From Paraburkholderia aromaticivorans (GTDB lineage: Bacteria; Pseudomonadota; Gammaproteobacteria; Burkholderiales; Burkholderiaceae), in contig NZ_CP051516.1 of assembly GCF_012689525.1 (NCBI RefSeq), forward strand, positions 310,001-374,000: a stretch of DNA of 64,000 nucleotides, written 5' to 3'. This document shows, piece by piece, positions 1-64,000 of the stretch. The first letter of the stretch is position 1, and each line of letters starts with the position of its first letter. The translations under genes were made by a program, and so were the position numbers. Under the pieces are notes generated by a model. The model saw only the letters and a list, made by a program, of their open reading frames with translations, was not told where the DNA came from and did no database searches.

Positions 1-1
1 A

Positions 2-568
2 ATGGTGCCTGCTGGGGCGGTTTCAGTTCAAATGAAGCTTCTCGCGCCGACTCAACTTCGATTGCCACCGAATAGCGCGATTGAGCTTGATGCAATCGAG
101 CGCTCGTGCATTGTTGATGCACAACAGGGCCTCGGGTACATGTCCGCCCAAGATGCCGAAAAACTATTCCACGCGTTTGCACGCCCTGATGGTTCCATCT
201 ATCTCAACACGGAGAAGAAGGCTGGCATCGAACACCTTATGTACCTGGGAAAGGAGACGGTTCGTGGACCTCTTGGCAATGCTCGAGTGCAAATGCGCCT
301 CGATCGTGGTCCAGATACCCAAAGCCAGTTCAGTTCACTTTCGGACTTGAACGGGGCGATTGTCATTGCCCTCATTCAGGCAGTATCGGTGCAGAATCCG
401 ATAATTTCATCAGTGTCCATGCAACTGGTAACGGCTGCTGGATTGCAGCGAATCGACGTTCCGGTGCGCCTCCTTGATCCCAGTAATACCCGACCGATAA
501 CGGGCAGCCGCTATGTCGGTCTATGCATTCCTAAAGAGTACTTTGGTGTCGTCAAGCGTCAAATTTAG
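2..568 (+). CDS. hypothetical protein, possibly 5'-truncated by the window edge
   Basis: An open frame of 188 residues whose first ATG is the second base of the window, so the true start may lie upstream. I do not recognise the family. It has no signal peptide, membrane segment or catalytic motif that I can name, and its composition is that of a soluble mixed alpha/beta protein. It lies on the + strand and ends about 6 bases before a fragment of Sir2-coding sequence on the other strand, so its 3' side borders rearranged DNA. It could be a cargo gene or the C-terminal part of a larger one. Confidence 0.5.
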   Translation: MVPAGAVSVQMKLLAPTQLRLPPNSAIELDAIERSCIVDAQQGLGYMSAQDAEKLFHAFARPDGSIYLNTEKKAGIEHLMYLGKETVRGPLGNARVQMRLDRGPDTQSQFSSLSDLNGAIVIALIQAVSVQNPIISSVSMQLVTAAGLQRIDVPVRLLDPSNTRPITGSRYVGLCIPKEYFGVVKRQI

Positions 569-573
569 CAGGT

Positions 574-621
574 CGCCTTCTGGAAATGTCCATCGACATT
601 GCTGGTGAACACGAACGCACC
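574..621 (-). pseudogene. Sir2 remnant of 16 codons
   Basis: Read on the minus strand, these 48 bases encode GAFVFTSNVDGHFQKA, identical residue for residue to the same stretch of the intact Sir2 protein encoded at 1027-1860. The nucleotide sequence differs at several third positions, so it is a diverged homologue and not a recent copy. Flanking sequence does not continue the match. I read it as what is left of a second Sir2 gene after deletion. Confidence 0.6.
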
Positions 622-706
622 GTGTTGCTTCGTGAACACAAAAATGCAGCAACTATGCTGTTTGCAACACATTGGACCTCTCATTAACCAAACACGCGAT
701 TGCAGA

Positions 707-985
707 ATGTTATCCAAATTAGTAATCAAGTTTGTGCATTGGAAATGGAAGACCTTCGACGCTCAGCGTCTTATTCAGGCACTTCGGGCGCAGGGGAAAG
801 AAAAGGAGGCTGACGCACTTGAGAAAATTCGTCAGGAACCTGCACCGAATAGCCAAGATGAAATGGTTCAGTCAAACGTAAACAAATTGCTGGCCCAGGG
901 ACGAATGGATGATGCAATGAAACTAAAAAAAATGGCACAGAAGGTTAAGCACTGGCAGAAGCATGGTGGCGAACGGCCTTGGTAG
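707..985 (+). CDS. small hypothetical protein, Lys/Gln-rich
   Basis: A 92-residue frame starting at the ATG at 707; a longer reading from 599 would run over the Sir2 remnant and is unlikely. The protein is helical and charged, with the spaced repeat-like stretches ALRAQGKEKEADALEKI and LLAQGRMDDAMKLKKMA that suggest paired amphipathic helices. I see no clear ribosome binding site and do not recognise a family. It is convergent with the Sir2 gene. It could be a real small cargo gene or a non-coding frame. Confidence 0.35.
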   Translation: MLSKLVIKFVHWKWKTFDAQRLIQALRAQGKEKEADALEKIRQEPAPNSQDEMVQSNVNKLLAQGRMDDAMKLKKMAQKVKHWQKHGGERPW

Positions 986-1026
986 GTCATGCGAAGTTCT
1001 TAGGAGTCGCCTGTCCTTCGCGTTGA

Positions 1027-1860
1027 TCAGCCGATGCTTTCGTCCAACCGCCGCAGCATGTCGAGCGCACCACCGCTGATGCCGATTCCGCCACTCGGAT
1101 CAATCGCGTAATCGAGTGGATTGATCCGAATGACGCGAGGCCCGTTTCTCTCGCTCATGTTCCGAACGGTCGGAAGGGCCCGGCCTGCACCAAGTTCGAA
1201 GACGACCAACCGTTCGACGCTCAACAGCCAGGCTTCGAATCGCATACGCTGACGCTTTGCGTGAGTTTCGATCCAGTCCCAGTCGTTGAACATGAGGATG
1301 TTCGGTCTTGCTACGCTGCCGCACTTCGGACAACGCGGAAGCGGCGATGTGAGGAAGTATTGCTCCTCGTCCACCTCAGGTTGGAATTCATCTGCCGACC
1401 GAACGTCGTGTGAACAGACTCGCGAGCATTGAAGGAAGTGGATTGAGCCGTGACATTCGAGAACGCGATTCTCCGGAAAGCCAGCCTTCTGGAAGTGTCC
1501 GTCCACGTTGCTGGTGAACACGAACGCGCCGCGTTCTTTCGTCGATGACCAGCGCCGAAGGATGTCGTAGCCTGCATGCGGAACGGTGCGGCGATAGAGA
1601 TTGAGTCGGTGGCCGTAGAATCCCCACGTCCGTATCGGATGATTTCGGAATGCTTCGCCGTTAGCGATGTCCTGAAAGCCGATGCCTTCTGACTTCAATG
1701 CAGGATACGCGTTCCAGAAGCCATGTGTGCCACGGAAGTCCGGCAGTCCGGAATCGATGCCCATACCAGCGCCAGCCGTAATCAGAATTCCGTCAGCGTC
1801 CCGTAACCACTCCACAGCGATCGTCAAGCGGTCAGCTAGGTCCATTTGCGTCGCCGTCAT
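1027..1860 (-). CDS. Sir2-family NAD-dependent protein deacetylase
   Basis: A 278-residue sirtuin. Visible motifs: the NAD-binding GAGMGIDSGLPDFRG (residues 30-44), TSNVDGH (116-122), catalytic His in ECHGS (H137), and a zinc ribbon made by C145, C149, C177 and C180. The fold is expected to remove acyl groups from lysine using NAD+. I start it at the ATG at 1860 because this begins 4 bases after the stop of the upstream gene (1865-2194) on the same strand; the longer frame to 2088 would overlap that gene. The two genes look co-transcribed. Stand-alone Sir2 genes in islands can act in anti-phage defence by NAD depletion, but the intact zinc ribbon fits an ordinary deacetylase, so a defence role is only a possibility. 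Confidence 0.85.
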   Translation of the reverse strand: MTATQMDLADRLTIAVEWLRDADGILITAGAGMGIDSGLPDFRGTHGFWNAYPALKSEGIGFQDIANGEAFRNHPIRTWGFYGHRLNLYRRTVPHAGYDILRRWSSTKERGAFVFTSNVDGHFQKAGFPENRVLECHGSIHFLQCSRVCSHDVRSADEFQPEVDEEQYFLTSPLPRCPKCGSVARPNILMFNDWDWIETHAKRQRMRFEAWLLSVERLVVFELGAGRALPTVRNMSERNGPRVIRINPLDYAIDPSGGIGISGGALDMLRRLDESIG

Positions 1861-1864
1861 CACG

Positions 1865-2194
1865 TCAGTATTCACTCGGAAATAATACAGCGGTCGAGGT
1901 CTGATCGGCTTCCGTGATGATCCATACGCGCTTGCCCGCGACCTCATATGCTGAAAAGATTCGTGCGCCGTGGATTGCTGCGAGCAGGTTCGTTTCTGCA
2001 TCTTTCGGCGTAACGTCGCCCCAATCGCCGTGCTCGTGACGGTATAGGTACGGGTCGATAGCGATACCCTTGTGTTCAAGGTGTTCAAGTACAGCGCGGG
2101 TAACGACGACCCTTCCTAGTTCTATCAGCGGAAAGGCGAAACCAGCGAACGGATTATTGGTCGCCGAGGTGTCACGGTCGTTGGTGGCGGACAT
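1865..2194 (-). CDS. small conserved protein upstream of sir2
   Basis: A 109-residue soluble protein. The core PLIELGRVVVTRAVLEHL, the HEHGDWGDV block and the end VWIITEADQTSTAVLFPSEY match, from memory, a family of small proteins common on plasmids and islands that are often labelled type I restriction subunit M without good reason. No methylase motif is present, so I do not use that name. Its stop lies 4 bases from the Sir2 start, which suggests translational coupling. Function unknown; a partner or regulator of the Sir2 protein is one guess. Confidence 0.7.
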   Translation of the reverse strand: MSATNDRDTSATNNPFAGFAFPLIELGRVVVTRAVLEHLEHKGIAIDPYLYRHEHGDWGDVTPKDAETNLLAAIHGARIFSAYEVAGKRVWIITEADQTSTAVLFPSEY

Positions 2195-2236
2195 TTGGAC
2201 TACTCCTTGAGAATGTTAGTGCGGATTCAATAGGCG

Positions 2237-2264
2237 AAAAAAAACCAGGGCAGGTGCCCTGGTT
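2237..2264 (-). terminator. Rho-independent terminator after the LprI-like gene
   Basis: Arms 2243-2252 and 2255-2264 form a 10-bp perfect stem around CCAGGGCA/TGCCCTGG. On the minus strand it is followed by eight T residues. It lies about 70 bases past the stop of the gene at 2333-2689. Confidence 0.85.
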
Positions 2265-2332
2265 CGTTAGTCGATTCGTTGACTTGTATGTCGATGGCGC
2301 TTGCCACCTCGTCGCGATATAACGTGGAAGCA

Positions 2333-2689
2333 TCAATGTCCGGTAGACCCATCGGGATTGACCGCGCCGCTGTTTGCGAGACGTTCGTGTTGGAGCTGGT
2401 TGTATCGGGTGTTGTATGCGTCACCGATGCATTGAACGGTCTGGCAGGCGTTTCGCGTCTTGAGCCATTGACGCTGCTCCTGTTTGGTCTGGTTCTGGTT
2501 GTCAGATGCCTGCAAGACTTCCCGATACAGATCAGCGTTGACCGAATCGGCTGCAGATAGCGTCGGGTCTGCACAGATCATCTTTTCGACTTTGGTAGAG
2601 GCTCTGGCGCAGTTAAAAGCAGGACCATTAGCGAAAGCTGAGGTTGATGCGACGATCAAGAGTGACGCCAAAACGATGCGAGTTTTCAT
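2333..2689 (-). CDS. LprI-like periplasmic protein (lysozyme-inhibitor-type domain)
   Basis: A 118-residue exported protein. Residues 1-20 form a signal peptide ending AFA. The mature part has the pattern FNCARASTKVEKMIC...LYREVL...W...RNAC..VQCIGDAYNTRYNQL, the four-cysteine pattern of the LprI/DUF1311 family, whose members are periplasmic and in some species bind lysozyme. Function here is inferred from the family only. A strong terminator follows it. The next gene upstream on the same strand (2731) is only about 40 bases away, so the two may be co-transcribed. Confidence 0.75.
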   Translation of the reverse strand: MKTRIVLASLLIVASTSAFANGPAFNCARASTKVEKMICADPTLSAADSVNADLYREVLQASDNQNQTKQEQRQWLKTRNACQTVQCIGDAYNTRYNQLQHERLANSGAVNPDGSTGH

Positions 2690-2730
2690 ATGCTCTGCGT
2701 GTTGTTGTATAGGGTCGAAAAGTTAGCGTG

Positions 2731-3270
2731 TTACATCCCGCAAATCAATTGGGCATTGCGAATCGGCTGGTCGAGCATCTGAGCATCCGATTCATAGATG
2801 GGTGACATGCTGGGATCGTTCTCCGGATCAGCAGCGTTGCTGCGTCGAAGCATGTTCAGGCGCGTCTGGATACCGTCGCTAAGGTGATCGGTGAGTCTGG
2901 CTAACTGAACAAGGCTCGCATTGCAACCCGGATATTGCTGCTCCGGTAGACCACCACTGTCGGAAAGATCGGCCATCTTTTTTATCTGCACGAATCGCGC
3001 AGCAAGCTCCCGACGCTCAGGGGATACATAGGATGCGCGAACTACCGAAGCACTCTCCGAGCCTGCGGAGGACTGCGAGTTTTCGCTATCGCCAGAAAAT
3101 CGCGCGGCATGAGACACGACGGCGGTCAGTATCCAACAGGTGAAAAATGGAATCAGAAGCTTGCCGCGCGTAGGAACTGTGTTGCCGACGCGTAAAGCCA
3201 ATTGCGGGCGAATAAGTAGGATGAGGAATCCGATTGCAGCGACTGCGAGCAGTTTGGCGAGGATATGCAT
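2731..3270 (-). CDS. hypothetical inner-membrane protein
   Basis: A 179-residue protein with two N-terminal hydrophobic segments (about residues 4-20 and 38-55), then a hydrophilic part rich in Ser, Arg and Asp with two cysteines (PGCNASL and the C-terminal LICGM). This suggests a membrane-anchored protein with a periplasmic tail. I do not recognise the family. It shares strand and close spacing with the LprI-like gene downstream. Confidence 0.6.
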   Translation of the reverse strand: MHILAKLLAVAAIGFLILLIRPQLALRVGNTVPTRGKLLIPFFTCWILTAVVSHAARFSGDSENSQSSAGSESASVVRASYVSPERRELAARFVQIKKMADLSDSGGLPEQQYPGCNASLVQLARLTDHLSDGIQTRLNMLRRSNAADPENDPSMSPIYESDAQMLDQPIRNAQLICGM

Positions 3271-3356
3271 GATGGAGGTTGCTCTACATTTCGTTCGCGC
3301 TATCCATCGGACAGCGCGAAAATTTTCATTAGTGATCGATCAGGTGCATTTGTCTG

Positions 3357-4592
3357 CTACTGAGCAGCCGAAACACCGTACGTCGAATTGATAGCGTCAA
3401 TCTTTCCTTGATACGGAATGATCCAGTTGATCCAGGACGAGCCATTCGGATAGTTCGCGTTGCCGACATAGATCTGCGACGAACTGGAACCGACATCCTT
3501 CTCGATGTCGCTGAAGCCGTACAGCGGGCCGGACGTGTTGAGGTGGACGTTCGTCGTGTAGATCGCGCCGTTCACTGACAAGACATCAAGAGCCAGTTCG
3601 TACGTCGGGTTGTACGGCAATTCGGTAACGTTCGTCTGGCTGTATGTATCGTTGCCGTTGTTCTTGAAGATCGTCGGAACCCAGTTACCCTGATTGCCAT
3701 CCGGTGCAGTACCGCCGAGGAACAGGTCGTACTTGCCGGTGTTGTTGAGGTCGATCAGTTCAGTCGTGTAGATCTGCGCGCCGCAGTTCGATGTGCACGT
3801 CAGGTCCGGTTGCGATCCATTTGTGCCGTACTTGACGACGGACGGGAGCCGGGTTGTGCTTTTCGTGAACGTTCCATCGCCGTTGTTAACAAGGAAGTAC
3901 GGCGTTGCGGCTATGAGCGGATCGACCACGACGATGTCAGCGAATCCTTTGCCGCTGTAATCAGCAGCGGATGCACTATGGAAAAAGCCCGTGAACGGCA
4001 ACGTTACGTTTTTATACGTGCCGTCCGACTGGCTCAAGAGCATGTGCATCTGTTCGCCGGGGAATGGCGACGCATCGAAGCCATGGCATGCGAAAAGTAC
4101 ATCGGGTTTCCCGTCGCCATTGAAATCGGCCACGATTGCTTTGCGCGGATGCAGACAGCCGACATTGTTGGAGAGGATGTCCGACGTGTGATCGACCCAC
4201 GATCCATTCACGCTCTTATAGAAGCGAATGTGGCCGAAGTCGTTCGCAGTGGACGGGTCCGACGAGTTGTATTCGAGCGTGTGCGTGACCATCGAGTACG
4301 TGCCGTCCTGAAAGAAGTCCGCGAACGCCACGGCATTTCCAGACGTGACTTCAGCGGGCAGCGTTTGCGGGCCAATGGCTTGCGCCGCAGTGACCTTATT
4401 CAGATACGACGACTTTTGAACCGGAATGGGCGTAGCCGGGGTCGGTTCTGATACGACAGGTGCGGACGCTGAGACGGGCGCGGACGCCGACTGCGGCGGA
4501 CTGTTGGAACTGCCGCCACTACCTCCTCCGCAAGCAGAAACCAATACTGCGCTTACCCCGATGGCCAGTGCTGTTGCAACTTTCAACATCAT
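3357..4592 (-). CDS. FG-GAP/VCBS-repeat lipoprotein
   Basis: About 411 residues from the paired ATGs at 4592/4589; the longer frame to 4718 has no signal sequence at its N terminus, so I reject it. Residues 1-21 are a lipoprotein signal with lipobox VSAC, followed by a Gly/Ser/Pro/Ala linker of about 45 residues. The body holds FG-GAP-type calcium-loop repeats: DFNGDGKPDVLFACHG, YSGKGFADIVVVDP and DLNNTGKYDLFLGG. Such proteins are surface or periplasmic beta-propellers, often binding proteins or glycans. Flanking genes do not point to a partner. Confidence 0.8.
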   Translation of the reverse strand: MMLKVATALAIGVSAVLVSACGGGSGGSSNSPPQSASAPVSASAPVVSEPTPATPIPVQKSSYLNKVTAAQAIGPQTLPAEVTSGNAVAFADFFQDGTYSMVTHTLEYNSSDPSTANDFGHIRFYKSVNGSWVDHTSDILSNNVGCLHPRKAIVADFNGDGKPDVLFACHGFDASPFPGEQMHMLLSQSDGTYKNVTLPFTGFFHSASAADYSGKGFADIVVVDPLIAATPYFLVNNGDGTFTKSTTRLPSVVKYGTNGSQPDLTCTSNCGAQIYTTELIDLNNTGKYDLFLGGTAPDGNQGNWVPTIFKNNGNDTYSQTNVTELPYNPTYELALDVLSVNGAIYTTNVHLNTSGPLYGFSDIEKDVGSSSSQIYVGNANYPNGSSWINWIIPYQGKIDAINSTYGVSAAQ

Positions 4593-4780
4593 TTTTGTTC
4601 TCGTCTGAGTTGGTATTGCTTCTTCAATTACGTTGAGTTCGACGCACGATGCCTCGATGGCTACGTAGCCAAACTCAACGGCCAAACGCGCCGCCACGTC
4701 ATTGTCGAGGCAACGCACATTCGGAGCGCGGGCGCATCTCTGTACGCCCGGTCATTCAATACGTCAGGCACGGTTCGCGC

Positions 4781-5119
4781 TCAGAGCTGGACGAGCTGAT
4801 AGACGATGGCCTGCACTTCCGGATCGTTCTTCCGAAGCAGGGACGCAAACCGGGAAACGAGCAGGCGATTCTTTTTCGTCTCAATGCGATTGATCTGACG
4901 GATGACCACCGGATCGAAGGCGCGCCCCGGCTTCAGGTCTTCGATTGCCGACTTCGCGAGCGCCGTGCGTTCCGCGTCCAGTTCCTGCAATGCAGCGCGG
5001 AATTTCTCCGGCGCATCGGTTGCGGGCGTCTTGCGGACGGGCTTCGTGGTTGCAACTGCCGGTGCTTCGGCAGCGGTCATAGGGGCAGCCGAGGTCTTCG
5101 CTTCCGGTTTCGTGCTCAT
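4781..5119 (-). CDS. hypothetical Ala/Lys-rich protein
   Basis: A 112-residue protein starting MSTKPEAK at 5119, chosen because GGAGAAA lies 3 bases upstream of this ATG; an ATG 8 codons earlier has no such site. The first 40 residues are low complexity (Ala, Pro, Thr, Lys), followed by a helical region with LQELDAERTALAKSAIEDL and INRIETKKNRLLVSRFASLL. It may bind nucleic acid or another protein; I do not recognise it. It is divergent from the XRE regulator gene. Confidence 0.6.
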   Translation of the reverse strand: MSTKPEAKTSAAPMTAAEAPAVATTKPVRKTPATDAPEKFRAALQELDAERTALAKSAIEDLKPGRAFDPVVIRQINRIETKKNRLLVSRFASLLRKNDPEVQAIVYQLVQL

Positions 5120-5314
5120 AGCTTTCTCCAAATAGTTCGTCAAATCGACAGTTAAATACTATCCAGAGTTTTCGCTTTCGTACATATTTTTTGTCGAAAA
5201 ATCAAAACGTTAGGACTATTCTCGCTGTTCCCTGAACTTATCCCATCGCCTCGCTCGTCCTGCATCAGGGCCAACATCCACTGTTTACGGCATTTTTTTG
5301 GAAAAGTTAACATG

Positions 5315-5333
5315 AAATGCAACTGTTGCATTT
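5315..5333. promoter_or_regulatory. 19-bp palindromic operator upstream of the XRE gene
   Basis: AAATGCAACTGTTGCATTT: perfect 8-bp arms around a 3-base centre, about 72 bases upstream of the XRE regulator start in the divergent intergenic region. Its size and symmetry fit an XRE-dimer operator. TTGACG follows directly (5332-5337) and could be a -35 box, although the matching -10 is poor. Confidence 0.5.
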
Positions 5334-5404
5334 GACGTCATTTCATTGTTGGTCGCTACAGGCAACACTCGGCGTCATTCGATGACGTGATATGAGGGAT
5401 TGCC

Positions 5405-5764
5405 TTGAGCGAGGCGACGCACAAAGAGCAAGGCAGGCGGATCACTGAAGAGGTGGGCAAACGCTTGGCCGAATACAGAAAAAAGGCCGGATTGAGTCAA
5501 GCTCAGTTAGGCGAAATGCTTGGTCTCGAAAAGGAGAGCGTGTCCAGAATCGAAAGCGGGAAAATTGCGCCTTCTCTGTCTCGTTTGGCGATGTTCTGCG
5601 AGTCGTTGAACGTGTCGTTCGAGGAGCTACTAACCCAAGTCTCTCCACATCCCACGGATGAGGCGAGGACGCTCATTGCTTCGCTGCAAGATCTTTCACC
5701 GCGTCAGCGTGACATCGTGCTTCGAACTGCCCACAACTTGGCAGCGCTGCTGCGGCAAGAGTGA
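5405..5764 (+). CDS. XRE-family transcriptional regulator
   Basis: A 119-residue protein with a helix-turn-helix domain at about residues 15-70 (AEYRKKAGLSQAQLGEMLGL, EKESVSRIESGK). The C-terminal 50 residues (LQDLSPRQRDIVLRTAHNLAALL) are probably for dimerisation. The start is a TTG at 5405 preceded by GAGGGA. It lacks the DUF2384 (ParS/MbcA) C-terminal domain of antitoxins known to pair with RES toxins. It precedes the RES gene by 170 bases, so it may control it, but pairing as toxin and antitoxin is unproven. A palindrome at 5315-5333 is the likely operator. Confidence 0.85.
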   Translation: MSEATHKEQGRRITEEVGKRLAEYRKKAGLSQAQLGEMLGLEKESVSRIESGKIAPSLSRLAMFCESLNVSFEELLTQVSPHPTDEARTLIASLQDLSPRQRDIVLRTAHNLAALLRQE

Positions 5765-5933
5765 AACGCTGTCGTAAATAACCGGCGCGGCCGAAAAGTA
5801 GATGACGTTACGCTGCGGTTGAGTTGCTGACTTGCAGGAGCGGCAGGACTACGATCGAGTATTTGGTCAGAAGCAAGGATGCGAACATGCCCTGATCTAA
5901 AGCCCATTCTTCAATTGGGGAGCTCCAGCGATC

Positions 5934-6713
5934 ATGCCGAAGCAGTTCAAATCGTGGCGCGATTTCTACGCGTTCTCCAGATCGGTGAGGCATTCATCCC
6001 GCTTCGTTCATGATCGGAAGGTCATGTCCTTTCTCAACACGCTGCTTGAAACAAGCGAAGAGCGCCATCGACTTGTCAGTGCGGGAAAATATGTCTGGTG
6101 TGCGCAATTAGGCTGTTCATCACGGGAGCGTGAGCAGGATGGAGCTACGTGGGATGAGCCCGCTCCGTATCCCGCTGTCCGCATGAAACCACTGTCGCAT
6201 GCTGCTCACGAAGGCAGAGTGAATCCGAAGGGCATTCCATGTCTGTACGTGGCATCGAACAAAGAAACCGCTATGTCAGAGGTTCGGCCATGGGTCGGAG
6301 GTAGCATATCGGTTGGCCAGTTTCGCACGATGCGAGAACTCCGCTTGATTGACTTCTCGGTCGGCCACGATAGTAATTTCAACTTCTTCTTCGGAGAGCC
6401 TTCACCGGAAAAGCGCGAGAAGGCCATCTGGGCCGAAATCGACAGAGCATTTTCGGCACCGGTTGTCTCCGACCCATCCACTGCCGAATACGTGCCGACC
6501 CAAGTCATATCAGAGTTCTTTCGAATGCGCGGGTTCGACGGTGTGGTGTACAAAAGTCAACTTGGACCCGGTTTCAATCTCGCGCTGTTCGATCTCAACG
6601 CTGCAAACTTGACATACTGTGCGTTGCATACCGTAAGGTCAGTCACATTCATGTTTGGAGACGCCGAGGATGCTTACCATGTCAAAAGTGACTCCGGCAC
6701 TGATCAGTCATGA
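5934..6713 (+). CDS. RES-domain protein
   Basis: A 259-residue protein. After an unassigned N-terminal part of about 90 residues, a RES domain is visible: GRVNPKGIPCLYVASNKETAMSEVRPW (R95, Y105, E116) and later VYKSQLGPGFNLALFD (S208). RES toxins degrade or transfer ADP-ribose from NAD+; these residues match the conserved R, E and S that give the family its name. The long N-terminal part is unlike the compact ParT/MbcT toxins. The stop codon overlaps the ATG of the next frame (ATGA at 6710-6713), suggesting coupled translation with the broken HNH gene that follows. Confidence 0.75.
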   Translation: MPKQFKSWRDFYAFSRSVRHSSRFVHDRKVMSFLNTLLETSEERHRLVSAGKYVWCAQLGCSSREREQDGATWDEPAPYPAVRMKPLSHAAHEGRVNPKGIPCLYVASNKETAMSEVRPWVGGSISVGQFRTMRELRLIDFSVGHDSNFNFFFGEPSPEKREKAIWAEIDRAFSAPVVSDPSTAEYVPTQVISEFFRMRGFDGVVYKSQLGPGFNLALFDLNAANLTYCALHTVRSVTFMFGDAEDAYHVKSDSGTDQS

Positions 6714-6898
6714 GTGAGACTCGTCAAACTTTGGGTACTGAACGATTTAAGCGACCCACGACCGAAACATCGGCGCGGCGCGCGGCAACCATGTGTGCGA
6801 ATCCGGATTGCATGGCGCTGACCAGTGGGCCTGCCGACATTGAAACAGCGGCTATCAACGTTGGCGAAGCTTGTTTGGATGGTCATCCCCTCCATTGA
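6710..6898 (+). pseudogene. N-terminal fragment of an HNH-type nuclease-like protein
   Basis: A 62-residue frame starting in an ATGA overlap with the RES gene. Residues 22-48 (ARRAATMCANPDC.ALTSGP....AINVGEA) match the N-terminal zinc-binding region of HNH-like proteins found in bacterial conflict loci (pattern RAA..CsNPdC...TsGP...a.ni.GeAaHI). The match stops right after INVGEA, where the next residues should be AHI; here the frame reads CLDGHPLH and stops. The rest of the nuclease is missing from the following 300 bases. Confidence 0.5.
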
Positions 6899-7211
6899 GT
6901 CGAGATCCCGTCTAGCCATTTCGATTACAAGTACTTTCTTCGACTCATCAAGAAGAGAACAAGACACGAGTTAAATCTTTGCAACATTGTCTCAGCCCAC
7001 CTAGATTTAGAAGTCACGTACAAACGTGTGGAATTGCCAGTACTTGTCTGCAAAGGCTCAAGGCTCCCGCCATGAGGGTTAAATGATGTCCCGCCTTGAA
7101 TGGGCTTCGTTGAAGCAACGCCCTTTTATGCAAATTCGAAACTGACGAGCAAGAAAAATCCGGTGCGGCCGGTCGTTCAAGTTTATCGATGGTCAAATCG
7201 CTGGAGATATC
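6899..7211. other. intergenic, no gene found
   Basis: About 310 bases after the broken HNH gene. Short frames here have no binding sites or recognisable content. A weak GGGC...GCCC hairpin followed by TTTT is present near 7099-7128. I see nothing else. Confidence 0.4.
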
Positions 7212-7886
7212 GTGATCGCACTGCTTCGTGTGCTTGAAATAGGCGTTGTGCGTTTCGCGACGATACTAAACATTCTTGTGGTTGGGTTACTTGCGATCGG
7301 CACGGATGATTCCAACGCAGGTGACGTCACCATGACCATGCATGTCGATCGATCCACTGGCGGCAACGGCGTCGAATGGTGCACCAATCCTAGCCACGAT
7401 GGTTCGAAACTGTATAGAAAATTGGAGCCCGTACGCAAGAATCCCCGGTGCACGCCCTATCAGTCCGATCTTTGCTCGTTCCTTGCACCGCTCGTCACCA
7501 GCGATAAACCTGACCACATCTGTTACACGAGCTATTGTTATAACAAAAAGGAAGACATTTGCTCGGTTGACTGGGAGATAACGCTCTCGGAAGTGACCAA
7601 CGAAAAGGGAGCGCCACCTACCCCGAAGACCCAAACGATCTTCGTAGACAATGGCAACTACGCGAACCAACGGATTTGCGCCGATCCGCCACCAACCGCG
7701 AACGCTCGTGTGGTCTATCGAAACGTGCAATGGGCAAACACCCGCCCTGGCCGGGAATTCGCCTACGGAAGTTCACGTGTTCCTGATGCAGACGGTCGAC
7801 CATGTTTCGTAGCGAGATGCACTGCCTCGACTGCGGGCGACGCCTGCAGCGGTCAGTTCTCACTTACGGTCGATGTGTATCCATAG
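7212..7886 (+). CDS. secreted Cys-rich hypothetical protein
   Basis: A 224-residue protein starting at a GTG at 7212, 7 bases after GGAG. Residues 12-36 are a hydrophobic export signal. The mature part has ten cysteines in pairs (RCTPYQSDLC, HICYTSYCYN, PCFVARC), fitting disulfide bonds in the periplasm or outside the cell. No family is recognised. It stands alone on the + strand between an empty stretch and a convergent pair, and is one of several small secreted Cys-containing proteins in the island. Confidence 0.65.
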   Translation: MIALLRVLEIGVVRFATILNILVVGLLAIGTDDSNAGDVTMTMHVDRSTGGNGVEWCTNPSHDGSKLYRKLEPVRKNPRCTPYQSDLCSFLAPLVTSDKPDHICYTSYCYNKKEDICSVDWEITLSEVTNEKGAPPTPKTQTIFVDNGNYANQRICADPPPTANARVVYRNVQWANTRPGREFAYGSSRVPDADGRPCFVARCTASTAGDACSGQFSLTVDVYP

Positions 7887-8050
7887 TCGAAAGCGTGATA
7901 AATGGCCGGGGAAGGATTGGCGCGTTGCCGTCTTTGTTCACGTCTCGGCGATAGCCTGACGACGACCACGGAAGTTGCGAGATGCCGTGACAGATTTCGA
8001 ACTGCTGCATCTCGCCGATCTTATAATTCGTGCACACGATGGCAGTTCGG

Positions 8051-9025
8051 CTAATTCGCAGTCGATGAGCGTGGTGCGATCAATCTAACCAACGTAAATG
8101 CCGTTCGCGCAGTTCGTCCGCGCTCCCTTATCTCCCGAACCTTGACGAGTACGCGCCAATCCGTGCGCGAAATTTCGCGAGGATTGATGGGTGGTTGACC
8201 TAGTTCCGCCTCCCCAGCAAGTTGACGCAGAACATCCCGACTAACCGATCCGCTCAGTGTGATAGCGTCCCCATCTTTCGAAGTGTGAAGCTCGAATCGC
8301 TTCGAGTCTGGCAGCAAGAAAAGTGCGCCTTGAAACTCCTGCCCGCTTTCATCAATTTCGATCGCCTCTGTGCGCGTCCTCGCTCGGTTGACTGCCGTTC
8401 GATCAAGGAGAACGTCACGTTCGTCCTCAACTAATCGAACCGTCGCCTGACTGTCGTCGAGTCGTTTGAAGAACTTGCGCAAGGACAGCAGAATTCGCCC
8501 GTCCAAAGCCTCCGTCGCGCTTTGAAACTCTGCCTCGTTCGCAGACGAGATCTGCCCTAAGAGTTCGGCAACTTCGTCAACCACATCTTTGAGAACCGTA
8601 TCGATTATCGCGGCATCGTCCCCCGCTTCCTCAAGTACGAAACCAAACGATCCGCGTGCCACATCAGTGACGATAAGCTGCGCGTTCCCCTTCAACGGCA
8701 CGCGTCCACGCTCGCTGAGCGCACCCAACTCCCGAGTCGCCAAGCATTTGCGAATAAGTTCCTGCACGTCATCTAGCGCGCCACCGGCGAAGTCAGCATT
8801 GATACCACGGGATCCTTGTACAGGTTCCCCACCAAAGAAAATCGCAATCGAAGCATGAGGATTAAAAGACGCCCGAGTCTCTTCCAACTGCCGCTCCAGT
8901 TCCGCCTTCCTCATCCTGAATTGGTAAACACCGGTGGGATCGTCCCGAAACGACCGGGAACCCAAGAGTGCGTTCACAGAAGAAAGATCCGCTGCAAGCG
9001 CGTCAATTTTCAGTTTTTTTAGCAT
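8051..9025 (-). CDS. hypothetical protein paired with a DUF6932 protein
   Basis: A 324-residue soluble protein. The N terminus is helical (residues 1-55, likely coiled coil). It then has ASIAIFFGGEPVQGSRGI.ADFAGGALDDVQ and VARGSFGFVLEEAGD, blocks I have seen in uncharacterised proteins lying next to DUF6932 genes. No catalytic motif can be assigned. It follows the DUF6932 gene by 8 bases on the same strand, so the two are almost certainly one operon. A conflict or toxin-antitoxin role is inference from gene pairing and island setting. Confidence 0.65.
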   Translation of the reverse strand: MLKKLKIDALAADLSSVNALLGSRSFRDDPTGVYQFRMRKAELERQLEETRASFNPHASIAIFFGGEPVQGSRGINADFAGGALDDVQELIRKCLATRELGALSERGRVPLKGNAQLIVTDVARGSFGFVLEEAGDDAAIIDTVLKDVVDEVAELLGQISSANEAEFQSATEALDGRILLSLRKFFKRLDDSQATVRLVEDERDVLLDRTAVNRARTRTEAIEIDESGQEFQGALFLLPDSKRFELHTSKDGDAITLSGSVSRDVLRQLAGEAELGQPPINPREISRTDWRVLVKVREIRERGRTARTAFTLVRLIAPRSSTAN

Positions 9026-9033
9026 TGCTTCTC

Positions 9034-9588
9034 CTATCCCAAAAGAACCAACGCGTCATCGTCGTTAGACTCGAGCCTAACCCATACCATTCCCTTCCAA
9101 AGGAAGGTTTCCCTTTGGTGCGAGAACAGGCCGTACCAGTAGCGCACATCGTCGACGAGATAGTGAGCGGGCTTTTGCATATCGATGAAGAACGCCTCGC
9201 AATGAAGACGGGCTTTCAACCCCCAAGGATTGAACAGCGATTCGTTTTTTTCGAACCATTCATAGAATGCGTCACCCTCTTGCAAATGCTCGGGTCGATA
9301 AGCGTATGTAACGACGTCGATATCACTGGGCGGCCGCCCCCTCGTCTTTTCAACGTCTTCACAAAAGCTACCGTCCAGCCACTGGAAGCCGTGCACGAAT
9401 CCTGCCGCTCTCAGTTCGGAACGATACGCCAACAGACCGCGGAGGATCTTTCGGCGCTCTTCCGATGCTCCGAATCGAAACACCACCTCCGCCATGCTGG
9501 CGTAGTAGGGAGATCCGGTAGCGCGATCGGTTGGCGATTCCCCCGCGAAGGGCGGCAAAACAAGCGATGCATTGAATCCAGGTAGCAC
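9034..9588 (-). CDS. DUF6932 family protein, nucleotidyltransferase-like
   Basis: A 184-residue protein beginning MLPGFNASLVLPPF. Residues 68-95 contain LDGSFCEDVEKTRGRPPSDIDVVTY: a GS...D-I-D pattern as in the minimal nucleotidyltransferase active site, with the two Asp residues expected to bind metal. A third acidic residue may lie in LHCEAFFID. Members of this family are of unknown substrate. It is the first gene of a two-gene operon with the protein at 8051-9025. Confidence 0.7.
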   Translation of the reverse strand: MLPGFNASLVLPPFAGESPTDRATGSPYYASMAEVVFRFGASEERRKILRGLLAYRSELRAAGFVHGFQWLDGSFCEDVEKTRGRPPSDIDVVTYAYRPEHLQEGDAFYEWFEKNESLFNPWGLKARLHCEAFFIDMQKPAHYLVDDVRYWYGLFSHQRETFLWKGMVWVRLESNDDDALVLLG

Positions 9589-10307
9589 GAATGTACCCCG
9601 TCTCTCTGATATCTGTTGTTCGCTGTCCGCTGATGCCGAGAGCTCGGCGCTTGGACGCGGCTCGCGAATTTTATCCGTGGAGTCGATGTTGGTCTAACGA
9701 AATGACCGAAAATTGCACGGATGCCCCCCGCGATTGAACAGTCGGATGCAACACGTTCACAAAGACCAAATAAATCCGACTGGGGGTCCGATTGGGGGAT
9801 TGGCAGCGGGCTGGTGAAAAATGGCAGCTAGGAGGCAGTGAAATCCGATTTTTCGGGTTTAAATGGCCCCAAGGTAAGAATATTCGAGCCGCCAAAGCCT
9901 GAGTGTTGGCGCTGGACTGGTGCCGCAGAGTGTTCGAACGATGACTGGTGATGCTTTGAGCGTTTGTTGGCGGCACCGATCGAACGATGCGGACAAGCTT
10001 TCTTATTGATGCGGTTCATTAAGTGCGAATGGGATCACAACTGGGATTGGATGTGAACCGGATCTTCGCGTGCCCATTCAACGTTGACGAGTTTGCAGGC
10101 GCGTAAGTCATCGCCCTATCGCGAAGACTTTCGACCTTGTCTCCACCTCGAGACGGGTTGTTTTCGCTTCTACCGCATGGTTTTTCTTCATCAGTCGCAC
10201 ATACTTTAAGAGGCCCGGAAGAGGCAGGTCTCTTTGCCTCCAACGACATCACGGCCGATTGCGCCGTAGCGACAGGGTCAGTGTCGAGTCTTTAACAGGA
10301 GGCTGAA
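9589..10307. other. gene-free stretch holding the first intercassette element
   Basis: About 720 bases between two divergent genes. It contains two copies of TGGGGG 12 bases apart (9781-9798) beside AATCCGA repeats, then the first copy of the repeated element at 9841-9945. Small minus-strand frames at 9671-9976 and 10019-10252 have no binding site and are low-complexity; I do not call them. Confidence 0.5.
9841..9945 (+). repeat. intercassette element copy 1
   Basis: Core 9856-9879 (GGTTTAAATGGCCCCAAGGT) followed by a CGCCAA...TTGGCG hairpin and by GTTCGAACGATG at 9932-9943. The distance from core start to TTCGAA is 77 bases, within 2 bases of the other copies. It separates the DUF6932 pair from the small secreted protein at 10308. 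Confidence 0.7.
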
Positions 10308-10649
10308 ATGAAGTTATCAATTCTTGCGTGCGTACTAGTTGTATCAGCTTTTTCAACGCTACTGTTTGCCGAAGACGTCCATCGATTCCAAGGCGCAGAC
10401 CTTAGGATACCGATTGGGCATCCCAACGCTATACCGCTCGACATGTGCTACCAACCCGGCGAGTGCGACGACATTGGACGCAAACATGCCGCCGACACTT
10501 ATTGCCAAATTCAACACTTCTCCAAATCCGTACCGCCGTTGCTGGTTATAAGGGCCGATAGCCCTACTCGCTTTATCGGTGCGGTACCGCAGGCCGACTG
10601 TCCGAATCAAGGCTGCAATACCTTCCAGTTCATCGATTGCAGTAATTGA
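10308..10649 (+). CDS. small secreted six-cysteine protein
   Basis: A 113-residue protein with a strong binding site (AGGAGG, 7 bases before the ATG). Residues 1-21 are a signal peptide ending LFA. The mature protein of about 92 residues has six cysteines (MCYQPGEC, TYC, DCPNQGC, IDC), enough for three disulfides, and no membrane segment. Family not recognised. It is the only gene between element copies 1 and 2, i.e. a one-gene cassette of about 0.8 kb. Confidence 0.65.
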   Translation: MKLSILACVLVVSAFSTLLFAEDVHRFQGADLRIPIGHPNAIPLDMCYQPGECDDIGRKHAADTYCQIQHFSKSVPPLLVIRADSPTRFIGAVPQADCPNQGCNTFQFIDCSN

Positions 10650-10680
10650 GGTGCATTGGACGGACCGCGAGGAACTGTAG

Positions 10681-10852
10681 AAAGGTCGGATTTAATTGGA
10701 TAGAAATTAACGTGATCGGTCCGCCAAAATTCGTGTTTTGGCGGATCGTCTGCACCCAACGGTGTGTTCGAACAGCGTCCTGTAACGTATCGAGCGCTAC
10801 CGCGTGTTAGGAATAGAAGTCAGTACTCGGAAATGTATGGGCGCGACAGCTG
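10681..10852 (+). repeat. intercassette element copy 2
   Basis: Core at 10688-10712 (GGATTTAATTGG...ATTAACG), then CCGCCAAAA ttcgtg TTTTGGCGG (a perfect 9-bp hairpin), TTCGAA at 10767 (79 bases from the core start) and CGAGCG...GTTAGGAATAGA. The right part up to about 10852 is homologous to copy 3. The bases ACGTGAT just after the core also occur in comM at the island junction. Confidence 0.75.
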
Positions 10853-10967
10853 CGGGGGCGGCCCTCGACCCGTAACGGTCGTTGCGAGCTCTGAAGGAGC
10901 GATGACAGCTTTCGAACCGCACCGGCCGCACCGACTTCGATCCAGGCAAACGCCAGCGATACTATCG

Positions 10968-12311
10968 TCAGCCAATGGTCTTGGCTCCAACGTTTTTCGC
11001 GCGGAAACGAATCGGATATTCGCTGGAACCATCGGCCGAGCTATATCCGCAATCGTAGTCTGACTTGTAGATAGTTCCATACTTCATATATGCCTTTGCG
11101 CGGCATCCACTGCCACATTGACCGAGCGCGTTGGAACATGTGCCGCATCCGCCAATGTCCCGCAACTTTATGTTTCTCATCGCGACGAAACAATCTGCGT
11201 TCTGCCATTCATGCTGCAAGCTTGTTTTCCAAACAGATTCCGAGCGGAACGCTGTTTCCGTAAAAAGCGAACACGGGGCGAGTGATCCGTCAGCGGACAA
11301 GGCTGCATTCACGGTCGCGGCAGCACAAAGCATAAGTTGATTGGGATTGTCGGTATATTCGTACGGTTTTTCGTAACTCCAAGTATAACCGGCACCTATC
11401 CGAACGGATGGGATGCGTGAGGAAAGCTCGCTTCTCACTTCGTCGAAAAGCGGGACGTATTTCTGCACTTCTCTGTGCGAGAGAAATTGCTCCTGCGAAT
11501 TCATAGCGCGACCGCTGTAAAACGGAAATCGAACTGTCCATGTATGTCCGCCCAGTTCTGCAACGAGATACCCCAGCTCCTTAACAGCGTCAATCGTACG
11601 GCGTGTCAGAACGGATTGAACAACTACCTGCACGCCTCGCTCACTTAAGAGGCGGATCGCGCTCGTAGTCTTCACGAAGGCTCCTGGATACCCCCTGAAC
11701 AGATCGAATTCTTCGGCAGTATTGGTGTCAAGGCTTACATTCACGAAATCAAACAGTTCTGCGATCTTATCCGCGTTTCCTTCATTAATCAGCGTGCCGT
11801 TTGTTCCTAGAACGAGTTTGTATGAGATAGGTCTGCACTGCTCCGCAATCGTCCAGAAGTCTTTACGCATCATCGGCTCGCCGCCTGTGATTGTTAGGGA
11901 GCGCAGTTGAACGTTCTCTAACTCTTTCAACGTCGTCGAAATTTGCTCAGACGTGGGATGCGGCCCCGTATTGTCTGAATTGTTGTAGCAATGAACACAT
12001 CGCTCATTGCAGCGACGAGTCACTTCCCAATATAAATCGAGCGGATACGAAAGCGTTGGGAAGCTTTTTAGCCTCCCTTTATTTGATTTGAATAAGTGGA
12101 AATTCCCTTCCGTAGAAACGATCGTCTTTAATGCATCGTAACTGGCTCCATCGACGGTAGTCTGTTGGAATGCGGTTTCGTCGCCGTTCGATAATCCTGC
12201 CAATTGCAGAAAGGCGTTAGCACCATCGTGATCGAGAAGTAAAACATCCTCCCCGTCGCCCTTCGCGACGACCGCGCCAAACTGCTCCGGACGATACAGA
12301 AGTGCGCACAT
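10968..12311 (-). CDS. radical SAM/SPASM peptide maturase
   Basis: A 447-residue enzyme expected to modify the peptide encoded 5 bases upstream. Residues 1-75 begin RPEQFGAVV...VLLLD, like the PqqD-type peptide-recognition region fused to many such maturases. The radical SAM core has C101, C105 and C108 (CNERCVHC) for the catalytic 4Fe-4S cluster and GGEP at 143-146. The C-terminal SPASM region has C329, C347, C389, C392, C399, C403 and C421, the count expected for two auxiliary clusters. The usual products are thioether, C-C or C-O crosslinks on a ribosomal peptide; which one is made here cannot be told from sequence. No protease or exporter is adjacent. Confidence 0.9.
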   Translation of the reverse strand: MCALLYRPEQFGAVVAKGDGEDVLLLDHDGANAFLQLAGLSNGDETAFQQTTVDGASYDALKTIVSTEGNFHLFKSNKGRLKSFPTLSYPLDLYWEVTRRCNERCVHCYNNSDNTGPHPTSEQISTTLKELENVQLRSLTITGGEPMMRKDFWTIAEQCRPISYKLVLGTNGTLINEGNADKIAELFDFVNVSLDTNTAEEFDLFRGYPGAFVKTTSAIRLLSERGVQVVVQSVLTRRTIDAVKELGYLVAELGGHTWTVRFPFYSGRAMNSQEQFLSHREVQKYVPLFDEVRSELSSRIPSVRIGAGYTWSYEKPYEYTDNPNQLMLCAAATVNAALSADGSLAPCSLFTETAFRSESVWKTSLQHEWQNADCFVAMRNIKLRDIGGCGTCSNALGQCGSGCRAKAYMKYGTIYKSDYDCGYSSADGSSEYPIRFRAKNVGAKTIG

Positions 12312-12316
12312 TTTTA

Positions 12317-12508
12317 TTATTTATTCTTCAAGACGAACACACCTTTATGCCCGTCTCGGGCAGACCTAGTATTGCTGACGCTCACGTCGGCGGTTTTCGC
12401 TAGGCAGCCACATCCGCAAGTGATCATTTCGAAGCTTCCATTTTTATTGGCTTCGGGCTGATGATGCTCTACGGTAAAAAAATCCTCCATCTGATCGTTC
12501 GTTTTCAT
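12317..12508 (-). CDS. putative RiPP precursor peptide with CGCGC motif
   Basis: A 63-residue peptide starting at the ATG at 12508, 5 bases after GGAGAG. An in-frame TTG at 12520 lies on that binding site, so I reject it. The first 30 residues are acidic and polar, leader-like (MKTNDQMEDFFTVEHHQPEA). Then comes CGCGC (C31, C33, C35), followed by a 28-residue polar tail rich in Ser, Thr, Lys and Asn. It ends 5 bases before the radical SAM/SPASM gene. Size, alternating Gly-Cys and gene pairing make it a precursor candidate; I do not recognise it as any named RiPP class. The three Cys are the likely crosslink donors. Confidence 0.75.
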   Translation of the reverse strand: MKTNDQMEDFFTVEHHQPEANKNGSFEMITCGCGCLAKTADVSVSNTRSARDGHKGVFVLKNK

Positions 12509-12977
12509 TTGACTCTCCAATATTATGCATGCACTCCATGCTTTCGATTTGAAAACACCGGAGACTGAGTAACGCTGAACGGCGGCAGATCACGAAGTAA
12601 GAGGCAGGCCAACTACAAGCTAACGCATCTTTATTAGCGACCTACGAACGTGCAGTTTGGGGCAATGCATCATGTATAGGTGCCTGAAACCTACTTTGCA
12701 AGCTAATTTAGAATTGTTGGAGGGGCAATCTATGTTTCCGATCGTTCGCGCTTCGTCCGAGCGGCGCGAATGCGAAGTGAACCGGCCTATGTCAGTGGAA
12801 ACGGCAAGCTCCAACGCACTCGTTCAATCTTGGACAAATTTGATCTTGTCCGTTCTATGGCGCACACAGCAACGCAAAAATTGTCCCTGTTAAAAGTAGA
12901 TTCTGTCGCATATGCTAGGACGAGCACTACTTCTTAAGCCCCGCCCTGATCTCCGCACATCAAATTAGAGGCAGCCA
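12509..12977. other. divergent intergenic region
   Basis: About 470 bases between the precursor gene (minus) and the TCAD1 gene (plus). It must carry promoters for both. Apart from the possible small frame at 12732-12893 I see no clear feature; CATAAT near 12523 is a weak -10 candidate for the precursor gene. Confidence 0.35.
12732..12893 (+). CDS. possible 53-residue small protein
   Basis: The ATG at 12732 is preceded by GGAGGGG at a spacing of 7 bases, a better binding site than most genes here have. The 53-residue product starts MFPIVRASSERRECE and ends QRKNCPC, with a mildly hydrophobic stretch (WTNLILSVLW). Nothing identifies it, and it may be chance. It lies upstream of the TCAD1-protease pair on the same strand. 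Confidence 0.3.
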   Translation: MFPIVRASSERRECEVNRPMSVETASSNALVQSWTNLILSVLWRTQQRKNCPC

Positions 12978-13274
12978 ATGCGTTCAGAAGCAGTGGAAGT
13001 GACACTCCAGAGCGGACGCAACATCCTCATCGAGGTGTCGGTGCAGGGTGAAGAGCCCGTTTCCAACGCCAGTCAGACTTTCAGTGATTTCGGAGAATCG
13101 CTGACTGAACTCGCCAAATCGATTAGTTCGGCCATAGAGGCAATCAAGCCAGATTCCGCTGAAGTGGAATTTGGTGTTGAGGCCGCACTTGAATCGGGAA
13201 AACTAACCACGTTCCTCGTGAAAGGCTCCGGCTCAGCGAACGTAAAGGTAACCCTGCGTTGGGGAAAATCTTGA
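12978..13274 (+). CDS. TCAD1 (trypsin-co-occurring, CU044_2847-like) protein
   Basis: A 98-residue single-domain protein. The end AEVEFGVEAALESGKLTTFL.KGSGSANVKVTLRW matches the trypsin-co-occurring domain family, whose members have the pattern vEVEFGvkl..eaG.viak.g.eanfkVtL.W. In the published analyses of NTP-dependent conflict systems this domain sits beside trypsin-like proteases and effector-associated domains and is thought to be an adaptor. Here its stop codon overlaps the protease start (TTGA), so the two are translated together. Confidence 0.8.
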   Translation: MRSEAVEVTLQSGRNILIEVSVQGEEPVSNASQTFSDFGESLTELAKSISSAIEAIKPDSAEVEFGVEAALESGKLTTFLVKGSGSANVKVTLRWGKS

Positions 13275-14464
13275 CGAATCGGCCGGTTCTCACCCGCGAG
13301 TTTGAGAAGCTGTTTCACAGCTGCACTCTACGAATATACTCGGGAGGAACGGTTCGAGGAACGGCGTTCTTTATAGCGAAAAATATCGCCGTTACATGCG
13401 CACACGTGATCAAGGATCTTCACGCGTCGGAAATCGATGTGCAATGGTCCGACCAGAAATTGAAGGCATCAATCATTGACGGAGTCGACTTCGGAAACCG
13501 AGATCTCGCTCTTCTATCGATCAAACAACTTAATGGATCTCACGCCTGCGTGAGAATCAGTTCAAATACCTGCGCTGGTGACTATTGCTACGCCTTCGGT
13601 TACAGTGACCTTCGTACCGACGGAGATCCGGTAACGCTCGAAATAGAGGGCAATCTCTTGAGCGATGTAAAGCTTAAGGGTGGCCAAGTACGGCCCGGGC
13701 TAAGTGGCAGTCCGATTCTCAATCTTAGAACGGGCTACGTTTGCGGTGTGCTACGAACAACTCGTGATAGAGCCATCGACATCGGCGGCATCGCAGTCGG
13801 ATTACAGGACACCGAAGTCTTGAAGCGTAACAAGAGATCTAGGGTTGGGGCGAGTCTATGGGAACGACGTCGCAATGAATGTCTCGCCGGCCTGGATGGA
13901 ACCAAAGGGCGCCCGCCGACTAAAAAGGAACAACGAATTGCGGAAAAAGGCCGCCGCAATTCGTGGCGGTGGTGGATTTATGGTCTATGGGGTAGCCGCA
14001 AAGAAACCCCAATTGCGTCGGTTGGTTACTTTCGTCTTTTCACACTGAATAAGAACACGGGAATCGTCTCAGATGGCCGCGTATTTCGCGTTGATCAAGC
14101 CACGTGGCGAATTATCGAAGCAAGAGGCCAATGGGCATCGAATCCATTCCTCTTGGAGCCGGAACGAATGACCATCTGTTACACGCTCAAGCGACGTCAT
14201 CTGGAAAATCCTGACCCGCTGGCTCCTCCTCCGGAGCATCGTAGTGTTATGGAACTGACGCGACAATTAAAGACCCCACTTGTAGGAGATGAATGCTGGG
14301 AAGGACCGTTCGATGATCTCGGACGGCATCGCAGAGATGTCTCCGGCTACATCCTTGCAGAGCGTCTACCGCTTGAGGTTATGGAGCCAGACTCGGCGTA
14401 CGCGCTGGTGGAAGAAAACGGCGGCAGGTTTATCCAGATACTTCAAAAATCGATGTCGACCTAG
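13271..14464 (+). CDS. trypsin-like serine protease with unknown C-terminal domain
   Basis: About 397 residues. I prefer the TTG at 13271, which overlaps the TCAD1 stop and follows GGGGAAAA; a TTG at 13259 is the alternative. Residues 15-190 form a trypsin-fold protease: catalytic H45 (VTCAHV), D78 (NRDLALLSI) and S145 (GLSGSP) are all present. A basic linker of about 30 residues follows, then a C-terminal domain of about 170 residues (YFRLFTLNKNTGIV... to IQILQKS) that I do not recognise. No export signal, so it should act in the cytoplasm, probably as the effector of the TCAD1 pair. No NTPase sensor lies beside it, unlike the larger described systems. Confidence 0.8.
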   Translation: MTNRPVLTREFEKLFHSCTLRIYSGGTVRGTAFFIAKNIAVTCAHVIKDLHASEIDVQWSDQKLKASIIDGVDFGNRDLALLSIKQLNGSHACVRISSNTCAGDYCYAFGYSDLRTDGDPVTLEIEGNLLSDVKLKGGQVRPGLSGSPILNLRTGYVCGVLRTTRDRAIDIGGIAVGLQDTEVLKRNKRSRVGASLWERRRNECLAGLDGTKGRPPTKKEQRIAEKGRRNSWRWWIYGLWGSRKETPIASVGYFRLFTLNKNTGIVSDGRVFRVDQATWRIIEARGQWASNPFLLEPERMTICYTLKRRHLENPDPLAPPPEHRSVMELTRQLKTPLVGDECWEGPFDDLGRHRRDVSGYILAERLPLEVMEPDSAYALVEENGGRFIQILQKSMST

Positions 14465-14479
14465 CTAATTAGATGCCAA

Positions 14480-14690
14480 GCATGAGCGACCACGGCGAAT
14501 GCAGGCGACGCTAGACCGCTTAAAAATGGGTTTAATTGGCCATAAGTTAAGCACATTTGGCCCGCCAAAACCCGCGTTTTGGCGCTGTATCGGTCCAACA
14601 GTGCGTTCGAACGGCGTCCGGTTGATGTCCCGAGCGTTTATGCGCGTTACGAATAGAGGCCGCACCCATATGTCTCGGGCGCAACTGCTG
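14480..14690 (+). repeat. intercassette element copy 3
   Basis: Left part CATGAGCGACC and GAATGCAGGCGACGCTAG (14481-14513), core 14529-14552 (GGTTTAATTGGCCATAAGTT), hairpin CGCCAAAA cccgcg TTTTGGCG, TTCGAA at 14606 (77 bases from the core start), then CGAGCGTTTATGCGCGTTACGAATAGA-like sequence shared with copy 2. The stretch 14465-14936 holds no gene apart from this element. Confidence 0.8.
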
Positions 14691-14936
14691 CTAGGCAGAT
14701 TTTGACCCCTTGCTGTCGTTCGGATCGCCGTCCCGCGAAACGCCGTTATCAACTGGTCAACGGTCATTTCCTAATCGGGCATGTCCACACGCAGGTTTCC
14801 GCGCCAGGCCGCTTGGGCGGTAAGTCCTCTCCGGGATCGATGCAGATTCGAAGCGCGTCGTCGACCGTACGAAGAATTTTTCTTGACCGGCCGGTGGCGC
14901 ATGCTTTACTTATTCGGACAGTCGGAGGAGGGGAAG

Positions 14937-15197
14937 ATGAGATTTGTCGCCGTCTTACTTTGTCTGCTCGGGTTGTGCGTCATGATGGGCACTCAGTCCA
15001 TCGCGCAGGATAACGGCGATAGCCACGAAAGCGAGATGATTGCCCGGAAAAAAACTAAAAAATCTCACCACAAGAAGAGTGCGGAGTCCGCAACAGCCGC
15101 CTCGGCTTTAGATATTGGGGGATCGAAGCGTCGAGGAGGCGTTCCTAAAGAATGCTGCAGCAAGCCGGGCGATGAGCCCGACGGGGATCACAAATGA
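14937..15197 (+). CDS. small secreted basic protein
   Basis: An 86-residue protein. The ATG at 14937 sits 4 bases after GGAGGAGGGG, so the longer frame from 14781 is rejected. Residues 1-24 are a signal peptide ending SIAQ. The mature part is very basic in the middle (RKKTKKSHHKKS) and ends with KECCSKPGDEPDGDHK. I do not recognise it. The stop overlaps the start of the next gene (ATGA), so the two are one unit, possibly an exported peptide with a membrane partner. Confidence 0.6.
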   Translation: MRFVAVLLCLLGLCVMMGTQSIAQDNGDSHESEMIARKKTKKSHHKKSAESATAASALDIGGSKRRGGVPKECCSKPGDEPDGDHK

Positions 15198-15832
15198 TCT
15201 GGCGGAGATCGCGGCAGATCGCCGACCGCAAGGCGTCGACGGAAGAGGAACGCAAACAACAGGAAAAGGCGGATCACGAGAGGCGGCTAAAACTCTTTGA
15301 CGACTTGCAAGCGGACATTGATAAGCGCGATCTCGCCACTTCGGACGGATTTGATAAATCAATCTTGACGTACGCATCCGGGGGCTTGGGCTTTTCACTC
15401 TTGCTCTATAAGGATGTTCTGCCACATTCGACGCTTGGCATACCCGTCGCATTGCAACTGTCATGGATGCTATTCACGCTTGCAATACTAGCGATCGTGC
15501 TTTCCTACTTGATCACCCCGAAGCTGCTCAGTGATCAATTGGACTTAGGGGAAAGGTGGCTCGTGGACTGCGACAAATCGGCAGACAGGCCCAGCAAATG
15601 GGAGCCTGTCGTCACATATACTGCGTACGCGGCCGGCGCGTTCTTCGTTGCAGCCATCGCGTTGACTGTGTATGTAGCCATTTCGGGCAGTGCCCATTTG
15701 CCGGTTGGCAGCGCCGCTACGTCTGTGGCATGTGCGCCGCCAACGGATCAACGCGCATTATCGACCCAACGTGGATCTGCCTCGGATCACGCAAATAAGA
15801 ACGAGCCTGCGCCGCTTCGCAATGGTCACTGA
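15194..15832 (+). CDS. membrane protein with N-terminal coiled coil
   Basis: A 212-residue protein whose ATG overlaps the stop of the preceding secreted peptide gene. Residues 10-50 are charged and helical (EEERKQQEKADHERRLKLFDDL). Three hydrophobic segments follow, at about 62-78, 84-108 and 140-165, and the C-terminal 45 residues are polar. Family not recognised. Together with the secreted basic peptide it forms a two-gene cassette between element copies 3 and 4; immunity to or anchoring of that peptide is a guess. Confidence 0.6.
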   Translation: MIWRRSRQIADRKASTEEERKQQEKADHERRLKLFDDLQADIDKRDLATSDGFDKSILTYASGGLGFSLLLYKDVLPHSTLGIPVALQLSWMLFTLAILAIVLSYLITPKLLSDQLDLGERWLVDCDKSADRPSKWEPVVTYTAYAAGAFFVAAIALTVYVAISGSAHLPVGSAATSVACAPPTDQRALSTQRGSASDHANKNEPAPLRNGH

Positions 15833-16070
15833 GCGGACGCCTATTCATCGGGGTTTGGATTCCGACTGCATCTCTGACCGTCAAGCGGTCTTCTCTACCT
15901 TGGGAGCATGAACGAAGACGCTATTGGCGGAATGGCCGCGAAGCCGTGGACCTTCTGAACCGCAGAAGCTTCACCTGCCAAAGCGCGATTTCGTTTCGTC
16001 AGGTAACAGCCTGATGCGAACAAATGTCTGATCGCAGTCATGTGGCGGTCTTATACAGAGGCCACCACTT
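15833..16070. other. intergenic, no gene found
   Basis: The gene-free stretch runs from 15833 to 16413, mostly filled by element copy 4. In the part before the element I see only short frames without binding sites. Confidence 0.4.
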
Positions 16071-16215
16071 GGTCGTATGAACGGCCACGGGCGAATGCAG
16101 GCGAAGCTAGCCCGGTTACAAATGGGGTTTGTTTGGCCACAAGGTAAGACGTTTGGCTCGCCCAAATCGATGGCGGTGTTCGTCTTATCGATCACGCTGG
16201 CGGTTCGAACGATGT
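16071..16215 (+). repeat. intercassette element copy 4
   Basis: Hairpin GGTCGT atga ACGGCC (16071-16086), GAATGCAGGCGAAGCTAG (16093-16110), core 16126-16150 (GGTTTGTTTGGCCACAAGGT, then AAGAC), and GGTTCGAACGATGTC with TTCGAA at 16204 (78 bases from the core start). The AAGGTAAGACGT at the core end is identical to the island/comM junction. Confidence 0.8.
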
Positions 16216-16413
16216 CCCACCTCTTTCTGTCCGCAATGGATACACGGCAGTGTTCGAATGCATTCGTTCCGAACTTGTACGGCAGATATCGACCGTGAAC
16301 GGACGTTAGATTTCCTCGACAGCAGACATTCACATGTCCTGCGCCTAGTCGCGGATACGTCGTCCGTGACGGGGCCGCGCAACTCTGCGTCGCTATCGAT
16401 AAATAGCGAGAGG

Positions 16414-17106
16414 TTACTGGCGTGGCTCGCCAGGTAGACGCTCAGGTTCCGTCATTTCCACCGTGGAGACGGTTCCGCGCGCAGTTACGACCTTGAAAAC
16501 GCTATCTGCATAGCTAATCGGGATTCTGTAGGTCCAGGCATCAAGACCGCTCGCCATTGGTTCAAGGTCGTTGCCCATTACGTCGGTTCGCTCTTGGCGC
16601 AACTGCTGCATGAGTTCGCTGACCTTTAAGGCTTTGGGCTTTTGTTCACCACCCTGTGCAGTCAGTAGCTTCCAGACCAACGGGGCAACCTTTTCGCTAA
16701 TCATCGTGGGCGCGCGCACGATGATAGTTCGCGCCTCGCCCCCGTCAAGCATGATCGGCAGGGCGAGGCGTTGGCCGTCTACGGTTTCCAGGATATCGAA
16801 CTTGCCGCCGACGAAGGTGGGCTTACCCTGCACAGTGTTAAATAAGTCCTGATTCACAATAGAGAGACGGTCCTCGCTCTGATTCGCAATCGTGACTTTC
16901 CAGCACAGACCCACTATTCCTACTTTTGGACCGCCGCTATATTGCACGGCACACTCACCGGTCGGGATGGCTGTCATCGTGACTGCTTCGCGTTTTGCCT
17001 CGTTAGCCTGCCATGAAAAGAACGCGGACGCGCTACCGACAATTAACGCGAGCGAAGCGACGATTGAGTTGATCCATTCGTGTAGGTTCGTATTTTTTGG
17101 TGCCAT
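16414..17106 (-). CDS. hypothetical membrane-anchored protein
   Basis: A 230-residue protein with one N-terminal membrane segment (residues 12-32, SIVASLALIVGSASAFFSW) and a large following domain with beta-rich blocks (GLCWKVTIANQSEDRLSIVNQD, LALPIMLDGGEARTIIVRAP). The layout suggests a single-pass protein with its bulk outside the membrane. Family not recognised. It is the only gene between element copies 4 and 5. Confidence 0.6.
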   Translation of the reverse strand: MAPKNTNLHEWINSIVASLALIVGSASAFFSWQANEAKREAVTMTAIPTGECAVQYSGGPKVGIVGLCWKVTIANQSEDRLSIVNQDLFNTVQGKPTFVGGKFDILETVDGQRLALPIMLDGGEARTIIVRAPTMISEKVAPLVWKLLTAQGGEQKPKALKVSELMQQLRQERTDVMGNDLEPMASGLDAWTYRIPISYADSVFKVVTARGTVSTVEMTEPERLPGEPRQ

Positions 17107-17259
17107 TTGTATAGACGGCGGATGTGAAACGGACTTGCTAGATCGTATTGTCTACGATTGAGCCGACGTCGAAGGATCGCTTCTGGCCGAAGAACGACAG
17201 CGACCAATCGCGGGAAGGGCGAACACATCTGGGGCCTATTTGTAGTGAGGCCGTCAGTC

Positions 17260-17405
17260 GGTCGCATGAGCGACCATGAGCAAACAGACGCGAGGCTAGT
17301 CGCTACTAGCGGGGTTTAATTGGCTACAAGTCAACATGTTCGGCGCACCGAAACCGATGGCGGCGTTCGTCGCATCGATCCCACCGGCGGCTCGAACGAT
17401 GTCTC
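17260..17405 (+). repeat. intercassette element copy 5
   Basis: Hairpin GGTCGC atga GCGACC (17260-17275; the sixth stem pair is G-C in place of T-A of copy 4, a compensatory pair), CGAGGCTAG, core 17312-17336 (GGTTTAATTGGCTACAAGTC), CACCGAAACCGATGGCGG, and CTCGAACGATGTC (79 bases from the core start). The gene-free stretch 17107-17528 holds only this element as far as I can see. Confidence 0.8.
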
Positions 17406-17528
17406 AGCCGCTCTGAGTTCGTTATGAACGGGCGGCGCGTTCGAAACTGGTTCGACTCGAATCGGTGCGGCAGACCCGACACGACTCCAGTCATCCAGTT
17501 AGCTAGGCCGGTGACGGCTGCTTCCGAA

Positions 17529-18092
17529 TTACGACCGACGCTCGTCCTCGACAATACCGTCTGACAACGTAATGCTATCAGGCACAACAGGAAGCGTATT
17601 CGGCCGCACACTATTTCCGATAGCGGCGAGCACTTCGTCCATAGACAGCTTCTTCGGCCGCGTGCCATCGGGATAGACGCGCTGGTAGATTGCTTGATTC
17701 TGTTGCGTCTTGCCAGCGAAGATGATTTTCCACTCTTGCGTGCCCTTACCGCACGTGTGGATAACATTTTCGACTGCCTTACGATAGCGCTTACCGATCA
17801 TCTTCCGATCATTGGCTTCGACGCTTTCCCACTTGCCCAGGCCAGCCTCCCAAAAGATGTCTTGGACTTGGAATTCGTCTTGCGCCATTCCAATACCAGT
17901 GAAAGTGCGCTGCGCCATTTTCTCAACATAGGCGTTGATTTTGATGTCGCGTTGCTCGGAATCCTCCTCGGTTTCCAGATCACGTTCAATTAGACGCACG
18001 ATATATTCCTCGAACGTCTTCTTGTCGGTCAGGGCTTTGTCGAGACCCTCCCGCATCAACAACTCAGGTATTTGAACCGTCACTGCGACCAT
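17529..18092 (-). CDS. hypothetical protein, last cassette gene before comM
   Basis: A 187-residue soluble protein starting MVAVTVQIPELLMREGL at 18092, with GGAG 9 bases upstream; the longer frame to 18149 would start inside the promoter. The N-terminal 50 residues (ALTDKKTFEEYIVRLIERDLE) look like a small helical oligomerisation unit. The middle (FQVQDIFWEAGLGKWESVEANDRKMIGKRYRKAVE...WKIIFAGKTQQNQAIYQRV) resembles, weakly, small single-copy DUF1413/DUF3653-like proteins, but I cannot assign a family. It has its own sigma-70 promoter. Confidence 0.6.
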   Translation of the reverse strand: MVAVTVQIPELLMREGLDKALTDKKTFEEYIVRLIERDLETEEDSEQRDIKINAYVEKMAQRTFTGIGMAQDEFQVQDIFWEAGLGKWESVEANDRKMIGKRYRKAVENVIHTCGKGTQEWKIIFAGKTQQNQAIYQRVYPDGTRPKKLSMDEVLAAIGNSVRPNTLPVVPDSITLSDGIVEDERRS

Positions 18093-18121
18093 CTCTGCTC
18101 TCCGTCGAAAGGATGAGTTCA

Positions 18122-18150
18122 TCATAATACGGTCGCCAGTTGTTATCAAT
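18122..18150 (-). promoter_or_regulatory. sigma-70 promoter of the last cassette gene
   Basis: On the minus strand: TTGATA (18145-18150), 17-base spacer, TATGAT (18122-18127). The start codon at 18092 is about 30 bases from the -10 box. This shows that the cassette gene carries its own promoter. Confidence 0.7.
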
Positions 18151-18201
18151 AGCTATCGAATTGTTTGGTTTTCTTTATAAAACAATAAAATGCGTGCTTA
18201 G

Positions 18202-18284
18202 GCAAGAAGTTCGCAGCGCTTCCTAGTTACGCTGCACCGCGACTTCTTGCTGGATGGGCGGGTTTAATTGGCCATAAGGTAAGA
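18202..18284 (+). repeat. island end: long hairpin and intercassette core at the comM junction (copy 6)
   Basis: A two-step hairpin at 18202-18250 (GCAAGAAGT/ACTTCTTGC outer arms, GCAGCG/CGCTGC inner arms) is followed by the core GGTTTAATTGGCCATAAGGT (18261-18280) and AAGAC. From about 18284 the sequence is comM (ACGTGATGGCCGCC). The right part present in the other copies (hairpin plus TTCGAA) is absent and replaced by comM, as expected at an integration boundary. Confidence 0.8.
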
Positions 18285-19014
18285 CGTGATGGCCGCCGGC
18301 CGCGGCAACTTCGAGTGCGCGGCGCGCGCCGCGTTGACCGATGACGTCGCCCATATCCGGGACCACAGCCGCTGGGCTTTCGGCGATGTCCGGCACGGCG
18401 ACTGGATAAAGCCGGGCGTCCGGCGCTTCCGCGAGGTGAGCGCACAACGAAGGCAGATCAGCGGCGCCGTAAACATCGACGCCGGGTACGAGCGCCGCTT
18501 CCGCCGCGCTCGCAGCGGGCAGGTAGAGCTGAGGCGTGGAGTGCGCGCGTGCTTCGCATGCGGCAAGGTCGCTTGCAATCGCGGCGGATTGCGGCGCACC
18601 GCCGCCATGAACCACAGCGCTGCGCGCCGTTCCGCACGCCATGGCGAAAGCGCCGCGCATTGGCCTGAGCGCGCCGGTCAACGAGAGTTCGCCCGCGAAT
18701 TCACGATGCAGCAAGGACTCGGCGGGAATCTGGCCGCTCGCCGCGAGAATGCCCAAAGCGATTGGCAGATCGAAGCGGCCGGATTCCTTTGGCAGATCGG
18801 CCGGCGCGAGATTGACGGTGATGCGTCGGACGGGGAAGTCGAAATTGCAGTTCTGCAGCGCCGCGCGCACGCGCTCGCGGCTTTCGCGCACTTCCAGATC
18901 AGGCAGGCCGACGATCGAAAAAGAGGGTAATCCGTTCGCGAGGTGGACCTCGACGGTTACTTCGGGCGCGCGGCCAGAGGCCGGCGCGCGACTGCGCACC
19001 ACGGCAAGCGACAT
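18223..19014 (-). pseudogene. comM: comM, 5' part only, cut by the island
   Basis: About 245 residues of ComM/YifB from MSLAVVRSRA at 19014: the N-terminal ChlI/Lon-like domain (GLPSFSIVGLPDLEVRESRERVRAAL, INLAPADLPKESGRFDLPIALGIL) is intact. The match ends at AAAGGHHVL, directly before the Walker A loop; 18 island-coded residues and a stop follow. ComM is a hexameric AAA+ helicase that moves branches during natural transformation; without its ATPase domain this product cannot work. The 3' half is not in the window and is presumably on the far side of the island. Confidence 0.9.
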
Positions 19015-19135
19015 GTTTTCTCCCGTCGGACGGCGCGCCGAGGGCGCGCGCAAGTCCCCTAAAACGCTGATGACGTCACGGCTCGCTTGCCTGTGATGTG
19101 CAGCACTGCGCGGCGATTACGCCGCGAGCAAAGCG

Positions 19136-19390
19136 TTACGGCGTTTGCGTGACCGGCAGCTTCTGTTCGAGTTCGGCGACGCGGCGTTCCAGCTCTTCGA
19201 GGCGAGCGCGCGTGCGCACCAGCACCTGGGTCTGGGTATCGAATTCCTCACGCGTGACCAGGTCGAGCTTCGAGAAACCCTGCGACAGCATGGCTTTGAC
19301 GTTGCGTTCGACATCTTTGGCCGGCGAGTTCTTGAACAACTCGCTCATGCGGGCCTGAAAGTCGTTAAAAACATCGTTCGGTTGTTTCAT
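19136..19390 (-). CDS. ubiK: ubiquinone biosynthesis accessory factor UbiK (BMFP family)
   Basis: An 84-residue protein starting MKQPNDVFNDFQARMSELF at 19390. It has the family's N-terminal amphipathic helix, then a C-terminal coiled coil (TREEFDTQTQVLVRTRARLEELERRVAELEQKL). In E. coli UbiK binds lipids and UbiJ and is needed for efficient aerobic ubiquinone synthesis. It precedes comM on the minus strand. An NtrC-like palindrome lies 15 bases upstream of its start. Confidence 0.85.
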   Translation of the reverse strand: MKQPNDVFNDFQARMSELFKNSPAKDVERNVKAMLSQGFSKLDLVTREEFDTQTQVLVRTRARLEELERRVAELEQKLPVTQTP

Positions 19391-19404
19391 GGTGTTCCCC
19401 TTGG

Positions 19405-19421
19405 TGCACAAAAAATGTGCA
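19405..19421. promoter_or_regulatory. NtrC-type binding site
   Basis: TGCACAAAAAATGTGCA: a perfect 17-bp palindrome of the TGCAC-N7-GTGCA type bound by NtrC. It lies about 240 bases upstream of the sigma-54 promoter of glnK, a usual enhancer distance, and just upstream of ubiK on the other strand. Confidence 0.6.
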
Positions 19422-19652
19422 TGTTTCGTTACGCCTGTGCTTTGTAACGGCAAATGGGCGGTGTTGGTGCATGTCCCGTTGCGTGCCGTTGGCACATGAG
19501 CCCCTTTGGTGCGCGCCCATGCGTTCCAGACCTGCGAACACTCTAGCAACGATCCATACGCCGCGCCAGCGTGCCCCCGCCAACGTTGGCCGTCCGGCCA
19601 GGGCGGCTTGCGCCCCTTTTGCGACGTCCACGGGGCGGAGTCTGACACAACA

Positions 19653-19668
19653 TGGCATGCGAGTTGCT
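19653..19668 (+). promoter_or_regulatory. sigma-54 promoter of glnK-amtB
   Basis: TGGCATGCGAGTTGCT fits the -24/-12 consensus TGGCACG-N4-TTGCW with one mismatch. The predicted start near 19680 gives a leader of about 110 bases holding a hairpin (CTGCCGGC at 19687-19694 with GCCGGCAG at 19703-19710). Nitrogen control of glnK-amtB by NtrC is the known arrangement in proteobacteria. Confidence 0.75.
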
Positions 19669-19778
19669 GTTACTGCCCCGCGCGCACTGCCGGCGCCTTT
19701 TTGCCGGCAGCGGAACGAGACCACGCGAACGGTTTACAGGTACGCAACGAGAGTTACGCAAACGGGTTACGCAACTAA

Positions 19779-20129
<351 letters not shown>

Positions 20130-20173
20130 TACCAAAAGATAGCGACACAGATAGCGACAAGAGGAAACGAAAG

Positions 20174-21682
20174 ATGCGCAAATTAATGATGTCCATGCTG
20201 ATGGCCGGTTCGCTGCTCGCGGGCGGTATCGGCGCCGCCCTCGCGGACGACGCTTCCGCCCCCGCAGCCGCTTCGGCCGCTGCTTCCGATACGACGGCGA
20301 GCGCGCCGGCACCGGACGCTTCGGCGGCACCTGCTGCCGCCGCGGCTTCGGCACCGGCCGCTGACGCGTCCGCCGCACCGGCTGCCAGCGCGGCCGCCGC
20401 CGCACCTGCAGCATCGGACGCTGCGCCGGCTGCCCCGACCGCGCCGTTCTCGGTCGATTCGTCGAAGATCAATTCGGGCGACACCGCCTGGATGTTGACC
20501 TCCACCGCGCTCGTGCTGTTCATGACGATTCCGGGTCTGGCGCTGTTTTACGGCGGCATGGTCCGCAAGAAGAGCGTGCTCGCGATTCTGATGCAAAGCT
20601 TTGCGATCACCTGCCTCGTGTCGATCGTCTGGGTCGTGGTGGGCTACAGCCTCGCCTTCACGCCGGGCGGTTCGTTCATTGGCGGCTTCTCGCGCTTCTT
20701 CATGTCAGGCATGAACTACATCAAGGGCGACAAGGCCACGACGCTGACCGTCAGCCACCTCGCGCCGACGATCCCGGAAACGGTCTACGTCGTCTATCAG
20801 ATGACGTTCGCGATCATTACCCCGGCACTGATCACGGGCGCGTTTGCCGACCGTATGAAGTTCTCGGCGATGCTGGTGTTCATGACGCTGTGGTCGATCA
20901 TCGTCTACTCGCCGATCGCGCACATGGTCTGGGAACCGACCGGCTGGCTGGCTAGCGCGGGCATCCTCGACTTCGCGGGCGGCACGGTGGTGCACATCAA
21001 CGCCGGTATCGCGGCGCTGGTCTGCGCTCTGGTGCTCGGCAAGCGTGTCGGTTACGGCAAGGAAGCGATGGCGCCGCACAACCTGACGCTCACGCTGATC
21101 GGTGGCGCCATGCTGTGGGTAGGCTGGTTCGGCTTCAACGCGGGTTCGGCAGTGGCAGCAGACGGCCGTGCCGGTTTCGCCATGTTCGCCACGCAAGTGG
21201 CCACCGCAGCAGCAGCACTCGCCTGGATGTTCGCCGAATGGGCAACCAAGGGTAAGCCGTCGGTGCTCGGTATCGTGTCGGGTGCCGTGGCAGGTCTGGT
21301 GGCGATTACGCCGGCTTCGGGCTTCGTCGGTTTGGCGGGTTCGCTGGTGATCGGTATCGCGGCAGGCGTGATCTGCTTCTGGTCGGCAACGTGGCTCAAG
21401 CACAAGCTCGGTTACGACGACTCGCTCGACGCGTTCGGCGTGCACTGCATCGGCGGTATCGTGGGTGCGCTGCTGACCGGTGTGTTCGCGGTGAAGGACA
21501 TCGGCGGCGCGGATGGCAGCGTGATCCTGCAAGCCAAGGGCGTGCTGACGACGCTGGTCTACAGCGGCGTGGTGAGCTACATCCTGCTGAAGGTCATCGA
21601 CATGGTGATGGGCCTGCGTGTGACCGAAGAACAGGAACGCGAAGGTCTGGACGTGACGCTGCACGGCGAACACGTCGAATAA
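20174..21682 (+). CDS. amtB: ammonium transporter AmtB
   Basis: A 502-residue channel. Residues 1-24 are a signal peptide. The next 70 residues are an unusual low-complexity Ala/Pro/Ser/Asp linker, then eleven membrane segments follow (from about residue 105). Hallmarks: LALFYGGMVRKKS, the FAGGTVVHINAG loop with the first pore His, and the second pore His in DAFGVHCIGG. AmtB conducts ammonium and is gated by GlnK, encoded directly upstream. The long linker is common in this group of bacteria but its role is unknown. Confidence 0.95.
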   Translation: MRKLMMSMLMAGSLLAGGIGAALADDASAPAAASAAASDTTASAPAPDASAAPAAAAASAPAADASAAPAASAAAAAPAASDAAPAAPTAPFSVDSSKINSGDTAWMLTSTALVLFMTIPGLALFYGGMVRKKSVLAILMQSFAITCLVSIVWVVVGYSLAFTPGGSFIGGFSRFFMSGMNYIKGDKATTLTVSHLAPTIPETVYVVYQMTFAIITPALITGAFADRMKFSAMLVFMTLWSIIVYSPIAHMVWEPTGWLASAGILDFAGGTVVHINAGIAALVCALVLGKRVGYGKEAMAPHNLTLTLIGGAMLWVGWFGFNAGSAVAADGRAGFAMFATQVATAAAALAWMFAEWATKGKPSVLGIVSGAVAGLVAITPASGFVGLAGSLVIGIAAGVICFWSATWLKHKLGYDDSLDAFGVHCIGGIVGALLTGVFAVKDIGGADGSVILQAKGVLTTLVYSGVVSYILLKVIDMVMGLRVTEEQEREGLDVTLHGEHVE

Positions 21683-21744
21683 GGAACGCACCGCGAGCCC
21701 CTGCTCCCGGGCTCGCGGGATCACGAATAAGCGCAGCGATTTTG

Positions 21745-21769
21745 GCCCGCCTTCATGGCGGGCTTTTTT
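21745..21769 (+). terminator. terminator after amtB
   Basis: GCCCGCC ttcat GGCGGGC followed by six T residues, about 60 bases after the amtB stop. Confidence 0.9.
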
Positions 21770-21918
21770 CTTGCGGGCTATCTTGTAAACGGTAGTTTTC
21801 CCCGCCTATTATGGCGATAGCGAGAATGCATTCGCGTCCGCTTGCGAATGGAGAAACCGTCCCCAAATGGACAAAGCATTTGCTCTACAATCTTTTTTCT
21901 CCAGTCTGCGAGTGATCA

Positions 21919-23208
21919 ATGGTTCCGCACCTAGTTACGGCGTTAAACGGCCCGCTGCTCGATCTTGAGCGGAAGATCCTCGACGCTACTCCCGCCATCG
22001 AACGCTGGTTCCGGCTCGAATGGCAGGAGCACACGCCGCCGTTCTACTGTTCCGTCGATCTGCGCAACGCGGGCTTCAAGCTCGCGCCGGTCGATACCAA
22101 TCTGTTTCCTGGCGCATTCAACAATCTGCCGCAGGAAGTGTTGCCGCTGGCCGTGCAGGCCGCGATGGCCTCGATCGAGAAGATCTGCCCGGACGCCAAG
22201 AACCTGCTGGTGATTCCGGAACGCCACACGCGCAACGCGTTTTATCTCGAGAATGTCGCCCGTTTGGCCGCGATCATGCGCCAGGCCGGCTTGAACGTGC
22301 GTTTCGGCACGCTCGACGAAACCATCAACGGGCCGGTCACGATCGCGCTCTCCGACGGCCAGAAACTCGTGCTCGAACCGCTCGAACGCTCGCAGCGCCG
22401 CCTCGGCCTGAAGAACTTCGACCCGTGCTCGATTCTGCTGAACAACGATTTGTCGGGTGGCATCCCGCCCATACTCGAGAATCTGCACGAGCAGTACCTG
22501 CTGCCGCCGCTGCATGCCGGCTGGGCCGTTCGCCGTAAATCGACGCATTTTTCCTGCTATGACGACGTCGCGAAGAAATTCGCGAAGATGGTCGAGATCG
22601 ATCCGTGGATGATCAATCCGTACTTCGCGCATGTGGAAGGCGTCGACTTCCAGGAGCGCACCGGCGAAGAAGCGCTGACGGACGCGATCGACGGCGTGCT
22701 GAAGAAGATCGCCAAGAAGTATCGCGAGTACGGCATCTCCGAAAAACCGTATGTCGTCATCAAGTCGGATGCGGGCACTTATGGCATGGGCGTGATGACC
22801 GTGCACGACGCGTCGGAAGTCGCCGCGCTCACCAAGCGCGAACGCGCCAAGATGGCCGCGACCAAAGACGGCCTTGAAGTGCATGACGTGATCGTGCAGG
22901 AAGGCGTGTACACCTTCGAACGCATCGGCGAAGAAGTGGCCGAGCCGGTCGTGTACATGATCGACCGCTACGTGGTGGGCGGCTTCTACCGCGTGCACGG
23001 CAGCCGCGAGCGCGATCAGAATCTGAACGCGCCGGGCATGCACTTCGTGCCGCTCGGCTTCGAGCATACGGCGCTGCCCGACGCGCACGCCAAGCCCGGC
23101 GCGGCGGTGCCGAACCGCTTCTATATGTACGGCGTGGTGGCGCGGCTCGGGCTGCTGGCCGCATCGGTGGAACTGGAAAAAACCGATCCGGAAGCGATTC
23201 AGGTCTAA
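21919..23208 (+). CDS. gshA: glutamate-cysteine ligase (ferrooxidans type)
   Basis: A 429-residue enzyme of the less common GshA type (first defined in Acidithiobacillus ferrooxidans), which makes gamma-glutamylcysteine, the first step of glutathione synthesis. Supporting blocks are FYCSVDLRNAGFKLAPVDTNLFPGAFNNL, YVVIKSDAGTYGMGVM (an ATP-grasp-like phosphate loop) and NRFYMYGVVARLGLLAASVELE. It is followed by gshB, which does the second step. A strong hairpin separates the two genes, so they may be expressed at different levels. Confidence 0.9.
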   Translation: MVPHLVTALNGPLLDLERKILDATPAIERWFRLEWQEHTPPFYCSVDLRNAGFKLAPVDTNLFPGAFNNLPQEVLPLAVQAAMASIEKICPDAKNLLVIPERHTRNAFYLENVARLAAIMRQAGLNVRFGTLDETINGPVTIALSDGQKLVLEPLERSQRRLGLKNFDPCSILLNNDLSGGIPPILENLHEQYLLPPLHAGWAVRRKSTHFSCYDDVAKKFAKMVEIDPWMINPYFAHVEGVDFQERTGEEALTDAIDGVLKKIAKKYREYGISEKPYVVIKSDAGTYGMGVMTVHDASEVAALTKRERAKMAATKDGLEVHDVIVQEGVYTFERIGEEVAEPVVYMIDRYVVGGFYRVHGSRERDQNLNAPGMHFVPLGFEHTALPDAHAKPGAAVPNRFYMYGVVARLGLLAASVELEKTDPEAIQV

Positions 23209-23221
23209 GCCACGCTGGTTG

Positions 23222-23256
23222 GGCGATGGCGGCATACGTGCCGCCATCGCCATTTT
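23222..23256 (+). terminator. hairpin terminator between gshA and gshB
   Basis: GGCGATGGCGGCA (23222-23234) pairs perfectly with TGCCGCCATCGCC (23239-23251) around a TACG loop, followed by ATTTT. It sits 14 bases after the gshA stop. The T-run is short, so termination may be partial. Confidence 0.65.
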
Positions 23257-23310
23257 CAACGACACTATTTACGATCAATGCGAAGCCCGTCAGGGCGCAC
23301 CGGGACCTTC

Positions 23311-24267
23311 ATGGACATTCTTTTCATCGCCGATCCGCTCGCGCAATTCAAGATCTACAAAGACTCGACCTACGCGATGATGGCCGAAGCGGCGCGCCGC
23401 GGTCACGTGGTGTACACGTGCGAGCCGAAGCATCTGGCGTGGACGGGCGGTGACGTCGAGGCGAACGTGCAGCGCTTTGCGATTGTCGGCGACGTCACCG
23501 ATCTGCATCGCGAAGTCTGGTACGACGCTGAAGCCGCCGCGCCGCGCTCGCTCAAGAGCTTCAGCGCCGTGGTGATGCGCAAGGACCCACCGTTCGACAT
23601 GGAATACGTCACGTCGACGTGGCTGCTCGAAATGGCCGAACGCGGCGGCGCGCGCATTTTCAACAAACCGCAGGCGATTCGCGACCACTCGGAAAAGCTC
23701 GCGATCGGCGAGTTCGCCCAGTTCGTCACGCCCACGCTGGTCACGCGCGACGCAACCCGCTTGCGTGCCTTCCATGAAGAACACGGCGACGTGATCCTGA
23801 AGCCGCTCGACGGCATGGGCGGCATGGGCGTGTTCCGCGTGAAGGCCGACGGCATGAACCTCGGTTCGATCATCGAAATGCTGAGCCACGACGGCGCGCG
23901 GTCGGTGATGGCGCAGAAATTCATCCCCGAGATCAAAGAGGGCGACAAGCGTATTTTGTTGATCGGCGGCGAAGCCGTGCCGTATTCGCTCGCACGTATT
24001 CCTCAGGGTAATGAAGTGCGCGGCAATCTCGCGGCCGGCGGCCTCGGCGTGGCGCGGCCGCTGACCGAGCATGACCGCAAGATCGCCGATACGCTGGCGC
24101 CGGTGCTCGCTGCGCGCGGTTTGCTGCTGGTCGGGCTGGACGCGATCGGCGACTGGCTGACCGAAGTGAACGTGACGAGCCCGACGTGTTTCCGCGAGAT
24201 CATGGATCAAACCGGCTTCGACGTCGCCGCCATGTTCATCGACGCATTGGAGCGCGCAACGGGTTGA
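23311..24267 (+). CDS. gshB: glutathione synthetase
   Basis: A 318-residue ATP-grasp enzyme that joins glycine to gamma-glutamylcysteine. I start it at ATG 23311 (MDILFIADPLAQFKIYKDST), which matches the usual GshB N terminus. Signature blocks: VVMRKDPPFDMEYVTSTWLLE, GDVILKPLDGMGGMGVFRV (glycine-rich loop) and EVNVTSPTCFREI near the end. It follows gshA, with a hairpin in between. Confidence 0.95.
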   Translation: MDILFIADPLAQFKIYKDSTYAMMAEAARRGHVVYTCEPKHLAWTGGDVEANVQRFAIVGDVTDLHREVWYDAEAAAPRSLKSFSAVVMRKDPPFDMEYVTSTWLLEMAERGGARIFNKPQAIRDHSEKLAIGEFAQFVTPTLVTRDATRLRAFHEEHGDVILKPLDGMGGMGVFRVKADGMNLGSIIEMLSHDGARSVMAQKFIPEIKEGDKRILLIGGEAVPYSLARIPQGNEVRGNLAAGGLGVARPLTEHDRKIADTLAPVLAARGLLLVGLDAIGDWLTEVNVTSPTCFREIMDQTGFDVAAMFIDALERATG

Positions 24268-24348
24268 TGGCACGGCCGGTGCCGGCACTTGAATGCCCGC
24301 CATGCCCCCCAAACTGTGTAGTAAATCCGCATCACGCAGCACGCCGGA

Positions 24349-24376
24349 TTTGGCGCGAAAATGAGCCTGATACAAT
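24349..24376 (+). promoter_or_regulatory. probable sigma-70 promoter of the PTS genes
   Basis: TTTGGC (24349-24354), 16-base spacer, TACAAT (24371-24376) preceded by TG. The 230-base leader to the EIIA gene is GC-rich, contains a CCGGGcatcgtCCCGG hairpin near its end and no gene that I can find. Confidence 0.45.
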
Positions 24377-24603
24377 GCCCGCTCTTCCGCTCCAAGGTGA
24401 ATCGATGGCACCCGACGGGTGTCATGGGCAGCGGACTGTAAGCGAGCAGTGTTTCGCCGGCGCAGGCACGATGCCATGCGCGGCAAGCCGCTCGTCAATC
24501 GATGCGTTCCGGCCCTCATGGCCCACGGCCGGCAGAGGGCGCTGACGAACCGGGCATCGTCCCGGTTCACGGTTCGGGGCCGTTCTTTTGCAGTAAGGCT
24601 GAC

Positions 24604-25131
24604 ATGGCAGGCATTCTGATCATTGCGCACGCTCCGTTCGCCACCGCGTTGCGCGATTGTATTTCGCACATCTATGGTGGCTTGCCGGCTCGCATCGGCG
24701 TGATCGACGTATCGCCGGATTGCGATCCCGCACAGCAGGTTGCGTTTGCGAACTCGGAAATCGAGCGTCTCAAGGAAGAAAACGGCGCGCTCGTCCTCAC
24801 GGATATGTTCGGCGCCACGCCGGCGAATATCGCCGGACGGCTCGCGTCGTTGCCGAACGTGCGCGTGCTGTGCGGCGTCAACTTGCCGATGCTGGTGCGC
24901 GCGGTCTGTTATCGCGCCACACCACTCGACACGCTGGTCGACAAGGCACTCGCCGGCGCCACCAAGGGCGTGCACGCAATCGGGCCGGCCACGCCGGCGC
25001 CCGTCGCACCCACGGCGGAATCCGGCGACTGTTTGCCGGCTCTGCCGCCGGAGGCGGCATCGGCTGACTGTATGCCCGCCTTGCCGCCCGAAGCCGACCT
25101 GACGCAGAAAGCCGACTCGGCCGGCTTATAA
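24604..25131 (+). CDS. PTS EIIA component, mannose family
   Basis: A 175-residue protein from MAGILIIAHAPF at 24604. H9 is the phosphorylated histidine of EIIA-Man domains; LTDMFGATPANIA and CGVNLPMLVRA are typical. The C-terminal 50 residues form a Pro/Ala linker with a repeat (DCLPALPPEA, then DCMPALPPEA) that is not part of the domain. With HPr and EI downstream and no permease alongside, it is most likely a regulatory phosphorelay and not a sugar transporter. Confidence 0.85.
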   Translation: MAGILIIAHAPFATALRDCISHIYGGLPARIGVIDVSPDCDPAQQVAFANSEIERLKEENGALVLTDMFGATPANIAGRLASLPNVRVLCGVNLPMLVRAVCYRATPLDTLVDKALAGATKGVHAIGPATPAPVAPTAESGDCLPALPPEAASADCMPALPPEADLTQKADSAGL

Positions 25132-25227
25132 GTCGTTCGGCCGGCTCGCCCAGGGTTTCAAACGCATTGCAACCGCTTCGCAGTTTCACCTTTCACCACA
25201 ACACTTACCCGCGCTTCGGACCATCAC

Positions 25228-25497
25228 ATGCTGCAACAGGAAACGACAATTGTGAACAAGCTGGGGCTGCACGCGCGCGCGTCGGCCAAGTTGACCCAAC
25301 TCGCGGGCAACTATCAGGCGGAAATCTGGATGAGCCGTAATGGCCGCCGTATCAACGCCAAGAGCATCATGGGCGTGATGATGCTGGCCGCGGGCATCGG
25401 CAGCACGGTGCTGATCGAAACGGAAGGCTCCGACGAAAAAGAAGCGATGGACGCATTGTTGAAACTGATTGCCGATAAATTCGGCGAGGGGCAGTGA
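25228..25497 (+). CDS. ptsH: phosphocarrier protein HPr
   Basis: An 89-residue HPr. The active-site H15 lies in NKLGLHARAS, and S46 lies in AKSIMGVM where HPr kinase acts in bacteria that have it. It passes phosphate from EI (25802) to EIIA (24604). A terminator follows, and EI has its own -10 box, so EI may be transcribed separately. Confidence 0.95.
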   Translation: MLQQETTIVNKLGLHARASAKLTQLAGNYQAEIWMSRNGRRINAKSIMGVMMLAAGIGSTVLIETEGSDEKEAMDALLKLIADKFGEGQ

Positions 25498-25526
25498 ACT
25501 GGCGCGTCCACGTTGCGATGAGCAGA

Positions 25527-25556
25527 AACGCCGCGGTTGTCCGCGGCGTTTTTTTT
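25527..25556 (+). terminator. terminator after ptsH
   Basis: AACGCCGCGG ttgt CCGCGGCGTT followed by further T residues; ten-base perfect stem. Confidence 0.9.
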
Positions 25557-25730
25557 AGCGCATGACAATGGGCAGACGAAACGCGCGTGAGGGCGCGCGC
25601 GTCGACATGCGCATGCAAGACTCAGCCTTGCTGAAACGCGAGACGGATGAAGGCGCATCACGACGGCTGCTTACGGTATTTCGTGCTGCACTGCACACAG
25701 CCCCAGCGCACCTGCAAAGGGCGCGGAATT

Positions 25731-25736
25731 TATAAT
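25731..25736 (+). promoter_or_regulatory. -10 box of ptsI
   Basis: A perfect TATAAT, 65 bases before the ptsI start, in an intergenic region with no gene. I cannot find a good -35 box at the right distance, so the promoter may need an activator. Confidence 0.45.
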
Positions 25737-25801
25737 GACGAACAGTGTCTGAGAGCATTGCAGCGGTTTGCCGCGGCATTACACAACTAGAGGAGGTGCG
25801 C

Positions 25802-27550
25802 GTGTCCTTCACGCTGCATGGAATTCCCGTGTCACGCGGTATCGCCATCGGGCGGGCTTATCTGATCGCCCCGGCTGCACTTGACGTAGACCACTATCTG
25901 ATCGAACCCGCCCAGATCGAGAGCGAGATCGAGCGCTTTCGCACGGCCCAACAACACGTGCATTACGAGCTCGAAACGCTGCGTGCCGATCTCGCCGCGG
26001 ATGCGCCGAGTGAAATGGGCGCGTTCATCACCGTTCATTCAATGATCCTGAACGATGCGATGCTCGTGCAGGAAACCTTCGACCTGATCCGTACACGCCG
26101 CTACAACGTGGAGTGGGCGCTGACCGAGCAGCTCGAGCGCCTGTCGCGCCATTTCGACGACATCGAAGACGAGTACCTGCGCGAGCGCAAAGCCGATATC
26201 GAACAGGTAGTGGAGCGCGTGCTGAAGGCGCTGGCCGGCGCGTCGGTGGGTCTGGGAGACGGCGTGCACGGCGCGTGCGACGAAATGATCGTGGTCGCGC
26301 ACGACATCGCGCCGGCCGACATGATGCAGTTCAAGACCCAGACGTTTCAGGGTTTCGTCACGGACCTCGGCGGCCGCACGTCGCACACGGCGATCGTCGC
26401 GCGTAGCCTGGGCATCCCGGCGGCGGTCGGCGTGCAGCACGCGAGCGCGCTGATTCGCCAGGACGACCTGATCATCGTCGACGGCGATCACGGGATTGTG
26501 ATCGTCGACCCCGCGCCGATCGTGCTGGAAGAGTACTCGTATCGGCAAAGTGAGAAAGCGCTCGAGCAGCGCAAGCTGCAGCGGCTCAAGTTTTCGCCCA
26601 CACAAACGCTGTGCGGCACCCGCATCGAACTGTGCGCGAACATCGAGTTGCCGGACGACGCGCGCGCGGCGATCGACGCGGGCGCGACGGGCGTCGGCCT
26701 GTTCCGCACTGAGTTCCTGTTCATGAATCACAAGGACCGCTTGCCGGAAGAGGAAGAGCAGTTCGGCGCGTACCGTCGCGCGGTCGAGCTGATGAACGGG
26801 CTGCCGGTCACCATCCGCACCATCGACGTGGGCGCCGACAAGCCGCTCGATTCGATGAGCGGGGGCGATAGTTACGAAACCGCCGCGAATCCGGCCCTGG
26901 GGCTGAGAGCGATTCGCTGGAGCCTTTCCGAGCCGCAGATGTTCCTCACGCAGTTGCGCGCGATTCTGCGCGCGTCGGCGTTCGGCTTGGTGAAAATTCT
27001 GATTCCGATGCTCGCGCACGCGCAGGAAATCGACCAGACGCTCGATCTGATTCGCGAAGCCAAGCGTCAGCTCGACGACGCGGGTATGGCCTACGATCCG
27101 AACGTACAGGTCGGCGCGATGATCGAGATCCCGGCCGCCGCCATCGCTTTGCCGCTGTTCCTGAAGCGGCTCGATTTCCTGTCGATCGGCACCAACGATC
27201 TGATCCAGTACACGCTCGCGATCGATCGCGCGGACAACTCGGTCGCGCATTTGTACGACCCGCTGCATCCGGCGGTTCTGTATCTGATCGCGTTCACGCT
27301 GCGCGAAGCGAAGCGGGCGGGCGTGCCGGTCTCGGTGTGCGGTGAGATGGCCGGGGATCCGGCGTTGACGCGTCTATTGCTCGGCATGGGCCTCACCGAG
27401 TTTTCGATGCATCCGAGCCAGCTGCTGGTGGTGAAGCAGGAAGTGCTGCGCTCGCATCTGAAGACGCTGGAGAAGCCGGTGGCCGATGTGCTGGCATCGT
27501 TCGAACCGGAAGAAGTGCAGGCTGCGCTGAAGCGCGTGATGCTGGCCTGA
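25802..27550 (+). CDS. ptsI: PTS enzyme I (phosphoenolpyruvate-protein phosphotransferase)
   Basis: A 582-residue enzyme I, the usual length. I use the GTG at 25802 because AGGAGGTG lies 4 bases upstream; the frame is open to 25745 but has no other binding site. The phosphohistidine is in GGRTSHTAIVARSLGIPA; the PEP-binding barrel has GVGLFRTEFLFMN, NPALGLRAIRW, MIEIPAAAI and SIGTNDLIQYTLAIDR. It takes phosphate from PEP and gives it to HPr. A bidirectional terminator follows. Confidence 0.95.
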   Translation: MSFTLHGIPVSRGIAIGRAYLIAPAALDVDHYLIEPAQIESEIERFRTAQQHVHYELETLRADLAADAPSEMGAFITVHSMILNDAMLVQETFDLIRTRRYNVEWALTEQLERLSRHFDDIEDEYLRERKADIEQVVERVLKALAGASVGLGDGVHGACDEMIVVAHDIAPADMMQFKTQTFQGFVTDLGGRTSHTAIVARSLGIPAAVGVQHASALIRQDDLIIVDGDHGIVIVDPAPIVLEEYSYRQSEKALEQRKLQRLKFSPTQTLCGTRIELCANIELPDDARAAIDAGATGVGLFRTEFLFMNHKDRLPEEEEQFGAYRRAVELMNGLPVTIRTIDVGADKPLDSMSGGDSYETAANPALGLRAIRWSLSEPQMFLTQLRAILRASAFGLVKILIPMLAHAQEIDQTLDLIREAKRQLDDAGMAYDPNVQVGAMIEIPAAAIALPLFLKRLDFLSIGTNDLIQYTLAIDRADNSVAHLYDPLHPAVLYLIAFTLREAKRAGVPVSVCGEMAGDPALTRLLLGMGLTEFSMHPSQLLVVKQEVLRSHLKTLEKPVADVLASFEPEEVQAALKRVMLA

Positions 27551-27579
27551 GTCGCCGCCGTTCGCTTCATTAGATAAAG

Positions 27580-27606
27580 AAACGCCGCCCATTGGGCGGC
27601 GTTTCT
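27580..27606. terminator. bidirectional terminator between ptsI and the ThiF-family gene
   Basis: AAACGCCGCCC att GGGCGGCGTTT with T-rich tail on the + strand and AAAGAAA upstream; lies between convergent genes. Confidence 0.8.
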
Positions 27607-27635
27607 GTTTCAGCGTGCGGCTGAAGAGGCTAGTG

Positions 27636-28394
27636 TCAGGCGAGGTGCGTCTGCCCGCACACCGGGCAATCCGGCTGGCGCGTGATGCGCATCGTAGTCC
27701 ACTCCATCCGCAGCGAATCGAGCATCATCAGCCGGCCGAGCAACGGCGTGCCGATTCCGCCGATCACCTTAAGCGCTTCAGCGGCCTGCATCGAGCCGAC
27801 GATGCCGACTGTCGGCGCGAACACGCCCATCGTCGAACACGCGACTTCTTCGAACGGCTGGTCTTCGGGAAACACGCAGGCATAGCACGGCGAAGCTGGG
27901 TCGCGGAAATCAAAGGTGCTGATCTGGCCGTCGAAGCGCAACGCCGCGCCCGACACCAGCGGCACGCCGTGTTTCACGCAGGCGCGGTTGATCGCATGGC
28001 GCGTGGCGAAGTTATCCGTGCAATCGAGCACGACGCTCGCGTGCGGCACTTGCGCGTCGAGCCACGCGTCGTCGACGCGCTCGGCCACCGCGTTCACCAC
28101 GACCTCGGGATTGATCTGCGCGATCGCGTCGCGTCCGGACTCCACCTTCTTGCGTCCAACCGATGCGGTCACATGCAGGATTTGCCGCTGCAGATTGGTC
28201 AGGTCGACCGTATCCGCATCGACCAGCGTCAAACGGCCGACGCCGGCCGCCGCCAGATACATCGCAGCGGGCGAACCCAAGCCGCCCGCGCCGACGACGA
28301 TCGCGTGCGCATCGAGAAAGCGCTGCTGCGCCTCGATACCGATTTCATCGACGAGGATGTGGCGGGAATAGCGAAGGAGTTGATCGTCGTTCAT
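27636..28394 (-). CDS. HesA/MoeB/ThiF-family adenylyltransferase
   Basis: A 252-residue E1-like enzyme from MNDDQLLRYSRHILVDEIG at 28394. It has the ATP-binding GAGGLGSPAAMYLAAAGVG, the DLTNLQRQILH block, LDCTDNF and zinc CxxC pairs (CYACV and CPVCG). It adenylates the C terminus of a small sulfur-carrier protein; whether the partner is MoaD or ThiS cannot be decided here. There is no thi or moa gene alongside. Confidence 0.9.
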   Translation of the reverse strand: MNDDQLLRYSRHILVDEIGIEAQQRFLDAHAIVVGAGGLGSPAAMYLAAAGVGRLTLVDADTVDLTNLQRQILHVTASVGRKKVESGRDAIAQINPEVVVNAVAERVDDAWLDAQVPHASVVLDCTDNFATRHAINRACVKHGVPLVSGAALRFDGQISTFDFRDPASPCYACVFPEDQPFEEVACSTMGVFAPTVGIVGSMQAAEALKVIGGIGTPLLGRLMMLDSLRMEWTTMRITRQPDCPVCGQTHLA

Positions 28395-28512
28395 GGCGGG
28401 GCGCGTGAATGTATCGCGCGATGTGATGCAGGACCGATGGACCTGCCGTGCGCGTTGTCGATATTTTAATCGCGCCGGGAGCGGGTGTTCTGACTGGTGC
28501 CGGGTATTACAG

Positions 28513-28547
28513 CGTGTCTTCGCAGCATGTTCCACTGCGAAGACACG
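28513..28547 (-). terminator. hairpin after ctpA
   Basis: CGTGTCTTCGCAG (28513-28525) pairs perfectly with CTGCGAAGACACG (28535-28547), 14 bases past the ctpA stop on the minus strand. No T-run follows, so it may protect the mRNA end or terminate with Rho. Confidence 0.5.
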
Positions 28548-28560
28548 TCAGGCTTGCTGC

Positions 28561-30141
28561 TTAGTTGCTTTGCGAAGCAGGCGCCGAGGCCGGGGCCGAT
28601 GCACCCGGCACCGGTTGCGTCGGCTTCACCGCGACCGGCGCGGACGCCGACGTGGCCGGCTTGTTTTGCGCGAGACGGCGCTCGGTCAGCGACTTCGATT
28701 CCTGCACCGGCTTGCCTTCCAGCTTGTTCAGAGCCTGTTGCAGCATGAAGTCGTCGGCCGAACCGAATTCCACCGGCTTGCGCTCACGATCCTTCTGACG
28801 CTGTTCCGGCGTCTTCTTATCGTTCTGCTCTTCAAGCTGGCGCAACTGGTCCATGCGTTCCTGTTCGCGCTGTTCCGCTTCCTTCTTCTCGTTCGGGTCT
28901 TGCGTGTTCGCAAGGTGATTCGTGTAGTCGACTTCGCGCGTGACAAGTGCGTCGTCCGGATCGCCTTCTGCGTATTGATCGACCGCGACGTCAGGACGGA
29001 TGCCCTTGTTCTGGATCGACCGGCCGCTCGGCGTGTAGTAGTACGCCGTGGTCAGACGCAGTGCGGTTTCGGCTGTCATGGGACGCACGGTCTGCACCGA
29101 ACCCTTCCCGAAGGTGGTCTTGCCGACGATCAGCGCACGATGCTGATCCTGCAGCGCGCCCGCGACGATTTCCGACGCCGACGCGGAGTACGCGTTGGTC
29201 AGCACGATCATCGGCACGGTCTTGAAGATCGGCGCTTCGTCCTTCAGCGGATCGCTGTCGAAGGATTGCAGGCGGTAGTTGTCGTAGGTGTCGCGATAGA
29301 CCTGTTTCGAATCCGGAATCTGGCCGTTGGTGGACACCACAACCGAATTCGGCGGCAGGAACGCGCCGGCCACGCCGACCGCGCTTTGCAGCAGGCCGCC
29401 GCCGTTGTTGCGCAGGTCGAGCACGAGGCCCTTCAAATTCGGCTGCTGACGCGCGATGTCTTGCAGTTTCGCGGCAAGGTCAGGCGTGGTGCGTTCCTGG
29501 AAGCTGGTGATCCGCACATAGGCGTAGCCCGGCGCAAGGATCTTCATCTTGACCGACTGGACCTTGATGATCGCGCGCGTCACGGTGAGCGGGAACGTGC
29601 GGTCGTCGGTCTTGCGGAAGATGGTGAGCGTGACCTTGGTGCCCGGGTCGCCGCGCATCTGCTTGACCGCCTGGTCGAGCGTCATGCCGCGCACGGGCTT
29701 GTCGTTGATACGCGTGATCAGGTCGCCCGGACGAATGCCGGCGCGGAACGCGGGCGTGTCCTCGATCGGCGAAATCACCTTGATCAGGCCGTCTTCCGAA
29801 GAAATTTCGATGCCGAGGCCGGCGAAGCGACCCTTGGTCTGCTCCTGCAGTTCCTCGTAATCGGTCTTGTCGAGATACGACGAGTGCGGGTCGAGGCTCG
29901 ACACCATGCCCTTGATGGCGGCGGTGAGAAGCTTTTTATCGTCGACCGGTTCGACGTATTCGTGCTTGATTTGCCCGAAGACTTCGGCAAAGAGCCTGAG
30001 CTGGTCCAGCGGCAGCGGAGCAACAGCGTTCGACGCTGCGCTGGCGGGTTGCTGGGCTGAAGCCGAGAGTTGCAGGGTGGCAAATACGCCGGTAGCAAGG
30101 CCCGCGGCAATCAGGCCGATATTTTTCAGGTTCTTTCGCAT
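28561..30141 (-). CDS. ctpA: C-terminal processing protease (S41 family)
   Basis: A 526-residue periplasmic protease. Signal or anchor at residues 10-30 (NIGLIAAGLATGVFATLQL), then a helical region, a PDZ domain (GLGIEISSEDGLIKVISPIEDTPAFRAGI) and the S41 catalytic domain with Ser in NAYSASASEI and Lys in GKTTFGKGSVQ. The C-terminal 100 residues are charged and Pro/Ala-rich, with no fold I can see. Such proteases trim penicillin-binding proteins or degrade periplasmic substrates. gpmA lies upstream on the same strand with a 304-base gap that holds no gene I can see. Confidence 0.9.
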   Translation of the reverse strand: MRKNLKNIGLIAAGLATGVFATLQLSASAQQPASAASNAVAPLPLDQLRLFAEVFGQIKHEYVEPVDDKKLLTAAIKGMVSSLDPHSSYLDKTDYEELQEQTKGRFAGLGIEISSEDGLIKVISPIEDTPAFRAGIRPGDLITRINDKPVRGMTLDQAVKQMRGDPGTKVTLTIFRKTDDRTFPLTVTRAIIKVQSVKMKILAPGYAYVRITSFQERTTPDLAAKLQDIARQQPNLKGLVLDLRNNGGGLLQSAVGVAGAFLPPNSVVVSTNGQIPDSKQVYRDTYDNYRLQSFDSDPLKDEAPIFKTVPMIVLTNAYSASASEIVAGALQDQHRALIVGKTTFGKGSVQTVRPMTAETALRLTTAYYYTPSGRSIQNKGIRPDVAVDQYAEGDPDDALVTREVDYTNHLANTQDPNEKKEAEQREQERMDQLRQLEEQNDKKTPEQRQKDRERKPVEFGSADDFMLQQALNKLEGKPVQESKSLTERRLAQNKPATSASAPVAVKPTQPVPGASAPASAPASQSN

Positions 30142-30445
30142 AGAGTCTGTTGCGGTCGGAAGCGCGTGGCAGCGTCGATAGAGATGGGGACGGACAAGTA
30201 TAACTGCACACCCGCCAAGTCAGGGCGCGGCGCAGGCAATCGTGATTCGACAGCACGAGCCGGGCCTGGTTCGTTGGATTGCGGGCACAACGATGAAGTA
30301 ATGTGCCGTAACGGATGGAAGGCGGCCAGAACGGCGCGCTCGAATGACGCGAGCCGCGCTGACCGGTACGTCTCGCCGGCCGGCGCGACCCGTGAGCCGC
30401 CACTCGCCGCGTTTCTGACGGCAACATGGCGGCAAGATGGCAGAA

Positions 30446-31192
30446 TCAGCCCGCCTTGCCTTGCTTGGCAACAGCGGCCTGTGCCTTGGCGATCGCTTCC
30501 TGGTCGCCCAGATAGTAGTGCTTGATCGGTTTCAGGTTTTCGTCGAGTTCATAGACGAGCGGCACGCCGTTCGGAATATTCAGGCCGACGATGTCGTTGT
30601 CCGAAATATTGTCGAGGTACTTCACCAGCGCGCGGATCGAGTTGCCGTGGGCGGCGATCACGACCTTGCGGCCCGACTTGATGGCCGGCGCAATCGACTC
30701 GTTCCACAGGGGCAGAACGCGCGCGACCGTGTCTTTAAGGCATTCGGTGAGCGGCAGTTGCTCGCGCGGCACCTTGGCGTAGCGCGGATCGTCGTAGGGC
30801 GCGCGTTCGTCCGTCGCCTCGAGCGCCGGCGGCGGCGTGTCGTAGCTGCGGCGCCAGACCAGCACCTGTTCGTCGCCGAATTTGGCGGCCGTCTCCGCCT
30901 TGTTCAGACCCGACAGCGCGCCGTAGTGGCGTTCGTTCAGACGCCACGAATGCACCACCGGCAGGTACATCAGATCCATTTTGTCCTGCACATGCCACAA
31001 GGTGCGGATCGCGCGCTTGAGCACCGACGTGTAGGCGATGTCGAACGTGTAGCCCGAGTCCTTTAGCAGCACGCCCGCTTGCTGCGCTTCACTGTTGCCT
31101 TGCTCGGTGAGGTCGACGTCGACCCAACCCGTGAAGCGGTTTTCCTTGTTCCACGTCGATTCGCCGTGGCGGATGAGAACGAGTTTGTACAT
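30446..31192 (-). CDS. gpmA: 2,3-bisphosphoglycerate-dependent phosphoglycerate mutase
   Basis: A 248-residue glycolytic enzyme interconverting 3- and 2-phosphoglycerate. Phospho-acceptor H9 lies in [18 protein letters not shown]; the second His is in [17 protein letters not shown]. Length matches GpmA exactly. It is divergent from the rhodanese gene, with about 140 bases between the two starts. Confidence 0.95.
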
Positions 31193-31330
31193 GAGATTGC
31201 CGGTCGGTAGTGAGGAAGCGGTAAAGCGCTGCGCGGGGTCCTCTGAAGGAGCGCCGCCATCGCGTCAGACGGTTATTTTATAATGGCTGGATTGCCCTTT
31301 TCGATTTCTCTCTTTTTCGGCGGATTTTCC

Positions 31331-31756
31331 GTGAAGTTTTTCACTGATTACACAAACCTTGTACTGATCGCGATCGTCCTCATCTCCGGTGGGTTGCTGC
31401 TGTGGCCGACGATTCGCCGGCGCGGCCGTGGCGGCCTGTCGGCCGCTGAGGCCACGCAACTGATCAACCGGCGCAATGCGGCGGTCATCGATCTGCGTCC
31501 GTCCGCCGACTACGCCAAAGGGCATTTGCCCGCGGCACGGCACCTTGAATTTGCAGAGTTGCAGGCGAAGGTCGCGCAACTCGTGAAGAACAAGAGCAAC
31601 CCGGTGCTGCTGGTATGCCAGACCGGCCAGCAGTCGAACAAGGCAGCGCGTATCGTGCAGGATGCAGGTTACGCGGAAGTCCATGTTCTCGAAGGCGGCG
31701 TCGACGCCTGGCAGAAAGCCGGTATGCCGGTTGTGAAACAAGGAGCAGCCAAGTGA
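31331..31756 (+). CDS. membrane-anchored rhodanese
   Basis: A 141-residue protein with one N-terminal membrane segment (TNLVLIAIVLISGGLLLW) and a rhodanese domain carrying the active-site Cys in LLVCQTGQQSNKAA. I choose the GTG at 31331 over the ATG at 31283, because TATAAT at 31279-31284 covers that ATG. Rhodaneses move sulfane sulfur to thiol acceptors; the substrate here is unknown. Its stop overlaps the grxC start, and the two belong to the rhodanese-grxC-secB-gpsA run common in this group. Confidence 0.85.
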   Translation: MKFFTDYTNLVLIAIVLISGGLLLWPTIRRRGRGGLSAAEATQLINRRNAAVIDLRPSADYAKGHLPAARHLEFAELQAKVAQLVKNKSNPVLLVCQTGQQSNKAARIVQDAGYAEVHVLEGGVDAWQKAGMPVVKQGAAK

Positions 31757-32016
31757 ACAAAGTGATCATGTACAGCACCCAGGTGTGCCCGTATTGCCAG
31801 ATGGCCGAACGTCTTTTAAAGTCGCGCGGCGTCGAGCACGTTGAAAAGGTACTGATCGACAAAGACCCGGCCCGTCGTGAGGAAATGATGACCCGGACCG
31901 GTCGCCGCACGGTGCCGCAAGTGTTCATCGGCGAGACGCATGTGGGCGGGTACGATGACCTCTCCGCGCTCGATCGCGCGGGCGGCTTGATGCCGCTGCT
32001 CGAAGCAACCGCCTGA
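31753..32016 (+). CDS. grxC: glutaredoxin 3
   Basis: An 87-residue glutaredoxin with active site CPYC and glutathione-binding TVPQVFIG and GGYDD. It starts at a GTG that overlaps the TGA of the rhodanese gene (GTGA), a clear case of coupled translation. It reduces protein disulfides using glutathione, made by the gshAB genes in the same window. Confidence 0.9.
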   Translation: MNKVIMYSTQVCPYCQMAERLLKSRGVEHVEKVLIDKDPARREEMMTRTGRRTVPQVFIGETHVGGYDDLSALDRAGGLMPLLEATA

Positions 32017-32106
32017 ATTCGCGCGCCCACGGGCGCATGAAGGCGGGTGAACCACAAGCCGGCGCGTCCTCGCCCCATCAGGGCGGGCGAAGCGCCGCAA
32101 CGATCT

Positions 32107-32132
32107 GGCGGCCCATGCAAGCATGGGCCGCC
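32107..32132. other. perfect 12-bp stem-loop in the secB leader
   Basis: GGCGGCCCATGC aa GCATGGGCCGCC, 32 bases upstream of the secB ATG. There is no T-run, so it may be an attenuator-like or mRNA-stabilising element between grxC and secB. Confidence 0.45.
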
Positions 32133-32164
32133 GCCATGCATACCTATCAGGGAATCACTTCATC

Positions 32165-32635
32165 ATGTCCGACGAGAATAACCAGCCGTTCTTCAACATC
32201 CAGCGCATCTACCTGAAGGACATGTCGCTCGAGCAGCCGAATTCGCCGGGCATCTTCCTCGAGCAGGAAATGCCCTCGGTCGAAGTCGAAGTCGACGTGA
32301 AGGCCGAGCGTCTCGCCGACACCGTGTTCGAAATCCTCGTCACGGGCACGGTCACGGCCAAGGTGTCGGACAAGGTGGCGTTCCTGATCGAAGCCAAGCA
32401 AGCCGGCATTTTCGACATCCGCAACATTCCGGCTGAGCAGATCGACCCGCTGGTCGGCATTGCCTGCCCGACCATCCTGTTCCCGTACCTGCGCTCGAAC
32501 ATCGCCGACGCGATCACCCGCGCCGGTTTCCCGCCGATCCACCTCGCCGAGATCAACTTCCAGGCGCTGTACGAGCAACGCCTCGCGCAGATGGGTGGCC
32601 AGGACGGCGCGGCGCAGAACGGCGTCACGCACTAA
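32165..32635 (+). CDS. secB: protein-export chaperone SecB
   Basis: A 156-residue SecB starting [19 protein letters not shown] at 32165. It has the conserved [15 protein letters not shown] region and the [18 protein letters not shown] block; the C-terminal tail is variable. It holds preproteins unfolded and hands them to SecA. It lies between grxC and gpsA. Confidence 0.95.
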
Positions 32636-32657
32636 AGTGTCGCAGGCGGTGCCGGCT

Positions 32658-33656
32658 ATGAAGGTTGCTGTCCTTGGCGCCGGCGCATGGGGCACAGCCC
32701 TCGCCGGCCATCTGGCCGTGCGGCACGACACGCTGCTGTGGGCGCGCGAGTCCGCGCTCGTTGCCGATCTCTCCGCTTCGCACGAAAACGCCCGCTATCT
32801 GGCGGGCGTTGCTTTGCCGCCGGCGCTTCGCTATGAAGCCGATTTCGACGCAGCGCTCGACCACGCGCTCGCCGACGACGCGTTATGCGTCGTGGCGACG
32901 CCCGTGGCTGGACTGCGCGGTCTGTTTCAGGCGATGCGCGACGCGGGCAAAGTGCCGGCCCATGTGGTGTGGTTGTGCAAAGGGTTTGAAGCCGACTCGC
33001 AGTTGATGCCGCATCAGGTGGTCGCGGCCGAATTGCCGGAGCACGGCAGTAATGGCGTGCTGTCCGGTCCGAGCTTCGCGCGCGAAGTCGGGCAGGGCTT
33101 GCCGGTTGCGTTGACCATCGCGAGTGCGTCGGCGGCGTGCCGCGAGCGCACAGTCGCCGCGTTTCATCACGGCGCCATGCGCATCTATACCGGCGACGAC
33201 GTCGTCGGCGTGGAGGTGGGCGGCGCGGTGAAAAACGTGCTGGCCATTGCAACAGGCATCGCGGACGGCCTCGGTCTCGGTCTCAATGCGCGCGCGGCGC
33301 TGATTACGCGCGGTCTCGCCGAAATGTCGCGCCTCGGCGTGACGCTTGGCGGACGGGCGGAAACGTTCACCGGTTTGACCGGCCTCGGCGATCTGATCCT
33401 GACCGCAACCGGCGATCTGTCGCGCAATCGCACGGTCGGCGTGCAACTCGCCGCGGGCCGCACGCTCGACGATATTCTCGGCGCCCTAGGTCACGTGGCC
33501 GAAGGCGTGCGTTGCGCGCAGGCAGTCCTCGCGATTGCTCGTGCGCATGCGATCGAGATGCCGATCACGCAGGCGGTCTGTGCCGTGCTGTTCGACGGCG
33601 TGGCGCCGCGCGACGCCGTCAGCGCCCTGCTGCGGCGCGACTCCAAAGCTGAATAA
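32658..33656 (+). CDS. gpsA: glycerol-3-phosphate dehydrogenase [NAD(P)+]
   Basis: A 332-residue enzyme from ATG 32658, 22 bases after secB. N-terminal NAD(P) loop [29 protein letters not shown] and the catalytic Lys in [13 protein letters not shown] are all present. It reduces dihydroxyacetone phosphate to glycerol 3-phosphate for phospholipid synthesis. Confidence 0.95.
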
Positions 33657-33667
33657 GCCTTGTCTTT

Positions 33668-33702
33668 CAGCCGTTTAGCGCGCAAAAGCGCTGAACGGCT
33701 GC
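33668..33702 (+). terminator. hairpin after gpsA
   Basis: CAGCCGTTTAGCGC and GCGCTGAACGGCTG form a 14-bp stem with one G-T pair, 12 bases after the gpsA stop. No strong T-run follows. Confidence 0.55.
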
Positions 33703-33753
33703 CTGCTCTCGCTGTCCACGTTTTTATCGACGCTTCGGATCAGCGAGGTTCCC

Positions 33754-34302
33754 ATGCTCAGATTCAATCGTTGCACGCTGGACGCATGCGTGGTCGATAT
33801 CACCACGCTCGCCGTGGATGCGATCGTCAATGCCGCGAACACGTCGTTATTGGGCGGAGGCGGCGTTGACGGCGCGATTCATCGCGCGGCCGGCAAGGCG
33901 TTGCTGCGCGAGTGCGAGACGTTAGGCGGCTGCGCGACCGGCGACGCGAAGCTGACCGCCGGCTATCGTCTGCCGGCCAAACACGTGATTCACGCCGTCG
34001 GCCCGGTCTGGCGCGGCGGGGCGCATGGCGAGGCCGACTTGCTGGCTTCGTGCTATCAGCGCTCGCTCGAGGTGGCGCGCGAAGCGCAGTGCAAGAGCAT
34101 TGCGTTTCCCGCGATCAGTTGCGGCATCTACCATTTTCCTGCTGACGAGGCCGTGCGGATCGCGGTCGGCACGGTGCTCGACACGTTGCCGCGTGCGCCG
34201 CAAATCGAACGGGTGGTGTTCGCCTGTTTCGACGACGCCATGTTCGCGCGCTACGAAGCCGAATTGAAACTCCGTCAGGCGCCGCCGTCGAAGCCGGTTT
34301 GA
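33754..34302 (+). CDS. macrodomain protein, O-acetyl-ADP-ribose deacetylase type
   Basis: A 182-residue macrodomain of the YmdB/MacroD class: [27 protein letters not shown] binds ADP-ribose, and [16 protein letters not shown] completes the pocket. Family members hydrolyse O-acetyl-ADP-ribose, the product of sirtuins, or remove ADP-ribose from proteins. Its 3' end overlaps that of trmL by 28 bases in convergent orientation. Confidence 0.9.
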
Positions 34303-34745
34303 CGCCACGCTTCAAACACCACGACCGCGACGGTATTCGACAGATTCAGGCTGCGGTTGCCTGGCCGCATGGGCAAGCGCACGCGTTGCTCGTTGGCGAA
34401 CTGATCGAGCACCGAGTCAGGCAGGCCGCGCGTCTCGGCGCCGAACACAAACCAGTCGCCGGATTGAAAGGCGTGCTCGTGAAAGCGTCCCGAGCCGCGC
34501 GTGGTGAAGGCAAACATGCGCGCCGGGTCCGGCGATTCCTTGGCGATAAACGCCGCCCAATCGGCATGCACGTTCATTTGCGCGTACTCGTGATAGTCGA
34601 GGCCGGCGCGGCGCAACTTGGCGTCGTCGAGTGGAAAGCCGAGCGGCTCGATCAGATGCAGCCGTGCGCCGGTGTTGGCGCACAGGCGGATCACGTTGCC
34701 GGTGTTGGGCGGGATTTCCGGTTCTACGAGAACGACATTGAACAT
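34275..34745 (-). CDS. trmL: tRNA (cytidine(34)-2'-O)-methyltransferase
   Basis: A 156-residue SPOUT methyltransferase starting [21 protein letters not shown], which modifies the wobble base of two leucine tRNAs in E. coli. The trefoil-knot motifs [11 protein letters not shown] and [27 protein letters not shown] are clear. It lies 18 bases downstream of comF on the minus strand and overlaps the macrodomain gene end. Confidence 0.95.
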
Positions 34746-34763
34746 GGTGAGCTCAGGTGGAGA

Positions 34764-35549
34764 CTAGTTTTTCGGTGTGCGCAGCGCGACGAAGTTGGTG
34801 ACTCGCCGCGCACCGGCGGCCTTCAGCGTGCGCGCTAGCGCTTCGAGCGTGGCGCCGGTCGTCATCACATCGTCGACGATGCCGACGTGCAGGCCTTGCA
34901 CCGACCCGGCGACCTTGAAAGCGCGGCCTACGTTCAGACGACGGGCGTCGAGGTCGAGTCGCGACTGCGGCGCGGTGTGAATCACGCGATCCAGCAAGAT
35001 TGCGTCGCTGCGCACTGTCAGCGCGCGGGCCAGCGGCCTGGCGATCTGCCAGGCCTGGTTGTAGCCGCGCTCGGTGAGCCGTTTTCTGGCAAGCGGCACG
35101 GGCGCGATCACATCCGGCCATTCGGCACAGTCTTGCCAGGAATCCTGTGCAAGACGCGCGAGGCGTTGTGCGAACTCGCGCGCCAGCATCAGCCGGGCGC
35201 GAAATTTCAGGCCGACCGCGAGCGTGTCGAGCGGCGCCCGGTAGTCGGCGAGGGCGAAGGTCGCGTCGAACGGTGGCGGCTCGCCGATGCAATCCGCGCA
35301 GCGATATTGCGTGTGCGCCGCCCATCGCGAACTGGATAACGGCACGGCGCAGACGGTGCAGCGCAAGCGGCTTTCGTTCCAGTAGGCTGCGTCGCAACCG
35401 GCGCACAGCGTCGTATGCGACAAATTGCCGCATAACGCGCAGAGGTTCGGCAACGCGGCGTGCCTCACGCGCGGCCACGCTGAATGCAAGCCGCTCGCGA
35501 AACGCGCGAATCTGCCGCCGGAAAATGACGAATTGGGTCGGAATGGCAC
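34764..35549 (-). CDS. comF: ComF-family phosphoribosyltransferase-like protein
   Basis: A 261-residue protein: a zinc-finger region with CALCGNLSHTTLCAGC, CTVCAVPL and CADCIGEPPPFD, then a phosphoribosyltransferase-like domain with RGYNQAWQIARPLA and the PRPP loop VGIVDDVMTTGAT. ComF works in natural transformation in several bacteria, probably at DNA processing in the cytoplasm. Divergent from bioC. Note that comM, another transformation gene, is broken in this genome. Confidence 0.9.
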   Translation of the reverse strand: MPFRPNSSFSGGRFARFASGLHSAWPRVRHAALPNLCALCGNLSHTTLCAGCDAAYWNESRLRCTVCAVPLSSSRWAAHTQYRCADCIGEPPPFDATFALADYRAPLDTLAVGLKFRARLMLAREFAQRLARLAQDSWQDCAEWPDVIAPVPLARKRLTERGYNQAWQIARPLARALTVRSDAILLDRVIHTAPQSRLDLDARRLNVGRAFKVAGSVQGLHVGIVDDVMTTGATLEALARTLKAAGARRVTNFVALRTPKN

Positions 35550-35633
35550 GGTGGGACCGCCCGCGAAGGCCTTTCACGCTGAATGGAAGGAAGCGAGCGA
35601 GTATACTTCCTGCTTCACGCCAGCACGACACCC

Positions 35634-36599
35634 ATGTCCCCAACTTCCGCTCAAACAGGCCGTCCGGCCTATGATTCCCGGCGCCTCCGGCGGATCTTCG
35701 ACCGTCGCGCAGCGACTTTCGACGACGTCGCGTTCCTGCCGCGCGAGATCGCGCAACGTATGCGCGAGCGCCTCGACTTCATCAAGGTCACGCCGGCAAG
35801 CGTGCTCGACGCCGGCTGCGGCGCGGGCGAAGACATTCCCGCTTTGCGCGAGCGCTTTCCCGAAGCGCCGGTGTTCGGCACCGATCTTTCTCACGGCATG
35901 CTCACGCGCGCGCTCCAGCACGATTCCGGCGACACGAGCTGGCGGCGGTTTCTGCCGGCATCGCTTGGCAAGGCGCTCGGCGCCCGCGGTCCGCGCTTCG
36001 CGCAAGCCGACTTTTCGGCGCTGCCGTTCGCGGCCGGCGCGTTCGAATTCATCTGGTCCAATCTGGCGCTGCACTGGCACTCGCGGCCCGATCTCGTGTT
36101 TCCCGAGTGGCAGCGTGTGCTGAAAGTCAACGGCCTGCTGATGTTCAGCACGCTCGGTCCCGACTCGCTCAAGGAGTTGCGTGGCGCGTATGCCGAAATC
36201 GAGGCCGCGCACGGCGTCGCCTCGCGCAAGCATGTGATCGACTTCGTCGACATGCACGATCTCGGCGATATGCTGGTCGAAAGCGGCTTCGAGATTCCCG
36301 TGATGGACCAGGAAGTCCTCACCATTACCTATAAGTCGCCGCAGTCGCTGCTCGCCGACGTGCGCCGCTGGGGCGCCTATCCGTTCGAGCGCGAAGCGTC
36401 GTCGAGCGCCGCCGCACGCCGGCTGCACAAGGCTTTGCTCGCGGCCCTCGAAGCCCGCCGGCGCACCGACGGCACGATCGCGCTGACCTTCGAAGTGATC
36501 TACGGACACGCATGGAAAGCCGTGCCGCGCACCACGGCCGAAGGTCATGGCATCGTGCGAATCGAGGACATCGGACGAGGTTCGTCGAGGAATCGGTGA
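35634..36599 (+). CDS. bioC: malonyl-ACP O-methyltransferase (BioC-like)
   Basis: A 321-residue SAM-dependent methyltransferase starting MSPTSAQTGRPAYDSRRLRRIFDRRA at 35634. SAM-binding VLDAGCGAGEDIPAL and the BioC-like WSNLALHWHSRPDLVFPEWQRVLKVNGLLMFSTLGPDSLKEL are visible. BioC methylates malonyl-ACP to begin pimelate synthesis for biotin. The rest of the bio genes are not nearby, so the name rests on sequence. Confidence 0.85.
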   Translation: MSPTSAQTGRPAYDSRRLRRIFDRRAATFDDVAFLPREIAQRMRERLDFIKVTPASVLDAGCGAGEDIPALRERFPEAPVFGTDLSHGMLTRALQHDSGDTSWRRFLPASLGKALGARGPRFAQADFSALPFAAGAFEFIWSNLALHWHSRPDLVFPEWQRVLKVNGLLMFSTLGPDSLKELRGAYAEIEAAHGVASRKHVIDFVDMHDLGDMLVESGFEIPVMDQEVLTITYKSPQSLLADVRRWGAYPFEREASSSAAARRLHKALLAALEARRRTDGTIALTFEVIYGHAWKAVPRTTAEGHGIVRIEDIGRGSSRNR

Positions 36600-36726
36600 G
36601 GAATCGGCGAGGCGGTAAGAGGACACCTGTTATGTCTGAAATTACCGCTTCAAAAGACGCGCAAAAGGTGCGTCAAAACGGCGCGGAGGCTTGTCGCGCC
36701 TGGCTTGTGGGCCAATTGAGGCTTGC

Positions 36727-36755
36727 TTGTGGATGCTATGGATCGCGCCTATAAT
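36727..36755 (+). promoter_or_regulatory. sigma-70 promoter ahead of the cox cluster
   Basis: TTGTGG (36727-36732), 17-base spacer, TATAAT (36750-36755). It lies in a 312-base gap without a gene and drives the DUF2244 gene, and probably coxB onward. Confidence 0.65.
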
Positions 36756-36911
36756 GCGTCAGTTTGTCGCCCGGAGTTCCCACATTTGGGGCGGCAGGCC
36801 CGAGGCACAGGGCAGCAAGATAAGATGGCGCGGCGGTGATCGAGCGGCTGGAATAATGGTCGCGAAGATTGGCCGCTGGCGGCGATTGGAGACAATCGGC
36901 GGGAGGCAGCG

Positions 36912-37385
36912 ATGGAAGCATCAGATCTGCTGGCGGATTCAGAACCAGTTCTCAAAGACTGGACGATGAAACGCAACTGTTCGATATCGCCGCGGCAGTT
37001 CGTGTATTTCTACGTGTCGCTTGCGTTGTTCTCGTTGGCAATTGCTTTCATGCTGGTTCTGGTCGGCGCCTGGCTGGTGTTGCCGTTCACCGGTATCGAA
37101 TTGCTGGCGGTGGGCATCGCGTTTGCCATATATGCGCGTCATGCTGTGGATTACGAGCGCATCCGGTTGTTTCAGAACCGGCTCGTCGTCGAGCAGATCA
37201 GCGCCGAGCAGCTCACGCAGTTCGAGTTCAATCCGCGCTGGGTGCGAATCGAGGCGGGCGCAACACCGCGTGACCAGATCAAACTGGTCTCGCGCGGGCA
37301 GACGATCATGATCGGGCAACATCTCGCGCAGTATCGGCGCGCGCAGTTCGCAGGCGAATTGCGTATGTGGCTCACGCGTTGTTAG
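36912..37385 (+). CDS. DUF2244 membrane protein
   Basis: A 157-residue protein with a GGGAGG site 5 bases before the ATG. Two adjacent membrane segments (about residues 32-72) are followed by a cytoplasmic part with NRLVVEQ, WVRIEAG and GQTIMIGQHL, the DUF2244 pattern. DUF2244 genes often open the cox cluster in proteobacteria; their function is unknown, with an assembly role usually assumed. Confidence 0.85.
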   Translation: MEASDLLADSEPVLKDWTMKRNCSISPRQFVYFYVSLALFSLAIAFMLVLVGAWLVLPFTGIELLAVGIAFAIYARHAVDYERIRLFQNRLVVEQISAEQLTQFEFNPRWVRIEAGATPRDQIKLVSRGQTIMIGQHLAQYRRAQFAGELRMWLTRC

Positions 37386-37475
37386 ACGCGTGGGGTCGCG
37401 CGCGGTTCACGGGGAGCGCGAGGCAAGCTGCCAGCGGGGTCGAGGGTTTGAATGGAAAATTTGGGTAAGGAAGCT

Positions 37476-39086
37476 ATGAAAACAATCAAGCGAGCCCTCA
37501 TGGGCGTGCTGGCGATGAGCGGACTGCTTTTCGCCGGTGCGGCCCTGGCAGTGGGCGATGTTCCGGGCGGCCCTGCCGTCAACGAGATCAATCTCCAGCC
37601 GCCTGCGACGAAGATCGCTGAGGAGCTCTTCAGCCTCCACATGTTCATGCTGGTTCTTTGCCTGGTCATCTTCGTCGGCGTGTTCGGCGTGATGTTCTAT
37701 TCGATCTTTGCTCACCGCAAATCGAAAGGCCACAAGGCTTCCAACTTCCACGAAAGCACTACCGTCGAAATCATCTGGACGATCGTGCCGTTCATCATCG
37801 TCGTGCTGATGGCGCTGCCCGCCACCAAGACGGTGGTCGCGATGAAAGACACCACCAACGCCGACGTCACCATCAAGGTCACCGGCTACCAGTGGAAATG
37901 GGGCTACGACTACGTGAAGGGCCCGGGCGAGGGCATCAACTTCCTGTCCACGCTGGCCACGCCGCGTGCGGAAACCGATGGCCGCGAACCGATTTCCACC
38001 ACGTATCTGCAGGAAGTCGACAATCCGCTGGTCGTCCCGGTCGACAAGAAAATCCGCATCATCACCACCGCGAACGACGTGGTCCACTCCTGGTACGTGC
38101 CGGCTTTCGGCGTGAAGCAGGACGCGATTCCGGGCTTCGTGCGCGACACGTGGTTCAAGGCTGACAAGGTCGGCACGTTCCGCGGCTTTTGTACCGAGCT
38201 GTGCGGCAAGGAACACGCGTTCATGCCGGTCGTGGTCGAAGTGCTGTCCGCCGACGACTACGCGAAGTGGGTCGACACGCAGAAGAAGAAAATGGCCGCC
38301 GGGCAGGACGACCCGAACAAGACCTACACGATGGCCGAGCTGATGGAGCGCGGCGGCAAGGTCTACGCGGCGAACTGCGCCGTCTGCCACCAGCCGACCG
38401 GCAAGGGCGCAGGCGCATTCCCGGCGCTCGACGGCAGCAAGATCGCCAACGGCGCGATCGCCGAACATGTCAGCCTGGTGCTGAAGGGCAAGAACGCGAT
38501 GCCGTCGTGGGCGCCTACGCTGAACGACGTCGAAATCGCTTCGGTGGTCACGTACGAACGTAACTCGTGGGGCAACCACACCGGCGACATTCTCCAGCCG
38601 AAGCAGGTTGCGGACGCCCGTAACGGCAAGCTGCCGGAAGGCGGGAACCATCTGGCCGACGCAGGCGCGGCAGCGAGTGGCGCAGAGGCAGCTTCGGGCG
38701 CGGCCGCCTCGGGTGCGGAAGCGGCAACAGCACCGGCAGCGGCCGGTTCGGACAGCGGTGCAACGCAAGCGGCGCTCCCGGCCAGCATCTACTTCGACAC
38801 CGGCAAGAGCACGCTGCCGGCCGACGCGAAAGCGGCAGTCGACGCAGCCGCAGCTTATGCGAAGGCGCATCCGGACGCGAAATTCACGCTGTCGGGCTTC
38901 ACCGACGCCACCGGCTCCGCCGATCTCAACGCGAAGCTCGCGAAGAGCCGTGCCGAAGCCGTGCGCGACGCGTTGAAAGCAGCCGGCATTGCCGAAGACC
39001 ATATTATTTTGAAGAAGCCGGAAACGATCACGGGCGGCAGCGATGCGAAAGAAGCCCGGCGTGTCCAGATCAGCCCGGCTGCCTGA
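37476..39086 (+). CDS. coxB: cytochrome c oxidase subunit II fused to cytochrome c and OmpA-like domains
   Basis: About 536 residues from the ATG at 37476 (AAGGA site upstream); an in-frame ATG at 37452 is less likely. In order: signal peptide; two membrane segments; the CuA domain with CTELCGKEHAFM as copper ligands; a class I cytochrome c with CAVCH and a later Met; an Ala/Ser/Gly linker; and a C-terminal OmpA-like domain (IYFDTGKSTLPADAK...FTDATGSADLNAKLAKSRAEAV). The CuA site takes electrons from cytochrome c and passes them to subunit I. The OmpA-like tail may bind peptidoglycan; it is an unusual addition to the core enzyme. Confidence 0.9.
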   Translation: MKTIKRALMGVLAMSGLLFAGAALAVGDVPGGPAVNEINLQPPATKIAEELFSLHMFMLVLCLVIFVGVFGVMFYSIFAHRKSKGHKASNFHESTTVEIIWTIVPFIIVVLMALPATKTVVAMKDTTNADVTIKVTGYQWKWGYDYVKGPGEGINFLSTLATPRAETDGREPISTTYLQEVDNPLVVPVDKKIRIITTANDVVHSWYVPAFGVKQDAIPGFVRDTWFKADKVGTFRGFCTELCGKEHAFMPVVVEVLSADDYAKWVDTQKKKMAAGQDDPNKTYTMAELMERGGKVYAANCAVCHQPTGKGAGAFPALDGSKIANGAIAEHVSLVLKGKNAMPSWAPTLNDVEIASVVTYERNSWGNHTGDILQPKQVADARNGKLPEGGNHLADAGAAASGAEAASGAAASGAEAATAPAAAGSDSGATQAALPASIYFDTGKSTLPADAKAAVDAAAAYAKAHPDAKFTLSGFTDATGSADLNAKLAKSRAEAVRDALKAAGIAEDHIILKKPETITGGSDAKEARRVQISPAA

Positions 39087-39130
39087 CGTGTTCATGGTCA
39101 GCACCGCAGTATTCGCTTTAGGAGATTGTC

Positions 39131-40744
39131 ATGTCTAGCATCGGACACGATGTAGTCGCAGGCCACGAACACGTGCACGGCGACCATGCCCACGAAACGC
39201 CGCATGGCTGGCGCCGTTGGCTGTTCGCAACCAATCACAAGGACATCGGTACGCTGTACCTGATCTTCTCGTTCACCATGTTCCTCTCCGGGGGCGTGAT
39301 GGCGCTGATGATCCGTGCCGAACTGTTCGAACCGGGCCTGCAGATCATGCGTCCCGAGTTCTTCAACCAGTTGACCACCATGCACGGCCTGATCATGGTG
39401 TTCGGCGCGATCATGCCGGCTTTCGTCGGCTTCGCGAACTGGATGGTGCCGCTGCAGATCGGCGCATCGGACATGGCTTTCGCCCGCATGAACAACTTCA
39501 GCTTCTGGCTTCTGCCGGTGGCCGCTGTTCTGCTGGTCGGCTCGTTCTTCGCACCGGGCGGCGCGACCGCCGCGGGCTGGACGCTGTACGCGCCGCTGTC
39601 CACGCAGATGGGCCCGGGCATGGACTTCGCGATTTTCGCGGTCCACTTGATGGGTGCGTCGTCGATCATGGGCGGGATCAACATCGTCGTGACGATCCTG
39701 AACATGCGCGCGCCCGGCCTCACGCTGATGAAGATGCCGATGTTCGTGTGGACGTGGCTGATCACCGCGTACCTGCTGATCGCCGTGATGCCGGTTCTGG
39801 CCGGCGCGATCACCATGGTGCTGTTCGACCGCCACTTCGGCACGTCGTTCTTCAACGCGGCAGGCGGCGGCGACCCGGTCATGTACCAGCACATCTTCTG
39901 GTTCTTCGGGCACCCCGAGGTGTACATCATGATCTTGCCGGCGTTCGGGATCGTGTCGCAGGTGATTCCGGCGTTCTCGCGCAAGCCGCTGTTCGGCTAT
40001 AGCTCGATGGTGTACGCAACCTCGTCGATCGCGATTCTGTCGTTCATGGTCTGGGCGCACCACATGTTCGCAACCGGCATGCCGGTGACGGGCCAGCTGT
40101 TCTTCATGTACGCGACCATGCTGATCGCCGTGCCGACGGGTGTGAAGGTGTTCAACTGGGTCGCGACGATGTGGCGCGGTTCGCTGAGCTTCGAAACGCC
40201 GATGCTGTTCGCTGTCGGCTTCCTGCTGGTGTTCACGTTCGGCGGCCTGTCGGGTCTGATGCTGGCCATGGCGCCGCTCGACATCCAGTACCACGGGACT
40301 TACTTTGTGGTGGCTCACTTCCACTACGTGCTGGTGGCAGGTTCGCTGTTCGCGCTGTTCTCCGGCTGGTACTACTGGGCGCCGAAGTGGACCGGTTGGA
40401 TGTACAACGAAACGCGCGGCAAGATTCACTTCTGGGCGTCGATGTTCTTCTTCAACCTCGCGTTCCTGCCGATGCACTTCGTCGGTCTCGCAGGTATGCC
40501 GCGTCGTTATGCTGACTACCCGGCACAGTTCACGGACTGGAATCAGGTCATTTCGATCGGCGCGTTCGGCTTCGGTCTGGCGCAGGTCTACTTCCTGTTC
40601 GCGGTTGCGCTGCCGGCCTACCGTGGCGGCGGCGAGCTCGAAAAGGCTGGCGACAAGCCGTGGGACGGCGCAACGGGCCTCGAATGGACCGTACCGAGCC
40701 CGGCTCCGTTCCACACGTTCGAAAACCCGCCGACCGTCGAGTAA
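39131..40744 (+). CDS. coxA: cytochrome c oxidase subunit I
   Basis: A 537-residue aa3-type subunit I with twelve membrane segments. Heme a and a3-CuB ligands are visible: TMHGLIMVFG, WFFGHPEVYIMILPAFGI (His and Tyr of the CuB site), HHMFATGMP and HFHYVLVAGSLFA. The proton-channel motif MNNFSFWLLP is present. It reduces oxygen to water while pumping protons. It lies 44 bases after coxB. Confidence 0.97.
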   Translation: MSSIGHDVVAGHEHVHGDHAHETPHGWRRWLFATNHKDIGTLYLIFSFTMFLSGGVMALMIRAELFEPGLQIMRPEFFNQLTTMHGLIMVFGAIMPAFVGFANWMVPLQIGASDMAFARMNNFSFWLLPVAAVLLVGSFFAPGGATAAGWTLYAPLSTQMGPGMDFAIFAVHLMGASSIMGGINIVVTILNMRAPGLTLMKMPMFVWTWLITAYLLIAVMPVLAGAITMVLFDRHFGTSFFNAAGGGDPVMYQHIFWFFGHPEVYIMILPAFGIVSQVIPAFSRKPLFGYSSMVYATSSIAILSFMVWAHHMFATGMPVTGQLFFMYATMLIAVPTGVKVFNWVATMWRGSLSFETPMLFAVGFLLVFTFGGLSGLMLAMAPLDIQYHGTYFVVAHFHYVLVAGSLFALFSGWYYWAPKWTGWMYNETRGKIHFWASMFFFNLAFLPMHFVGLAGMPRRYADYPAQFTDWNQVISIGAFGFGLAQVYFLFAVALPAYRGGGELEKAGDKPWDGATGLEWTVPSPAPFHTFENPPTVE

Positions 40745-40858
40745 TTGGTCGTCGGTGAGAGTGCCGGCTCAGGTGGCGCAGCAGTTCGCTGCCGGAGTCG
40801 GCAACCACGAAAGTAGTGGCGGCACCCGTGGTCACGAAAAGTATCCAGAAAGTCGAGC

Positions 40859-40993
40859 ATGACGCGCAATCCTCAAGAAAGACGTACGCCCGAGCAGATT
40901 CGTGCAGGCAACCGGCGTATTGGTTTCGTGATGTTCGTGATCGCCGCAGTGTTTTTCGCGAGCGTCATCATTCATCAGAAGTGGTTTTCCTGA
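40859..40993 (+). CDS. cytochrome oxidase small assembly protein
   Basis: A 44-residue protein: MTRNPQERRTPEQIRAGNRR, then one membrane helix (IGFVMFVIAAVFFASVIIH) and the end QKWFS. It lies between coxA and ctaG, the place and shape of the small single-pass protein known from cox clusters of Burkholderiales. It probably helps assembly or stabilises the oxidase; it is below usual size cut-offs for gene finding. Confidence 0.8.
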   Translation: MTRNPQERRTPEQIRAGNRRIGFVMFVIAAVFFASVIIHQKWFS

Positions 40994-41035
40994 CAAAGTG
41001 ATTCGAGTCTGTGTGCAGGTTTGTTGAGGATTGAG

Positions 41036-41662
41036 ATGTCGACGCAACCGCCGGCTAAGGCCGACCGTTCTTTTAACCGTTCGATGCTGATCAAGCTGTT
41101 CGTCGTCGCGTTGATGATGTTCGGTTTCGGTTTCGCGCTGGTGCCGATGTATCGCGCGATCTGCCAGATCACCGGCATCAACAACCTCGTGCAGCGTGAT
41201 GCCACGGTGCGTGAGGCGAAGAATACGCAGGTCGACATGAGCCGCACGATTTCGATCGAATTCGATGCGAACGCGCGCGGCCCGCTGGGTTTCAAGCCGG
41301 AGCAGCGTAGTCTCGACGTGCATCCGGGTGAAGTGACGACGGTGATGTACGAGGTGAGCAACGAACAGGCGCGCACGATTCAGGCGCAAGCCATTCCGAG
41401 CTACGCGCCGAAGCAGGCCACCGAGTACTTCAAGAAGATCGAGTGTTTTTGCTTTACGCAGCAAACGTTGACGGCGAATCAGACGAGGCGGCTGCCGGTG
41501 GTGTTCGTGGTCGATCCGAAGTTGCCGAAGGACGTGAAAACGATCACGTTGTCGTACACGTTCTTTGAGTTGAATACGCCGGCAGCGGCGACGACCGGAA
41601 GCGCGGCGCCCACGGCCAATACGGATAAAAGCGCGGCGGCCACGGCAGCCAATCCCACCTGA
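41036..41662 (+). CDS. ctaG: cytochrome c oxidase assembly protein CtaG/Cox11
   Basis: A 208-residue copper chaperone from ATG 41036. One N-terminal membrane segment (LFVVALMMFGFGFALVPMYRAICQITG) is followed by the periplasmic domain with KIECFCFTQQTL, the CFCF copper site that delivers copper to CuB of subunit I. The last 30 residues are low-complexity Ala/Thr. Confidence 0.95.
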   Translation: MSTQPPAKADRSFNRSMLIKLFVVALMMFGFGFALVPMYRAICQITGINNLVQRDATVREAKNTQVDMSRTISIEFDANARGPLGFKPEQRSLDVHPGEVTTVMYEVSNEQARTIQAQAIPSYAPKQATEYFKKIECFCFTQQTLTANQTRRLPVVFVVDPKLPKDVKTITLSYTFFELNTPAAATTGSAAPTANTDKSAAATAANPT

Positions 41663-41697
41663 CGGCTCGCGCCGCAGGCGAAGGAAAAAGAAACGAG

Positions 41698-41907
41698 ATG
41701 AGCGATAACGGCGGCAGCCCGCGCAAGAGCAGTTTTGGTCAGTCGATGCGTGCGGTGCTCTGGTCGTTTTTCGGGGTGCGCAAGCGTCGCGATCTGGAGG
41801 CGGACGCCACGCAGTTGAACCCGCTGCACGTGATCGCGGCAGCGTTGATCTGCGCGGCCATTTTTATCGTGGTGCTGATTCTGATCGTACGCGTCGTAGT
41901 AGGTTGA
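41698..41907 (+). CDS. DUF2970 small membrane protein
   Basis: A 69-residue protein: basic N-terminal part with AVLWSFFGVRKRRDLEADA, then one membrane helix (LICAAIFIVVLILIVRVVV). This is the DUF2970 pattern, regularly found between ctaG and coxC in betaproteobacteria. Function unknown, probably related to oxidase assembly. Confidence 0.85.
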   Translation: MSDNGGSPRKSSFGQSMRAVLWSFFGVRKRRDLEADATQLNPLHVIAAALICAAIFIVVLILIVRVVVG

Positions 41908-42038
41908 AGCGCGAGACGCACGCGTAGAATCGGGCGAAGCAGCGCCCAGAAATTAGAGCGAAGCGGTGCGGTATCGACGCGCCGCCGAAGATACAGCCGG
42001 AGATTCCGGAACAACTGGACTGAAGTGGAGAATCAAGA

Positions 42039-42896
42039 ATGAGCGGTCAAAACGAGAGCCCGTACTATTTCGTACCGCATCCGTCGCGGCATCCGATCAG
42101 CGCCGCTGCTGGGTTGCTGGTCATGCTCGGATCGCTTGCGGCCTGGATCAACGAACATGACTGGGCGCCGATCGGCGTCGTCGCCGGTTTGTTGTGGCTG
42201 CTCTTTACGCTGTGGCACTGGTTCGGCGACGCGATCGCCGAGTCGGAAAGCGGCATGTACGGCAAGAATGTCGACAAGTCGTACCGCTGGAGCATGAGCT
42301 GGTTCATCTTCTCCGAAGTGATGTTCTTCGGTGCGTTCTTCGGCGCGCTGTTTTATGCGCGTGAAATCGCACTGCATCAATTGGGCAGCCTCGATTACAA
42401 GCTGATCTGGCCGGACTTCTCGGCGGTGTGGCCGAACAACGGTCCGGCAGCGCTGGTCTCGACCTTCAAGTCGATGCAACCGTGGCCGGTGCCGACCATC
42501 AACACGGCGCTGCTGCTTTCCTCGGGCGCGACGCTGACGGTCTCGCACCACGCGCTGCGTGAAGATCATCGCAAGAACGCGATCATCTGGCTGGCCGCAA
42601 CGCTCGTGCTTGGCGTCAGCTTTCTGTTCCTGCAAGGCTTCGAATATTTCCACGCGTACAACGAACTGAATCTGACGCTGTCGTCGGGCGTGTATGGTTC
42701 GACGTTCTTCCTGCTGACCGGCTTCCACGGCTTTCACGTGTTCCTCGGCGGCACGATGCTGGCCGTCGTGCTGGCGCGCATGATTCGCGGTCACTTCACG
42801 GCGGAGCATCACTTCGCGTTCGAAGGCGCGGCCTGGTATTGGCACTTTGTGGACGTCGTGTGGCTCGGGCTGTACATCGTCGTGTACTGGCTGTAA
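42039..42896 (+). CDS. coxC: cytochrome c oxidase subunit III
   Basis: A 285-residue seven-helix subunit starting MSGQNESPYYFVPHPSRHPI. Typical blocks: RWSMSWFIFSEVMFFGAFFGALFYARE, FHGFHVFLGG and AWYWHFVDVVWLGLYIVVYWL. It stabilises the catalytic core and its proton uptake. A terminator follows. Confidence 0.95.
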   Translation: MSGQNESPYYFVPHPSRHPISAAAGLLVMLGSLAAWINEHDWAPIGVVAGLLWLLFTLWHWFGDAIAESESGMYGKNVDKSYRWSMSWFIFSEVMFFGAFFGALFYAREIALHQLGSLDYKLIWPDFSAVWPNNGPAALVSTFKSMQPWPVPTINTALLLSSGATLTVSHHALREDHRKNAIIWLAATLVLGVSFLFLQGFEYFHAYNELNLTLSSGVYGSTFFLLTGFHGFHVFLGGTMLAVVLARMIRGHFTAEHHFAFEGAAWYWHFVDVVWLGLYIVVYWL

Positions 42897-43018
42897 CGCA
42901 GTCCGGTCTGCGCGCCGACCGGCAAGCCGGAAGGTGTGCAGGCTGTTCGCGCAATGTCCTTCGGGGCGTGGCGCGCGAGCAGTGTGCAACTCGGCAGTAT
43001 GCAAGAAGACCCATGCAG

Positions 43019-43051
43019 CGCCGCCCTCGACCCTGTCAGGGCGGCGTTTTG
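43019..43051 (+). terminator. terminator after coxC
   Basis: CGCCGCCCT and AGGGCGGCG form a 9-bp stem, followed by TTTTG. It lies between coxC and the convergent DUF2909 gene. Confidence 0.75.
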
Positions 43052-43081
43052 TTTGGCGGCGTGGAGATTTTTCCGCCGGGC

Positions 43082-43291
43082 TCAGCGCCCGTAAGGAATA
43101 CCAGTCGACTGAATCCAGCCCATCCAGTGAGCGAACAGGATGAACAGGAACAGCGAGATCGACAGGCCCACCCGCGTGGCGAGCGACCAGACCATCCGCT
43201 TGGTTTTGCCCTTGTCATGCATCATGAAGTACAGCGCCGACACCATGCTGGCGATGATCAGGACGAAGGCGATGGGAACGAGAATGTGCAT
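43082..43291 (-). CDS. twin transmembrane protein (DUF2909)
   Basis: A 69-residue protein from ATG 43291 with two hydrophobic helices (LVPIAFVLIIASMVSALYFMM and VGLSISLFLFILFAHWMG). DUF2909 proteins are regular members of cox clusters, encoded opposite to the rest. Function unknown. It is divergent from the SURF1 gene. Confidence 0.85.
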   Translation of the reverse strand: MHILVPIAFVLIIASMVSALYFMMHDKGKTKRMVWSLATRVGLSISLFLFILFAHWMGWIQSTGIPYGR

Positions 43292-43402
43292 GGAACCAGT
43301 TGAAACCAGGAAGCGCAGAGGCAAGACCTTTATTATCTCACCGCGCGCCTGCGTTTGCCGTGCGTTCCCCGTGACGCCACAGGTGCTGTCGGAGCGTGCG
43401 CG

Positions 43403-44119
43403 ATGAAGTTTCGCCTCTTTCCCGCGCTGCTGATTCTGCTAGTGATCGTGGTGACGGTTCGGCTGGGTTTCTGGCAGCGTGACCGCGCGCATCAGAAGGA
43501 AGCGCTCGAAGCGCAAATCACGCAGTTCGAGAACGCGCCCGCGCAACCCTTGAGCGGCGCGCCGGTTCAGTTGAAGGACATCGAGTTTCATCGCGTCACA
43601 GCGCGTGGCAGTTTCGTCGCGGACAAGGTCGTCTACCTCGATAATCGTCCGTATAACGATCAGCCGGGCTTTTACGTCGTGATGCCTTTTAAACTGACCG
43701 ACGGCGGCTACGTGTTGGTCAATCGCGGCTGGCTGCCACGCAACATGAACAATCGCGAGACCATCGCGCCGTACACCACGCCGCAAGGCGAAATCGAAAT
43801 CGAAGGCATTGCGCGCGCCGATGCGTCGCGCGCTTACGAGTTGGGGCAGGGCGGCTCGGCCGAGCATCAACTGATCCGCCAGAATCTGGATGTCACCGCG
43901 TATGCCGCGGAAACCAGTCTGCCGCTGCAGTCGTTCGTGATTCAGCAATTGAGCGGCGACGGCGACAAGCTGGTGCGCGATTGGCCCGCGCCGACTGAAG
44001 GCGTCGAGCGCAACTACGGCTACATGTTCCAGTGGTGGGGCATGGCGGCCGCCGCGCTGGTCTTCGGTCTGTACGCTGCTCGGCGTGCCGCGAAGAAAGA
44101 GCACGCGCCGGGCGTGTAA
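43403..44119 (+). CDS. SURF1 family cytochrome oxidase biogenesis protein
   Basis: A 238-residue protein from ATG 43403. Membrane segments at both ends (LLILLVIVVTVRLGFWQ and WGMAAAALVFGLY) and a middle domain with YLDNRPYNDQPGFYVVMPF and VLVNRGWLPR, the SURF1 signature. SURF1 hands heme A to subunit I. Confidence 0.9.
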   Translation: MKFRLFPALLILLVIVVTVRLGFWQRDRAHQKEALEAQITQFENAPAQPLSGAPVQLKDIEFHRVTARGSFVADKVVYLDNRPYNDQPGFYVVMPFKLTDGGYVLVNRGWLPRNMNNRETIAPYTTPQGEIEIEGIARADASRAYELGQGGSAEHQLIRQNLDVTAYAAETSLPLQSFVIQQLSGDGDKLVRDWPAPTEGVERNYGYMFQWWGMAAAALVFGLYAARRAAKKEHAPGV

Positions 44120-44187
44120 TGCAGCACATGCTGCTTGTGGCCTAGGTTCGAGCCACAAGCAGCGCAATCATTGAAAGAGGTCCTGTA

Positions 44188-44850
44188 GTGTCGACGCAAT
44201 CTCCCCGTTCGCCGCAAGCCGGCAAACCCGCAGCGCCTAAAGTCATGCCCGGCCAACCCAACGGTAAGGGTTCGTGGGAGCGCGGCCGCTGGATTCTGCT
44301 GCTGCTGGCGATCATCTGCGCCGCGCCAATCGCCGTGTCGTATTTCACGTACTACGTGATCAAGCCGTCCGGCGGCAGCACGAGCTACGGCGCTCTGGTC
44401 GAGCCGCAACGCCCGATCCCCGACTCGCTCGTCGTCACGGGCGAGGATGGCAAGCCCGTCAAGCTCGCTACGCTGCGCGGCCGCTGGTTGCTGATTTCGG
44501 TCGACAACAGCGCGTGCGACAAAGCGTGCGTCACCAAGCTCTACTTCATGCGACAAATCCGCACAGCCCAAGGCCCGGAACGCGAGCGCGTCGTGGAAGT
44601 GTGGCTCCGCACCGATGCGGGCAACGTCGCCGACGTGATACAAAAGGCGTATCCCGACACCAACATGATGATCGTTGATCCCGCGCAGGTCTCGGCATGG
44701 CTGCCCGCGGATAATGGCACCCAGGTCACCGACCACATCTATATGGTCGATCCGAACGGCAATCTGATGATGCGTTTCCCGAAAGATCCGAACCCCAGCA
44801 AGATCAAGAGTGACGTGACCAAGCTGCTCAAATGGTCGAGCATCGGTTGA
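44188..44850 (+). CDS. membrane-anchored thioredoxin-like protein in the cox cluster
   Basis: A 220-residue protein with a Pro-rich N terminus, one membrane helix (RWILLLLAIICAAPIAVSYF) and a SCO/thioredoxin-like domain with a CxxxC pair (DNSACDKACVTKLYFM). The spacing matches the copper or redox site of SCO proteins, although the FxxC context differs. It lies between SURF1 and heme A synthase, where such a protein is regularly found, and may take part in CuA assembly. Confidence 0.75.
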   Translation: MSTQSPRSPQAGKPAAPKVMPGQPNGKGSWERGRWILLLLAIICAAPIAVSYFTYYVIKPSGGSTSYGALVEPQRPIPDSLVVTGEDGKPVKLATLRGRWLLISVDNSACDKACVTKLYFMRQIRTAQGPERERVVEVWLRTDAGNVADVIQKAYPDTNMMIVDPAQVSAWLPADNGTQVTDHIYMVDPNGNLMMRFPKDPNPSKIKSDVTKLLKWSSIG

Positions 44851-44872
44851 TGCCGCAACATAGGTAAGAGAG

Positions 44873-45982
44873 ATGTTCGTACTGCAACTGGCCCTGATCG
44901 GCTTGTGTATCGCCTTGTTGCCGCTGTCCTACGTATGGGTCAAGGCCGACGACAACAAATTCCGCAAGCTGGTCTGGCTCACCACCTTCCTCACGCTCGA
45001 TCTGGTGATGTTCGGCGGCTTCACGCGGCTCACCGATTCCGGGCTCGGCTGCCCGGACTGGCCGGGCTGTTACGGCACCTCGTCGCCGTTCATCGCGCAT
45101 GCGGCGATCACGGCTGCGCATCAGGCGATGCCCACCGGACCGGTCAGCATGACGAAGGCCTGGATCGAAATGATCCACCGTTACTTCGCGATGGCGATCG
45201 GCGTGCTGATCATCGCGCAGACCGTCATCGCGTGGACGGCGCGCATCAAGCGGCGTCCGCTGCGTGTGTCGCCGTGGTGGCCGACCTCGCTGTTGCTGCT
45301 GATTCTGGTGCAAGGCGCGTTCGGCGCCTGGACCGTGACGATGAAATTGCAACCGATCATCGTGACCACGCACTTGCTGCTGGGCCTCGCGCTGCTGGGC
45401 ACGCTCGGCTGGCTGGCCGCGCGGCAAACGCCGTTGCCGGCGTACGAGCCTGAAGCCGCGCGCTGGCGCGCGGCGGCAATCGCGGGTCTGCTGCTGCTGA
45501 TCGCGCAGATCGCCTTGGGCGGCTGGGTCAGCACGAACTACGCGGTGCTCGCGTGCACCGATTTCCCGACCTGCAACGGCCAATGGGTTCCGCCGATGGA
45601 CTTCGCGCACGGCTTCCACTTGTGGCGCGCGCTCGGCATGACGGGCGATGGCGACATGATCACGCAAGATGCGCTGGTGGCGATCCACTGGACACACCGC
45701 ACCTTCGCCCTCGTCGTGGTCGCCTATCTGGTTTGGTTCGCACTGAAATTGCGCCACTTCGAGTCATTGCGGCGACCGGCAAACGGCGTGCTGCTGGTGA
45801 TGCTGATCCAGTTCATCACCGGGCTGTCGAACATCGTTCTGCAATGGCCGTTGCCCATTGCGATCGCGCATAACGGTGGGGCCGCGATCCTGCTGCTTCT
45901 GCTCGTTATGTTAAACTTTCGGATCGCTTATAGCCGTCCCGGCCGCGCCGTGCTCTCTGCGCGCGATGCCGCGCCAGCGTGA
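44873..45982 (+). CDS. ctaA: heme A synthase
   Basis: A 369-residue COX15/CtaA protein with eight membrane segments. It has FGGFTRLTDSGLGCPDWPGCYG, IHRYFAMAIG and IHWTHRTFALVV with the heme-ligand histidines. It oxidises heme O to heme A. It is 6 bases upstream of ctaB, which makes its substrate. Confidence 0.95.
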   Translation: MFVLQLALIGLCIALLPLSYVWVKADDNKFRKLVWLTTFLTLDLVMFGGFTRLTDSGLGCPDWPGCYGTSSPFIAHAAITAAHQAMPTGPVSMTKAWIEMIHRYFAMAIGVLIIAQTVIAWTARIKRRPLRVSPWWPTSLLLLILVQGAFGAWTVTMKLQPIIVTTHLLLGLALLGTLGWLAARQTPLPAYEPEAARWRAAAIAGLLLLIAQIALGGWVSTNYAVLACTDFPTCNGQWVPPMDFAHGFHLWRALGMTGDGDMITQDALVAIHWTHRTFALVVVAYLVWFALKLRHFESLRRPANGVLLVMLIQFITGLSNIVLQWPLPIAIAHNGGAAILLLLLVMLNFRIAYSRPGRAVLSARDAAPA

Positions 45983-45988
45983 CTCCAC

Positions 45989-46894
45989 ATGGACAGCACA
46001 ACACTCTCCCAAACGCCCGGTAGCCGGGTCTCCCAGTACATCGCCCTGACGAAGCCGCGCGTCACGCAACTCGCCGTGTTCTGCGCCGTCATCGGCATGT
46101 TCCTGTCGACGCCCGGCATGGTGCAGTGGACTCCGCTGATCGGCGGCACCGTCGGCATCTGGTTGCTGGCCGGCGCGGCGTTCGCCATCAATTGCCTCGT
46201 CGAGCAGAAGATCGACGCCAAGATGCGCCGCACTTCGTGGCGGCCGTCCGCGCGGGGCGAAATCACCAGCGCGCAAATTCTGCTGTTTTCAGCTGTGCTC
46301 GGCGGCCTCGGCATGTGGACGCTCTACACGTTCGCCAATCCGCTCACCATGTGGCTCACGCTGGCCACGTTCGTCGGTTATGCCGTCATCTATACGCTGC
46401 TGCTCAAGCCTGCCACGCCGCAGAACATCGTGATCGGCGGCGCCTCGGGCGCCATGCCGCCGGCGCTCGGCTGGGCCGCGGTCACCGGCCACGTGCCGGG
46501 CGACGCCTGGATCCTGGTGCTGATCATCTTCGTATGGACGCCGCCGCATTTCTGGGCGCTCGCGCTGTATCGCCGCAAAGACTACGAAAACGCCGGCTTG
46601 CCGATGCTGCCGAACACGCACGGCGAGAAGTACACGCGCCTGCATATTCTGCTGTACACGGTGATCCTGTTCGCGGTCACCATGATGCCCTTCATCTCCG
46701 GCATGAGCGGCGTGGTGTATCTCGCGGCGGCCGTGCTGCTGGGTGCCGTGTTCCTTGCCTATGCGTGGAAGATCTATCGCGAGTACTCGGACGATCTGGC
46801 GCGCAAGACCTTCCGTTATTCGATCGTCTATCTCTCGCTGCTGTTCGCCGCGCTGCTGATCGACCACTATGCGCGCGTCCTGATCGGCGCGTAA
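45989..46894 (+). CDS. ctaB: protoheme IX farnesyltransferase (heme O synthase)
   Basis: A 301-residue UbiA-family prenyltransferase. The first metal-binding motif is [15 protein letters not shown] and a second acidic loop is [32 protein letters not shown] is typical of the heme enzymes. It adds farnesyl to heme B. Directly follows ctaA. Confidence 0.95.
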
Positions 46895-46898
46895 TACC

Positions 46899-47516
46899 AT
46901 GCTCAATAACCGCTTCGCGCGCACGGCGCGTGCTGCTGTGATCGCTTGCGCGCTCGGTGGCGCCTTGCTGGTCGCAGGCTGCGGCAAGCAGCCGCCCGCG
47001 TTCCAGAATCTCGACATCACCGGCAATACCCAGTTCGGGAGCGACTTCTCGCTGCCGGACACGGCCGGCCATGTCCGCACCTTGGCGGACTACAAAGGCA
47101 AGGTGGTGGTGCTGTTCTTCGGCTACACACATTGCCCGGACGTTTGCCCGACCACGATGGCCGAGCTCTCGCAAGCGTTGCAGCAACTCGGCCCGGAAGA
47201 CGCGAAGCGTGTGCAGGTGCTGTTCGTCACCGTCGATCCCGAGCGCGATACGCCGGCCTTGCTCGCGCAATACGTGCCGGCGTTCAACCCGACGTTCGTC
47301 GGCTTGCGCCCGGCCGATCAGGCGCAACTCACCAAGATCACGAAGGACTTCCGCGTCTACTACGCGAAGGTGCCGGGCAAGACGCCTGACAGCTACACGA
47401 TGGATCACACGGCAGCGAGCTATGTGTTCGATACGGACGGCAAGCTGCGTCTGTTCGCGCGTGACGGCCAAGGCGCGACGCCGTGGGTGCACGACATCAA
47501 GCTGCTGCTCGACTGA
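46899..47516 (+). CDS. SCO family copper chaperone
   Basis: A 205-residue lipoprotein-like protein (signal with lipobox VAGC at about residue 27). The thioredoxin-like domain carries the copper ligands CPDVC in FFGYTHCPDVCPTTMAEL and His in YTMDHTAASYVFD. SCO proteins help load CuA of subunit II. Starts 4 bases after the ctaB stop. Confidence 0.92.
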   Translation: MLNNRFARTARAAVIACALGGALLVAGCGKQPPAFQNLDITGNTQFGSDFSLPDTAGHVRTLADYKGKVVVLFFGYTHCPDVCPTTMAELSQALQQLGPEDAKRVQVLFVTVDPERDTPALLAQYVPAFNPTFVGLRPADQAQLTKITKDFRVYYAKVPGKTPDSYTMDHTAASYVFDTDGKLRLFARDGQGATPWVHDIKLLLD

Positions 47517-47586
47517 CACGCGCAGCCGTAAGGGCGCGTGTCGTATCACGCGTCCGTTTTCAACCAACTTCCCCTTGCTCTGAAGC

Positions 47587-47877
47587 TCAAGCCAGAATCG
47601 GCAGATTCAACCCCGGCGCGAGCCGCGTCACCTTGAATTCCGTCACCTCGTAACGCGCGAGCTTCTGCTGCGCGAACGGGTCGCTGGCGAGAATCTCGTC
47701 CAGCTTATCGCGCTCGATGCGCGTCGCCAGAATGATGCCGCCGTCGCGCGGCACTTTCGGTCCGGCCGCGACGAACACGCCTGCTTCGAATTGTCGCGTC
47801 AGAAACGCGCGGTGCGCTTCCAGCGCGTCGTCAACGCGTTCCAGCGGTGCGGTGTAGATAAGGTCGATGACGTACAT
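47587..47877 (-). CDS. YciI family protein
   Basis: A 96-residue protein from ATG 47877 (MYVIDLIYTAPLERVDDALEAHRAFL). It has the family's HxxFL and GGIILA blocks and the DPFAQQKLARYEVTEF end. YciI-like proteins form small alpha/beta barrels; most have no known reaction. It is convergent with the SCO gene. Confidence 0.85.
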   Translation of the reverse strand: MYVIDLIYTAPLERVDDALEAHRAFLTRQFEAGVFVAAGPKVPRDGGIILATRIERDKLDEILASDPFAQQKLARYEVTEFKVTRLAPGLNLPILA

Positions 47878-48136
47878 GGGCGTTGTTCTCTCAAGCAAGG
47901 GAATGAGCCGCATCGAGCATGCGGCCGCAGTCTCGAATTATCGTGCAGAGACCGATTCGATGCGCGCATTCAATCCGCATGCATGCCACGCGGTGCGTCC
48001 GCTGGCTTCCTCGCTGCGTCTCTCAAGTTGGCCGTTTGTCATGCCGTTATATCGATAGCAATCGTTTGCGCGCGATACGCAATCGCGTTCTTGCGACTGC
48101 GAACGGAACACGAATCACACGAGAGAGACCACAACA

Positions 48137-50023
48137 ATGAGCAGGATGAGTTTGAATCGCAAACTATGGCTGTCGCTCGCGCTCGTCTGGCTGGGGCTGC
48201 TGGGCGTCGGGCTGTGGAGTGCGGTCGAAACGCGCAGCACGATGCTGGCCGAGCGCAAGGCGGGCATGGTGAATCTGGTCGATGCCGCGCAAGGTATCGT
48301 GAACGGTTATTACGCGCTCTCGCAGAGCGGCAAGCTGAGCGAGGCCGACGCGCAGCGCGAAGCGCTCGCCCGTCTCGCGACCATGCGCTATGGCGAATCC
48401 GGCTACCTGTTCGTGATGGATTCGAAGCCCGTCGTGCTGATGCATCCCACGCTGCCGCAAATGACCGGCAAGCCGGTCGGCGACTTCAAGGACCCGGACG
48501 GCAAGCTTCTGTACGTGGCAATCGTCGACGCGGCCAAGGCAAGCGGCCGCGGCTTCGCGGAGTATCGCGGACGCCTGCCGCACAGCGAAACGGCCGTGCC
48601 GAAAATCAGCTACGTGGTGCGTTTTGCGCCATGGGACTGGAACATCACGAGCGGCGTGTTCATCAAGGACATCGATACGGTCTACTACGAGACGCTGCTC
48701 GGCCACCTGGCCGTGGTGCTGGTCATCGGCGCGATCATCTCGCTGGCGATGCTGCTGATCATCCGCAACGTGCGCGCGAGCCTTGGTGGCGAGCCTGATC
48801 AGGCGGCGCGGCTCGCGGCGAGTATCGCGCAGGGCGATCTGACACAAGTGGTCGACGTTCGTCCGCAGGACAAGACCAGCATGATGGCGGCCATGCATGA
48901 CATGCAGAACCGCTTGCAGCGGACCATCGGCGAGATTCGTCGCTCGGCGGAATCCATTGCGTCGGCGACGCAGCAGATCGCGGCCGGCAACGGCGATCTG
49001 TCGCAGCGCACCGAGCAGCAGGCGGCTTCGCTGCAGGAGACCGCCGCGAGCATGGAAGAGCTCACCGCAACGGTCAAGCAGAACGCCGACAACGCGCGGC
49101 AAGCGAGCGGACTCGCGCATAACGCGTCCGAAATCGCGACGCGCGGCAACGACGTGGTGAGCCGCGTGATCGGCACGATGGGCGAGATCAACGACAGCTC
49201 GCGGCAGATCGCGGACATCATCGGCGTGATCGAAGGTATCGCGTTTCAGACCAACATTCTTGCGTTGAACGCCGCTGTGGAAGCCGCGCGCGCCGGTGAG
49301 CAGGGCCGCGGTTTCGCGGTCGTCGCGGGCGAGGTGCGCAGCCTCGCGCAGCGCTCGGGAACGGCGGCCAAGGAGATCAAGCAGTTGATCAGCGCGTCGG
49401 TCGAACGCGTGCACAACGGTTCGACACTGGTCCAGCAGGCCGGCACGACGATGGGCGAGATTCTCCAGGCCGTACAGCGCGTGACCGACATCATGGGCGA
49501 GATCGCGGCGGCATCCGAAGAGCAGAGCAGCGGCATTGCCCAGGTCGGCCGTGCCGTCACGCATATGGACGAAGTGACGCAGCAGAACGCGGCGCTGGTC
49601 GAGCAGGCTGCGGCCGCGGCGGCTTCGTTGCAGAATCAGGCGGGGCGTTTGCGCGAGACGGTGAGTGCGTTTCGCGTGAACGGTGCCGAAGGTGGCGCGC
49701 CTGGTTCGGCGGTGGTCGCGGCGCGGAGAGTGACGGCGACGGTGGCGACGGCTGCGGCGCCGCAAGCAGCCGCAACGGCGGCAGCAACGACAGCAGCGCG
49801 CGAAATCGGCGCGGCGTCGCACTCTGCGTCGGCATCGCCGCGCGCGGAGACGAAGCTGTCGGCGCCCGCCAGGACGTCCGCCGCGTCGGCCTCGACATCG
49901 ACACGAGTTTCGGCATCGTCCGCGCATGTCGCGAGCGCCAAGCCTGCCGCCACGAACGCGCCGCGCGCATCAGCCGAGGCAGTAAGAGCCACCCCGCCAG
50001 ACGACGATTGGACCACCTTCTGA
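48137..50023 (+). CDS. methyl-accepting chemotaxis protein
   Basis: A 628-residue chemoreceptor. Membrane segment 1 is at about residues 10-27, a periplasmic Cache-type sensor at 35-190 ([38 protein letters not shown]), segment 2 at about 193-215, then HAMP and the signalling domain with the hairpin tip [45 protein letters not shown] (given here as a landmark region, residues 370-414). A 90-residue Ala-rich linker leads to the C-terminal DDDWTTF, which resembles the NWETF-type tether for CheR/CheB. Ligand unknown; this sensor type often binds small organic acids. Confidence 0.9.
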
Positions 50024-50227
50024 TTCTCCGCTGCACCGACCGCGTGCCTCTCACGCGCACGCGGTCCCGCGCCGTTCAAGGCGCATAACCATATGCGATC
50101 GTGATATTTCCCATCTCGCCGGGACTATGAGACCATTTCAGGTCCAGTTGACGGCGCATGGCCACAAGCCATGTTGCCGCCGGCTTCCACCCGAATCTGA
50201 CACCGATCAGAAATCGATGAGCCATCA

Positions 50228-50251
50228 ATCAAGTCATCGATCAAGTCGTCG
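50228..50251 (+). repeat. 12-bp tandem repeat in the metQ leader
   Basis: ATCAAGTCATCG followed directly by ATCAAGTCGTCG, with partial ATCAATCA and ATCGATGA copies before it, 22 bases upstream of the metQ start. Purpose unknown; it could be a regulator site or slippage product. Confidence 0.4.
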
Positions 50252-50273
50252 ATTAGAAACAAGCGAGAATCAC

Positions 50274-51086
50274 ATGCAGCGCAGAAACGTCCTTAAAGTC
50301 CTCTCGGCAGTCGTCGCCACCACGGCGATTTTCACCAGCTTCGGCGCGCACGCCGACGACAAAGTCATCAAGGTCGGCACGATCGGCGGCCCGGACGCGC
50401 AGATCTGGGAAGTCGTCACCAAAGTAGCGAAGCGCGAAGGCCTGAACGTAAAGGTCGTCGAATTCAACGACTACGTGCAGCCGAACGCCGCGCTCGACGC
50501 CGGCGATCTCGACGCCAACAGCTTCCAGCACCAGCCGTACCTCGATAGCCAGATCAAGCAGCGCGGCTACAAGATCGTCAACGCCGGCCTCACGTACATC
50601 TCGCCGCTCGGCATCTATTCGAAGAAGCTGAAGTCGCTGAAGGATCTGCCGCAAGGCGCGAAGATCGCGGTGCCGAACGATCCGTCGAACGAAAACCGCG
50701 CGCTGCTGTTGCTGCAAACGCAAGGCGTGATCAAGCTGAAGGCCGGCGCGGGCACGAACGGCAATAACGCGACGCCGCTCGACGTCGCCGACAATCCGAA
50801 GAAGATCAAGCTGGTCGAACTCGACGCCGCGCAACTGCCGCGCTCGCTGTCGGACGTCGACGCTGCCGCCATCAACACGAACTTCGCGTTGGCCGCCGGA
50901 CTGCAGCCGACCAAAGATTCGATCGCGCTCGAAGACGTGCATAGCCCGTACGCGAACCTGATCGCCGTGCGCACCCAGGACAAGGACAAGCCGTGGGTCA
51001 AGAAGCTGGTTGCCGCTTACCAGTCGGAAGACGTGCGCCAGTTCATCAAGACGCAGTTCAAGGGCTCGGTGGTGCCGTCGTTCTAA
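50274..51086 (+). CDS. MetQ/NlpA-family substrate-binding protein
   Basis: A 270-residue periplasmic protein from ATG 50274. Signal peptide of about 27 residues ending AHA; no lipobox Cys, so it is soluble. Family blocks: IKVGTIGGPDAQIWEVV, DYVQPNAALDAGDLDANSFQHQPYL and the AAINTNFALAAGL region. It should bind D- or L-methionine or a related compound for an ABC importer, but no permease or ATPase gene is next to it. Confidence 0.9.
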   Translation: MQRRNVLKVLSAVVATTAIFTSFGAHADDKVIKVGTIGGPDAQIWEVVTKVAKREGLNVKVVEFNDYVQPNAALDAGDLDANSFQHQPYLDSQIKQRGYKIVNAGLTYISPLGIYSKKLKSLKDLPQGAKIAVPNDPSNENRALLLLQTQGVIKLKAGAGTNGNNATPLDVADNPKKIKLVELDAAQLPRSLSDVDAAAINTNFALAAGLQPTKDSIALEDVHSPYANLIAVRTQDKDKPWVKKLVAAYQSEDVRQFIKTQFKGSVVPSF

Positions 51087-51099
51087 GCAGCGACGCTTG

Positions 51100-52026
51100 C
51101 TACAAGCCTAATTCCCATCGCTCGACTGTCAGGTCCTTGCCGAAACGGCGCTCAGCCGCCGTGCCGGCAAGCCTGAACCCGGCGCGCTCGCACAGGCGCC
51201 GCGGTTGTTCGAGCGACGCGGCCGTCGTCAGCGTGAGCTTCGTATAGCCCGCGCGCCTCGCGAAGCGCACGCATTCGCTCAGCAACTGCGTGCCGATGCC
51301 CAACCGCTGCACGTCCGGCTCGACCCACAGGAGCCGCACGCCCGCCACCGTTGTCGACACGCCGACGATGCAGACCGAGCCGACCACCATCCCTTCCTGA
51401 TCGGCGACCCAGCACATCTCCCGCACCGGATCATTGCGTTGCGTGTAATCGGCGACGACCCGCGCGAGCAAGCCCTCGAACGACGGATCCCAGTCGTATT
51501 GCGCGGCGAACCATTGCGCCTGGCGATGCACGAGCCAGCCGCATTCACCTGGGCGCGGCTGGCGGAGCACCACGAGTTCGTGTTTCGGTTTGTCGCCGAG
51601 CAGCCGCTCGATGAGCTTCATCGCGGCGATCAACTGATCCTGGGAGAGGGCCGGGAGGCCGGAAAGCAAGATCGACACTTCTTCGATCGCCGCGCTATCG
51701 AGCGGGGCGTACGCGGCGTGGCCGCTGTCCGTGAGCGCGATCAGCGACTGGCGCGCGTCCGTCTCGGACGGGCGGCGCGTGATCAGGACGCGTCGTTCAA
51801 AGCTCGTCAGCAGACGGCTGAGATAACCGCTGTCGAGACCGAGGGAACGCCCGAGCACCGAGGCCGTTTGCGCACGTTCGCGAGAGAGCTCGTGCAGTAC
51901 GCGTACCTCTGTCAGTGAGAACGCGCTCTTTGCCAGATGCTCATGCAGTGCGCCAATGTGTCGGGTATAGAAGCGGTTGAAATGGCGGACGGCCTGAGCA
52001 CGCCGCAGCGCCTCGGAATCTGTCAA
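51100..52026 (-). CDS. MarR-GNAT fusion protein
   Basis: A 308-residue protein: a MarR-type winged helix at residues 10-145 (LTEVRVLHELSRE, LGLDSGYLSRLLTSFE, DARQSLIALT) and a GNAT acetyltransferase at about 155-300 (VCIVGVSTTVAGVRLLWVEPDVQRLGIGTQLL is its acetyl-CoA region, seen in part). It may be a regulator whose DNA binding responds to acetyl-CoA or substrate. It is convergent with the metQ-like gene. Confidence 0.85.
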   Translation of the reverse strand: MTDSEALRRAQAVRHFNRFYTRHIGALHEHLAKSAFSLTEVRVLHELSRERAQTASVLGRSLGLDSGYLSRLLTSFERRVLITRRPSETDARQSLIALTDSGHAAYAPLDSAAIEEVSILLSGLPALSQDQLIAAMKLIERLLGDKPKHELVVLRQPRPGECGWLVHRQAQWFAAQYDWDPSFEGLLARVVADYTQRNDPVREMCWVADQEGMVVGSVCIVGVSTTVAGVRLLWVEPDVQRLGIGTQLLSECVRFARRAGYTKLTLTTAASLEQPRRLCERAGFRLAGTAAERRFGKDLTVERWELGL

Positions 52027-52298
52027 ATGCTGCTCCCAGGGGATTTTTTATAGCTTGCTACTCAGCACTATATTGGAACGCACCCCTTTACAAAAGCCAC
52101 GCCGGCAAAGGCCTGATCGGCACTGGTATTAAAAAGGTATCGATCACGGCCGGGTTGTCAGCGTGTTGAAACCTGTTTGAACCCGCTGGAAGGCTTCCTG
52201 AAGCCCAATACGGGTAAATCCTGGGCTCCAAAAAACCCTCTCCAGCGCCTCTGAGTGCCCCTCTAAGCCTTATGCAGCAAGGCTTTGCGCCGCATCAT

Positions 52299-52338
52299 AC
52301 CAACATGGAACCAGTTGGTTGACTGGTATTATGTTGGT
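52299..52338. promoter_or_regulatory. nested 40-bp dyad, likely NagR operator
   Basis: Outer arms ACCAACAT (52299-52306) and ATGTTGGT (52331-52338) and inner arms ACCAGT (52310-52315) and ACTGGT (52322-52327) share one centre. It covers the -35 box TTGACT (52319-52324) of a promoter with perfect -10 TATAAT (52341-52346). A half-site ACTGGTATTA also occurs at 52122-52131. This is the expected place for autoregulation by the GntR-type regulator that follows. Confidence 0.65.
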
Positions 52339-52346
52339 TATATAAT
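52319..52346 (+). promoter_or_regulatory. promoter of the nag operon
   Basis: TTGACT, 16-base spacer, TATAAT, about 50 bases upstream of the nagR start. The operator dyad overlaps the -35 box, so repressor binding would block RNA polymerase. Confidence 0.7.
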
Positions 52347-52397
52347 GGGCTCTCATTTTTCGTAGACCTACCTTTTCGCGAAGGTCGCCGGAGCCCC

Positions 52398-53132
52398 ATG
52401 GAAACTCGCTGGTCCGCACTGATGCCTGACGCCCGCAACGTCACGCCGCTCTATTTGCAGCTCGCGCGCAATCTTGCGACAGCGATCCACTGCGGCGTGT
52501 GGTCGGCGGGTGAGGCGCTGCCCTCGGAGCGCACGCTCTCGGACGCGATCGGCGTGTCGCGCATCACGGCGCGCAAGGCGATCGAGTTGCTGGTCGAGCA
52601 AGGCCTGATCCGGCGCGCTCGCGGCGCGGGCAGCTTCATCACGCCGCGCGTCGAAGACCCGCTGTCGCGGCTCACCGGCTTCACGAAGAAGATGCAGCAG
52701 CGCGGTTTCCGGCCGGATTCGGTGTGGCTCGAGCGCGATATCCGCGCCGCCAACCATGACGAACTGGTGCACCTCGGGCTGTCGCCCGGCGCGGCGGTGA
52801 CGAGTCTGCGGCGCCTGCGGCGCGCGGACGGCATCGTCATGGCGGTCGAGCATTCGGCGCTGCCGGCGGCGATCGTGCCCGACCCGCACGCCGTCGGTGA
52901 TTCGCTTTACAGCTATCTCGAACAACGCGGCGCCGCCGTCGTGCGCGCCTTGCAGCACTTCCGCGCGGTCAACGCTTCGAGCGAGATCGCTTCGTTGATG
53001 GACATCGAACCGCGCTCGGCGCTGCTGGTCATTACCCGTATTGGCTATAGCGCCGATCAGCGCGCAATCGAGTTGACCGACACCTATTGCCGCGACGATT
53101 ACTACGACTTTGTCGCTGAATTGCGCACCTGA
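52398..53132 (+). CDS. nagR: GntR/HutC-family regulator of N-acetylglucosamine use
   Basis: A 244-residue regulator: winged helix at 10-75 (TPLYLQLARNLATAIHCGVW, LPSERTLSDAIGVSRITARKAIELL) and a UTRA ligand domain to the end (RLTGFTKKMQQRGFRPDS). NagR/DasR-type proteins repress nag genes and release DNA on binding GlcNAc-6-P or GlcN-6-P. It is first in a run with nagA, a sugar-phosphate SIS protein and two PTS genes, which supports the name. Confidence 0.88.
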   Translation: METRWSALMPDARNVTPLYLQLARNLATAIHCGVWSAGEALPSERTLSDAIGVSRITARKAIELLVEQGLIRRARGAGSFITPRVEDPLSRLTGFTKKMQQRGFRPDSVWLERDIRAANHDELVHLGLSPGAAVTSLRRLRRADGIVMAVEHSALPAAIVPDPHAVGDSLYSYLEQRGAAVVRALQHFRAVNASSEIASLMDIEPRSALLVITRIGYSADQRAIELTDTYCRDDYYDFVAELRT

Positions 53133-53235
53133 TCTGCTCGATTGAGCGGCGCGCGAAGCCCGCAAAGTTCAGGTGCGGCGCAGCCGCCAGGCGCCATTCA
53201 GTCACGCCCCGTATTACGCCTCACCAGAGAGACTC

Positions 53236-54339
53236 ATGCTGACCGGAAACATACTCACCACCGATGGGTGGATTCACGGCACGCTCGAATACGAAAACGG
53301 CCGCATCACGGCGCTCACCGGCGAACGCGTCGATCCGTCGACCAACGACGCGCCGTATATCCTGCCTGGCTTTATCGATCTGCACGTGCATGGCGGCGGC
53401 GGCTCCGACGTGATGGAAGGCGGCAACGCGATCGAAACCATCACGCGCACGCATGCGCGTTACGGCACGACCAGTCTGCTCGCCACCACCATGACCGCGC
53501 CGCGCGACGAGCTGATGGCCGTCGTCGCGGAGCTGGGCAACAACGCGCGAATTCGCACGCCCGGCGGCGCGCGCGTGCTCGGCGTGCATTTGGAAGGGCC
53601 GTACATCAACCCCGGCAAGCTCGGCGCGCAGCCTGACGCGGCGGTCTCGGCGGTCATGGACGAAGTGCTGAAGTATCTGTCCATCGCGCCGATTCGCGTG
53701 GTCACGCTGGCGCCGGAAATTGCCGGCCATATGGAGATCATCTCCGAGATGGCGGCGCGTGGCGTGCGCGTGCAACTGGGCCATTCGCTCGGCACCTACG
53801 ACGACGCCGTCGCCGCGCTCAAGCATGGCGCGTGCGGCTTCACGCATCTGTTCAACGCCATGTCGCCGCTGCACCATCGAAACCCTGGCCTCGTCGGCGC
53901 GGCGCTCGCGCACGCCGAGTTCGCCGAAATCATTCCCGATCTGCTGCACGTCCATCCGGGGGCGATCCGCGCTGCGTTGCGCGCGATTCCGCGTCTCTAT
54001 GTGGTCACGGACAGCACCTCGGCCACCGGCATGCCCGACGGTGAATACCGCCTTGGCAGCCAGCATGTGACGAAGTGCCTCGGCGGCGTGCGTCTCGCCG
54101 ACGGCACGCTCGCCGGCAGCACCCTGACAATGGATCAGGCGCTGCGCAATCTTGTGTCGATCGGCTTGCCGATCGCCGATGTATCGAACCGTTTGTCGCG
54201 CTACGCCGCCGACTACCTGGGCATTGAAGACCGCGGCCGCATCGCGCGCGGTGCATGGGCCGATGTGGTCGTGTTCGATCGTGAACTGGCGTTGACCGCG
54301 ACTTACGTCGAAGGAGAAGCACTTGTCGAATATGCTTAA
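53236..54339 (+). CDS. nagA: N-acetylglucosamine-6-phosphate deacetylase
   Basis: A 367-residue amidohydrolase from ATG 53236. Metal and active-site blocks: LPGFIDLHVHGGGG, GVHLEGPYINP, LGHS and HLFNAMSPLHHR, and the catalytic Asp in VVTDSTSATGMPDG. It turns GlcNAc-6-P into GlcN-6-P and acetate. The next gene starts 16 bases before its end. Confidence 0.95.
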   Translation: MLTGNILTTDGWIHGTLEYENGRITALTGERVDPSTNDAPYILPGFIDLHVHGGGGSDVMEGGNAIETITRTHARYGTTSLLATTMTAPRDELMAVVAELGNNARIRTPGGARVLGVHLEGPYINPGKLGAQPDAAVSAVMDEVLKYLSIAPIRVVTLAPEIAGHMEIISEMAARGVRVQLGHSLGTYDDAVAALKHGACGFTHLFNAMSPLHHRNPGLVGAALAHAEFAEIIPDLLHVHPGAIRAALRAIPRLYVVTDSTSATGMPDGEYRLGSQHVTKCLGGVRLADGTLAGSTLTMDQALRNLVSIGLPIADVSNRLSRYAADYLGIEDRGRIARGAWADVVVFDRELALTATYVEGEALVEYA

Positions 54340-55339
54340 AGAGGCGCTGGCATCCGCTGAAACGGTCGCCGCGCAACTCACGGATACCTCGCGCGTCGAG
54401 GCGTTGGCGGCGAAGCTCGCCCAGCAGCCGCGCCATGTCGCGCTGACGGTCGCGCGCGGCAGCTCCGACCATGCGGCGAGTTACTTCGCCAGCTTGACGA
54501 TGAGCCGCCTCGGCGTGCCGGTCGCCTCGCTGCCGATGTCGGTCGCCACGCTGCAACAGGCGCCGCTGCAGGTGCGCGATCAGCTCGCGCTGGCGTTCTC
54601 GCAATCGGGCAAGAGCCCGGACCTGGTCGGCACCATGGACGCGCTGCGCAAAGCCGGCGCGTTGACCGTCGCCGCCGTGAACGTGCCGGGCTCGCCCTTG
54701 GCCGACGCGTGCGAATTCGAATTGCCGCTCGTCGCCGGTCCCGAGTTGAGCGTCGCGGCCACCAAGAGCTATATCGCGATGCTGTCGATCTCCGCGCAGC
54801 TCGTCGCGCATTGGCAGCAGGACGCCGAACTGCTCGCCGCGTTGAAGACGCTGCCCGAAGCGTTGCACGCCGCCGGCAAGCTCGATTGGTCGACGGCCGT
54901 GGAGGAATTGCGCGGCGTCGAGCGCATGATCGTGATCGGCCGCGGTCTGGGTCTTGCCATCGCGCAGGAAGCCGCGTTGAAACTGAAGGAAACCTCCGGC
55001 ATTCAGGCCGAAGCGTTTTCGAGCGCGGAAGTGCGTCACGGTCCGATGGAACTGATCGATCGCGACTATCCCCTGCTAGTCTTCGCACCGCGCGGACCTG
55101 AGCAGGCCGGCTTGCTGCAACTCGCGCGCGACATGAAGACGCGCGGCGCCCGCGTTCTGCTCGCGGCGCCGGCCGATGTGCCGGAAGCCACGCTGCCGCT
55201 CGCCACCACCGCTCATGCGGCGCTCGATCCGATAGCCGCAATCCTGTCCTTTTACGTGATGGCCGCCGGCCTTGCCGCCGCGCGCGGGCGCAATCCCGAT
55301 GCGCCGCGCCATCTCAACAAAGTCACCGAAACTCACTGA
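54323..55339 (+). CDS. SIS-domain glucosamine-6-phosphate deaminase-like protein
   Basis: A 338-residue protein with two SIS (sugar isomerase) domains, like the C-terminal half of GlmS but without the glutaminase. Landmarks: VARGSSDHAASYFASL, FSQSGKSPDLVGTM, VIGRGLGLAIAQEAALKLKETSGIQAEAFSSAEVRHGPMELI (spread over residues 199-240). I use the TTG at 54323, 6 bases after AAGGAG, inside the end of nagA; the ATG at 54332 is the alternative. Such proteins (NagB-II type) deaminate GlcN-6-P to fructose-6-P. There is no classic NagB in the cluster, so it probably fills that step. Confidence 0.88.
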   Translation: MSNMLKEALASAETVAAQLTDTSRVEALAAKLAQQPRHVALTVARGSSDHAASYFASLTMSRLGVPVASLPMSVATLQQAPLQVRDQLALAFSQSGKSPDLVGTMDALRKAGALTVAAVNVPGSPLADACEFELPLVAGPELSVAATKSYIAMLSISAQLVAHWQQDAELLAALKTLPEALHAAGKLDWSTAVEELRGVERMIVIGRGLGLAIAQEAALKLKETSGIQAEAFSSAEVRHGPMELIDRDYPLLVFAPRGPEQAGLLQLARDMKTRGARVLLAAPADVPEATLPLATTAHAALDPIAAILSFYVMAAGLAAARGRNPDAPRHLNKVTETH

Positions 55340-55377
55340 CGAGAAATCAGATGCGACGTGTCGAGGAGTCCCGCTTG

Positions 55378-57942
55378 ATGAGCCATTCTGAAGGCCATAT
55401 TGTTTTGCTCGCACCCATGACCGGTCCGGTCGTGCCGCTCGCGAATGTGCCCGACCCTGTGTTTTCGGGCGGCATGTTCGGCGACGGCATCGGCGTCGAT
55501 CCGCTCGAGGGCCGACTCGTCGCGCCGTGCGACGGTACTGTCACCCATCTCGCGCGCACCGGTCACGCCCTGACGCTGGCCACCGCCGAAGGCGCCGAGA
55601 TTCTGCTGCATATCGGTATCGATACGGTCGAACTGAACGGCAAGGGTTTCGCGCCGATGGTCGCTCAGGGCGCTCACGTGCGCGCTGGCGACGTGCTGAT
55701 CGAGTTCGATCAGGATCAGGTTGCGCTGAATGCGCCGAGTCTCGTGTCGGTGATCGCGATCGCCAATTCGGATGCGTTCGAGATCGTCGAACGTGTGCAG
55801 GGCGGCTTGCTGAAGGCGGGTGAAACGCCGTTGCTGGTGCTGCGCGCGCGCAGCGGCGCGGCGGCCGAAGCCTCGCGCCAGGCGAGCGCGACGAACGTCA
55901 CGGAAGAGGCCCGTCAGCAAGTGACGCTGATTCACGCAGGCGGTTTGCATGCGCGTCCGGCGGCACGTGCCCGCGAAGCGGCGCGCGGTTTCGACGCACG
56001 CGTCGAAGTGCGTTACGAAGGACGCAAAGCCGCGATCGAAAGCGTGGTCGGTTTGCTGGGCCTTGGCGCAGGTGAAGGCGCGACCGTCGAGTTGCTCGGC
56101 GTCGGTCCGCAAGCGCAAGCCGCGATCAACGCGATCGCGCACGAACTGACGCGTGAAGCGCACGGCGAAGTGGAAGAAAAACCGGCGCGTCAAAGTTCGC
56201 CGGCGCCGCAAGCCGTCGCGCGTCCGGCAGGCGAGACGCTCGCGCCGAATACGCTTGCAGGCGTCTGCGCGGCGCCGGGCGTCGCGGTCGGCAAGCTGGT
56301 GCGCTGGGACGACGCGGACATCGATCCGCCCGAAAAGGCGAACGGCACGTCGGCGGCGGAGAGCCGTTTGCTCGACAAGGCGATTGCCACCGTCGATGCG
56401 GACCTCGACACAACCGTGCGTGACGCGTCGCAACGCGGCGCGGTCGGTGAAGCGGGTATTTTCTCGGTGCATCGCGTGCTGCTCGAAGATCCCACGCTGC
56501 TCGACGCTTCGCGCGATCTGATCAGCCTCGGCAAAAGCGCCGGCTTTGCGTGGCGCAAAGCGATCCGCGCACAGATCGCGATCCTGACGAATATCGAAGA
56601 CGCGTTGCTCGCGGAACGTGCTGCCGATCTGCGCGACATCGAAAAGCGCGTGTTGCGCGCGCTGGGTTACACGAACGCCGCGGCGCGCACGCTGCCGGAA
56701 GAAGCCGTGCTCGTGGCTGAAGAGTTCACGCCGTCCGATCTGTCCACACTGGATCGCTCGCGTGTCACGGCATTGGTCATGGCACGCGGCGGCGCGACTT
56801 CGCACGCGGCGATTCTTGCGCGTCAGGCGGGCATTCCCTCGCTGGTGGCAGTCGGCGACGCACTGCATGCGATCCCCGAAGGCACGCAAGTGGTGGTGAA
56901 CGCCACGACCGGCCGCCTCGAATTCGCACCGACCGAACTCGATGTCGAACGCGCGCGTCTGGAGCGCACTCGCCTCGCCGATGTGCGCGAAGCGAATCGA
57001 CGCACGTCGCAGCAAGCGGCAGTCACGTCCGATGGCCGCGCGATCGAAGTGGCCGCGAACATCGCCACCCTCGACGACGCGACGACCGCCGTCGAAAACG
57101 GCGCCGATTCCGTCGGCCTGTTGCGCACCGAACTGCTGTTCATTCACCGCGCCGCTGCGCCGACCACGGACGAACATCGTCAGAGCTACCAGGCAATCGT
57201 CGACGCTTTGAGCGGCCGCACTGCGATCATTCGCACGCTGGATGTCGGCGCGGACAAGGAAGTCGACTATCTGACGCTGCCGCCCGAACCGAATCCCGCG
57301 CTCGGCTTGCGCGGCATCCGCCTTGCACAAGTGCGCCCGGATCTGCTCGACGATCAGTTGCGCGGCCTGCTGGCGGTGCAGCCACTCGGCGCGGTGCGCA
57401 TCCTGCTGCCGATGGTGACCGATGTCGGCGAATTGATCCGTATCCGTAAGCGCATCGACGAATTCGCGCGCGAGTTGGGCCGCACGGAACCGATCGAAGT
57501 CGGCGTGATGATCGAAGTGCCGTCGGCGGCGCTGCTGGCCGATCAACTGTCGCAACACGCGGATTTCCTCTCGATCGGCACCAACGATCTGACGCAATAC
57601 ACGCTCGCCATGGACCGTTGTCAGGCCGACCTCGCTGCCCAGGCGGACGGCTTGCATCCGGCTGTGCTGCGGTTGATCGCAGCCACCGTGCAAGGCGCGG
57701 ACAAGCACGGCAAATGGGTTGGCGTGTGCGGCGCGCTGGCGGGCGACCCGCTCGCCATGCCGCTGCTCGTCGGCCTTGGCGTGACCGAGCTTTCGGTGGA
57801 CCCGGTCTCGGTGCCGGGCATCAAGGCGCGGGTGCGCAACCTCGATTATCAACTGTGCCGTCAACGCGCCCAGGATGCCCTGGCGCTCGAATCGGCGCAG
57901 GCGGTAAGAGCAGCAAGCCGCGAAACCTGGCCTTTGGACTGA
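55378..57942 (+). CDS. EIIA-HPr-EI fusion PTS phosphotransferase
   Basis: About 854 residues from ATG 55378 (GAGGAG upstream; an ATG at 55351 is possible). Three domains: EIIA-Glc type (residues 5-150, His in ILLHIGIDTVELNG), HPr (about 185-270, His in IHAGGLHARPAARA) and EI (about 290-850, His in GGATSHAAILARQAGIPSLV, plus GLLRTELLFIHR and SIGTNDLTQYTLAMDR). It supplies phosphate from PEP to NagE. This gives the operon its own relay, apart from ptsH-ptsI at 25-27 kb. Confidence 0.93.
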   Translation: MSHSEGHIVLLAPMTGPVVPLANVPDPVFSGGMFGDGIGVDPLEGRLVAPCDGTVTHLARTGHALTLATAEGAEILLHIGIDTVELNGKGFAPMVAQGAHVRAGDVLIEFDQDQVALNAPSLVSVIAIANSDAFEIVERVQGGLLKAGETPLLVLRARSGAAAEASRQASATNVTEEARQQVTLIHAGGLHARPAARAREAARGFDARVEVRYEGRKAAIESVVGLLGLGAGEGATVELLGVGPQAQAAINAIAHELTREAHGEVEEKPARQSSPAPQAVARPAGETLAPNTLAGVCAAPGVAVGKLVRWDDADIDPPEKANGTSAAESRLLDKAIATVDADLDTTVRDASQRGAVGEAGIFSVHRVLLEDPTLLDASRDLISLGKSAGFAWRKAIRAQIAILTNIEDALLAERAADLRDIEKRVLRALGYTNAAARTLPEEAVLVAEEFTPSDLSTLDRSRVTALVMARGGATSHAAILARQAGIPSLVAVGDALHAIPEGTQVVVNATTGRLEFAPTELDVERARLERTRLADVREANRRTSQQAAVTSDGRAIEVAANIATLDDATTAVENGADSVGLLRTELLFIHRAAAPTTDEHRQSYQAIVDALSGRTAIIRTLDVGADKEVDYLTLPPEPNPALGLRGIRLAQVRPDLLDDQLRGLLAVQPLGAVRILLPMVTDVGELIRIRKRIDEFARELGRTEPIEVGVMIEVPSAALLADQLSQHADFLSIGTNDLTQYTLAMDRCQADLAAQADGLHPAVLRLIAATVQGADKHGKWVGVCGALAGDPLAMPLLVGLGVTELSVDPVSVPGIKARVRNLDYQLCRQRAQDALALESAQAVRAASRETWPLD

Positions 57943-58052
57943 ACCCCACGCGGTCCGTAGCCAGCTTCGCTCAGTCATCACTCATAGCTACAAAACTCAA
58001 CGACGCCGTTCGACAACGGCGTTCAACAAAGAGACAAGGATTGGAGGTATCA

Positions 58053-59849
58053 ATGGATGGGAATCCGTTTCTGAAGATTCAGCGCCTGGGACGCGCGCTG
58101 ATGCTGCCGATTGCGGTGCTGCCGGTTGCCGGCCTGCTGCTGCGCCTCGGTCAACCCGATGTGTTCAACATCAAGATGATCGCCGACGCCGGCGGCGCGA
58201 TCTTCGACAACCTGCCGTTGCTGTTTGCAATCGGCGTGGCGGTCGGTTTCGCGAAAGACAATAACGGCGTGGCGGGTCTGGCCGGCGCGATCGGTTATCT
58301 GGTTGAAATCGCGGTGATGAAGGACATCAACGACAAGCTCAATATGGGCGTGTTGTCCGGGATTGTGGCGGGTATTGTCGCGGGCTTGCTGTACAACCGG
58401 TACAAAGACATCAAGCTGCCCGATTACCTCGCGTTCTTTGGAGGGAAACGCTTCGTGCCGATTGTCACGGGGGTGGTCTGTCTCGTGCTCGGCATAGCGT
58501 TCGGCTACGTGTGGCAACCGGTGCAAGCCGTGATCGATACGGCCGGGCACTGGCTGACCACCGCGGGCGCGCTCGGCGCATTCGTGTTCGGTGTGCTGAA
58601 CCGCTTGCTGCTCGTCACGGGTTTGCATCACATCCTCAATTCGCTGACGTGGTTCGTGTTCGGCACGTTCACGCCGCCGGGCGGCGTCGCGGTGACGGGC
58701 GACCTGCATCGCTTCTTCGCGGGCGACCCGACTGCGGGCACCTTCATGACGGGCTTCTTCCCGGTCATGATGTTCGGCCTGCCGGCTGCCTGTCTGGCGA
58801 TGTTCCATGAAGCACCGAAGGAGCGTCGCGCGGTCGTGGGCGGCCTGCTGTTCTCGATGGCGCTCACCTCGCTCCTGACGGGCGTGACCGAGCCGATCGA
58901 ATTCAGCTTCATGTTCCTCGCACCGGTGCTGTACGTGATCCACGCGCTGTTGACGGGCCTCTCGCTCGCCATCTGTTCGGCGCTCGGCATTCACCTCGGC
59001 TTCACGTTCTCCGCCGGCGCAATCGACTACGTGCTGAACTACGGCCTGTCGACCCGGGGCTGGTGGGCGATCCCGATCGGCCTCATCTACATGGTGGTGT
59101 ACTACGGCCTGTTCCGCTTCTTCATCCGCAAATTCAACATGGCGACGCCCGGCCGCGAACCCGCAGCAGCCGACGAACAGGTCGACTCGTTCGCCGCGGG
59201 TGGTTTCGTTTCGCCGGTCGCTGGTGCGGCTGTGCCGCGTGCGCAGCGTTATATCGCTGCTCTCGGTGGTGCGTCGAATCTGTCGGTGGTGGATGCGTGC
59301 ACGACGCGTCTGCGTCTGTCGGTGGTCGATTCAAACAAGGTCTCCGAAAACGAGCTGAAGGCGATCGGCGCGCGTGGTGTGCTCAAGCGCGGCTCGACCA
59401 ACGTGCAAGTGATCATCGGACCAGAGGCGGACATCATCGCGGACGAAATCCGCACGGTGATCGCGCAGGGTGGCGGCGATGCGGTGAAGCCGGTGGCTGC
59501 TGCTACGGCTACACCGGCCGCGCCGGTAGCACCGGCGCCGGTTGCGGCATCGGGTGCTCAAGGTAGCGGTCCGCTCGATCCTGATCCGCTGCGTTGGCTT
59601 GCTGTGTTCGGCGGCGCGGGCAACGTGGTGTCGCTGGATGCGGTGGCGGCAACGCGTCTGCGTATTGTGGTGCGCGATCCGTCGGCGGTCGATCGTCAAC
59701 GTCTGGCGACGCTCGATACTGCCTGGGTCTCAGCTGACACGCTCCATATCGTCGTCGGCGATGCAGCGCAACGCTATGCCGCTCAACTGGCGACGCGTCT
59801 ATCGCCGGGTACGGGTGCGGGTACGGGTACGGTGCCGCAACCCGCGTAA
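58053..59849 (+). CDS. nagE: N-acetylglucosamine PTS permease, EIICB plus degenerate second EIIB
   Basis: A 598-residue permease with GGAGG 6 bases before its ATG. Residues 1-385 are the EIIC membrane domain (RLGRALMLPIAVLPVAGLLLRLG, FTPPGGVAVTGDLHRFFAGDP, GVTEPIEFSFMFLAPVLY). An EIIB domain follows with the phospho-Cys C416 (VVDACTTRLRL). After a Pro/Ala linker a second EIIB-like domain (RWLAVFGGAGNVVSLDAVAATRLRIVV) has Ala at the place of the Cys, so it cannot be phosphorylated there. It imports GlcNAc as GlcNAc-6-P, the NagA substrate. Confidence 0.92.
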   Translation: MDGNPFLKIQRLGRALMLPIAVLPVAGLLLRLGQPDVFNIKMIADAGGAIFDNLPLLFAIGVAVGFAKDNNGVAGLAGAIGYLVEIAVMKDINDKLNMGVLSGIVAGIVAGLLYNRYKDIKLPDYLAFFGGKRFVPIVTGVVCLVLGIAFGYVWQPVQAVIDTAGHWLTTAGALGAFVFGVLNRLLLVTGLHHILNSLTWFVFGTFTPPGGVAVTGDLHRFFAGDPTAGTFMTGFFPVMMFGLPAACLAMFHEAPKERRAVVGGLLFSMALTSLLTGVTEPIEFSFMFLAPVLYVIHALLTGLSLAICSALGIHLGFTFSAGAIDYVLNYGLSTRGWWAIPIGLIYMVVYYGLFRFFIRKFNMATPGREPAAADEQVDSFAAGGFVSPVAGAAVPRAQRYIAALGGASNLSVVDACTTRLRLSVVDSNKVSENELKAIGARGVLKRGSTNVQVIIGPEADIIADEIRTVIAQGGGDAVKPVAAATATPAAPVAPAPVAASGAQGSGPLDPDPLRWLAVFGGAGNVVSLDAVAATRLRIVVRDPSAVDRQRLATLDTAWVSADTLHIVVGDAAQRYAAQLATRLSPGTGAGTGTVPQPA

Positions 59850-59917
59850 TTTCATCGACGCTTCGAGCCGCGCTGACTTCGGTCTACCGCTCGGTTCGCG
59901 AGCCACGATATTCGAAA

Positions 59918-59948
59918 AGCCTCCTGAATTTCAGGAGGCTTTTTTTTC
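59918..59948 (+). terminator. terminator of the nag operon
   Basis: AGCCTCCTGA att TCAGGAGGCT followed by seven more T residues, about 70 bases after the nagE stop. Confidence 0.92.
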
Positions 59949-60113
59949 ACGCATGGCGGATACAGACGCCTGGTGATGCGACGCATTGGCGCGGCGGCGC
60001 TTGTTATGCGCAACAATGATCCATTTTTGAAAACAATTGGGTAAGCTAACTAATGAGATTCGAGCGACTTGTCAGGCTGGCAAGGCGTTTTCGTTCACGC
60101 CCAGGAGTTGCTC

Positions 60114-61436
60114 ATGTCAATGCGATCAGCCATCTGTCTCATGTTCTTCCTGCCGGCTGGCGCCGCCTACGCCGAAGGCCAGTTCAATGTTCAATGTGCT
60201 TATTCGCATACGTTGCCGGACGATGCGATCGTGTATCCGGGGCAGCGAGGCAGAGCCATGGTGCATGACTTTTTCGGCAATACAGGCGCCGATGCATACA
60301 GCACGTACTACTCCCTCAATGACAACAAAGTCACGACCTGCGATGTCGCGGCGGATCTTTCATCGTACTGGGTGCCGCAGTTAAAGCGCGCGTCGGGGAT
60401 TGTCGTGCCGGGCTATCAGAAGACCTACTACAAGAACGATCGACCGGTAGTTTCGCTGCAGACGATTCCGGCGGGGCTGGAAATGCTGGCGGGCGATCAC
60501 CATTCATCTGTGCCTAAACCGCAGATCAACTATCTGTGCCGCGGCGGTTCCTACACGCAAATCGCGCCTGCTAACTGCCCGGTCGTAACGGACAGCAGCG
60601 GCACGTACTCGCAGTTCAATATCTCGGTTCATTTTCCGGACTGTTGGGACGGACGGACCCTGGTGCCGAACATGGCTAGCCAGATCACGAATATGGCCTA
60701 CCGGCAGACCGACGGGAAATGTCCGGCTGCTTATCCCGTCAAGATTCCGGAACTGCAACTCAACGTCGCGTACGACCTGGGCCAGGATCCTGATCTCTCC
60801 ACCGCACAATTGTCGATGGACCCAATTCTCGTGAATGGCACGTGGGTACCGCAATGGGGAAGCCTGTATACCGCTCACGCTGATTTCATCAACGCCTGGA
60901 AGACCGATTCGCTGCAATACGCCGTCGACAACTGCTCCAATGTGAATATCGCGTGCAGCAACAGCATCCCGACGTACTACTCGAAGGCCAGCGCCGATGT
61001 TTGGACGAACGGCGGCGGCGTGGTGCATGCGAGCGATAGCACAATGACCTCGAACGCGGAAAGTACGGTGTTGATTAAATTCCCGACGCCTGCAAATCTG
61101 AAGGATTATCCGTATGCCGCCTCGTATCTGCAGACACTTGCGCAAAACGTCACGGATACGAGCGCGGTGATGTTGGATATCTACGCTGCTTCCACGAACT
61201 GGGACGATGTTGCCAACCTGCCAACGGCTGCCGCCTGCAACACGAACCAGCGAATCGGCAGCATCTATCTGGACAGTAGGTTGCAGCCGCGCATCAACGA
61301 CATCACGCGGTATGTGGCATCGCAAGTCGCTGCGGGATCGTCGCAAATTGGTGTTTGCATTCGCAACGCAACTGGCCGGACCATTCAGATCTCTTCACGC
61401 GACGGTACACGAACGCCTGCGCTGTTCATGAAGTAA
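60114..61436 (+). CDS. secreted DUF1996 protein
   Basis: A 440-residue exported protein; AGGAG lies 6 bases before the ATG at 60114. Signal peptide to about residue 20 (AYA). Residues 21-270 have the DUF1996 pattern (DAIVYPGQRGRAMVHDFFGNTGADAYSTY...FPDCWDGRTL). The rest looks like a DNRLRE-type beta domain (ADVWTNGGGVVHASDSTM...STVLIKFPTP). DUF1996 proteins are common in fungi and soil bacteria and may act on polysaccharides; activity is not established. Confidence 0.8.
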   Translation: MSMRSAICLMFFLPAGAAYAEGQFNVQCAYSHTLPDDAIVYPGQRGRAMVHDFFGNTGADAYSTYYSLNDNKVTTCDVAADLSSYWVPQLKRASGIVVPGYQKTYYKNDRPVVSLQTIPAGLEMLAGDHHSSVPKPQINYLCRGGSYTQIAPANCPVVTDSSGTYSQFNISVHFPDCWDGRTLVPNMASQITNMAYRQTDGKCPAAYPVKIPELQLNVAYDLGQDPDLSTAQLSMDPILVNGTWVPQWGSLYTAHADFINAWKTDSLQYAVDNCSNVNIACSNSIPTYYSKASADVWTNGGGVVHASDSTMTSNAESTVLIKFPTPANLKDYPYAASYLQTLAQNVTDTSAVMLDIYAASTNWDDVANLPTAAACNTNQRIGSIYLDSRLQPRINDITRYVASQVAAGSSQIGVCIRNATGRTIQISSRDGTRTPALFMK

Positions 61437-61491
61437 CGCGGACGATGTGAGAGTAGGCGGGCGCCGTATCCGGTCGAGCCGCACGCAAAAA

Positions 61492-61527
61492 AGCGGTACC
61501 TCAATTCAAGGTACCGCTCTTTTTGTT
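61492..61527. terminator. bidirectional terminator between the DUF1996 gene and cydX
   Basis: AGCGGTACCT and AGGTACCGCT form a 10-bp stem, with a T-run on the + side and an A-run on the other, so it serves both convergent units. Confidence 0.9.
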
Positions 61528-61555
61528 TACCGGCGCGCGGCCGGTAGAGGACGCA

Positions 61556-61672
61556 TCAATGCGCCTTATGCTTGCCCACTTCCAACGGCCGGCGCGACTC
61601 CAACCACATCACGTTGATGATACCGAACGCCAACGCCACGCCGATCCCGAGAATCCAACTGAAATACCACAT
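61556..61672 (-). CDS. cydX: cytochrome bd oxidase small subunit
   Basis: A 38-residue single-helix protein, MWYFSWILGIGVALAFGIIN then VMWLESRRPLEVGKHKAH. The MWYF...W.LG start is the CydX/YbgT signature. It stabilises the heme groups of cytochrome bd. It lies 28 bases downstream of cydB. Confidence 0.93.
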   Translation of the reverse strand: MWYFSWILGIGVALAFGIINVMWLESRRPLEVGKHKAH

Positions 61673-61700
61673 CGCAAACTCCTGTTAAGCCTATAGCCGG

Positions 61701-62837
61701 TCAATACATCGTATGGTGATTTTCTTCGAGCGCCGCGGCGGTCACCTTGCCGCGCATCACGCGATACACCCAGCTCGTGTAGATCAGAATGATCGGCAGG
61801 AAAATGATCACGGCGATCAGCATGATCTGCAGCGTCATGCGGCTCGAGGTCGAATCCCACACGGTGAGGCTGCTGCGGCCGTCGAGCGATGACGGCATGA
61901 TGAACGGAAACATCGAGAAGCCCGCCGTCAGGATCACGCCGATGATCATCAGCGAGGTCGACAGAAAGGCGCTCTTTTCGAAGCGCGAGCGCGCGAGCAA
62001 CGTGGCCAGCACGCCGCCTACGAGACCAGCCACCGGCGCGCCTACCATCCACGGATAGTTGGCGTAGTTGGTGAGCCACAATCCGGGCGCGCCGATCACG
62101 TTCTTCATCAACGGATTGGCGACCGAGTCGAGCGGCGGGGCGTCGATTACCTGATAGCCGCCGATCATCGTGGAGATCAGCGCGCCGGCAATCAGGAACA
62201 GCACGACGGCCGCGAATGAGGCGATGCGCAGCGCCAGGGAAGCGCGTTCGGCGACGATGTCGTCCGCTTTCATCTTGACGAAGGCGGCGCCGTGCGCGGC
62301 CAGCATCGAGACACTGACGAGGCCGCACAACACCGCGAACGGGTTGAGCAATTCGAAGAAGCCGCCGTGATAGGTGACGCGCAGGTCAGTATCGAACGAG
62401 AACGGCACGCCTTGCAGCAGGTTGCCGAACGCGACGCCGAACACCAGTGCCGGCACGAAGCCGCCGACGAACAACGCCCAGTCCCATGCAGTGCGCCAGC
62501 GCGGGTCTTCGCGTTTGCTGCGGTAGTCGAAGCCGACCGGGCGGAAGAACAACGAGAACAACACCAGCAGCATGGCGAAATAGAAACCGGAGAACGATGC
62601 CGCGTACACCAGCGGCCACGCGGCGAACATCGCGCCGCCCGCCGTGATGAGCCAGACCTGATTGCCTTCCCACGTCGCGCCCACCGTGTTCACGACGATG
62701 CGCCGCTCGGCGTCGGTCTTACCGATGAACGGCAGCAGAATCGCCGCGCCCATGTCGAAGCCGTCGGTGAGCGCGAAGCCGATCAGCAGCACGCCGATCA
62801 GCACCCACCAGATCAGTTTGAGGGTTGCGTAATCCAT
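61701..62837 (-). CDS. cydB: cytochrome bd ubiquinol oxidase subunit II
   Basis: A 378-residue membrane subunit starting [37 protein letters not shown], which is the family's N-terminal signature; W..NQVWL and [15 protein letters not shown] follow. With CydA it forms the high-affinity quinol oxidase used at low oxygen, an alternative to the aa3 oxidase encoded at 37-43 kb. Confidence 0.97.
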
Positions 62838-62872
62838 GATGATCTTTTCCCTTGAAACTCGGTGGCGGCGAA

Positions 62873-64000
62873 TCAGGCGGCCGTGTTGGTCGGCAGCGGC
62901 TGATTCAGCGGCTGTTGTTCATGGTGATAGCGGCCTGTATGCAGCGACGAGGGACCGAGCCGCGCGTACTTGAACATCAGCATGATTTCGATGATGAACA
63001 GCACCGTGTAGAACACCACGAAGCCCGCGATACTCAGATACAGGTCGTTCGGCGTCAGGCTCGAGGCCGACAGGTTGGTCGGCAGAATGCCCGCGATGGT
63101 CCACGGCTGACGACCCACTTCAGCGACGATCCAGCCGAATTCCGCCGCGAGCCAGGGCAGCGGAATCGCCCACACGGCCCAGCGCAGGAACCAGCGGCGC
63201 TTCTCCAGCAACAGCGAGCGCTGCGCGCAGAACCAGAACGCCAGCACAAAGGTGGCGAGGAACAGGATGCCGAGGCCCACCATCAGCCGGAACGAGAAGA
63301 ACACCGGGGCTACAGGCGGAATCGTTTTCTTTGCGGCTTGGGCGATCTGATCCGGCGTGGCGTCGGTGACGTTCGCGGTGAACTGCTTGAGCATCAGGCC
63401 GTAACCGAGATCCTGCTTGTGCGCGTCGAAGGCGGCTTTGGCTTCGTCGGTGATGTCGCCTTGCTTTAGCTTCTGCAGGGCGGCGTAGGCCAGCATGCCG
63501 TTCTTGATGCGCTCCTCGTTGCGCGCCATCAAATCCTTCAGACCGACCACGGGTTCATCGAGCGAACGTGTGGCGATCAGACCGAGCGCGTATGGAATCT
63601 TGATGGCGTAATCGGTGCGCTCTTCCTTTTGGTTCGGAATCCCGATGATCGTGAACGGTGCCGGCGCGGGCGCGGTTTCCCATTCGGATTCGATCGCGGC
63701 CAGTTTGACCTGCTGGACTTCGCCGGTGCGGTAGCCGGATTCGTCGCCGAGCACGATCACGCACAACGTGGACGCCAAACCGAAGCCGGCAGCAATCGCG
63801 AACGAGCGCAACGCGAATTCAGTGTCGCGGCGCTTCAGCAGATACCACGACGAGACGCCAAGCACGAACATCGACGCTGTCACATAACCGGCCGATACGG
63901 TGTGCACGAACTTGACTTGCGCGACCGGATTGAACAGCACGGAGAAGATGTTATCGAGCTCCATGCGCATGGTCTGGTAATTGAAGGTCGCGCCGACCGG
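62873..64000 (-). CDS. cydA: cytochrome bd ubiquinol oxidase subunit I, partial
   Basis: The frame is open to the window end ([13 protein letters not shown] is coded across 63970-64000), so about 375 residues of the C-terminal part are present and the N-terminal part is outside. Visible: [26 protein letters not shown], the quinol-loop region, [19 protein letters not shown] and [13 protein letters not shown]. CydA binds hemes b558, b595 and d. The C-terminal 40 residues are polar. Confidence 0.95.

Follow-up and report, generated by a model that had tools for sequence, protein, structure and literature searches.

The 64,000-nucleotide stretch of Paraburkholderia aromaticivorans DNA analysed here (the window) contains the 5' half of a split comM gene. 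The two comM halves enclose an island that starts with an element encoding a large serine recombinase (LSR) and continues with five small cassettes, separated by sites made of a P arm, an AA or AG dinucleotide and a P' arm (Table 1). Cassette 1 codes for a 113-aa product with six Cys after the signal, as expected of the secreted six-Cys protein proposed from the sequence, and its ends give no match to another unit at 1e-4. Both ends of cassette 4 are 85-88% identical to those of a P. haematera cassette carrying unrelated cargo.

Table 1. Features of the comM island. Positions are those of the window, except those preceded by C3.
Feature	Position	Strand	Remarks
comM 3' half	C3:293482-294024	-	34.3 kb left of 5' half, outside window
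LSR element, first unit of array	C3:294025-319878		25.9 kb; left end and LSR gene left of window
LSR gene	C3:294131-295966		adjoins comM 3' half, outside window
LSR element, right-hand part	1-9878		backbone conserved with two other LSR elements
P arm of LSR element	9855-9876	+	AG 9877-9878 and P' arm to ~9950 make P-P' junction no. 1
Cassette 1 (0.83 kb)	9877-10710		secreted six-Cys protein 10308-10649 (+)
P arm no. 2	10688-10708	+	most diverged; AA 10709-10710, then P' arm; dyad test negative
Cassette 2 (3.84 kb)	10709-14551		four genes
Radical-SAM protein, cassette 2	10968-12311	-	
CGCGC-motif peptide, 67 aa, cassette 2	12317-12520	-	
Trypco1 protein, cassette 2	12978-13274	+	
Trypsin-like protease, cassette 2	13259-14464	+	
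P arm no. 3	14528-14549	+	AG 14550-14551, then P' arm with dyad AAAACCC
Cassette 3 (1.60 kb)	14550-16147		two ORFs
First ORF, cassette 3	14781-15197	+	with a start further in, probable secreted peptide
Second ORF, cassette 3	15194-15832	+	probable membrane protein
P arm no. 4	16125-16145	+	AA 16146-16147, then P' arm
Cassette 4 (1.19 kb)	16146-17334		probable membrane-anchored protein 16414-17106 (-)
P arm no. 5	17312-17332	+	AA 17333-17334, then P' arm
Cassette 5 (0.95 kb)	17333-18282		unknown protein 17529-18149 (-); DUF1413 below cut-off
P arm, right junction	18260-18280	+	AA 18281-18282 common to comM; right attachment junction P-B'
comM 5' half	18283-19014	-	244 codons to GGHHV

The original prediction described five full copies of a repeated element and a sixth, partial one at comM. 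All six are present on the + strand, with cores starting where the P arms of Table 1 start; some of the positions first given are starts of the longer element, not of the core. Four of the six cores were recovered in the window at ≤3 mismatches, against none in 100 dinucleotide shuffles, the remaining two being more diverged. TTCGAA, once replaced by CTCGAA, stands 77-78 bases past the GGTTT start in 5/5 full copies, within a range initially put at 77-79. The full copies are P-P' junctions. The left arm at 18260 abuts comM directly, as had been noticed, and this site is what an insertion would leave, a half-site, not a damaged copy missing its other half. The core had been taken for the crossover region; the putative 2-bp crossover, AA or AG, is placed just 3' of it. 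No Rfam match at E≤0.1 was obtained in 9700-18400 and no tRNA or tmRNA in 1-20500. Single-strand folding, compared with shuffles, gave a z below -2 for one of the six sites.

Among the 144 Paraburkholderia genomes searched, the core is found in eight, one per species, and always at comM: 18/18 core matches and 11/11 matches of a 252-bp element query are located on contigs bearing a comM half. A scattered REP-like intergenic repeat is ruled out by this distribution. Genome-wide scatter without link to comM and joint conservation of the intervals between copies, the two patterns at odds with the prediction, were not observed; the eight arrays differ in cargo. In 8/8 core-carrying genomes the comM 5' half stops at one and the same leucine codon, 5' of the Walker-A motif, between GGHHV and LLVGPPG, and joining the flanks gives an in-frame comM in all six genomes with both junctions readable (6 of 8 arrays). 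Altogether 28 junctions were collected, 6 left (comM-P'), 14 internal (P-P') and 8 right (P-comM), in a single orientation relative to comM. Searches of 50,697 phage records and of 72,556 plasmid records gave no match to the 252-bp element, and viral contigs yielded neither an exact pattern match nor an LSR relative; a phage or plasmid origin is not supported by these searches.

A recombinase was to be looked for at the other comM half, and an LSR of 611 aa is encoded there; the scanned island proteins of the window contain none, as had been noticed. The LSR is intact, without internal stop, and its Resolvase, Recombinase and zinc-ribbon domains, together with its position at one end of the element, are those of LSR genomic islands. 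No relative of solved structure was found for it by sequence at 1e-3. Counterparts 85-87% identical are located at this position in P. haematera (G389) and in P. lycopersici (G260); an LSR heads the array in three of the eight genomes (G000, G389 and G260). These three elements have a common backbone with a block 80-81% identical at the DNA level. The five other array genomes yielded no LSR relative at 1e-10, except a 144-aa fragment elsewhere in G420. The arrays of G440 and G451 are truncated at contig ends, and of the comM 3' half G447 retains just the final 18 residues, so that assembly or deletion could account for the lack of an LSR in these three genomes; the arrays of G420 and G413 were read end to end. 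A 38%-identical LSR from another genus (G202) also occupies the AG dinucleotide of comM, with no repeat array beside it. No array of at least three spaced copies was found beside other LSRs in the stretches of G355, G144, G202 and G283. Two-copy repeats occur near such LSRs in G144 (649 and 60 bp), G283 (57 bp) and G355 (short), and G121 has a different palindromic repeat array in a genome with an LSR.

We consider it likely, on sequence grounds, that a serine integrase specific for comM gathers small non-autonomous cassettes in this gene, in the manner of SCC or of the Dehalococcoides ssrA islands, though with cassettes the size of those of integrons. The site-specific system originally proposed to add cassettes at comM is supported by the precise junctions, the link to comM, the LSR and the variable cargo. 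In the mechanism that we propose, comM would be the attB of the LSR, and the LSR element and each cassette would carry P' at the left end and P at the right end, the circularised unit bearing attP (P-AA/AG-P'). Recombination at the comM leucine codon just 5' of Walker A would give comM-B/P'...P/B'-comM, and further units would join on the same 2-bp crossover, leaving internal P1/P2' junctions. The cassettes would be moved by the LSR of the array, or by a closely related enzyme, either supplied in trans or lost afterwards, and the tandem structure suggests that they were added one after another. For tandem joining, attR might serve as acceptor for attP. Alternatively, P1-P2' might arise directly if attR1 of one occupied comM copy recombined with attL2 of another in an excision-type reaction. 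Against this reading, internal P-P' junctions are not textbook attP x attB products; the lack of a detected LSR in five of the eight arrays also counts against it, as do the internal sites without dyad and the P' arms of cassettes, which differ from that of the LSR element.

The nature of the crossover bears on the type of enzyme. Cassette and comM have AA or AG in common; in G000, G389 and G260 this overlap measures no more than 2-3 bp, in agreement with a serine integrase. The common bases reach about 5 in G413 and G420, so that a 2-bp crossover could not be defined from these two genomes by themselves, and at the left junction of the LSR element in G000 and G389 the AG crossover fits, by eye, one base off the G260 position. 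Dyad symmetry of P-P' centred on the dinucleotide is found in 8 of the 14 internal sites (shuffle p≤0.025) and in both predicted LSR-element circles (p≤0.006); two internal sites are at about 0.06 and four have no dyad (p>0.1). Judged from sequence, the very short crossover, the lack of likeness between attP and attB and the dyad symmetry of attP all correspond to an LSR genomic island. It is highly improbable that a tyrosine recombinase does the work, be it an integron-type enzyme or the XerC/FimB-like 197-aa protein, which has a full Phage_integrase domain and belongs to the conserved block of the three LSR elements. Tyrosine recombinases usually need an overlap of 6-8 bp, against the 2-3 bp of G000, G389 and G260 and the approximately 5 of G413 and G420; this protein scores 49 against an integron-integrase cut-off of 265, and the G202 LSR shares the comM dinucleotide. 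No other integrase was found among the scanned island proteins, in which the single LSR is the only serine recombinase.

Of 20 units compared, 13 have common 70-150-bp ends with differing cargo, and ends of up to ~150 bp are 70-99% identical between cassettes of unrelated cargo. The right 893 bp of one cassette are 98% identical in P. elongata, where it is the unit beside the comM 3' half, and in P. solitsugae, where it is the last unit; the two copies diverge within two bases of the dinucleotide. Such ends, like the arrays lacking a detected LSR, would suit units placed only once by site-specific recombination and since varied by homologous recombination via shared ends and comM flanks after DNA uptake, the LSR not moving cassettes. 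Yet at the outer junctions the P arm and comM have almost nothing in common beyond the dinucleotide (4-6 of 20 positions match between P and B in the three genomes for which this was measured). Joints with so little likeness and such abrupt cassette divergence are not explained by homologous exchange by itself, and we hold this scenario to be unlikely.

The internal sites could instead be scars of successive full LSR elements decayed by deletion to stubs, which were never small mobile cassettes. The nearly identical P arms of cassettes and LSR elements would agree with this, and tandem accretion is known for other islands, as the excerpts of PMC3146451 describe. However, no cassette left end matches the left end of the LSR element, and at the right end the likeness to this element is limited to 24-28 bp; the same small cassette exists in two species; and no recombinase domain was found in 20 chosen cassette proteins of other genomes (taken from units other than the truncated one of G440 and from outside the G447 stretch) or in nine proteins of the window. 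Decay of full elements is thus a rather poor candidate, and collection of small cassettes by the serine integrase is kept as the preferred reading.

More tentatively, with slightly less than an even chance in our estimation, the whole would be a serine-integrase counterpart of the integron: comM as platform, the LSR element as head, a pool of small cassettes with standard ends and freely interchangeable cargo that are added, lost and shuffled, growth by attR x attL, and occupancy hindering removal. If growth proceeds by the excision-type reaction between occupied comM copies, every internal junction would be a regenerated attP. Moreover, given the role of comM in natural transformation, an occupied comM would hinder removal of the array by transformation.

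Several known systems display part of these properties. SCC/ECC elements, with CcrAB at rlmH, likewise combine a large serine recombinase, one conserved chromosomal target gene and variable cargo, and the portions of PMC6222049 on ECC describe dyad-symmetric att sites and extra att sites in many elements. The same portions give sizes of 21-78 kb for ECC elements (PMC6222049), whereas here the target is comM, which is disrupted, and not rlmH, and the units measure 0.8-3.8 kb, many with common 70-150-bp ends, and meet at internal P-P' junctions. The Dehalococcoides ssrA islands (DsiB) are also arranged in tandem at one gene with site repeats between them, 16 with and 15 without a serine-recombinase module according to the excerpts of PMC3146451. 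These excerpts describe islands that repeat the target-gene end and carry a six-gene integration module (PMC3146451); the present cassettes are smaller and devoid of that module, their target is comM, and their P-P' junctions contain no comM sequence. Other elements target comM in Aggregatibacter, Acinetobacter and others; in the excerpts of PMC4774983 they are single elements with another integrase, and no cassette array is described there. Among the matches listed from the open full-text literature (bioRxiv and most subscription papers lie outside this search), none concerned such an array at comM.

In integrons and CALINs, small cassettes are lined up in arrays, every cassette having a recombination site of its own and all sites pointing the same way, and some arrays have no integrase. 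The comM arrays resemble them in their small cassettes with sites in one orientation and in the lack of a detected integrase in some arrays. They differ from integrons in the insertion inside comM, the short overlap and the mixed gene orientation, and no integron integrase (IntI, the enzyme encoded beside attI) was found among the scanned island proteins. Most scanned cassette proteins belong to no family and some resemble modules for defence or peptide modification, so that the core can readily be used to search for new functions. With these natural sites comes a compact LSR, which may be able to stack inserts at a single locus. Integrons rely on a tyrosine enzyme, and collecting genes cassette by cassette is their defining trait; if our reading is correct, collection of 1-4-kb cassettes by a serine integrase would represent a second solution to the same problem.

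The six sites of one repeated core that had been predicted in the window are present as described, as judged from pattern scans and shuffles, and the search for a recombinase at the other comM half was successful: a 611-aa large serine recombinase (LSR) is encoded directly beside the comM 3′ half. Its first residues include a Y-x-R-x-S motif (YIRFS). Since the comM halves end where the table indicates, the insert between them measures 34.3 kb. The first unit, or LSR element, is 25.9 kb long and precedes five small cassettes. In P. haematera (G389) and P. lycopersici (G260), comM is split at the same place and LSR elements of 26.7 and 28.4 kb, sharing a backbone with that of the window genome, are followed by three and no cassettes, respectively. 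These are the only two other genomes among 398 of the family with LSR relatives at 85-87% identity; matches at 1e-30 occur in 24, with identities not exceeding 42% outside these three Paraburkholderia. The LSR elements also carry a conserved tyrosine recombinase. Three related motifs lie between comM and the LSR gene and may serve as extra LSR binding or autoregulation sites.

Features of the comM arrays and of related loci (C3, contig of the window, which spans C3:310001-374000 in a 10.8-Mb genome; G, genomes; L, fetched genome stretches, L011 holding comM and the LSR gene)
Feature	Location	Description
comM 5′ half	ends at window 18283	
comM 3′ half	C3:293482-294024	outside the window
LSR open frame, 611 aa	C3:294131-295966	Resolvase, Recombinase and zinc-ribbon domains
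Tyrosine recombinase, 197 aa	L011:14822-15415 (+)	XerC/FimB-like
Related motifs	L011:2020-2110	GGGCCAAATAAACCC, GGGCTAATTAGACCC, P-like inverted copy
Window cassette 1		six-Cys secreted protein
Window cassette 2	10968-14464	radical-SAM protein, 67-aa CGCGC peptide, Trypco1, trypsin-like protease
Window cassette 3		small protein and membrane protein
Window cassette 4		membrane-anchored protein
Window cassette 5		unknown protein
Walker-B interruptions	L152 (G379), L136 (G467), L138 (G364), L139 (G442), L140 (G020), L142 (G369), L143 (G429), L144 (G405)	
Palindromic sites	G121:C6:314197-333318 (L172, L174)	eight sites of 54 bp, spacing 0.8-9 kb

The core (at most 3 mismatches) was detected in eight of 144 genus genomes and is not scattered, all 18 matches lying on contigs that carry a comM half. 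Three of 398 genomes matched in the family sample, all Paraburkholderia; a 252-bp element query gave 11 matches in six of the 144 genus genomes, all at the same loci as the core. A pattern scan of named genomes also matched Paraburkholderia alone (six stretches from four species, P. elongata, P. solitsugae, P. haematera and P. lycopersici). The comM 5′ half was detected in 140 of the 144 genus genomes. As a control, we took stretches from 19 further genomes picked for a short comM frame or a partial match, three with an LSR near comM; G242 and G471, with short frames and stretches absent from the sample, were left out. comM is unbroken through the junction codon in 14 of the 19, one read stopping at the contig end 18 residues past it. 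G427, G189 and G219 display losses around this codon, the G201 stretch did not cover it and, in G450 (L145), different DNA (..TTTAATGTAACCGAC) without core interrupts comM a few bases from the array site. The exact junction codon is split in 8/8 genomes with the core versus 0/14 unbroken controls; therefore, among the genomes examined, this split accompanies the core.

The comparison covered 28 junctions, of which 6 are left, 14 internal and 8 right. On the left, comM is followed by P′, the left end arm of a unit (..CGACCAGCAA|GATGTTCGGCGC in P. elongata); internal junctions run from the right end arm P (GGGTTTAATTGGCC..) through AA or AG to P′, and right ones from P through AA or AG to comM. 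When the flanks are joined at the dinucleotide, the GGHH..GPPG frame reads through without interruption in all six genomes with both junctions, and the restored frames align gap-free to two intact relatives. Apart from the dinucleotide, 4-6 of 20 positions agree between P and comM (three genomes measured) and 6-10 of 20 between P′ and comM (four genomes). The cassette/comM overlap is 2-3 bp in the three LSR-element genomes and about 5 bp, chance matches included, in P. elongata (G413) and G420. An overlap this short points, at the sequence level, to junctions made by a serine integrase. At the left junction of the LSR element, AG fits in the window genome and P. haematera one base away from its P. 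lycopersici position. P and P′ form imperfect inverted repeats around the dinucleotide. After visual assignment of site classes, the dyad reaches p<=0.025 at 8 of 14 internal sites and p about 0.06 at two, four give no signal, and both predicted LSR-element circles show it (p<=0.006). TTCGAA, which the original prediction placed at 77-79 bases in every full copy, occurs at this distance, within one mismatch, in 11 of 14 internal sites; it is therefore frequent at the P′ end without being a constant feature of it.

Ends of 70-150 bp (left, right or both) are common to another unit in 13 of 20 cassette units compared, whole and cut ones included, with differing cargo; window cassette 1 had no end match at 1e-4 to another unit in this comparison. 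In one P. haematera/P. solitsugae pair, ends of 126 and 145 bp are 99% and 98% identical and the interior is unalike. One cassette is common to P. elongata and P. solitsugae, its right 893 bp being 98% identical: in the former it adjoins the comM 3′ half with another cassette next, in the latter it is the last unit before comM, and the two sequences diverge at most two bases from the dinucleotide. In five of the eight core genomes (G413, G420, G440, G447, G451), a search at 1e-10 gave no LSR relative other than a 144-aa fragment elsewhere in G420. Such arrays are short (6.3 kb in G420 and 4.3 kb in G413, two cassettes each); those of G440 (P. solitsugae), G447 and G451 are incomplete.

Window cassette 2 is a candidate peptide-modification or defence module, whose radical-SAM protein is matched by SPASM-type models, all below their cut-offs. 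Cassettes of other genomes encode PIN-like, SEC-C/DUF1186, DUF6398, DUF4148, HTH plus S24 peptidase-like and two DUF4062 proteins, no family being found for 13 of the 20 proteins scanned. No recombinase domain was detected in these 20 nor in the nine window cassette proteins. The LSR element encodes GmrSD_N and AAA proteins with defence-model matches.

LSRs also occupy comM elsewhere. In G202, from another genus, a 38% identical LSR lies in comM beside the 5′ half, within a 6.9-kb island devoid of a repeat array, whose junctions, read by eye, share AG at the same comM codon position. LSRs 35-42% identical are found further 5′ in G355 (L153), G379 (L152), G283 (L166) and G144 (L168/L169), with insertions around comM residues 40-50 of the query, another target within comM for this LSR family. 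The family is therefore linked to comM independently of cassettes. A second interruption point was observed in the Walker-B region (LFLDEL) of eight genomes. Inserts there in G369, G429 and G405 display repeated TTGTCA/TGACA-like motifs near the end, presumably resembling Tn7-like ends, and small frame-breaking changes at this spot in G403, G481 and G219 are possibly excision scars. The palindromic sites of G121 (GGGAACAACAC .. TATAG .. GTGTTGTTCCC, one of eight with altered arms), apparently in both orientations, look like another site array; an LSR 37-38% identical to that of the window genome lies about 10 kb away.

Insertion is precise at one dinucleotide, the LSR heads three of the eight arrays and variation is cassette-wise; we infer that the LSR acts on the cassettes. 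A textbook integrase recombines attP with attB. Internal P1-P2′ junctions do not come from attP x attB and thus need another route: either attR would serve as acceptor, or attR1 x attL2 recombination between two occupied comM copies would give P1-P2′ directly.

No paper on such comM cassette arrays was among the matches listed in the open-access full-text literature. Other mobile elements are known to insert in comM, according to the available part of one report (PMC4774983). The nearest working analogues, in the portions of the articles available, are SCC/ECC (PMC6222049) and the Dehalococcoides ssrA islands (PMC3146451). LSR-less arrays may represent cassettes left behind or received without the LSR element, and would then relate, by analogy, to LSR-headed arrays as CALINs do to integrons.
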